From an archaeon (GTDB taxonomy: Archaea > Nanobdellota > Nanobdellia > Pacearchaeales > GW2011-AR1), in assembly GCA_018693315.1 (NCBI GenBank), contig JABHLR010000004.1, forward strand, positions 1-34,137: a stretch of DNA of 34,137 bases. Direction: 5' to 3'. Below, piece after piece: positions 1-34,137 of the stretch; the stretch's first letter is position 1; every line of letters begins with the position of its first letter. Made by a program: the position numbers and the translations under genes. The notes under the pieces are model-generated. The model had not been told where the DNA came from. It saw nothing but the letters and a program-made list of their open reading frames with translations, and did not search any database.

Positions 1-3000
1 AAAAAACTGAACATTAGATATACTAACAAAATGTTGCTCGCTACTATCTCCAGGATTTTGCCAAGCCCAAAATAGAACTGTAGCATTCGTCAAACTTTCC
101 ACTCCATCATTCCCAAAATCAACATAATCCCCATCACCATCAAAAGCAAACCCCTTTCCAAACTTCCCAGCATCAGTCTGAACCGCATTAACAATACTCC
201 CATTATTAGACCCAACATAATCCTCAACCGAAGTAGCATTAGCATCATCCATCCTCCACCACGAAACCAAACTATTATTAATATCAGCAATAATCGTCCC
301 ACTCCCAACCTCAGACGAACTCAAATTATAAACAACAGAACTACTATTATAATAACTATTATTCAAAGGCGAATTCAAAGTCAAAGTAGGACTAGAAGTA
401 TCAACACTAAAATTATTCACTCCACTGTCCACCACATTCCCCGCATAATCCTGAACATAGGCCTGATAACTATGTGAACCATCCGCAAAGCTCTCAGTAT
501 AAGAAACCCGAGTCGCATTATATAACCCAAGAACTTCCTCCGCTGTCAACGACCTGTTCAAAACAATAATATCGTCCATTGAGCCATTCCAATCCCTACC
601 ATTACCCTCTCCACCAATATACCATTCAGAAGTTGCTAAACTTACGTTATCAATAGCTCCTTCATTACAAAGTGTTCCATTAAGATATATCCACCCATAA
701 GTCCCATTACTTGTAACAAGCACATTTACCCAATTGTTCATATCTCCTACCAGAGGAGCATTACAATAAATACCTCCTGCCTGCGAAACTGAATTATACC
801 AACGCAAAACATACATATTATTTATTACCCTTATTCCAGGAGATAACTCACTCCCAAATTTCCTACCAACAACCCATTTGTTTGAGGGAGCCTCTTCTTC
901 GTTTTTCACCCACGCACTAATTGTAAATTCTCGATTCCCAGAAAAATTCAAACTCTGGTCATCCCCCATATCAACATAATCTCCATCCCCATCAAACGAA
1001 AACCCTTTCCCAAACTTCCCATTGTCAACCTGACTAGCATTATCAACAGGAACACCATCATTACTACCAATATAATCACTCACATTAGTACCATTCAAAT
1101 CATCCATCCTCCACCAACTAACCAAACTATTATTCAAATTCGAAACTATCATCGAACTCCCCTCATCACTCGAACTAACATTAATCAAAACCGTCGAATT
1201 ATCATAAACACTATTATTCAAAGGCGAAGCAACACTAACCGAAGGAAACGCAGTATCAACAACAAAACTCTGCACCTCCCCACCATCAACATTCCCAGCC
1301 AAATCCTGAGTCCAACCCCTAAACTCATGCGCCCCATCACCCAACGTCTCAGTATGCTCCAAAGCACTAGCATTATACAACGAAAGTATCTCTTCAACCG
1401 ACAACGACCTATTAAATATCATTACATCATCAACCGAACCATTCCACGAGCTAGGAATCTCTAAACTGTCCGAAGTAGTTGCCGTCACACCAATCCAAGC
1501 AGGAACCGCGGTAGTTCCCTGAACACCATCTACATACACCACCACATTAGTTCCATTTACAAGCCCAACAACATGATGCCAATTCGTATCTTCAATCCCA
1601 TCATTAAAAGCGGCCATGACAGAATCATCAGAACTATTCCAAACAGAAAATTCTATATTTTCTCCAGCATCCCAAGTCAAAGAGAAAAGATCAGTATCCC
1701 CGCTTTGCAGTATAATACCATTGGCTACCGACTTCGCTCCAACAGCACTTTTTACCCAAGCACTAACCGTAAAATCAGTCAACCCCTCAACAGCATCAAC
1801 ATCCCCAAAATCAATATAATCCCCATCCCCATCAAACGAAAATCCCTTCCCAAACTTCCCAGCATCAGTCTGAACAGCACCACTAACAGCCGTCCCATTA
1901 TTCAAACCCAAATAATCAACAACATCACCACTACCATTCAAATCATCCATCCTCCACCAACTCACAAGAGAATTATTAATATCAGCAACAATCGTCCCAC
2001 TCCCAACCTCACTAGAACTCAAATTATAAACAACAGAAGAACTATTATAATAACTATTATTCAAAGGCGAATTCAAAGTCAAAGTCGAACCAACAGTATC
2101 AACACTAAAATCATTCACACCACTATTCCTCACATTCCCCGCATAATCCTGAACATAGGCCTGATAACTATGTGAACCATCCGCAAAGCTCTCAGTATAA
2201 GAAACCCGAGTCGCATTATACAACCCCATTATCTCCGCATCCGTCAACGACCTATTCCAAATCATAACTTCATCAATAGTCCCATTAACATCATTATCTT
2301 CATTTCCATTCGCACCAATCCTAACTGGCGCCTCAGTATCCCTAAGCAAACCAGTCAAAGCAACAGGAGTCGCATCCGCAGCAACACCATTCACATATAT
2401 TTGAACCTCAGAACCATTATAAGTCCCAACAATATGATGCCAATCAAAATCCTCATTAATATTTGACGCACTACTCGCCTCCGCCACAGTATTTGAACCA
2501 TTTCTTACCTCAAATCTCCACGACTCATCATCAGACTTAACAAGTTTCCACACAGAAGAATCACCCGCCTTACTTACATAAAAAAAGCTAGTAGGTAATT
2601 CAATAACATTATTTTTCACCCAAGCACTCACACTAATCTCTGGTATAGCCTCAAACGCCGCGAGATCTCCCCCCATATCAACATAATCATTCACCCCATC
2701 AAAATCAAACCCCTTCCCAAACTTCCCAGCATCAGTCTGACTAGCATCATTAACAACACTACCATTATACACTCCAACATAATCAACAACCCCTCCAGTC
2801 CCATTCAAATCATCCATCCTCCACCACGAAATCAAACTATTATTCAAATTCGAAACAATCATCGAAGTCCCAGCCTCGCTACTCGAAACATTAACCAAAA
2901 CCGAAGAACTATCATAAACACTATTATTAACAGGACTAACAACACTCAAACTCGGAACACAAGTCCCAAGCATCATATCCCTATACAACGGCGAAAACGT

Positions 3001-6000
3001 CCCATCAACAAAACTCGAAGCACAATTCGTATAATTCAAAGCTATCACTCCATCACTCTCCCCAACATTCGAAGCATTATAAATCCCAGACAAAGTAACC
3101 AAAGTATCAACAAAAGTCATATTCCCACCAGTCGCCCCAATCGTCGTTACATTCCCCAAAGACGTTATCGAACTCGTAGCATTAATATAAACAGTCCCAC
3201 CATCTCCTGGAACTTCACCACCATCAAGACAACCCCCACGATTATCAATATCCCCCGAAAAATCAATTGTATTTCCATATAAAGCTATTCTTCCACCCCC
3301 TGCTCCCACTGTTACTCCATCACTATTTAAAGATTCATCTAAAGCAAGAAGAGAACCAGTTCCAGTTAAATTATCCGCAACAATCCAGATGCTTCCTCCA
3401 GCCCCTGCCTGCCCCCACGATTGACGCACCGGAGTAACACTTATATTCCCATCAATTTGCATTATCCCTCCAGATATTAACTTAATTGCCCCTCCTCCTA
3501 AACCAGAATTCCCTCCACTTCCTAAACTTGTTGGCTCTGTTTCAGAACCATACGGGTCATCCTCTCCTATATCACCAGACCCGCCATATCCGCCGTGTCC
3601 TCCACCCTCATTAGTCTCTCCAGAAGCAGGACCCTCACGAATAGCAAATCCCTCTCCCACTCCATCAATACTAGCATTCTCCTGAATTGTAACATTCCCA
3701 CTAACATTAATCACAACTCCCTGCCCATTATCATCAGCAGTCATATTCAAAGGATGAACCCCTAACATAGTCCCATTTGGAATAACCAAATTCCCATTAA
3801 TAGTATAATTTCCAGAAGGAAGACCAATGCTCCCATTTAAAGTCCACCCATCACCAGGCCAAGTATAATTAGTAACTCCGGCTTTACTACCCCACAACAA
3901 AGTTCCAGGCCTTGAAGAACCTGCCCCAGCCCCCTTATCAACACTAATAACCCCATCATAATTATAAGAATCAAAATCTAGTCTTATTCTTCCGCCGCCG
4001 CCGCCATTTCCCGTTGTACCCGACCCACCATCAGCATTTATCGTCCCGCTACCAGTTAAATTATCCGCAACCAACCAAATACTCCCTCCAGAACTAGTAT
4101 CTTGCCAAGTACCATCTACACCCTTCATATCAACAATCCCATCTACCTCTAGCACATTACTTGCCTCTAATTTAATTGCACTCCCTCCTCCATTATTATC
4201 CCCCCCACTTCCCAAACTAGTTGGAGCGCTTGCATTCCCATAAACAACATCACGGTCACCATAACCACCATGACCTCCCGCCTGATTCGTAGACCCATAC
4301 CCCGGCCCAACTTCCGTCGGAAACCCCAACCCAACCCCATCAATAACACCACTACTACCAACACTAATATTCCCATTAACCGAAGTCCAAACTTGCCCCT
4401 CCCCATTCACACTAGTATTATAAGGATAATCCCCATAAACATAAACAGTCCCATTCGACACATCAATATTCCCCGTCACATTCCAATACTGCGTCCCCTC
4501 CATATACAACTCCGCAACCTCCGCCGCCGACAACGACCTATTCCAAATCGCCACCTCATCAATCGAACCGTTCATATCATACGCATCATTTGCCCTTATA
4601 CCAATCCGAAGACCGGTAGTAGAATCACGAATAGAACCTGTTTGCGAAGAAGGACTAGCTCCTTCCGCACCATCTATATAAAGCAAAACGGCTGTCCCAT
4701 TATAGACTCCAACAAGATGATGCCACTCTCCATCTATTATAGCATTATCACCAGTGTTTGAACCTACCATGCCAGAACCCGTATCTACAGAGAAAATAAT
4801 ACGGTCATACGTTCCCCACCTATGAAGACTCCATGATTGCCAAGCAGCAGAACCAGGATTATATTTTGCAACAAAACTATTATCACTGCCAAACTCAACC
4901 TCTTTAACCCAAGCACTCACTGTTAATTCACCCACATTATCAATACCGCTAACATCTCCCATATCAATATAATCCCCAACCCCATCAAACGAATAAGCCC
5001 CAGCCCCCTTCCTCCCTGCAGTAGCAAAAGTAGCATCAGCAACAACACTCCCATTATTTCCATGCCCCGAAAAATCATAAACAACAGTATCATTCTCTCC
5101 ATAAGCAGAATCATTATTCAAATGATACAACCCAACAAGCCCAGTCAAACTAACACCAGAAGTCTCAACCTCTGCAGTTCCATAAGTCCCATTCCCAAAC
5201 AACGAATTCATATAAACACTCCCTCCATAACTTCCACCAACACTAAAATTATTCAAATACTGCGGCATCGTCTCCCTCGTCACATTACAATCATCACTCC
5301 CCGTCCCATTAAATATCACATTATCATAAGCAACAGGCACAGCCCCCTTACTCCAACACGACACATTATCAAACCTCTGAATCGAACCCGTCGAACAATT
5401 CCAAACATTATCAAACGCCGAATGATTCCCCACCCCCATATTATACAACCGCAAAATCTCCGCATCCGACAACGACCTATTATAAATCGCCATCTCATCT
5501 ATCGTCCCATTCCAAAAGTAATCGCCAACCGAATTTGACCCTATCTTAAGCCCATCCGAACCACCCCCAAAAGTCTGTAAAGTTCCGGAAAAAGCAGGAG
5601 GGGTAGCATCAACATTAACAGCATCAACATAAACCTGCACATGAGTCCCATTTAAAACCCCAACAAGATGATGCCAATTTGTATCTTGAATACAATCAAC
5701 ACATCTTGCGGAAGATAATGTATTACTGGTATTATATATATCAAAATTTACATTATCTCCAATATCCCAATTTAAACCAAGCACCCTATCGCCAGCACTA
5801 TTCCCAAATTTAATAACACTATTAACTACACCCGATGAAGCCTCAGCAGTTTTAACCCACGCAGTAACACTCAGAGTACTCCATCCAGAAGTATTAAACC
5901 CAATACCCAAATCAATATCATCATCAACCCCATCAAACTCCATAGCCCCACTAGACAAAATCCCCCCACTAGAATTAAACACCGCCTCAGTATTATTCCC

Positions 6001-8487
6001 ATGAAGCAAATTCCCCGAACTATCATTCACCCTCCCACGATTATAAATATTTGAAATCTCACTAGCAGACAAAGTCCTATTCCACATCGCCACCTCATCA
6101 ATATCACCATTCCAACTATTAGCTCCAGCATAATCAGAACCTATAAATAATCCAGTCGAAGGCTGAGACCAGTCTATATCTCCAGGATTTGTCCCAGTAG
6201 AACTGACAAAAACACCATTTTTATATACCGAGGTATCTGTCCCATTCCAAGTTGCCGTAAGATAAACCCATTCATTATCTGGAAAAATTGTAGCGAATGT
6301 GTTACTCGTATCCGTATTAAAACCACCACTAGTCAGAAAACCAACCTGCAAAGAACCATACCAAGTACGAAGATTAATTACGTCTCCATAAGTAGGATGA
6401 CCCGTATTAACATTATACAACCTCATCCCATTAACATCACCATCACTCTTTGCCCAAATAGATATACTAAAATTCCCAGGCGAGCCAATCGCATCAGCGA
6501 AATCACTCGTGACTACAATATGATCATCGTCATCGTCATCACCGTCATTATAAAACGAATAAGCCCCCGCCCCCTTCACCCCAGACGTAGTAAACACCGC
6601 CTCATTAACAACCGTCCCATTATTCCCATTCCCACTCGCATCATAAACATGAGTAGAATTCTCACCAAGCGAACCATCATTATTCAAATGCCACAACCCA
6701 ACAAGCCCAGTCAAATTCACATCACTCCCATAATCCAACTCCCACAAACTCCTATCAAGCTCATTCATATGCCACAACCCAACTAAACCCGTCTCAGCCT
6801 CGGCAACAATCTCATAAGCCTGATAACTCAAATGCGGAACAACCCACTCAACATAATCAACAAAACTATCATTATCCAAATCATAAGCAACATAATCCAC
6901 AGCAATCTTAACCAACCCCTCGTTTACATCCACGCTCTCATTCTCAACACTCTCGTTCTCAGAAGTTTCATTAACCTCAGCAACAACATTCCCACTAATC
7001 AACAAATTAAAACTCTCATTATCCGCCTCAACATCTTTCTTCTTTTCCTTTTTAACTTTTTTCTCAACACTATCATTAACCTCCGTAACATTCTCAACAC
7101 TCTCATCCTTATCCTTCTTTTCCTTTTTCTCAACATCACTCTCATTCTCAACACTCTCATTAACTTCAACAACCTTGCCGACCTCGTCCGATTCATCGGA
7201 TGCCATCTGGGCAGGAGGTACACCCTTGGGTGCATCATCACTAACATCACTAACATTCAAATAACCCAAAGCAACAGCATCCTCAACAGAAGCATACCAA
7301 TAAACTTTCAAATCAGAACTATTAACACCAGCACTCATATTATCCAAAACAGTATAAGCCAAAATCTCAGTATAATTATAAACATCATCAGCCGAAATCA
7401 CAACCCTCTTCCCATTACTAATATTACTCTCATTAGAAACAGGAGCCTCAGTATAATACTCAACAGCAACTTCCTCCCCCTCGCTAGCAACCCCACTCAA
7501 ATCAACAACAGTAGAATTCTCACCATCAACAATATTCCCACCAGCCTCGAGCTCATCCTCCAAAACAACATTCCCAGAAATCGTAAAACCAGCAACCCAA
7601 TTCCAAACCCGAGTAAACCAACCCTCGCCAGAAGAAATCTCACGAGCAACATTACCAGTCATAATCCCCGAAACAATCTCAGACCGATCAGCCTCGTCGA
7701 CAACAGAATCATAATCCTCAATCTCAGCCTCAGCCTCACCAACTTCCTCGTCGGTCAAAACAGAAATATTCTCAGCACCCAAAGGAATCTCAACACTAAC
7801 ATTATCGCCCGAAACATCAACCTTCTTCAGCCACTTAACCGGCCGATTAATCACAGCCTTATATTGCAAAGTCGTCACATTCTCAACAACAGAAACATTC
7901 ACAACAGTCTCGTTAGCAACAGTATCATTGACAATCGTTTCATTGACAACAGTTTCGTTAGCAACAGTCTCATTAGCTACGATCTCATTTACAACGCCTT
8001 CATTGACAGATGTTTCATTCACAACAGTTTCGTTTACAATAGTCTCGTTTACAACGCTTTCATTAGAAACACTTTCATTCACAACCGTTTCATTAGCAAC
8101 AGGCTCATCAACTAATTCCTCAACGCTCTCGTTTTCCACCACCACATCCTCAGAAACCTCTTCCTCGATATCATCCACAACAACAGGCTCATCAACTAAT
8201 TCCTCAACAGGAACATCCTCACCTTCAACAACAAAACCCGTCACACCATCCCAAACATCACCAGCAACTCCAGAATTAAAAGCGAAAAAACCCAAAGCAA
8301 AAATCAAGATCAAAACAGGCAACAAAAACAACAACTTCTTTTTTACACTACTTCCCAACTCCAAATCTTTCTTATCAACTTTAATATATCTCTTCTTCGG
8401 CTTCCCCGTTTTCGGATCACGATACGACTCATAAAAATACGGACCATACTTCTTTCCTTTAACTGCAATATACCTTTCATGCACCAT
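1..8487 (-). CDS. Giant LamG-repeat surface protein, C-terminus truncated by the window edge
   Basis: ATG at 8487 (MVHERYIAVKGKKYGPYFYESYRDPKTGKPKKRYIKVDKK...). 8487 = 3 x 2829, and the same frame is open at the left edge (...FVSISNVQFF). All segments translated by eye give LamG-like sequence in this frame (e.g. QTDAGKFGKGFxFDGDGDYVDFGD, WNGSxDDVxIxNRSLSxEE). Not every codon was checked, so an internal frameshift is not excluded. Confidence 0.88.
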   Translation of the reverse strand, partial: MVHERYIAVKGKKYGPYFYESYRDPKTGKPKKRYIKVDKKDLELGSSVKKKLLFLLPVLILIFALGFFAFNSGVAGDVWDGVTGFVVEGEDVPVEELVDEPVVVDDIEEEVSEDVVVENESVEELVDEPVANETVVNESVSNESVVNETIVNETVVNETSVNEGVVNEIVANETVANETVVNETIVNDTVANETVVNVSVVENVTTLQYKAVINRPVKWLKKVDVSGDNVSVEIPLGAENISVLTDEEVGEAEAEIEDYDSVVDEADRSEIVSGIMTGNVAREISSGEGWFTRVWNWVAGFTISGNVVLEDELEAGGNIVDGENSTVVDLSGVASEGEEVAVEYYTEAPVSNESNISNGKRVVISADDVYNYTEILAYTVLDNMSAGVNSSDLKVYWYASVEDAVALGYLNVSDVSDDAPKGVPPAQMASDESDEVGKVVEVNESVENESDVEKKEKKDKDESVENVTEVNDSVEKKVKKEKKKDVEADNESFNLLISGNVVAEVNETSENESVENESVDVNEGLVKIAVDYVAYDLDNDSFVDYVEWVVPHLSYQAYEIVAEAETGLVGLWHMNELDRSLWELDYGSDVNLTGLVGLWHLNNDGSLGENSTHVYDASGNGNNGTVVNEAVFTTSGVKGAGAYSFYNDGDDDDDDHIVVTSDFADAIGSPGNFSISIWAKSDGDVNGMRLYNVNTGHPTYGDVINLRTWYGSLQVGFLTSGGFNTDTSNTFATIFPDNEWVYLTATWNGTDTSVYKNGVFVSSTGTNPGDIDWSQPSTGLFIGSDYAGANSWNGDIDEVAMWNRTLSASEISNIYNRGRVNDSSGNLLHGNNTEAVFNSSGGILSSGAMEFDGVDDDIDLGIGFNTSGWSTLSVTAWVKTAEASSGVVNSVIKFGNSAGDRVLGLNWDIGDNVNFDIYNTSNTLSSARCVDCIQDTNWHHLVGVLNGTHVQVYVDAVNVDATPPAFSGTLQTFGGGSDGLKIGSNSVGDYFWNGTIDEMAIYNRSLSDAEILRLYNMGVGNHSAFDNVWNCSTGSIQRFDNVSCWSKGAVPVAYDNVIFNGTGSDDCNVTRETMPQYLNNFSVGGSYGGSVYMNSLFGNGTYGTAEVETSGVSLTGLVGLYHLNNDSAYGENDTVVYDFSGHGNNGSVVADATFATAGRKGAGAYSFDGVGDYIDMGDVSGIDNVGELTVSAWVKEVEFGSDNSFVAKYNPGSAAWQSWSLHRWGTYDRIIFSVDTGSGMVGSNTGDNAIIDGEWHHLVGVYNGTAVLLYIDGAEGASPSSQTGSIRDSTTGLRIGIRANDAYDMNGSIDEVAIWNRSLSAAEVAELYMEGTQYWNVTGNIDVSNGTVYVYGDYPYNTSVNGEGQVWTSVNGNISVGSSGVIDGVGLGFPTEVGPGYGSTNQAGGHGGYGDRDVVYGNASAPTSLGSGGDNNGGGSAIKLEASNVLEVDGIVDMKGVDGTWQDTSSGGSIWLVADNLTGSGTINADGGSGTTGNGGGGGRIRLDFDSYNYDGVISVDKGAGAGSSRPGTLLWGSKAGVTNYTWPGDGWTLNGSIGLPSGNYTINGNLVIPNGTMLGVHPLNMTADDNGQGVVINVSGNVTIQENASIDGVGEGFAIREGPASGETNEGGGHGGYGGSGDIGEDDPYGSETEPTSLGSGGNSGLGGGAIKLISGGIMQIDGNISVTPVRQSWGQAGAGGSIWIVADNLTGTGSLLALDESLNSDGVTVGAGGGRIALYGNTIDFSGDIDNRGGCLDGGEVPGDGGTVYINATSSITSLGNVTTIGATGGNMTFVDTLVTLSGIYNASNVGESDGVIALNYTNCASSFVDGTFSPLYRDMMLGTCVPSLSVVSPVNNSVYDSSSVLVNVSSSEAGTSMIVSNLNNSLISWWRMDDLNGTGGVVDYVGVYNGSVVNDASQTDAGKFGKGFDFDGVNDYVDMGGDLAAFEAIPEISVSAWVKNNVIELPTSFFYVSKAGDSSVWKLVKSDDESWRFEVRNGSNTVAEASSASNINEDFDWHHIVGTYNGSEVQIYVNGVAADATPVALTGLLRDTEAPVRIGANGNEDNDVNGTIDEVMIWNRSLTDAEIMGLYNATRVSYTESFADGSHSYQAYVQDYAGNVRNSGVNDFSVDTVGSTLTLNSPLNNSYYNSSSVVYNLSSSEVGSGTIVADINNSLVSWWRMDDLNGSGDVVDYLGLNNGTAVSGAVQTDAGKFGKGFSFDGDGDYIDFGDVDAVEGLTDFTVSAWVKSAVGAKSVANGIILQSGDTDLFSLTWDAGENIEFSVWNSSDDSVMAAFNDGIEDTNWHHVVGLVNGTNVVVYVDGVQGTTAVPAWIGVTATTSDSLEIPSSWNGSVDDVMIFNRSLSVEEILSLYNASALEHTETLGDGAHEFRGWTQDLAGNVDGGEVQSFVVDTAFPSVSVASPLNNSVYDNSTVLINVSSSDEGSSMIVSNLNNSLVSWWRMDDLNGTNVSDYIGSNDGVPVDNASQVDNGKFGKGFSFDGDGDYVDMGDDQSLNFSGNREFTISAWVKNEEEAPSNKWVVGRKFGSELSPGIRVINNMYVLRWYNSVSQAGGIYCNAPLVGDMNNWVNVLVTSNGTYGWIYLNGTLCNEGAIDNVSLATSEWYIGGEGNGRDWNGSMDDIIVLNRSLTAEEVLGLYNATRVSYTESFADGSHSYQAYVQDYAGNVVDSGVNNFSVDTSSPTLTLNSPLNNSYYNSSSVVYNLSSSEVGSGTIIADINNSLVSWWRMDDANATSVEDYVGSNNGSIVNAVQTDAGKFGKGFAFDGDGDYVDFGNDGVESLTNATVLFWAWQNPGDSSEQHFVSISNVQFF
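433..522. repeat. 90-bp perfect direct repeat, copy 1, within the LamG gene
   Basis: cacattccccgcataatcctgaacataggcctgataactatgtgaaccatccgcaaagctctcagtataagaaacccgagtcgcattata is identical to 2131-2220. Confidence 0.95.
2131..2220. repeat. 90-bp perfect direct repeat, copy 2
   Basis: Identical to 433-522 at an offset of 1698 bp. Flanking sequence at the same offset (~290-432 vs ~1988-2130) is also highly similar. Confidence 0.95.
7880..8120 (-). repeat. Degenerate 15-nt tandem repeat encoding (V/A)-(V/I)-N-E-(T/S) pentapeptides, a run of N-glycosylation sequons
   Basis: Minus-strand translation reads VANETVVNESVSNESVVNETIVNETVVNETSVNEGVVNEIVANETVANETVVNETIVNDTVANETVVNVS. Confidence 0.85.
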
Positions 8488-8503
8488 CTTTAAGATACTA
8501 AAT

Positions 8504-8558
8504 GTAGTGTAAAACCGATATATAAACCTTATTGGACAAAAAAAACAGTAGTGTAAAA
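8504..8558. promoter_or_regulatory. Promoter of the giant surface gene: TATA-like box flanked by two direct repeats gtagtgtaaaa
   Basis: gtagtgtaaaa at 8504-8514 and 8548-8558. Minus-strand GGTTTATATATC lies at about 8517-8528, upstream of the ATG at 8487. Confidence 0.5.
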
Positions 8559-8578
8559 ACAAAATTCCTCGTCAACAA

Positions 8579-9517
8579 CTAAGCATCTAATTCTTTAATA
8601 AGATTCTCCACATCAACCTTCTCAACCCCAGAAGCAATAATCTCCAAATTATTAAAAAAGTTATTAGTCTTCACATTCCCTGACAAATAAATCTCAGTCC
8701 CAATAAAATCATCCCTAAACGCCAAAGCCTTCGCCTCATCCTTCAAATCCTCTTCCGGAACAACCAAAGCAATCTGATCGCTAAACATAACAATCCTCAT
8801 CGTCTCAGTCCCATCATCCAAAACAAAATTCAAAATCGCCTTATCCTTCGGAGTAATCACGCCATGCTCCGCACACTTATACGCCTCACCCTCTTGCAAA
8901 GCCTTCTTGTTGCACTCAGGACAAACGTGATAAAACCTCGGCGAAAAAACCTGAACAACAGTCCCACGAATCCTAACATTCTGCCCCTGTCTAGCCTCAA
9001 CCAAAGTTATCTCATTTGTAACAGCCCCAGTCTTAATCTCATCCATAACAGTCGAACTCTTCTTAATCTCACTAAAACCACTCAAATGAATCTCCATATC
9101 CCTCGTCGCCCCATTCTTAATCTCAACAACATCTCCCTCCTTAATCGTCCCATCCTCAATCAAAGCAATATGATTCACGTCCCACAAAACAACACGAGTA
9201 CTCCCTGTATCATCAGCAATCACAAAATTCGCAACCTTCCCTTCTCGCCCATTCTTAGAATACTCACGCACAGGAAACAAATTAATAACCTTCGCGACAA
9301 CATTAACCTTCCTCATCCCAGCCATCAACTCACCAATCTTCAAATCCTGATCCTCAAAATTAATCCCAAGCTCGGCCGCAATAATCTGCGCAGCTCCTTC
9401 CTTCGAAATCAACCCAGACAGCTTAGCTTTCTTAGCCTCAACCTTCCGCTCAACCTCTTCTTTCTCGATGCCCGCCGACGTCGCAATCCTCTCAATTAAT
9501 AAATCATAATTTTGCAT
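8579..9517 (-). CDS. rpa: Archaeal replication protein A (OB-fold ssDNA-binding protein)
   Basis: MQNYDLLIERIATSAGIEKEEVERKVEAKKAKLSGLISKEGAAQIIAAELGI... followed by OB-fold segments (VRIRGTVVQVFSPRFYHVCPECNKKA...). The start at 9517 is preferred over 9538. Confidence 0.88.
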   Translation of the reverse strand: MQNYDLLIERIATSAGIEKEEVERKVEAKKAKLSGLISKEGAAQIIAAELGINFEDQDLKIGELMAGMRKVNVVAKVINLFPVREYSKNGREGKVANFVIADDTGSTRVVLWDVNHIALIEDGTIKEGDVVEIKNGATRDMEIHLSGFSEIKKSSTVMDEIKTGAVTNEITLVEARQGQNVRIRGTVVQVFSPRFYHVCPECNKKALQEGEAYKCAEHGVITPKDKAILNFVLDDGTETMRIVMFSDQIALVVPEEDLKDEAKALAFRDDFIGTEIYLSGNVKTNNFFNNLEIIASGVEKVDVENLIKELDA

Positions 9518-9603
9518 GAATAAAAAACACCTCAACACTATTTAAGTATTATTGAGATTAACCGCACAGTAAAACTTATAAAGCAAATTCAAGACATCTA
9601 ACT

Positions 9604-9759
9604 ATGAAAAAGAACGAATGCATAAGCTGCAACAAAGAAACGTCAAAGAGCGTAAAGTTCCCCTGCCCTAAGTGCAGCGAACAAATCCTACGATGCGACA
9701 AATGCCGAAGTCTATCAATCGAATATAAATGCCCTAAGTGCGAATACAAAGGCCCATAA
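9604..9759 (+). CDS. Zinc-ribbon RNA-binding-type small protein (51 aa, DUF1610/HVO_2753-like)
   Basis: MKKNECISCNKETSKSVKFPCPKCSEQILRCDKCRSLSIEYKCPKCEYKGP*. Four CxxC knuckles, immediately upstream of EF1B. Too short for the ORF track. Confidence 0.85.
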   Translation: MKKNECISCNKETSKSVKFPCPKCSEQILRCDKCRSLSIEYKCPKCEYKGP

Positions 9760-9760
9760 A

Positions 9761-10036
9761 ATGGCAACAGCAGGAATCCAATTCAAAATAATGCCAGAAG
9801 GTATCGACACAGATCTAGAAACTTTAAAATCTGAAATCAAAACAAAAATAGAATCTTTCGAATCCGGAGTCTTCAATGAAGCAAAAGAAGAGCCAATCGC
9901 ATTCGGATTAAAAGCACTAATTGTAACAATCGCACTTTCCGAAGACGAAGAATCAGACGCAGTAGAAAAAGCACTATCTGAAATTGAAGGCGTCTCATCT
10001 GTCGAGCTAATCGACTACCGAAGAGTTGTCGGATAA
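9761..10036 (+). CDS. ef1b: Elongation factor 1-beta (aEF1B)
   Basis: Size and sequence fit: FKIMPEGIDTDLETLKSEIKTKIESF...EEPIAFGLKALIVTIALSEDE...VEKALSEIEGVSSVELIDYRRVVG. Confidence 0.92.
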   Translation: MATAGIQFKIMPEGIDTDLETLKSEIKTKIESFESGVFNEAKEEPIAFGLKALIVTIALSEDEESDAVEKALSEIEGVSSVELIDYRRVVG

Positions 10037-10066
10037 ATTTATAACCTCCGCAAACATAATTCTAAC

Positions 10067-10669
10067 ATGCCAATCACAGACGAAGAAGCAAGCAAAATCA
10101 AAGAACAGCTCCTAACGCAATTAGATAATTTCCCCGAAGACAAAAGAGAACAAATCCAAACCCAAATCAATTCTATGACAAACGAACAAATCGAAGCCTT
10201 CGTCAAACAAAACCAACTAACACACCTAAATGGCGGATGCATATTCTGCTCGATAATCGCAAACAAAACTCCATCCTACAAAATCGCAGAAAGCCCTGAC
10301 GGAACTGCAATCCTAGAAATCAACCCCCTAAGCAAAGGCCACGCGCTAATAATCCCAAAAGAACACCTCGAAGAAATTCCAGAATCGATAAGATCGCTAG
10401 CGCAACAAGTCGCAACAAAACTAAAAGAAACATTCAGTCCTAACGACGTCCAAATCAACGAACTAAAAATCATGGATCACGCATTACTAGAAGTTGTTCC
10501 AATCTACGGCGACGAAACAGAGAAAAAACAAGCAACAGAAGAAGAGCTCAAATCACTCCAAAATCAAATAACAGGAGAGGCTAAAGAAGAAACCTCAGAA
10601 ACCGAAGAAGACGTAGAAGAAGACGAAGGGGATGAAGAAGTCCCAGTTCTACCTCCAAGAATTCCTTAA
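10067..10669 (+). CDS. HIT-family-like protein with a helical N-terminal extension and acidic tail; catalytic HxHxH degenerate
   Basis: GGCIFCSIIANKTPSYKI...GTAILEINPLSKGHALIIPKEH matches the HIT core. The motif region reads MDHALLEVVPIY. Confidence 0.75.
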   Translation: MPITDEEASKIKEQLLTQLDNFPEDKREQIQTQINSMTNEQIEAFVKQNQLTHLNGGCIFCSIIANKTPSYKIAESPDGTAILEINPLSKGHALIIPKEHLEEIPESIRSLAQQVATKLKETFSPNDVQINELKIMDHALLEVVPIYGDETEKKQATEEELKSLQNQITGEAKEETSETEEDVEEDEGDEEVPVLPPRIP

Positions 10670-11487
10670 ATCAAATTAGCTATCAGACCTAAAACATAAT
10701 CCTTCAAAAATACATATCCCAAAAACGCAATCAGAAACGCTGGCACAAATGGCAACCCATCCTTAATCTTAACCTTCTTTTTCCCCTTCAATAATTTAAT
10801 ATCATTCAGCGACAAACCATCCCAATCGGCCTTAATCGTTTTCCCTTTAGCTTTAATGTCATCAACAAGCCAATCCCCTTCCCTCAACTCCTTCCCAGAA
10901 ACAACCTTTATCATCGAAACAGCCTCAAGACCCTTCGCAAAAACATAAAGCCCCATTGTCAAAACAGCAATTATTCCAATCACTAAAAATATAAAACTAA
11001 CAAATCCCAACGCCATCACAATAAGTCCAGCAACCAATGCCCACCCCTGACCACGAGAAACTTTTTGCATCTCCACATTCACCTTCTTGAAATCCTTAGA
11101 ATACAAAACAAAAGAATACAACAACCCATAAACAGAACCAGACAACATCAAAAACAAAAGAAAAATTCCAATGTTAGTTAACGTCAAGTAAAAAGTTGTC
11201 CCAACAAAAAATGCCGTCATAGCCACCAGCAACTTCGCATCGCCACCAGCAAAAACTCTACCATAATAAAACAAATTCATAAACGCAAACATAATCACCA
11301 ATGCAAAACCAGCACGAAAAATAATCGTAACATCCTTGCTAAATATCGCACTATAAAAAACAAAAACAAAACTCGCAACCAATAAAAACAAGTTCAACCA
11401 GTTATCGACCTCTCTCCTCTTTAAATCCTGCAAACTAGCAACAACAATCCCAATCAAAAACAGCCAAAACAAAAATCCAAACACCAT
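10666..11487 (-). CDS. Type IV prepilin/prearchaellin peptidase (A24 family)
   Basis: Multi-TM protein with QDLKRREVDNWLN and FAGGDAKLLVAM (the GxGD aspartyl protease motif). ATG at 11487 overlaps the upstream TGA. Confidence 0.85.
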   Translation of the reverse strand: MVFGFLFWLFLIGIVVASLQDLKRREVDNWLNLFLLVASFVFVFYSAIFSKDVTIIFRAGFALVIMFAFMNLFYYGRVFAGGDAKLLVAMTAFFVGTTFYLTLTNIGIFLLFLMLSGSVYGLLYSFVLYSKDFKKVNVEMQKVSRGQGWALVAGLIVMALGFVSFIFLVIGIIAVLTMGLYVFAKGLEAVSMIKVVSGKELREGDWLVDDIKAKGKTIKADWDGLSLNDIKLLKGKKKVKIKDGLPFVPAFLIAFLGYVFLKDYVLGLIANLI

Positions 11488-11666
11488 CAATATTTCTTAT
11501 TCTTCTTTTTAGATTTCTTTACTTTCTTCCCCATCTTGTCTTTCTCATCATCAGTTTCAGAAACATTGTGAGTTCTAAACTGCCCACCCCTCTTATACCC
11601 CCGAGCCAACCGCTTCCTCTTCAAGTCCTTCTTCGTTTTCCGCCGATCATTTCCTCCATAATCCAT
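11487..11666 (-). CDS. Small very basic protein (59 aa), unknown function, translationally coupled to the prepilin peptidase
   Basis: MDYGGNDRRKTKKDLKRKRLARGYKRGGQFRTHNVSETDDEKDKMGKKVKKSKKKNKKY*. 180 nt in frame, too short for the ORF track. Its TGA (11489-11487) overlaps the next ATG (11487-11485). Confidence 0.65.
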   Translation of the reverse strand: MDYGGNDRRKTKKDLKRKRLARGYKRGGQFRTHNVSETDDEKDKMGKKVKKSKKKNKKY

Positions 11667-12214
11667 TATACAACCGTCACCTCAACTTTTCCATTAACCT
11701 TCCTAATCTCATACATCCTCTCAAACTCAAAAGTAAATTCAACAGGAAAATAATTTTTATTTGCCTTGGGAACTCTGGATGAAAGTTTTTTCCCAACCTC
11801 TGTTCTGCCAAAAACCAAAGAATTCCCATCTTTAGAAGTCAACCCCTCCGGATAAAGAACATTATCAAAAAAACCAGGCGCTTCATTAGTAAGCCTATCC
11901 TCAACAGTCAAATTCTTAAAAATAAACCCCTTCATTTTATCGTCGGATTTCACCGCGGCCAGAAAATTAACCCTAAACTCCTTATCAAAATCACCAGATC
12001 CAAAATTAACACCCTTAGCAGATTCCTTAATCAGCTCAACCTCTCTCATCTCAAAAACAGACAATCCATCTACAACATCCAAAACCACAACTGGCGAAAC
12101 CAACTCATTCGGCAAATCCTGACCCTGCTGATAACGAACCATAAAGACAACCCCGCAAAGTATCAAGGTTATAACAACAAGATACAGCCCGAAAAACATC
12201 CCACGCTTATTCAT
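11666..12214 (-). CDS. Pilin-like protein (class III leader-like N-terminus)
   Basis: MNKRGMFFGLYLVVITLILCGVVFMV...: short basic leader ending in G, followed by a hydrophobic helix. Confidence 0.7.
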   Translation of the reverse strand: MNKRGMFFGLYLVVITLILCGVVFMVRYQQGQDLPNELVSPVVVLDVVDGLSVFEMREVELIKESAKGVNFGSGDFDKEFRVNFLAAVKSDDKMKGFIFKNLTVEDRLTNEAPGFFDNVLYPEGLTSKDGNSLVFGRTEVGKKLSSRVPKANKNYFPVEFTFEFERMYEIRKVNGKVEVTVV

Positions 12215-13017
12215 CAACATTCGCTCTTCCTCCTATACGCAATCCTATAAGTCTTCCCGCCATAATTTACACTCGATTCAACCACTCCAGTAAAACCAAC
12301 CATAGAACTAAAATCCTTCATACTATCAAATTTCACACTACCCTCAGTTATCAAACCGAAAGGAGCCTCAAAGATATACTTATCAGAAAAGGTGCTCAAA
12401 ACTCCTTGTATCTTCACCAACAAATTCCTACTCTCATCAAGAAGATTGTCAACATCCTTATGCAAAAACCTAGTCTCAGAAGTATGGCCGGCCTTGTAAA
12501 TATAACCAGGACCCTCGTTTTGAACAACATAATCTAAAAAACTTCTATCAGAAAAACTTCTATCAACCAAACCATCATAAGCTCTAAACTGCAAAACAAT
12601 CGCGTTCTGAATATCCACCTCCTTCCCTTTAAATTCAATTTCAGTTTTCAAAATCTCAGCCAACTCATCCTTAAGATTAGCATATTCTCCGCGCCTTCTT
12701 CTCTCATACCGCTCAAGCACCTTATCAATATCCTCGCCACTCGCAATAGACTTCCTGGCAACACTCAGCTCATCAAAATTCCTCATATAGACAAAAACAT
12801 TATTTATCCCAACCTCACATTCGTCGAGAACATTGACCCCACTCTTTTGCCCATCGGTCCACTTAACAAAATAAGATCCAAGCGCAAAAATCAACAAAAT
12901 TATTACAACCGCGACAATCGAAATCAACATCGTTATAATATTCCCAACACCTTTTTTTTGAGAGCGACCTCGAAAAAAACATGGAGGATTTATCAATCCT
13001 ACTTTTTTATTAACCAT
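12214..13017 (-). CDS. Pilin-like protein with a long compound leader; paralogue of 16649..17698
   Basis: MVNKKVGLINPPCFFRGRSQKKGVGNIITMLISIVAVVIILLIF...; C-terminus YGGKTYRIAYRRKSEC. Confidence 0.7.
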   Translation of the reverse strand: MVNKKVGLINPPCFFRGRSQKKGVGNIITMLISIVAVVIILLIFALGSYFVKWTDGQKSGVNVLDECEVGINNVFVYMRNFDELSVARKSIASGEDIDKVLERYERRRRGEYANLKDELAEILKTEIEFKGKEVDIQNAIVLQFRAYDGLVDRSFSDRSFLDYVVQNEGPGYIYKAGHTSETRFLHKDVDNLLDESRNLLVKIQGVLSTFSDKYIFEAPFGLITEGSVKFDSMKDFSSMVGFTGVVESSVNYGGKTYRIAYRRKSEC

Positions 13018-13513
13018 GTTGCATCAAAACCTCCACACTCATATCTGCATCAATCTTGGCACCACCCCTATCAAAAACAACAGGATAACTTTTCTTAAAA
13101 TACCCCGGCTCATATTGCTTAATATCATCACTCAACTTAACCGAACCCGCCTCATAAAGCTCCCTGACCCAAAGCGAACCAGAATCTCCTTGATACAAAC
13201 GAGCCAACTCACCACCACCGCCACTAAAAATAACTCTCGCAAAAATCCTGTCAAAATTCCCCGAGAAACCGCAATAAGAAAGCACCTTATCCAATTCACT
13301 GTTGGGATAAGAACCAAATTCAAAAACCCCATCCAAAGCCAAACAGTCAACAATATTTTTCCCAACTATTGCAGACCCAGAATCCCTAACATTAATATCG
13401 TGACTATAAAAAATCGCGACAATCCCAAAAATAACAATCGCAATAAGAGCAACAACAGCAACCCTAACTATCATCATAACCCCCTCACCCAAACCTCCCC
13501 TTTTATTAATCAT
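13010..13513 (-). CDS. Pilin-like protein
   Basis: MINKRGGLGEGVMMIVRVAVVALIAIVIFGIVAIFYS... Confidence 0.7.
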   Translation of the reverse strand: MINKRGGLGEGVMMIVRVAVVALIAIVIFGIVAIFYSHDINVRDSGSAIVGKNIVDCLALDGVFEFGSYPNSELDKVLSYCGFSGNFDRIFARVIFSGGGGELARLYQGDSGSLWVRELYEAGSVKLSDDIKQYEPGYFKKSYPVVFDRGGAKIDADMSVEVLMQHG

Positions 13514-13863
13514 GAAACGCTCACCACAAATTTAGTATCCTCATCCCTAACATCGACGGAGTATCTAGTAAAATAAGGATATCCCTTCAACGACTTAAAA
13601 TTATCAACACCAACAAAAACATTACCATCCCTCAAATCAACACTATGGACAAAACCACCAATATTCTTCTTCGGAATAATAAACTCCATTCCGGGCACAG
13701 CAGAATCAAGCAATAACGCAGTCTGCTTTTCAAGAATCTGCTGGCGAACACCTCGAGAATTCGCAGTCCCAGCAACAGCAGTAACAAGCAACGCCATAAT
13801 AATCGCTATCAAAATTATATGAATCAACGCCCTCCCCATAAGATCCCCTTTTTTATTCATCAT
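13510..13863 (-). CDS. Pilin-like protein
   Basis: MMNKKGDLMGRALIHIILIAIIMALLVTAVAG.... The start was trimmed from the ORF-track start to the NKKG leader. Confidence 0.7.
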   Translation of the reverse strand: MMNKKGDLMGRALIHIILIAIIMALLVTAVAGTANSRGVRQQILEKQTALLLDSAVPGMEFIIPKKNIGGFVHSVDLRDGNVFVGVDNFKSLKGYPYFTRYSVDVRDEDTKFVVSVS

Positions 13864-13864
13864 C

Positions 13865-14905
13865 CTAAGCCGGGATTGCAAGATACTCATCGCAACCAAT
13901 TGTTTTTAGATAATCGGGAGCCACTGCAATAATCTTTCTTTGTCTATTGGCCTCTTTGATAGCCTCTTTGGCGGCGGCCTCATTTCCCCAAAAATTCCAA
14001 TCAAGAGTAGCAGCACCAGCAGCCCCTGCGCCAATAACAGCCAGAGAAGCACCAAGAGTAAGGGGAGCAAAAATTACACCGGCAGCCACAACAGCCCCTG
14101 CGCCAATAATACCGCCGGTACTTGCACTGCCCAAATAACTCCCACTCAATCCCGAAACCGCCCTTATCTTATAAACCAAAAGTGTATCATCACCAACCGG
14201 CGACAAGTCATCCTGTATTTCAAAATGCTGAATCCCTGAAGTCTCATTAGTCCAAAGCGGCAAATAATCATCATAAGTCCCCTTGGACCCAGGAACGTCA
14301 TGCGTCTTATAATACTCAATAAACCTAATGTTAAAACCTAACATAAAATCATGATCAGGCCCCTTCAAAGAAGAAACCTTTTTCTTACTCACTTCCTCTC
14401 TTTTTTTCTCAATCTGCTCCCTAGTAAACCCACTCCCTTCATAATGCTCAGCCGACGCCTTAGCTGTATAATGCAACCGAGCAAAAACCACGCAATAAGA
14501 GGTAGTAGCATTAAATCCCTTATGAACAAAATCAAACTCACCACGACCAAACATATACCACCCAGACGCAACCGCCTTCGATATTTTTTCATAAATCTCA
14601 TCAGGATCCGCACTATCAAACGTCACAACCTCCGTCCTACACTTCAAAGGAAACAGACCCTTCATATCAGTTCCAAGCTCAAACAAATCCGGAGAATTCG
14701 CCCTCAAAACAACACTCTGCCTACACTCCTGCCAATCAAGCTCATCCGAAGTAAAATACTCAAAAAATAAAAAATAAATGGAAAGTGACAAAACGATCAA
14801 TCCCAATATCAACGCCAAAATATAACCTCGCCACACCGCCTTTTTTTGAGATCGATCTCGAGAAAAACGCAAAGGACTCAGCGATCCCACTTTTTTATTC
14901 ACCAT
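13865..14905 (-). CDS. Pilin-like/membrane protein with the compound leader and a Gly/Ala-rich hydrophobic segment near the C-terminus
   Basis: MVNKKVGSLSPLRFSRDRSQKKAVWRGYILALILGLIVLSLSIYFLF...; GGIIGAGAVVAAGVIFAPLTLGASLAVIGAGAAGAATL. Confidence 0.65.
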   Translation of the reverse strand: MVNKKVGSLSPLRFSRDRSQKKAVWRGYILALILGLIVLSLSIYFLFFEYFTSDELDWQECRQSVVLRANSPDLFELGTDMKGLFPLKCRTEVVTFDSADPDEIYEKISKAVASGWYMFGRGEFDFVHKGFNATTSYCVVFARLHYTAKASAEHYEGSGFTREQIEKKREEVSKKKVSSLKGPDHDFMLGFNIRFIEYYKTHDVPGSKGTYDDYLPLWTNETSGIQHFEIQDDLSPVGDDTLLVYKIRAVSGLSGSYLGSASTGGIIGAGAVVAAGVIFAPLTLGASLAVIGAGAAGAATLDWNFWGNEAAAKEAIKEANRQRKIIAVAPDYLKTIGCDEYLAIPA

Positions 14906-14979
14906 AATAAAACCACCAAAAACAACTTAATAAAACTAACCATCAATAGAAATATAAACCCAAAATACCCCGATTTTTT

Positions 14980-16515
14980 ATGAAAGGCCTCCTGGGAAAG
15001 CTCTTCTCGGTGAAAGGGTTTCTCCTAACAGCAGCAGTCGCAACAACAATAGCAGTCGCACCTCTCGCAATAAAACAAGCAAGCCCAGAAAAACCAGTTC
15101 CAAGAAAAATCGGCGATTTCAGATATCACACCGAGGTCACAAACATCTCAGCAATAAACACTCAATCATCTCCAAAACAAGGATTAAGACAAGCCAACGA
15201 AAATGGAGTTACATCTGTCGGTAATCACGGCACCCCAGACCCAAACGAAGCGGACCGCTCAATATACGTAGACATATCAATCGAAAACGCCCCGGAAGCA
15301 ATAACCATAAAACATTCCCATCACCCAAAAAGCAATTTATCAATAGAGAAAAAAGTCGACGAACACCTAACAGAAGATGCAAACAACACCCACACCTACC
15401 TCATCCTACCAAAAGAAATAGAAACAGGATTATTCACTCAAACAATAAGACGGATCAACACCAAAAACCCAGAAGGATTTTCAGTAGAAACAATTCCAAC
15501 AAAAGACTCAAAACTAAACGCAGCAATAAGAAAATACAACAGGCTATTCGCAAGCAACCCAAACCAGTCAGACCCAGAAATAAGTGAACTAGAACAAGCA
15601 GTAAGAAATTCAGCAAAACTTTTAGGCGGCAAAAAAGAAAAGATTATAGAATTTGGAATAGATGGATTCAAAAGAGTGCTAGAAAAAAACGAAACCTCAA
15701 GAAGAGATTTTCTAAAACAAAAATACGGCAAAGAATACCAAGTGATCAAAGCACCAATACAGGCATCAAACAAAAGAGAAGCAGGAAGCAACCCAATCGG
15801 ACGAACAACAATCTTAGAAATAGATAACTCCAAACTCGAAGAGACAAAAGAAGGTTACATCGAAATCCCACAAATAACATTCTCAAGAAACGACAAAAGA
15901 GCAGGATTACAAAAACTGGCTTACAAATTCGAAATAAGAAAACCGAAAGAAGCCCCTTTTAGAAAACAACTACCTTTAGATAAAGTCCTTCTCGGCCCGT
16001 GGGAATCCATCGGAGAATCATATCATGAAAACAATGCAGCAAGATTTACAGTAAATGAAAATTCAACAATAGTAATAATTACACCAGATAACCATCCTAT
16101 CATCAACGCCACAGCCTCAAATATCAAAGATCCAGATGCGCACAAATGGTACAACAACAGAAGAACTTTTGAAGTAATAACTCAGGATTTGGTTTGCATG
16201 GGTAAACACTTATACAAAAGAAAAAACGCGCCAACCCAAAATATTTCAACAGCCAAAAGACTACTTGGAAGATGGGACGAAGATAGCACAAAAGAAACCA
16301 CATATGAAATATCCAAAGATCATCTTATATACACAAACGGAACAAAAAGAGAAAGGCACACAATAAAAAAACCAATAAAAAGAATCGGTGAAACTTACAT
16401 CATTACCACAGAAAGAAAAAACGGAACAGAAAGAGAACTTATAGCCACGCAAACTGGAAAAAATAAAATGAAACTCATCTTAGGACATAACGACCATTCA
16501 TTAACAAGAAAATAA
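14980..16515 (+). CDS. Secreted or membrane-anchored protein of unknown function with a C-terminal tandem repeat
   Basis: N-terminal hydrophobic segment (FLLTAAVATTIAVAPLAI); repeats LLGPWESIGESY... and LLGRWDEDSTKETTYEIS.... Confidence 0.7.
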   Translation: MKGLLGKLFSVKGFLLTAAVATTIAVAPLAIKQASPEKPVPRKIGDFRYHTEVTNISAINTQSSPKQGLRQANENGVTSVGNHGTPDPNEADRSIYVDISIENAPEAITIKHSHHPKSNLSIEKKVDEHLTEDANNTHTYLILPKEIETGLFTQTIRRINTKNPEGFSVETIPTKDSKLNAAIRKYNRLFASNPNQSDPEISELEQAVRNSAKLLGGKKEKIIEFGIDGFKRVLEKNETSRRDFLKQKYGKEYQVIKAPIQASNKREAGSNPIGRTTILEIDNSKLEETKEGYIEIPQITFSRNDKRAGLQKLAYKFEIRKPKEAPFRKQLPLDKVLLGPWESIGESYHENNAARFTVNENSTIVIITPDNHPIINATASNIKDPDAHKWYNNRRTFEVITQDLVCMGKHLYKRKNAPTQNISTAKRLLGRWDEDSTKETTYEISKDHLIYTNGTKRERHTIKKPIKRIGETYIITTERKNGTERELIATQTGKNKMKLILGHNDHSLTRK

Positions 16516-16518
16516 TAA

Positions 16519-16647
16519 TCATCCTGAAAATTTAGAAATCAATTTGACAAATCCAAAAACAACAGCCGCCAAAATCAACAACCACAAAACCCAACTCAAA
16601 GTTTTATCAGTAGAAACCTGCCCCTTTTTGTTTCGCCAAGTTACCAT
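16519..16647 (-). CDS. Very small pilin-like protein (42 aa)
   Basis: MVTWRNKKGQVSTDKTLSWVLWLLILAAVVFGFVKLISKFSG*. ATG at 16647; its first 58-bp upstream ORF-track extension overlaps the neighbouring gene. Confidence 0.65.
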   Translation of the reverse strand: MVTWRNKKGQVSTDKTLSWVLWLLILAAVVFGFVKLISKFSG

Positions 16648-16648
16648 T

Positions 16649-17698
16649 TTATATACCCCGGCCCTCATTCCAGCCACTCGTTTTAACATTAGGCATTCCA
16701 TTGTTATCACAACTCGCCAACCTCCGATAATCAACAGAAAAACGCCTATTTCCATATTTCCAAGATATAAATGTGGACGCACCAGATGAACCTGGGTTCG
16801 ATTTATACCTAGCAAGCCTATTCGTCAAACCTGGAAGCGCAGACCCAATTCCATTTTCAGTAACATAACCCAATGGCGTAATAATATCATACTGGCCACA
16901 ATACTGGTCCAAAATAACCTTAAGTTTTGCAGAAACCTCCTTCGCTTCCGCATGCAAAGCACTTTCCTTTTTGTTATCATAAATATCCATATAACTACCC
17001 CCTCCAGCAATAATACCCGTACCTCTGTTATTATCCAAATAGTTATTAGTAGAACGCTCATCCTCCAAATTAGAATAACCCTCAAGTACCGCCCCAACAG
17101 CACGATCAACACTCATCACCCTCCCACGAAAATTAATTTCAGTTGCCAAAATCTTTTTCAAATCATCATCAATTTTTCCAGCAATAACAGCCACCTTCCC
17201 AGTAACACCAAGATCATAATAATCCTTAGCCGGCTCCTTTATTATCCTAACCTTCTCTCCCCTAGCAATCGACCACCCATCAGAATTATTTCCAATCTTC
17301 GCAGGAAATTTCAAGCTCACGCAATCATTACATTGTGAATCCGGCCCTTCGACCAAACAAATACAAGCATAATTTCTCTGAATCCCCGACGTAAAAAACT
17401 CATTGGCTCCCTCGGAATACTGTGACTGCCCACCAAAATAAATTAAAAAATACTCCCTTTTGGCTTCCCTATCATCTGTATCCTGTGGCTGCCACATAGA
17501 AAAATCAGCAAACCCAACATCGTCAGCCTCTGCGATAGCCGCGACAAAAGCCTCCATATAAGATTCCGAAGTTTCTTCTCCCCGATGGAACAAAGGTGTG
17601 AGAACTGCAACCATCAAAAATATAATCAGAACAACTCCAGCCACAGCCAAAATCACACTCAAAATCTGCGTTATTGTAAATTTACCGTCTTTTTTCAT
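16649..17698 (-). CDS. Pilin-like protein; paralogue of 12214..13017
   Basis: MKKDGKFTITQILSVILAVAGVVLIIFLMVAVL.... Shared blocks: LATEINFRGR / LKTEIEFKGK, FG(L/Y)ITEG-type PLGYVTENG, and YGNRRFSVDYRRLASC / YGGKTYRIAYRRKSEC. Confidence 0.7.
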   Translation of the reverse strand: MKKDGKFTITQILSVILAVAGVVLIIFLMVAVLTPLFHRGEETSESYMEAFVAAIAEADDVGFADFSMWQPQDTDDREAKREYFLIYFGGQSQYSEGANEFFTSGIQRNYACICLVEGPDSQCNDCVSLKFPAKIGNNSDGWSIARGEKVRIIKEPAKDYYDLGVTGKVAVIAGKIDDDLKKILATEINFRGRVMSVDRAVGAVLEGYSNLEDERSTNNYLDNNRGTGIIAGGGSYMDIYDNKKESALHAEAKEVSAKLKVILDQYCGQYDIITPLGYVTENGIGSALPGLTNRLARYKSNPGSSGASTFISWKYGNRRFSVDYRRLASCDNNGMPNVKTSGWNEGRGI

Positions 17699-18774
17699 AT
17701 TATTCTTCCGCAATTTTCCATTAAAAGATCATCCCTAATCTTAGCATAATCCTTCATGCCATCAACATAACTCTCAGGAACATAAAGATAATATTCCTTA
17801 TCTATATCAAACCTCTTCCATGCTTTCCCCTCAAACTTATAAAAAGTATAACTTGCAGTAATTGCATTCCCATTAAAGTCTTTCGTCTCCTGAGACTCAG
17901 ACACAACCCCATATTTTTTACCACCAATCTCTGTAGTCACCATGGGCCTACCAATTTTAATAGGTGGTCTTTCAAGATTCAAATAATAAACCTTCTTCTC
18001 AATAAAAGTCAACCTATTAAAATAAAGGGCACCCTTAAGAGCATTATAAGTCTCATGCCTAGTTCCCCCCTCTTTAATAACAGTATTACCACACGGCCAA
18101 TGTTCCCACTTATCAGTCTTATGCACATATTCCCAAAGGCAATAATCATCGTCTTCTTCAGCTCCCCAATACCAGGTAGCCCATTTTTCTCCCACCATAG
18201 AACCAACGCCAGCATGACCCAACCATCCAACATAATCAGTTTCAGTATCTCCCTCCGAATAAGTAACCTCCAAATTTTTAACCTTCTCAACCATCGCCAA
18301 ATAAATATTCCTCTCAACTTCCTCCGCCTCACCAAGCGTCTTGTAATCCAACCTATAATATTTCCTATCCTTCTCCGGCAAATCACTTCTCCAAATAGAA
18401 AAATTAATTCCGTTCTCATCACGATCAATCAAATAAGTCCCATCCATATCCTTAGAGCCACCCAAATTAGCCCGACACCAAGTCTTACAAACCTTCACCT
18501 CAGTATTATCATTATCAAACTTAAAATAATCCAAAATCTCAGGCCCATTAATAAATTTCGAAACCTTCTCTATATAACACCGTTCAATAGGATCATCATC
18601 ATCCCGCAACCCAAGCCAAATAAAAAACTCATCAACCTTACCTCCAGTCTGCTCAAACAAAGTCCCCATCTTTTTCGGCCCAGCAATAATAACTATAATC
18701 AAAATCACCGCCAACAAAACATAAATAATCACCTTAGAAAGAGACAGCTGCGTCGCACCTCTCTTCGCAATCAT
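17695..18774 (-). CDS. Pilin-like protein with a large Cys-containing ectodomain
   Basis: MIAKRGATQLSLSKVIIYVLLAVILIIVIIAG... Confidence 0.7.
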   Translation of the reverse strand: MIAKRGATQLSLSKVIIYVLLAVILIIVIIAGPKKMGTLFEQTGGKVDEFFIWLGLRDDDDPIERCYIEKVSKFINGPEILDYFKFDNDNTEVKVCKTWCRANLGGSKDMDGTYLIDRDENGINFSIWRSDLPEKDRKYYRLDYKTLGEAEEVERNIYLAMVEKVKNLEVTYSEGDTETDYVGWLGHAGVGSMVGEKWATWYWGAEEDDDYCLWEYVHKTDKWEHWPCGNTVIKEGGTRHETYNALKGALYFNRLTFIEKKVYYLNLERPPIKIGRPMVTTEIGGKKYGVVSESQETKDFNGNAITASYTFYKFEGKAWKRFDIDKEYYLYVPESYVDGMKDYAKIRDDLLMENCGRII

Positions 18775-18911
18775 CGCCCAAACCTCAAAACATTCCTTAT
18801 AGAATCCAACATCTCACCGCCCCTACCCGAAAGCAAAAGAATAACCCCGCCAACCAAAACTACAATTATAACAATGAGAATCAACAACTTAACAATCTGC
18901 TCCATTTCCAT
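18771..18911 (-). CDS. Small single-TM protein (46 aa), pilus-locus component
   Basis: MEMEQIVKLLILIVIIVVLVGGVILLLSGRGGEMLDSIRNVLRFGR*. Overlaps the start of the next gene. Confidence 0.55.
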   Translation of the reverse strand: MEMEQIVKLLILIVIIVVLVGGVILLLSGRGGEMLDSIRNVLRFGR

Positions 18912-19021
18912 AATATCACCTACACAAAATACAACAAACCAATTAATAAACATTCCTAAAAAGGAACGCAAAAAATAAAAAAATAAAAAAGAGGGAATAG
19001 CCCTCAAAAATTAATAACTTG

Positions 19022-19351
19022 TTAACAAGTTATCGGAGTACAATCTGTAACATAACCTGCATCAGCAAAAGATGAGCAATTTCCTGGGATTCTACCAGAA
19101 TCACTATCATTTATGATAATAGTCCTACTCTGATTACAAACACCAAATCTATTATCTTGCTGGCAAGCCAAAGTACAAGAAGTCTTCATGGTATCAATAT
19201 TAACATCGCCTCCACCAAGTCCTGTCACTTTATCCCAAAGGTTCCCCCATCCGGTGCTAAAACCATAGATCAAGAATACAAGAACTACCAATCCAAGAAC
19301 TATAGCGATAATAGTCCCCAAAGTCATCTGCTGTCCTTTTTTATTTTCCAT
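19022..19351 (-). CDS. Candidate major pilin (class III leader, Cys-rich ectodomain)
   Basis: MENKKGQQMTLGTIIAIVLGLVVLVFLIYGF...; six Cys in the ectodomain. A dedicated promoter-like element and a strong SD lie upstream. Confidence 0.75.
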   Translation of the reverse strand: MENKKGQQMTLGTIIAIVLGLVVLVFLIYGFSTGWGNLWDKVTGLGGGDVNIDTMKTSCTLACQQDNRFGVCNQSRTIIINDSDSGRIPGNCSSFADAGYVTDCTPITC

Positions 19352-19357
19352 TATTTT

Positions 19358-19418
19358 CACCTCCCTTACAACTATTCATCAACGGGATATTTCTATAAGC
19401 ATTCCCCATATTATAAAC
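19358..19418 (-). promoter_or_regulatory. TATA-like box plus strong Shine-Dalgarno (GGGAGGTG) for the candidate major pilin
   Basis: Minus strand: AGGTTTATAATATGG (~19407-19420) ... GGGAGGTG (19365-19358) then ATG at 19351. Confidence 0.6.
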
Positions 19419-19426
19419 CTTCCTCA

Positions 19427-21601
19427 TTATGTTAACCCCGCCAACGCAACAGCACCAATAACACTCAAACCAATAATCGCACCGGTCGCAACAACCGCAT
19501 ACAAAATCATCGTCACCTTCAAATTCTTACCAGTCTGCGCCGTCGCCATCAAAGGATCACGCCCAGCTTTTATCGTAGTCAAAGTCCCAGTCAAAATAAA
19601 CACAATCTCAATCAAATAAATCCCAACAACAATCTGCAACCAATAAGTCGGAATCATTTTCGTAATATCAAAAATCGCAAGGATCCCCTCAACACCGCCA
19701 GCCCCCGCCAAAGCATTAGCACCAGTCGTCGCCCCACCCTCAAACATATTACTCAAACTCCCCAAAATCGTTGTAATCATCCCCGCCAAACCAACAATAA
19801 TCCCGGAAAGCAACGGCGCCAAAAAAGTCATATTCGATTTCATATCCGAAATAATATCCGCCAACAAATCATTCAACCTATCATTAATTTTCTTAATATT
19901 CTTAACATAATCAGAAATCGCCATCAACGACCTCGCCGCAACCTGCAAACCTTTCTTCGTCGACTCAACCAAAATCCTCATCGAAGTTGCAATCAACTGC
20001 GACGGATAAAAAATCACAGCACCCCTCTTCGGATCAAACAACGCCCGATCCAAACTCATCCCAAGCTGCTGAATATTCTCATTCACAATCCTAAAGAAAC
20101 CCTCCGTCGAAGTTCCCTTCGTCGACTCCATCGTCTTCGCCAAAGCAATCTCCGCCGGCAAACCATCACCAATCCGATTCCCAAGCTGAAACAGCGACGA
20201 CGTAAACTCCTTTTCAACTTCCTTATATTTCTTCCTCGTCTCCAAAATTTCCTTAGTCTTAGAATTATAAACAATAATAAAAACCATAGCAATAGAAATC
20301 GGAATAAACAAACTCATCAACAAAGCCAAAGCGCCAAACGGCCCACTCACAACTCCAGTCGCATCAGTCATAATTCCAAACGCGCCAGACTCCCCCAAAA
20401 ACCCAAGCCCCAAACTCGACCAAGTATAATCCCTCGTCGTCCCCAACCAAAACGGCACATTCGTATATCGCCACAGCAACGGAATCAAACCAATCACAAA
20501 AAACGGAAACGCAATCAAAATCGCCTTAAGATAAGCAGCATTACTCTTGTACTTCGGATACAACGGATTCTTCTCCAGCAAACTCGACTCACCATAACCA
20601 CCCGGCCGCTTCATCATCACACTCCCCGTCATATACAAAACCATAAACGGCACCAAAATATTGAAAATCAAAAACACATGATACCACTTAATCGAACCAC
20701 CCATCATCGTCGACGCCAAAGGCAAAATCGCCAAAGCCAGCGTCGGCAAAACAATTCCCAACATATAAATATTCGTCAAAGGCGCTTTCACATTATGCGT
20801 ATATTTCAACATCTTATCATAAACACCGTCGAGAATAACCTGCAAACTCTTCTCCAAAACATTAACTCTCCGCCCTTCATCAGGCTCATACAAACTCGAC
20901 TCAATCAAATGAAACGCCTCAACAAACTCCATGCTATAATCCTTCCAACCCTTCAAATAATCATCAACACTATCCTTTATCGTCGAAAATTTCCCAACTT
21001 CAACATCCCAAAAAACTTTCCTAAAATCCAAACTTAAAGGCGGTTGCAAATGCTCAGCAGCAAACGAAACGGCCTTCTCAAAATTCGAAGTATGCTTCAT
21101 ATAAATCACAATATACAAAATCGCGGGAACCATCTGCGACGACGCTTTCAAACGCCACTTCATCGCCAAACGATCGGGAGCTTTCGACGAATAAAAAAAC
21201 AAAAAGATAGCCAACAAAAAAACCAAAAATAAAAACGTAAGTTGAAACCCTCCACCAAGCAACCAAATTCCAACCAAAGAAAAAACTCCAGCAAACAAAG
21301 TCAAAAACAACAACATCGTCGCGAAAACAACAACTTCACTCGGCGTCACATTCAAATGCGCAGTCGCAATATTTTTCTCAAGATTCTCCCTATCCTTCTC
21401 ACCAACCCTAATCTTAAACAAACCCCCCATCGACTTACACCACCTCTCATAACGCGAAAACTCCGGCAACATCGACGCACGGAATCTCTCATAACTTTGC
21501 GAAAACCCCTTCCCCTGCGCCGACGACTCATTAAAACCCTTCATCTCCGACTCTATCTTCGCCCCATACTTCCTCAAAATATCATCAGTACTCGGTGCCA
21601 T
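19427..21601 (-). CDS. tadC: TadC/FlaJ-type pilus assembly membrane protein (T2SS F family), duplicated architecture
   Basis: 725-aa multi-TM protein with two similar halves, including LFQLGNRIGDGLPAEIALAKTMESTKG and SFAAEHLQPPLSLDFRKVFWDVEVG. Confidence 0.82.
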   Translation of the reverse strand: MAPSTDDILRKYGAKIESEMKGFNESSAQGKGFSQSYERFRASMLPEFSRYERWCKSMGGLFKIRVGEKDRENLEKNIATAHLNVTPSEVVVFATMLLFLTLFAGVFSLVGIWLLGGGFQLTFLFLVFLLAIFLFFYSSKAPDRLAMKWRLKASSQMVPAILYIVIYMKHTSNFEKAVSFAAEHLQPPLSLDFRKVFWDVEVGKFSTIKDSVDDYLKGWKDYSMEFVEAFHLIESSLYEPDEGRRVNVLEKSLQVILDGVYDKMLKYTHNVKAPLTNIYMLGIVLPTLALAILPLASTMMGGSIKWYHVFLIFNILVPFMVLYMTGSVMMKRPGGYGESSLLEKNPLYPKYKSNAAYLKAILIAFPFFVIGLIPLLWRYTNVPFWLGTTRDYTWSSLGLGFLGESGAFGIMTDATGVVSGPFGALALLMSLFIPISIAMVFIIVYNSKTKEILETRKKYKEVEKEFTSSLFQLGNRIGDGLPAEIALAKTMESTKGTSTEGFFRIVNENIQQLGMSLDRALFDPKRGAVIFYPSQLIATSMRILVESTKKGLQVAARSLMAISDYVKNIKKINDRLNDLLADIISDMKSNMTFLAPLLSGIIVGLAGMITTILGSLSNMFEGGATTGANALAGAGGVEGILAIFDITKMIPTYWLQIVVGIYLIEIVFILTGTLTTIKAGRDPLMATAQTGKNLKVTMILYAVVATGAIIGLSVIGAVALAGLT

Positions 21602-22296
21602 CAACTCTTCCTCTCAATATATTTAATACACTTATCAATCAACAAATCAAAATCTTTTTTCTTCTTCCATTGCTTAGTAATGTAACTCCTCAGTTTTTTA
21701 TGAGGTTCATAGCCTTGATCAACAGACCAGTACAGCCCAACAGCGCCCTCACGTAACAGCACCGTTAGCGCCTCCTTCAAATCTTCCGCCTTTTCTCTCC
21801 CAATCTTCTCAATAACCATCCCCATATAATTAGCAAAAAAATGAAAATGCATTAACTCATGAGCAATCGTTCCCAATGTCCCAGAAACACTCGAGAAAAA
21901 ATTAATCAAGAAAAAAGAATTTTTCTTTTTATCATTATCATAAAAATAAGGACACCTACAGGCAACAGTCGGATAAACAAAACATCTCGAAATATCAAAC
22001 TCTTTTCCTGTAAGTTTAAACAACCAATCAAAATAACTCTTCTCAATCTTCCTCCAACCCGCTTCAACTGCTTTCAAATAAATCTCAATCAAGCCAGAAT
22101 TATGAATCGTCTCATAAAACCCTCCAATCTTCCCCTTAACCTTCTTAAACTCGACATCTTTGCAAATCTCAATAACTTTCGAAGGCATATACTTACTAAA
22201 ATCATGCCAACTAGAATCCTCATTACATGTCTGCCAAACATTATGCAAATCCCTCCCACGATTTACCTTAAAGATTAACTTTGGATTCTTCATCAT
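21601..22296 (-). CDS. Putative zinc metalloprotease (HELMH)
   Basis: GTIAHELMHFHFFANYMG...LKEALTVLLREGAVG: HExxH plus a downstream Glu typical of gluzincins. Stop overlaps the tadC ATG by 1 nt. Confidence 0.7.
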   Translation of the reverse strand: MMKNPKLIFKVNRGRDLHNVWQTCNEDSSWHDFSKYMPSKVIEICKDVEFKKVKGKIGGFYETIHNSGLIEIYLKAVEAGWRKIEKSYFDWLFKLTGKEFDISRCFVYPTVACRCPYFYDNDKKKNSFFLINFFSSVSGTLGTIAHELMHFHFFANYMGMVIEKIGREKAEDLKEALTVLLREGAVGLYWSVDQGYEPHKKLRSYITKQWKKKKDFDLLIDKCIKYIERKS

Positions 22297-22843
22297 TCAC
22301 CTCAAAAATTTTACCATGTCCAGGAACAATAAAATCAGCCATCTTCAAAATCTTCTCGCGATTCTTCATAATCTCCTCAACATTCCTCTCAAAAGAAGGC
22401 ATCTTCTTCGCATCCGAATAAAACAAATCACCAGCGACACAATAAACCTTTCCTTTCTCCCTAAAAACCACAGAACAACTATCACTCGAATGCCCCTGGG
22501 TAGAAATCACTTCAACATTCCTCCCAATCTTCAAAGGCAACCTCTTCCAATAAAATTTTTTCTTCAAAACACCTCCAGAATTAATAAAATCCGCATTCTC
22601 AAAAAAAGCACCATTCCAAACATGATCCAAATGAGAATGGGTGCTCACAATATGTGTCACATCCTTTGGCGAAACTCCTTCCTTCTTCAAGCTTTTTTTT
22701 ATTTCATCAAAAAATCCCCGTCCTCCACAATCCACAAGAATTATTTTTTTACTTTCCTTAATCAAAGTCACAGACGAACAAGCACTTATCCAACTCTTTT
22801 TATCAGACTTTGCAAAACCTACCTTTATCTGTTTAATCATCAT
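22268..22843 (-). CDS. MBL-fold metallo-hydrolase
   Basis: THSHLDHVWNG (HxHxDH), TQGHSSDSCSV, VAGDLFYSD, VPGHGKIFE. Confidence 0.88.
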   Translation of the reverse strand: MMIKQIKVGFAKSDKKSWISACSSVTLIKESKKIILVDCGGRGFFDEIKKSLKKEGVSPKDVTHIVSTHSHLDHVWNGAFFENADFINSGGVLKKKFYWKRLPLKIGRNVEVISTQGHSSDSCSVVFREKGKVYCVAGDLFYSDAKKMPSFERNVEEIMKNREKILKMADFIVPGHGKIFEVNDEESKVNL

Positions 22844-23076
22844 TTACCTCTTTTAAGCTTCTCAAAAACAGCCAAATCAATAAACTGCTTCCGGTTCGCA
22901 TACTTAAATTTATTCTCTTCCAGATTAATAAACTCTTCCACCCTCGCCAACAACTCAGAACTAACCTTCACCGCAGCGTCCCGAGCCCTCACCTTTTTCT
23001 TCTTCCCCAGAATCTTATCCTCAATCTTTTTCAAACCATCCAAATTAATCTCAATCGGCGCCTTACTCTTAACCAT
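22840..23076 (-). CDS. Ribbon-helix-helix-like transcriptional regulator (78 aa)
   Basis: VKVSSELLARVEEFINLEENKFKYANRKQFIDLAVFEKLKRGK has the strand-helix-helix pattern. The ATG abuts a palindrome. Confidence 0.55.
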   Translation of the reverse strand: MVKSKAPIEINLDGLKKIEDKILGKKKKVRARDAAVKVSSELLARVEEFINLEENKFKYANRKQFIDLAVFEKLKRGK

Positions 23077-23077
23077 A

Positions 23078-23102
23078 GTTACTAATAGTAACCAAAAGTA
23101 AC
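23078..23102 (-). promoter_or_regulatory. Candidate operator: perfect inverted repeat GTTACT-AAT-AGTAAC plus a third half-site AGTAAC, between the TATA box and the regulator start codon
   Basis: gttactaatagtaac at 23078-23092 and agtaac at 23097-23102, spaced 10 bp from the previous half-site. Minus-strand TATATAAAGT lies just upstream. Confidence 0.7.
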
Positions 23103-23118
23103 TTTATATATTAATCGC

Positions 23119-23478
23119 TCACACAAACCTTCCACGAAGTATCCCATGACCAACGGCCACACGAGAAATCGCCTCACAAAACCCCTGATAACACTCACTA
23201 TCCCCAGACACTTTAGGCCCCTCAGTAAGCCTATTCGCCCAATCCCTCGCAGCAGAATAAACATCAACAGCCCCCCTCTTCAACCCAGAAAGACAATCCG
23301 TCAAAACATTCAAAACATAAATATCCTTAATCGCCCCCATCGAGAGATTATCCAAAAGACCAGCCAAAAGACCAACCGACTCACCCTGTCTACCCTCGGC
23401 AATCTCTTCAGCAGCAGAATCAGCCAACCCAGAAAGGTCCCAGTTAACAAATTTCATTTCAAAAACTTCACTCATCAA
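23119..23478 (-). CDS. Hypothetical protein (119 aa)
   Basis: ORF with its own TATA-like element about 20 nt upstream. No family recognised. Confidence 0.6.
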   Translation of the reverse strand: MMSEVFEMKFVNWDLSGLADSAAEEIAEGRQGESVGLLAGLLDNLSMGAIKDIYVLNVLTDCLSGLKRGAVDVYSAARDWANRLTEGPKVSGDSECYQGFCEAISRVAVGHGILRGRFV

Positions 23479-23495
23479 ATCCGGAACAAAACATT

Positions 23496-23513
23496 CTTTA
23501 TAAAAATTTATAT
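23496..23513 (-). promoter_or_regulatory. TATA-type promoter element, copy 1
   Basis: ctttataaaaatttatat, identical to 23938-23955, upstream of the 23478 start. Confidence 0.5.
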
Positions 23514-23527
23514 CCTAAACATAAAAA

Positions 23528-23935
23528 TCAAGCACAAGACACACAGAGACCAAGCCCAGGAATATATTCTCCATCTGGAGCAACAACATTATTGTAAAGC
23601 GATTCAGTCGCATCACGCTTAACCCCCTCAACATCCAACGCCCTCCCCTCCATCTCACACGTCCTCGCCATCCTACCAAAACGCATTATATCCTCATACG
23701 CCGTAAAAACAGAATCCATCCCGCCAATCGCCCATCTCACACTAGAATACTTCTTGACAAAAGCCCCAAAATCCTTATGCAACTGCGTCCGAGCAACTCT
23801 CAAATCTCTAGAACTAAAATCAGTATGAGCAATAACAGACAAAGCCCCCTGAACCTCCCAAGAAAGACTCCTAAGAGTATCAGCTCCACGAAAAACCCCA
23901 CCTGTAGTATCTAACATCCCACCAACAACAAACAA
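23528..23935 (-). CDS. Hypothetical protein (135 aa), C-terminal CVSCA
   Basis: ORF preceded by the same TATA-like 18-mer. No family recognised. Confidence 0.6.
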   Translation of the reverse strand: MFVVGGMLDTTGGVFRGADTLRSLSWEVQGALSVIAHTDFSSRDLRVARTQLHKDFGAFVKKYSSVRWAIGGMDSVFTAYEDIMRFGRMARTCEMEGRALDVEGVKRDATESLYNNVVAPDGEYIPGLGLCVSCA

Positions 23936-23937
23936 CT

Positions 23938-23955
23938 CTTTATAAAAATTTATAT
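23938..23955 (-). promoter_or_regulatory. TATA-type promoter element, copy 2
   Basis: ctttataaaaatttatat directly upstream of the 23935 start. It partly overlaps the 3' end of the ATPase gene. Confidence 0.45.
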
Positions 23956-26217
23956 ATTCAATCTTTTAGATTCCTTCTCCAACCACCGCTTCCACTCAGG
24001 AAAAACCCTATCGCTCGTCGGCAAACCAATCTCAGCAGTAACCTTATCCGAAATCTGATGAAACGCATTATTCGACTTCACAGTAAAACCACCCTCCAAC
24101 AACTCCGGCATCTTAACCCTCTCCGCAAAATCAACAGTCTCCTGCTTAATCTGCTGCCTCAAAACAACATTATCCCAAACCGCATCCCAATCCCCAGCCC
24201 AACCCTTAACATTCGCCGCAATATCCTTAATAATCTCAGAATCCCCATTAATCAAATCATCAGTCGGCTTCATCAAATCCTCCTCAACATCATACTTCAT
24301 CAAATCAACAAAACCACCCTCCCTCAAAGGATCCTCAGTCCAATGCTTCCGAACCTCAGTAATCTGCAAAACCCGACGCCACGAATGCAAACCATCAGCA
24401 GACTTAATCGGATTCGCAACAACAATCAAATCAGTCGCCTTAAACGAAGTCACAGGAACCCCCAAATCATTAACAACCCTATCAAAAACAGAATACGGCG
24501 AACCACCATGAATCGTACCGGCAACAACATTCGCCAACGCACCAACCCTCATCGCCTCATACAAAGCCTTCGCCTCAGCCGACCGAATTTCCCCAACAAT
24601 CAAACTCGAATCACCCAAACGCAAAGAAGACCGAATCCCCTCCTCGGCCGCAACCTCAGTCGACTCTCCAGCCAAAGCACTCCGAACCTTCATCGACAAA
24701 ATATCATAATCCAATTTCCTCATCGCTGTAACCGGCAACTCCAAAGTATCCTCAATCGTAATAATCCGATGCGACGGCATAATCTCCAACAATAACGAAC
24801 CAAGCAAAGACGTCTTACCACTCGACCTAGTCCCAGCAACCAACATCGTCCTCGCCCCATCAATCATAAAACTCAACAAACCAGCGCCAAGCGAATCAAT
24901 CATCTTGTTCTTAATAAACAGCGGCAACGTCCACGGCTTCGACCTATGTCGACGCAAAGTATAAGCCAAACCTCCAGCAGAAAGTGGCTGCTGGATAATC
25001 GCAACCCTCGCACTCACATCACCAAGCTCCAAATTCGTATCCAAAATCGGATTAGCCTCATCCAAAGCCCGACCAGAAGTCATCCTAAATTTCGCAGCCC
25101 AAGAATCAGCATCCTCAGAACTCGGAATCAAATTCGTAACACACTCATCAAAATCATTATGCCTAACAAAAATTGGAGAAAGCGAAACCGGCGCATTAAC
25201 CATAATATCCTGCAAATTCTCGTCCTCCAACAAAACTTCCAAAACCCCAAAACCAATCGTATGCCGAACCAAAATCTTCGCCAACTTTGTCAAATCCCCA
25301 AAACTCAAATTAATATTTTTACTCCCCGCCAAATCACCAATCAAATCCCGAGCAACATTAAAAAAAACCTGACGAGTCCGCTCAGGATCATTAAACTCCT
25401 CAGCCGTCGGCCGATGCTCAATCAAAACATTCCTAGCCAAATTCAACAACATATGATGATCCTCATCCAAAGTATATTCCGGCGGCGACAAATGATAAAC
25501 TAACTTCGCCTTGTTCGGCCGACGAAAAATCGTAACCAAACTCTCGTCGCTATCCTTAGCAATCGAATACTGCTTCACAATCTCAGCGTCCTCAGGAACC
25601 CTCGCAACCATCCGCGTAAAAGTAAAATTCGGCATAATATCCGCCCGAAGAACCTCCGCATAAATATCCCTATCCCCAAGATTATAAGAATCAAACGACA
25701 ACTTCAACCTCTTAATCAACAACAACTCATCAAAAAAACCAACAACCCTCTCGATAATCTTAACATACTCCCCAACATCCTGACCATTCTCCAACTCCGC
25801 CCTCTTCGAAAAAAGCATCCCCCTCAACTCTCGATAAGCCTTCACCGGATCCGTCGGCAAAACCTCATTAATAACATGATTAAAAAAAGCGTGCGCCTCA
25901 TAATACGAAGCCCCCAAATGCGACAACTTCTCAGCCGAAACAATCTTCTCCTGCTTCGCCAAAAAATCAACAAGATGCGCAACCTCAACCAACATCTTAA
26001 CCTGCCCAAAATCATGCGAATAATTCCTCTGCTGCACAAAAACAATCCTCGCAACATTCGGATCCTCTTTCAAATTATCAATCGCCCGACCCATAACCTC
26101 AGCAGAATCAATCAGCGACGGCACAAACGCAGCCCCAAGATAATTCACATACATCACATTCTCCCCGCTCTCACTAACAACCTCATAAGAATACAACGGA
26201 GTATCTGCCTTGAACAT
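23950..26217 (-). CDS. tadA: Type II/IV secretion ATPase (TadA/FlaI/CpaF superfamily)
   Basis: LVAGTRSSGKTSLLGSLLLEIMPSHRIITIEDTLELPV (Walker A), LRLGDSSLIVGEIRSAEAKALYEAMRVGALANVVAGTIHGGSPYSVFDRVV. Confidence 0.92.
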   Translation of the reverse strand: MFKADTPLYSYEVVSESGENVMYVNYLGAAFVPSLIDSAEVMGRAIDNLKEDPNVARIVFVQQRNYSHDFGQVKMLVEVAHLVDFLAKQEKIVSAEKLSHLGASYYEAHAFFNHVINEVLPTDPVKAYRELRGMLFSKRAELENGQDVGEYVKIIERVVGFFDELLLIKRLKLSFDSYNLGDRDIYAEVLRADIMPNFTFTRMVARVPEDAEIVKQYSIAKDSDESLVTIFRRPNKAKLVYHLSPPEYTLDEDHHMLLNLARNVLIEHRPTAEEFNDPERTRQVFFNVARDLIGDLAGSKNINLSFGDLTKLAKILVRHTIGFGVLEVLLEDENLQDIMVNAPVSLSPIFVRHNDFDECVTNLIPSSEDADSWAAKFRMTSGRALDEANPILDTNLELGDVSARVAIIQQPLSAGGLAYTLRRHRSKPWTLPLFIKNKMIDSLGAGLLSFMIDGARTMLVAGTRSSGKTSLLGSLLLEIMPSHRIITIEDTLELPVTAMRKLDYDILSMKVRSALAGESTEVAAEEGIRSSLRLGDSSLIVGEIRSAEAKALYEAMRVGALANVVAGTIHGGSPYSVFDRVVNDLGVPVTSFKATDLIVVANPIKSADGLHSWRRVLQITEVRKHWTEDPLREGGFVDLMKYDVEEDLMKPTDDLINGDSEIIKDIAANVKGWAGDWDAVWDNVVLRQQIKQETVDFAERVKMPELLEGGFTVKSNNAFHQISDKVTAEIGLPTSDRVFPEWKRWLEKESKRLNI

Positions 26218-26307
26218 CACTTTTTTTCACCTAAACTTATTTACAAAAACACATATTAAAATATATGTATCCTAAACAATTATAAACTTCTCAAACTAAT
26301 ATCAATA

Positions 26308-26697
26308 ATGGCAGAACAACAAGAAACAGGTGGTCAAGTTCAATTTCTCCTAGCCGACTTCAACACACGACTTAGAGACATCGACGAACGAAACCGACTA
26401 ATCAGAGAACGTGTCCTCCTCCTCGGAAAAAACCTAATCTCATCACGACAAGACGTTGAAGACGAACTCAAAGAAATCAAAAAAGACAACATCGAAATCA
26501 AAGCCGACCTCGAAAAACTGAAAAAAACATCAAGTAGCCTACTAACCGAATTCAACAAATTCGTAAAACGAGAAGAAATCGTCCTCGTCGAAAGAATGCT
26601 AAAAGACTTTCAACCCTTAGAATTCATGCGAAAAAAGGACGTTGAAGAACTAATCGCAAATAAGTTAAAAATAAATACTACAAAAACAACAATTTAA
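26308..26697 (+). CDS. Coiled-coil protein, possibly FlaC/D/E-like pilus/archaellum accessory protein
   Basis: FLLADFNTRLRDIDERNRLIRERVLLLGKNLISSRQDVEDELKEIKKDN...; divergent from the ATPase gene and followed after 1 nt by another coiled-coil gene. Confidence 0.55.
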   Translation: MAEQQETGGQVQFLLADFNTRLRDIDERNRLIRERVLLLGKNLISSRQDVEDELKEIKKDNIEIKADLEKLKKTSSSLLTEFNKFVKREEIVLVERMLKDFQPLEFMRKKDVEELIANKLKINTTKTTI

Positions 26698-26698
26698 T

Positions 26699-27466
26699 AT
26701 GCCAACCCTAGAAAAAGTGATGCAAATGCAACAACAAGGAAAAACAGACGCAGAAATCTCGACACAGTTACAAAACGAAGGTGTACCCGCAGCAGAAATA
26801 AATGATTCTTTTAATCAAGCAAAAATAAAAAACGCAGTATCTCCACCAGGCGCAGCAGCCCCAGAACAAGCTCCAATGGAAGGAATGCAGGCATCAATCA
26901 TGCCAAACCAACCAGAACCAACAGCACAAACTCCACCCCAAGCTCAACCAATGACACAAGAGCTACCTGCAAGATTAGACGCAGCAGCACAAGAAGCACA
27001 AGCACAACAATTCCCACAACAACAAGCAGTAGCGCCCCCAGAAGTTTACCCGCCACAGGAAGGATTCGCGCCAGAACAACCTCAAGACGATTACTACCAA
27101 CAAACACCGCAAGCTTACTCACAACAAGATTACTACGCGCCACAAGGCGGAACAGACACAGAAACAATCTCAGAAATCGCAGAACAAGTCACAACAGAAA
27201 AACTAAACGACTACAAAAAGAAAGTCGGAGACATAGCATCATTCAAGAACAACATCCAAGACAAAGTTAACGACATAGACGACCGACTAAAAAGAATTGA
27301 AAACAGCATCGACAAACTCCAACAAGCAGTCATCGGAAAAATCGGAGAATTCGGAGAATCAAACGCAGCAGTTCACAAAGATCTCGATAACCTCCACGGA
27401 ACAGTCGCAAAATTAATGAACCCATTAATCGATAACTACAACGAGCTAAAGAAAATTTCTAAATAA
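26699..27466 (+). CDS. Gln/Pro-rich coiled-coil protein, possibly FlaC/D-like
   Basis: C-terminal IQDKVNDIDDRLKRIENSIDKLQQ...HKDLDNLHGTVAKLMNPLIDNYNELKKI, loosely resembling the 'LYELVsxxiNPFV' pattern of FlaC/D. The middle is low complexity (P/Q/A). Confidence 0.55.
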   Translation: MPTLEKVMQMQQQGKTDAEISTQLQNEGVPAAEINDSFNQAKIKNAVSPPGAAAPEQAPMEGMQASIMPNQPEPTAQTPPQAQPMTQELPARLDAAAQEAQAQQFPQQQAVAPPEVYPPQEGFAPEQPQDDYYQQTPQAYSQQDYYAPQGGTDTETISEIAEQVTTEKLNDYKKKVGDIASFKNNIQDKVNDIDDRLKRIENSIDKLQQAVIGKIGEFGESNAAVHKDLDNLHGTVAKLMNPLIDNYNELKKISK

Positions 27467-27940
27467 TTATCCTTTTATTTTCCAAGCAACAACAGCCGCA
27501 ATAATCAACAAAAGAATCATACCAAACCATTCACTATTAGCCCACTCTCCAAGCAACGGCCAATTAACAGCCCAGTTAAAAACATAAGCCGAACTTATCA
27601 CAAAGAGCGCAATAACAACTCCAACCATAGCCCAAGAAAACCAACTATTTTTCGTCAAAAAAGCCAACGGATCCTTTCCTGGCAAAAACGCCAACACAAT
27701 TAACAAAAAGAAAAAACACACTACCAAAACAGCAACCCACGCCGAGCTAAATCTAATAAACTCAACCAAACTAACCTCGACAACAAAAAACGCAGCCAAA
27801 ATCAACGAAATAAAAATCATAATCCACTCACTTCCACCAAGAACCTGAGTCTTCGCAAGCAAGGCATACACTACAATAAACACTAACAAAAACGCAAAGA
27901 TCGGGACAAAATACCCAAATGCTCCTAATGCTGCTGCCAT
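27467..27940 (-). CDS. 4-TM membrane protein, paralogue 1 of 3
   Basis: YFVPIFAFLLVFIVVYALLAKTQVLGGSEWIMIFISLIL... Confidence 0.7.
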   Translation of the reverse strand: MAAALGAFGYFVPIFAFLLVFIVVYALLAKTQVLGGSEWIMIFISLILAAFFVVEVSLVEFIRFSSAWVAVLVVCFFFLLIVLAFLPGKDPLAFLTKNSWFSWAMVGVVIALFVISSAYVFNWAVNWPLLGEWANSEWFGMILLLIIAAVVAWKIKG

Positions 27941-27978
27941 AACAAATCAACAGAAAAAGCGTTTATATATTTATGGAA

Positions 27979-28494
27979 TTACCCGTTAGCCTTGTCCTTA
28001 CTGTTAGCGACAACCGCAATCACAGCAATAATAACACCCAAAACAATCAGTGCCCACACATTCTCAACAAACCATCCACCAAACCCAGAATAACTACTCC
28101 ACTGATCCCACGAAGCCAAAGCCCAAATGAAAACACCAATACCAACAACCCATCCAACCCAAGCAACCTTATGGCTCCACTTTCCATCTTTATCCTCAGG
28201 AAAAAAGAATCCCAAGAAAATTAACACTACCAAAAACAAAGACAACCCTACACCAAATCTAGGAAACACTATAGCAAAAAACTCAGATACAAAATCAAAC
28301 TGCAGCGACAATAAAGAAATCGAAACCGCAATCAATGCAATAATTCCCCTATTGTCCTTACCTTGACTAGAAAACATCTTCGTCTTATCCATAATAGCAA
28401 ACACAACAGCAAAAATCAACAGAAACGGAATTACATAAGAAAACACTCCAATATCATTCCAGATATTCAACACCTCAGTAACTGTCGTAACCAT
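27979..28494 (-). CDS. 4-TM membrane protein, paralogue 2 of 3
   Basis: FSYVIPFLLIFAVVFAIMDKTKMFSSQGKDNRGIIALIAVSISLL... Confidence 0.7.
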   Translation of the reverse strand: MVTTVTEVLNIWNDIGVFSYVIPFLLIFAVVFAIMDKTKMFSSQGKDNRGIIALIAVSISLLSLQFDFVSEFFAIVFPRFGVGLSLFLVVLIFLGFFFPEDKDGKWSHKVAWVGWVVGIGVFIWALASWDQWSSYSGFGGWFVENVWALIVLGVIIAVIAVVANSKDKANG

Positions 28495-28544
28495 GCAATC
28501 TTAAAAGAATTCTTATTTATATATGTTTTGACAATCAAACAATC

Positions 28545-28641
28545 TTAATTCTTAACAAGAAAGTTCGCCGTGTAAAAATTTTCGACGTGTGCAAGTGCAC
28601 ATAAGAAAATATTTTACCAAGAAATTTTCGTTAAGAATTAA
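28545..28641. other. Long imperfect inverted repeat / structured intergenic element (nested hairpins)
   Basis: Outer arms ttaattcttaac (28545-28556) / gttaagaattaa (28630-28641). Middle gtaaaaattttc (28572-28583) / gaaaatattttac (28605-28617). Apical tgtgc-aagt-gcaca (28588-28601). Confidence 0.75.
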
Positions 28642-28643
28642 AA

Positions 28644-29129
28644 TTAATCGTCTTTCTTTTTACGACCACTCATAATTGCAACAGCCATCGCACCGATTAT
28701 CAAAAGAATCATAACAGCATTGACCCAAATGTCGCTACTACCCGACCCCGAAAACCAATCCAAAATTATATTTCCAAGCCCACTAATATACAAGACTATA
28801 ACAATCGTGAAAATCCCAGCCAAAATCCCAAAAGTAATCTTCATCCAATCAGGAGCCTTCGACAAATCTCCAGCAACAAATCCGTACAAAATTAAAAACA
28901 CTAAAATCACAGCAACACCAACAGCCATCCACGGCATTATCCCAACAATAATATTCCTCGGCTGTGGAAGCCCAATTAAAAGCAAGCCAATAACCAAAGC
29001 AACAATCGCATCAATCTGCGCCTTCCCTTCGCCCAAAATCTTAGACTTCTGCAAAATAGCGAACACAACAACGAACACGAGTAAGAACGGCAACAACATC
29101 TCCGTAAAGAATGGGTTATCAAATATCAT
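28644..29129 (-). CDS. 4-TM membrane protein, paralogue 3 of 3
   Basis: FFTEMLLPFLLVFVVVFAILQKSKILGEGKAQIDAIVALVIGLLL... Confidence 0.7.
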   Translation of the reverse strand: MIFDNPFFTEMLLPFLLVFVVVFAILQKSKILGEGKAQIDAIVALVIGLLLIGLPQPRNIIVGIMPWMAVGVAVILVFLILYGFVAGDLSKAPDWMKITFGILAGIFTIVIVLYISGLGNIILDWFSGSGSSDIWVNAVMILLIIGAMAVAIMSGRKKKDD

Positions 29130-29169
29130 ACATCTCTAAAAACTAAAACCTATTTAAATATTCCTAAAA

Positions 29170-29466
29170 CTAAACCAAAGCCTCTTCATCTAGAGAACCC
29201 ATGTCCTCTTCCTCTGTCTGAACAGGAACCGCATTCTTATTGATTATAACAATATCCCCAATCGCCTTAATGAACTGGTGCGGAACAATAATCCCTCGAG
29301 CTCCACCAAGAATCTGAACCATTCCGGACTCACGAGCAACGACAATTCTCCAACCGTCGACCTTATTATCCATCAAATTAACTTCCTCAATCATCCCAAA
29401 CAAATCGCCAGAATCAGTATACACTCTCCTTCCGACAACCTCGCTCATTCTTTTTATTCTTAACAT
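29170..29466 (-). CDS. PRC-barrel domain protein
   Basis: MSEVVGRRVYTDSGDLFGMIEEVNLMDNKVDGWRIVVARE...GIIVPHQFIKAIGDIVIINK. Confidence 0.8.
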   Translation of the reverse strand: MLRIKRMSEVVGRRVYTDSGDLFGMIEEVNLMDNKVDGWRIVVARESGMVQILGGARGIIVPHQFIKAIGDIVIINKNAVPVQTEEEDMGSLDEEALV

Positions 29467-29577
29467 AAAACAATCAAAGACATTTCATTTAAATACATTT
29501 CTATGATACAAACTATACTAATAAAGACGCACTCCGTCGGCAGATAACTTTATAAAAAATATTAACATTAAAAAAAT

Positions 29578-30207
29578 ATGAGTACAAAAGAAAACTGGAA
29601 AGAAATCACAACAGTAATCATTGCAGCCCTCGTGCTAGGTCTAACAGTTGCATACAAAGATCACGAAATATTCTACTACGCAGCAATAAGCTTTCTAATA
29701 ATCCTAACACTAAATGTGCTAGTAAAAAAAGCAGTCGGCCATTATTTCGAAATCGGCGTCAGAACAAAATTCTGGACATGGTACCAATTCGGACTAAGAA
29801 AAGACTGGCACTTCAAAAAACCAGTTCCAATGATGTGGCTCCCGCTAATCTTGGTTCTATTCACAAAAGGATTTTTCCTTTGGCTAGGAATTCTTGAATT
29901 CGACGTCGAGGCAAAAACAGAAAGAGTATCACGAAGACACGGACTCTATAGATTCACAGAAGTAACAGAATGGCACATGGCATGGATCGCAACATGGGCG
30001 CTAGCCGCAAACTTTGCCCTCGCTATAATCGCCTACATAGTCGGCTTCGAACTTTTCGCAAAACTAAGCATCTACTTCATCGCATGGTCCATGGTACCTC
30101 TCGCAAGATTCGACGGAGCAAAAATATTCTACGCGAGCAGAGCATTCTGGATAATAGCATTCGCAATCGCAATGATCATACTCGGCTGGGGCCTAACAAT
30201 AGTTTAA
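29578..30207 (+). CDS. Multi-TM membrane protein, possibly a degenerate site-2-protease-like fold
   Basis: Several hydrophobic helices. WSMVPLARFDGAKIFYASR resembles an M50 'LDG' motif, but no HExxH is present. Confidence 0.5.
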   Translation: MSTKENWKEITTVIIAALVLGLTVAYKDHEIFYYAAISFLIILTLNVLVKKAVGHYFEIGVRTKFWTWYQFGLRKDWHFKKPVPMMWLPLILVLFTKGFFLWLGILEFDVEAKTERVSRRHGLYRFTEVTEWHMAWIATWALAANFALAIIAYIVGFELFAKLSIYFIAWSMVPLARFDGAKIFYASRAFWIIAFAIAMIILGWGLTIV

Positions 30208-30210
30208 CGA

Positions 30211-30468
30211 TTAACCCAAAGAAGGAATTTTCTTTTTCTTTACAGCTTTCTTTTTAGTCTTCATTGCGGTCTCCTTAGAAAAACCAGCTCGCCTAAAAAA
30301 GAAAACATAAACTATCGGCAAAACTCCAAACGTATTAAAAATGAAAAACGAAATAAACCAAAGCAAATTATTATCACGAGCAGAATGCCAAGCACCAACC
30401 GCCTTCCATGCAATCGTCCAAATCAAAATCGGGTAAACCCACGTCGGCACAATAATATCCATCACCAT
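30211..30468 (-). CDS. DUF5652-like small membrane protein
   Basis: WTIAWKAVGAWHSARDNNLLWFISFFIFNTFGVLPIVYVFFFRR. Confidence 0.65.
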   Translation of the reverse strand: MVMDIIVPTWVYPILIWTIAWKAVGAWHSARDNNLLWFISFFIFNTFGVLPIVYVFFFRRAGFSKETAMKTKKKAVKKKKIPSLG

Positions 30469-30517
30469 AAAACTTTACCACTTCAAAACTTATAAACCTA
30501 TCCACATTCAATAAAAA

Positions 30518-32053
30518 ATGGAAGAGCTGAAACTAACCCCAAGAGAATATCAACAAGTAATCTTTGAAACCTGCAAAGAAAAAGACTGCCTTGTAGTTCT
30601 ACCAACAGGAACAGGAAAAACCCTAATCGCACTCATGTTAGCAATCGACCAGTTCAAAAAATTCCCGCTAGAAAAAGTTCTAATCCTCGCGCCAACTCGC
30701 CCACTAATCGAACAACATTTCGAATCTTTCAAGAAACACCTTCCTGAAGACTGGGCAGATCTTCAACTTTTCACAGGAAAAACCCCAGCAGACAAACGAA
30801 AAAAAACATGGCGAACAGCCGAATTCATTTTCTCAACACCGCAATGCATCGCAAACGATCTAGACAAAGGCCTATACAAACTAGACGAAGTAGCCCTACT
30901 TGTCGTCGATGAATGCCACCGTTGCATGAAAAATTATGCCTACAACCGCGTCTCACAAAGATACAAAACACAAGCAACAAACAGAAAAATTCTCGGATTA
31001 ACTGCATCTCCAGGATCAGACAAAAAAACAATAACACAAGTTTGCCAAAACCTCGGAATCGAAGCAGTCGAAATCAGAACAAGAGAAAGCCCAGACGTCA
31101 AACCATATTTACAGGAATTAGAATTCGAAAAAATCGAAGTTAACTTCCCACCAGAACTCCAAGAAATAAAAATCCTACTTCAAACAATCTACGACAGAAA
31201 AGTAAGCGAACTAAAACATAGAAGGGTCCTTTTCGGAAACGCCTCAAAAACAATGCTCCTAAAAACCCAAGGAAGATTAATGTCAGGAAAAAGAAGTCTC
31301 AATAGTATGCTCGCCGTTTCAGCCTGCGCCCAAGCCCTAAAAATATCACACGCAATCGAACTCCTCGAAACACAAACCGTATCATCACTAATCGAATACA
31401 TGAAATCACTATTCCAACAAGCTGCAGAACAAAAATCCAAAGGCGTTCAAAAACTAGTCAAATCACCAGAATTCGCAAAAGCCTACAGCCTCGCAACAAC
31501 GCTAAATATCGAGCACCCAAAAATAGGCGTACTCAAAGAACTAATGGAATTCCAATTTGATGAAAAACCAAACTCAAAAATAATTATCTTCGCTCAATTC
31601 AGAGAAACACTATTAAAAATTGCGGAAACTCTCCAAGAAATTCCAAACATAAAACCATGCGTCTTCGTCGGCCAAGCAATCAGGCAACACAAAAAAGTAA
31701 CAACTGGTTTAAAACAGAAAGAACAAAAAGCAATGATAGAAAAATTCAAAGAAGGAGAATTCAACATCCTCATCGCAACATCAATCGCCGAAGAAGGTCT
31801 AGATATCCCAGAAGTTGATGAAGTAATTTTTTATGAACCCGTCCCATCAGCAATTAGAAAAATTCAAAGAGCAGGACGAACAGCAAGGCTATCAAAAGGA
31901 TCACTAAAAATTCTCATAACAAAAAATACAAGAGATCAAATTTACCACTACTCAGCTCACCACAAAGAAAGACGAATGCATCGAGCAATCGACGACATAA
32001 AAAAAGACTTCAACCGAAACGGAAAAATAACAAACCAAAAAAGACTATTCTAA
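30518..32053 (+). CDS. Hef/FANCM-type SF2 helicase (helicase part only)
   Basis: LTPREYQQVIFE, VVLPTGTGKTLIALML, VDECHR (DECH), LGLTASPG, IATSIAEEGLDIPEVDEVIFYEPVPSAIRKIQRAGRTAR. Confidence 0.88.
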   Translation: MEELKLTPREYQQVIFETCKEKDCLVVLPTGTGKTLIALMLAIDQFKKFPLEKVLILAPTRPLIEQHFESFKKHLPEDWADLQLFTGKTPADKRKKTWRTAEFIFSTPQCIANDLDKGLYKLDEVALLVVDECHRCMKNYAYNRVSQRYKTQATNRKILGLTASPGSDKKTITQVCQNLGIEAVEIRTRESPDVKPYLQELEFEKIEVNFPPELQEIKILLQTIYDRKVSELKHRRVLFGNASKTMLLKTQGRLMSGKRSLNSMLAVSACAQALKISHAIELLETQTVSSLIEYMKSLFQQAAEQKSKGVQKLVKSPEFAKAYSLATTLNIEHPKIGVLKELMEFQFDEKPNSKIIIFAQFRETLLKIAETLQEIPNIKPCVFVGQAIRQHKKVTTGLKQKEQKAMIEKFKEGEFNILIATSIAEEGLDIPEVDEVIFYEPVPSAIRKIQRAGRTARLSKGSLKILITKNTRDQIYHYSAHHKERRMHRAIDDIKKDFNRNGKITNQKRLF

Positions 32054-32084
32054 CATTTAAATAGACCGACAACTAATAAACAAA

Positions 32085-32750
32085 ATGAAAAAGAAAACAA
32101 GTGAGCTATTAATCGTTCTGGCAATCGTAATCGTCCTGGCAATCGTAGTTTTCAAATTCAGAGACATTCTATTCGATCAGCAAAATTTAATATCTGCCAT
32201 AGAAACACTCGGAATATGGGGTCCAATTATTTTAATAGTAATTATAATAATTCAGGGAATCATATCAATATTCCCAATCGCAATACTATTCTTTGCAGCC
32301 GGCGTACTATATGGAGAATCCCTTGGAACACTATACTCTATAATTGGATACACAATAGGTGCCATAATCGCATTTTACTTAGCAAAAAAATACGGAAAAG
32401 ATATAGAGAAAAAATGGATTGCAAAAAAGAAAACTGAACACTTTGAGAAAATTCTAAGAAAACGTGGATCTATTGGAATATTTCTCGGCAGAATACTCCT
32501 AGTATTTCCTGCAGATGTAGTTTCGTTCGCCGCCGGAATCGCAGAAATAAAACCCAAAAAATTCATCACAGCGACAACACTCGGAGTCCTCCCCGTAATT
32601 CTCATAATCACATTTTTAGGAACCGCAATAATTTCCTACCTCTCAAACAAATGGGTTCTTGCAATCGTAGGGGTAGTTTTTATTACAATCTTAATAACAC
32701 ACAAATTCCATCACAAAATAGCCAAAAGAATTCATCACAAAAATACTTAA
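32085..32750 (+). CDS. TVP38/TMEM64/DedA-like VTT-domain membrane protein
   Basis: FPIAILFFAAGVLYGESLGTLYSIIGYTIGAIIAFYLAKKYG...GRILLVFPADVVSFAAGIAEIKPKKFITATTLGVLP. Confidence 0.8.
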   Translation: MKKKTSELLIVLAIVIVLAIVVFKFRDILFDQQNLISAIETLGIWGPIILIVIIIIQGIISIFPIAILFFAAGVLYGESLGTLYSIIGYTIGAIIAFYLAKKYGKDIEKKWIAKKKTEHFEKILRKRGSIGIFLGRILLVFPADVVSFAAGIAEIKPKKFITATTLGVLPVILIITFLGTAIISYLSNKWVLAIVGVVFITILITHKFHHKIAKRIHHKNT

Positions 32751-32771
32751 ACATTCTAAACAAATAACCTT

Positions 32772-33179
32772 ATGGCAAACAAGGTGATAAAAGAAATCAA
32801 AGATTTCGAAATAAAACATCGAGTAATCTCATTCATTCTAATCGTCTTAGTCACAATCGCAATCACTAGACTTCTAACTCACTATAAAGACGTCGATTTA
32901 TTCATCAAAGGATTCGAACTTCACCACTTCTATTACGGAGTCACCCTACTAATACTGACAGCAATTCTCATGCTCTTCGGCAAAAAACACTACAGAATCT
33001 GGCTAACACTATCGGCAATTTCAATCGGGCTGATCCTAGACGAATTCCTCTACGTAGGAAACGGTTTCGGAAACTATAGCACATACGCATCAACATTCCC
33101 ATCCGCCGTCCTATTCGCAGTCATAGTCGCCCTAATAACATCCATCATATTTTACATATCAAAGAAAAGAAAAAAATGA
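32772..33179 (+). CDS. Uncharacterised 4-TM membrane protein with HHFYYG and LDEF motifs
   Basis: KGFELHHFYYGVTLLILTAILMLFGKKHYRIWLTLSAISIGLILDEFLYVGNG. Confidence 0.65.
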   Translation: MANKVIKEIKDFEIKHRVISFILIVLVTIAITRLLTHYKDVDLFIKGFELHHFYYGVTLLILTAILMLFGKKHYRIWLTLSAISIGLILDEFLYVGNGFGNYSTYASTFPSAVLFAVIVALITSIIFYISKKRKK

Positions 33180-33874
33180 ACCCCATAGAAAACATCTTCT
33201 CCAAATCCAAAATATCCCACAAGGAAACTAAATGCCCAAACCCAAAAATCCCAATCATCGTAGACACTCGCGAAAAACAATCCCTAATCGCAGCAAACCT
33301 TCTAGAAAAAAAAGCAAACATCAATTTTGAAAAACTAGAAATCGGAGACTACCTAATCGGCGATACAATAATCGAACGAAAAACATTCTCAGATTTCATT
33401 TCGTCAACACTCGACAAGCGCCTCCAAGAACAACTCATCAACCTCAAAAAATATCCCAAACACTTCCTCATCATAGAAGGCTTCTACTACAACTACAAAA
33501 ACCAAAGAATAAACATCCACGAAAACGCAATAAGAGGAATGTTCCTATCTGTCGCACTAGACTTCCAAGTCCCAATAATCTACACAGAAGACGAAGAAGA
33601 CACTGCAAACTTCCTAATCCTCGTCGCTAAAAAATATGAAAAACCAAAAATAGAAATTTCGTCAAGACCTTCAAAAAATATCAAATCAATAACAGAACAA
33701 AAACAATTCATCCTAGAAGGCTTTCCGGGCATCGGACCCAAAACATCAAAACAACTCATCAAAGAACTCTCATCCCTCCAAGAAATCTTCGCCGCCTCAA
33801 AAGAACAACTCAGATTGATAACATCCTGGGACGAATCGAAAATCGAAAACTTCACACAACTACTTCATCTTTAA
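33176..33874 (+). CDS. ERCC4/XPF-type nuclease with HhH (Hef nuclease part)
   Basis: IIVDTREKQSLIAANLL...LEIGDYLIGDTIIERKTFSDFISS (intact ERKxxxD-type motif); LEGFPGIGPKTSKQLIKELSSLQEIF (HhH). Confidence 0.88.
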   Translation: MNPIENIFSKSKISHKETKCPNPKIPIIVDTREKQSLIAANLLEKKANINFEKLEIGDYLIGDTIIERKTFSDFISSTLDKRLQEQLINLKKYPKHFLIIEGFYYNYKNQRINIHENAIRGMFLSVALDFQVPIIYTEDEEDTANFLILVAKKYEKPKIEISSRPSKNIKSITEQKQFILEGFPGIGPKTSKQLIKELSSLQEIFAASKEQLRLITSWDESKIENFTQLLHL

Positions 33875-34127
33875 AAAAGTGCCTAAGATTAACCCCATAA
33901 CAATCCATTCTCCTTTTCCCCTCCGAAAAAACAACCTCTATTCTATAACCCTTCTTCTTGAAAAACTGCCTCAATCTCGTAGCAACATATCCTCCCTCTG
34001 CAAATAAATCATCCCTTTGTAGCCCATTAGTATATAACTCAATTGCCAATGGCCAAGCCTCATTAGAAACAGTACACCCAAAACCAATATCCAAAGAAAT
34101 TTCGTCAAGCCTTCTCAACCCTTCCAT
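33852..34127 (-). CDS. Hypothetical protein (91 aa), convergent overlap with the Hef nuclease gene
   Basis: MEGLRRLDEISLDIGFGCTVSNEAWPLAIELYTNGLQ.... Its 3' end overlaps 33852-33874 on the opposite strand. Confidence 0.5.
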   Translation of the reverse strand: MEGLRRLDEISLDIGFGCTVSNEAWPLAIELYTNGLQRDDLFAEGGYVATRLRQFFKKKGYRIEVVFSEGKRRMDCYGVNLRHFFKDEVVV

Positions 34128-34137
34128 TAAAAATACA

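Follow-up and report, generated by a model that had tools for sequence, protein, structure and literature searches.

A probable Pacearchaeota-specialised type IV filament operon with ten pilin-like genes

Genome surveys that detected the ATPase and the platform protein left the pilins of some DPANN groups without names (PMC4858521, PMC9563170), and the way in which these archaea grip their hosts is still an open question. Does the gene array described here, which gives concrete parts to test, encode a filament of this kind? The window, meaning the whole 34,137-nt stretch of DNA that was analysed, belongs to a 674-kb metagenome-assembled genome that is 87% complete, and the source archaeon is probably tiny and host-dependent. 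Relatives were taken from GTDB, where their records carry the labels Candidatus Pacearchaeota, Nanoarchaeota or archaeon. A first-pass annotation had described ten short minus-strand genes between an A24 prepilin peptidase and a TadC/FlaJ protein. We found ten minus-strand genes there (P1-P10), each with a single N-terminal hydrophobic helix; however, three of them encode about 350 aa (P3, 359 aa; P4, 349 aa; P6, 346 aa), whereas P2 (46 aa) and P5 (42 aa) consist of hardly anything besides the helix. The same interval also holds an eleventh minus-strand gene, X, and a plus-strand gene.

Read along the minus strand, the locus starts with the ATPase gene, followed by two window-only ORFs, a conserved 78-aa protein, two window-only genes, and the TadC-like gene. 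Then come P1 to P5, a foreign plus-strand gene of 511 aa (14980-16515) that separates P5 from P6, the genes P6 to P10, X, and the A24 gene; a replication protein A gene lies downstream of A24, past two plus-strand genes. The start-stop overlaps claimed in the first-pass annotation are present at seven junctions (P2/P3, P3/P4, P7/P8, P8/P9, P9/P10, P10/X, and X/A24), each of 1-8 nt. For the comparison, 121 TadC-centred loci were collected in two sets with overlapping genomes, and the counts below are of loci rather than of independent genomes. The X gene (11487..11666, minus strand) adjoins A24 and encodes a highly basic 59-aa peptide without a helix; its family occurs in 61 loci, and the hydrophobic helix is absent in 60 of the 61 members. 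The operon had been drawn as far as position 23076, a span that includes three genes past TadC: the 78-aa protein, an MBL-fold gene, and an HExxH gene. The latter two have essentially no counterpart at that position in relatives, and homologues of the 78-aa protein (22840..23076, minus strand) are found near TadC in 22 of the 121 loci. By eye only, the 78-aa protein looks RHH-like; a Pfam search with it gave no match.

The ATPase (755 aa; 23950..26217, minus strand) is of the TadA/FlaI/VirB11 type, with a Pfam T2SSE match of 7.5e-16 and PDB matches to CpaF (4.9e-27), 2oap (a type II secretion protein, archaeal-type GspE; 4e-26), and FlaI (4.9e-16). Its match to the NCBIfam TadA family (2.3e-36) falls under that family's cut-off, and it has an extra N-terminal region of ~290 aa. 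The A24 peptidase (10666..11487, minus strand) is of the FlaK/PibD type, as indicated by Pfam Peptidase_A24 (7.5e-9) and by an alignment with FlaK (PDB 3s0x, 3.8e-7) that covers the QD and GGD motifs of both catalytic regions. The two enzymes expected of archaeal type IV pilus (T4P) systems, a VirB11/PilB-type ATPase and an A24 prepilin peptidase, are both encoded in the window. The TadC-like protein (724 aa; 19427..21601, minus strand), found in 90 of 93 relatives, is so divergent that it matched nothing in Pfam, NCBIfam, or the PDB. It shows distant direct matches (E 2.4e-6 and 2.6e-4) to FlaJ-like genes adjoining other T2SSE ATPases in two of the genomes (G064 and G067) and an hhalign match to an ArlJ-type profile (E 8.5e-5, probability only 60), and its class-level homologues give weak T2SSF matches; this remote homology hints that it may be the platform protein. 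Beside the ATPase, two plus-strand genes encode the coiled-coil proteins CC1 (26308..26697) and CC2 (26699..27466), present in 84 and 80 of the 121 loci, respectively, and so called from their sequences and from weak matches to coiled-coil families. An archaellum was considered and dropped, as the KaiC-type protein ArlH, FlaF, and FlaG were not matched among the window genes scanned; CC2 matched FlaC only weakly (0.034). A further T4P locus of more canonical make-up lies on another contig (C6) of the same genome; it has a separate ATPase and two FlaJ-like halves, the first of which is present in 34 of 37 relatives searched.

Among the ten helix genes, P1 (19022..19351, minus strand, as are all those below) is the candidate major pilin, with the N-terminus MENKKG/QQMTLGT and a Cys-rich ectodomain; the leader and the cysteines are conserved in the alignment, a terminator-like hairpin lies 3' of the gene at 19005-18991, and some loci carry more than one copy. 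The helix-only peptide P2 (18771..18911) is conserved in position and has no leader in the window genome, but most of its relatives have one. P3 (17695..18774) is a variable pilin-like protein with the leader MIAKRG, and relatives carry ORFs of ~430-640 aa at its position. P4 (16649..17698; leader MKKDG) belongs to a family found in 83 loci, with a leader in 76, and P5 (16519..16647; leader RNKKG) is a helix-only peptide with positional homologues. The alignment and the AF2 model of P6 (13865..14905) define a pilin-like protein with a Cys-rich core and a Gly/Ala-rich stretch. P7 (13510..13863; 117 aa; MMNKKG) aligns with its relatives at a mean column identity of 33%, and P8 (13010..13513; 167 aa; MINKRG) was modelled with AF2. 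P9 (12214..13017; 267 aa), identified by alignment, has a C-terminal domain in common with P4 of the window (BLAST E 1.2e-12 over 160 columns). P10 (11666..12220; 184 aa; MLMNKRG) has a family in 71 loci, 67 of them with a leader. Both P6 and P9 carry an insert of ~17 aa within the leader, MVNKKVGSLSPLRFSRDRSQKKA in P6 and MVNKKVGLINPPCFFRGRSQKKG in P9. No member of P1-P10 rose above the cut-off of any Pfam or NCBIfam family, and Pfam searches with 39 P1 and 52 P6 members returned weak, scattered matches only. A known adhesin at P3 was rejected, as none of the ten proteins tried exceeded a Pfam family cut-off. The ten genes as a single, recently duplicated family were also rejected: an ectodomain profile comparison of seven families gave no convincing pair, the best being P6-P7 with E 0.012 over 25 columns.

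A leader of the form K-(K/R/D)-(G/A) is present in nine of the ten proteins, directly ahead of the hydrophobic helix as in the class III leaders of archaeal T4P. For counting we used a strict rule, [KR]x0-1[GA] immediately before the first hydrophobic helix, and discarded an earlier, looser one because multi-helix membrane proteins satisfied it. Across the seven robust families (P1, P4, and P6-P10), 523 of 562 members (93%) carry the leader; among other ORFs that are 120 aa or longer and have a hydrophobic helix early on, 106 of 455 (23%) do. Shuffling the pre-helix residues still gives a leader in 56% of cases, because the leaders have few residues, many of them K or G, and residue composition by itself accounts for part of the signal. 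The motif therefore draws its support mainly from its recurrence in divergent orthologues and from the A24 gene in the operon. By this rule of our own, the earlier claim of a shared prepilin-type leader holds, both within the window and across the orthologues.

The array is conserved across Pacearchaeota. The order P4-P6-P7-P8-P9-P10 is kept in 67 of the 72 loci that hold at least four of these genes, and the 63 loci with all six have median junctions of -3 nt (P7/P8), -10 nt (P8/P9), and -10 nt (P9/P10), overlaps that may be slightly overstated, as ORFs were taken from the earliest possible start. The position of P1 shifts: it stands ahead of P6 in 28 loci and behind P6 in 51, lying ahead of the block in the genus of the window and behind P10 in most other loci. 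P2, P3, and P5, whose profiles drift along their hydrophobic helices, were left out of the counts. In 35 complete loci, a median of 9 pilin-like genes (range 6-11) lies between TadC and A24. Searched for in whole genomes, P8 turned up in 65 of the 74 that belong to the same order, whereas the 19 class-level relatives gave no match. The latter possess an ATPase and TadC with different arrays that are likewise leader-bearing, so the multi-pilin principle extends beyond the families described here. In two genomes (G021 and G051) the block is absent beside TadC, yet P8 is present elsewhere in the genome. The synteny that had been proposed as a check is strong, linking the block with the peptidase, TadC, and the ATPase.

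The AF2 model of P8 (mean pLDDT 89.9) consists of a long, kinked N-terminal helix and an antiparallel sheet, with helices at residues 8-37 and 42-58 and strands at 90-98, 101-109, 137-149, and 152-164; in broad outline, the predicted fold resembles a type IV pilin. A Foldseek search of the PDB with this model gave no significant match: the best of 426 had an E of 0.086, and the 50 listed include no pilin. The P6 model (mean pLDDT 70.6) shows helices at residues 24-51 and 53-70 and an α/β domain, for which Foldseek found no match in the PDB, and confidence drops below a pLDDT of 50 at residues 254-303, which are in effect unmodelled. The expectation of pilin-like structures was thus only half borne out, by the outline of P8 and the long helix of P6 but not by a Foldseek match for either protein.

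The core of P6 has conserved columns at C61, S64, and C89 and a CW...G.G motif. In the window, P6 also has a hydrophobic stretch that is rich in Gly and Ala, at about residues 257-300. Uncharged hydrophobic runs of at least 30 aa occur in the C-terminal part of 26 of 76 distinct P6 proteins, including that of the window, and in 0 of 387 proteins of six other families. These runs are 41% Gly+Ala and are enriched in GxxxG (79 motifs versus 59.1 ± 5.8 after shuffling, with 1 of 500 shuffles reaching 79). The stretch occupies a single alignment position, its sequence is unconserved, and it is missing from the closest P6 proteins of the same genus that the alignment shows. Possible roles for it are a second anchor in the membrane, a buried core, or a tip that inserts into a membrane. 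A specific version, which we regard as improbable, makes P6 the tip pilin, with a hairpin of the stretch inserting into the host membrane and the fibre thereby anchoring in that membrane or piercing it, and with the stretch gained and lost repeatedly across Pacearchaeota. If this were true, P6 would be a pilin with a built-in membrane-inserting element; the stretch suggests a concrete and testable way in which a tip might act on a membrane.

We propose, with a probability of about 0.75, that the operon encodes an archaeal type IV filament specialised in Pacearchaeota, with P1 as the major pilin and P6-P10 at the tip or in priming, probably for attachment. A24 would cleave the K-(K/R)-(G/A) leaders, and the VirB11-type ATPase and the TadC-like protein would drive the exposed N-terminal helices out of the membrane to build a helical fibre. 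Its features rather than its abundance make P1 the likely major pilin: it is small and apparently disulfide-rich, has a strong ribosome site and a terminator to itself, and is sometimes duplicated. P6-P10, probably expressed as one translationally coupled block of nearly invariant order, would be the minor pilins, with a role in priming the fibre and a final place at its tip, and the variable P3 and the larger P6 are candidate contact subunits. The genes, their leaders, coupling and conservation, and the homology of the machine proteins (remote in the case of TadC) are observed; polymerisation, the tip position, and attachment to a host or other surface are inferred. Taken separately, a fibre machine is very probable, and attachment as its function stands at roughly even odds. 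Size fractionation placed Pacearchaeota among the most firmly attached DPANN, and images of ultrasmall cells, not identified there as Pacearchaeota, show pili reaching into hosts (PMC7906910); attachment is therefore our preferred function. Several observations count against the filament: P6 and P8 find no pilin with Foldseek, the TadC homology is weak, P2 and P5 are helix-only, P1 shifts position, and the second T4P locus could make the visible fibres.

The same parts might instead push or hold proteins at the surface without a long fibre, as in the pseudopilus-like assembly of type II secretion or the archaeal bindosome. Many diverse minor-pilin-like subunits accompany one candidate major pilin, the coupling of P7-P10 resembles the pseudopilin tip operons of type II secretion, and the bindosome ATPase BasE is among the remote NCBIfam matches. 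We nevertheless consider such a short machine unlikely, given the major-pilin features of P1 and the absence of a conserved secretion partner gene from the block in the loci compared. Some archaeal binding proteins carry an A24-type leader, and P1-P10 might share the leader only, remaining single membrane-anchored surface molecules; the missing fold match to pilins and a possible second membrane contact of P6 would suit this, but across the order these genes are closely linked to those of the ATPase and the TadC-like protein, and their translation is coupled, which makes this reading quite improbable. Least probable of all is a DNA-uptake pilus supplying nucleotides to a reduced cell. Pili-mediated DNA import has been proposed for other DPANN (PMC9563170), and replication protein A lies close downstream in many loci, but the latter is a housekeeping neighbour, and ComEC (PF03772) was above cut-off in 0 of 57 genomes, including that of the window, compared with 10 of 14 controls; a competence pilus was rejected on this ground. 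Overall, parts and context make the surface filament suggested by the first-pass annotation well supported, and the evidence does not choose between its labels of adhesin and pseudopilus.

Systems of this kind are already known from earlier papers (PMC6393860, PMC11291902, PMC4858521). Makarova, Wolf, and Koonin (2019; PMC6393860, Fig. 2A) interpreted the dark-matter genes that adjoin TadC in some DPANN, and whose products have signal peptides, as diverse pilins. The pilin idea of the first-pass annotation, which our results support, was therefore already in print, drawn from unannotated genes beside an ATPase and TadC as here; that account concerns some genomes and its text names no families, whereas we define families, order, distribution, and features. 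Hamm et al. (2024; PMC11291902) reported that cluster-2 DPANN, Pacearchaeota among them, have two conserved T4P loci that include genes for coiled-coil proteins. The present locus likewise combines a CpaF-type ATPase and TadC with neighbouring coiled-coil proteins, a role that CC1 and CC2 fit; however, their main text places FlaF and PilA in locus 1 only and has no block of about ten pilin-like families. Compared with the archaeal T4P of the 2016 census (PMC4858521), some of which have at least five minor pilins, the locus shares the ATPase, a TadC-like platform, a FlaK-type peptidase, and class III-like leaders, but its pilin families are unrecognised by Pfam or NCBIfam; the census also noted a nanoarchaeal ATPase clade without identifiable cognate pilins. 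By analogy only, several minor pilins of the Myxococcus Kil/Tad pilus are proposed to form a variable contact tip, and exchangeable minor-pilin tips are known in that Tad system, although it is bacterial and has a T3SS-like partner (PMC12075869). Relative to the open-licence literature, the defined conserved families, their order and distribution, and the P6-specific stretch are new. Seven fixed-order families across an archaeal order turn the "dark matter beside TadC" into named parts, which can be searched, expressed, and sought in proteomes.

Some prepilin leaders are interrupted in frame by inserts of about 45-60 bp, which encode peptides such as NKKGQNKSFSLCNFFPKNRRG or FKRVKSKIFHYDFLEKNHKA and contain a T-run/A-run hairpin. 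In the window, these inserts are located on the minus strand at the starts of two pilin-like genes, P6 (14905-14833) and P9 (13017-12945). Other copies were found in the loci L152 (12498-12564), L102 (16511-16575), L119 (6129-6193), L190, L191, L192, and L201, and in L079 (about 17530-17650), which has a tandem duplication. We built a covariance model on five copies and ran it against 93 genomes; the four best new matches (34-46 bits) fell only in the leaders of prepilin-like genes, and the lower-scoring matches were mixed. The insert is either a small palindromic element that is tolerated in the cleaved leader or else an extended leader. Because the codons for F and K are near-complementary, the hairpin may be a by-product.

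The pilin-like proteins P4 (16649-17698, minus strand) and P9 (12214-13017, minus strand) have a C-terminal domain in common; it spans about 155 aa, with 26% identity and an E-value of 1.2e-12. In the same-genus relatives, both proteins are much shorter than those of the window.

The operon also accommodates inserted genes, which encode a protein of 511 aa whose N-terminus is signal-like (14980-16515, plus strand) and, on the minus strand, an HExxH-bearing protein (AHELMH; 21601-22296), an MBL-fold hydrolase (22268-22843), and two small ORFs (23119-23935). Essentially no relatives of these genes were found in the 121 comparison loci, the MBL-fold hydrolase occurring in two and the others in the window only. 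The whole window (1-34137) shows an extreme strand asymmetry, with a GC skew of about -0.5 across most of its length. This asymmetry is so strong that plus-strand genes were overlooked by a codon-based gene caller whose training set consisted mainly of minus-strand genes.

Three adjoining multi-helix membrane proteins (27467-29129, minus strand), mutually alike by eye (FLLVFVVVFA..K.K..G), have matches in 47, 68, and 70 of the 121 loci, and none was assigned to a Pfam family. A giant surface protein of at least 2829 aa (1-8487, minus strand), which continues past the window edge, matches Laminin_G_3 in six stretches (9.3e-124) and has an Ig-like match; it is a second candidate adhesin near the operon. 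In addition, the same genome carries a second type IV pilus-like locus (L153, G000:C6:1073-5757), comprising a 525-aa ATPase, FlaJ-like proteins of 415 and 276 aa, and a 242-aa protein with a leader.
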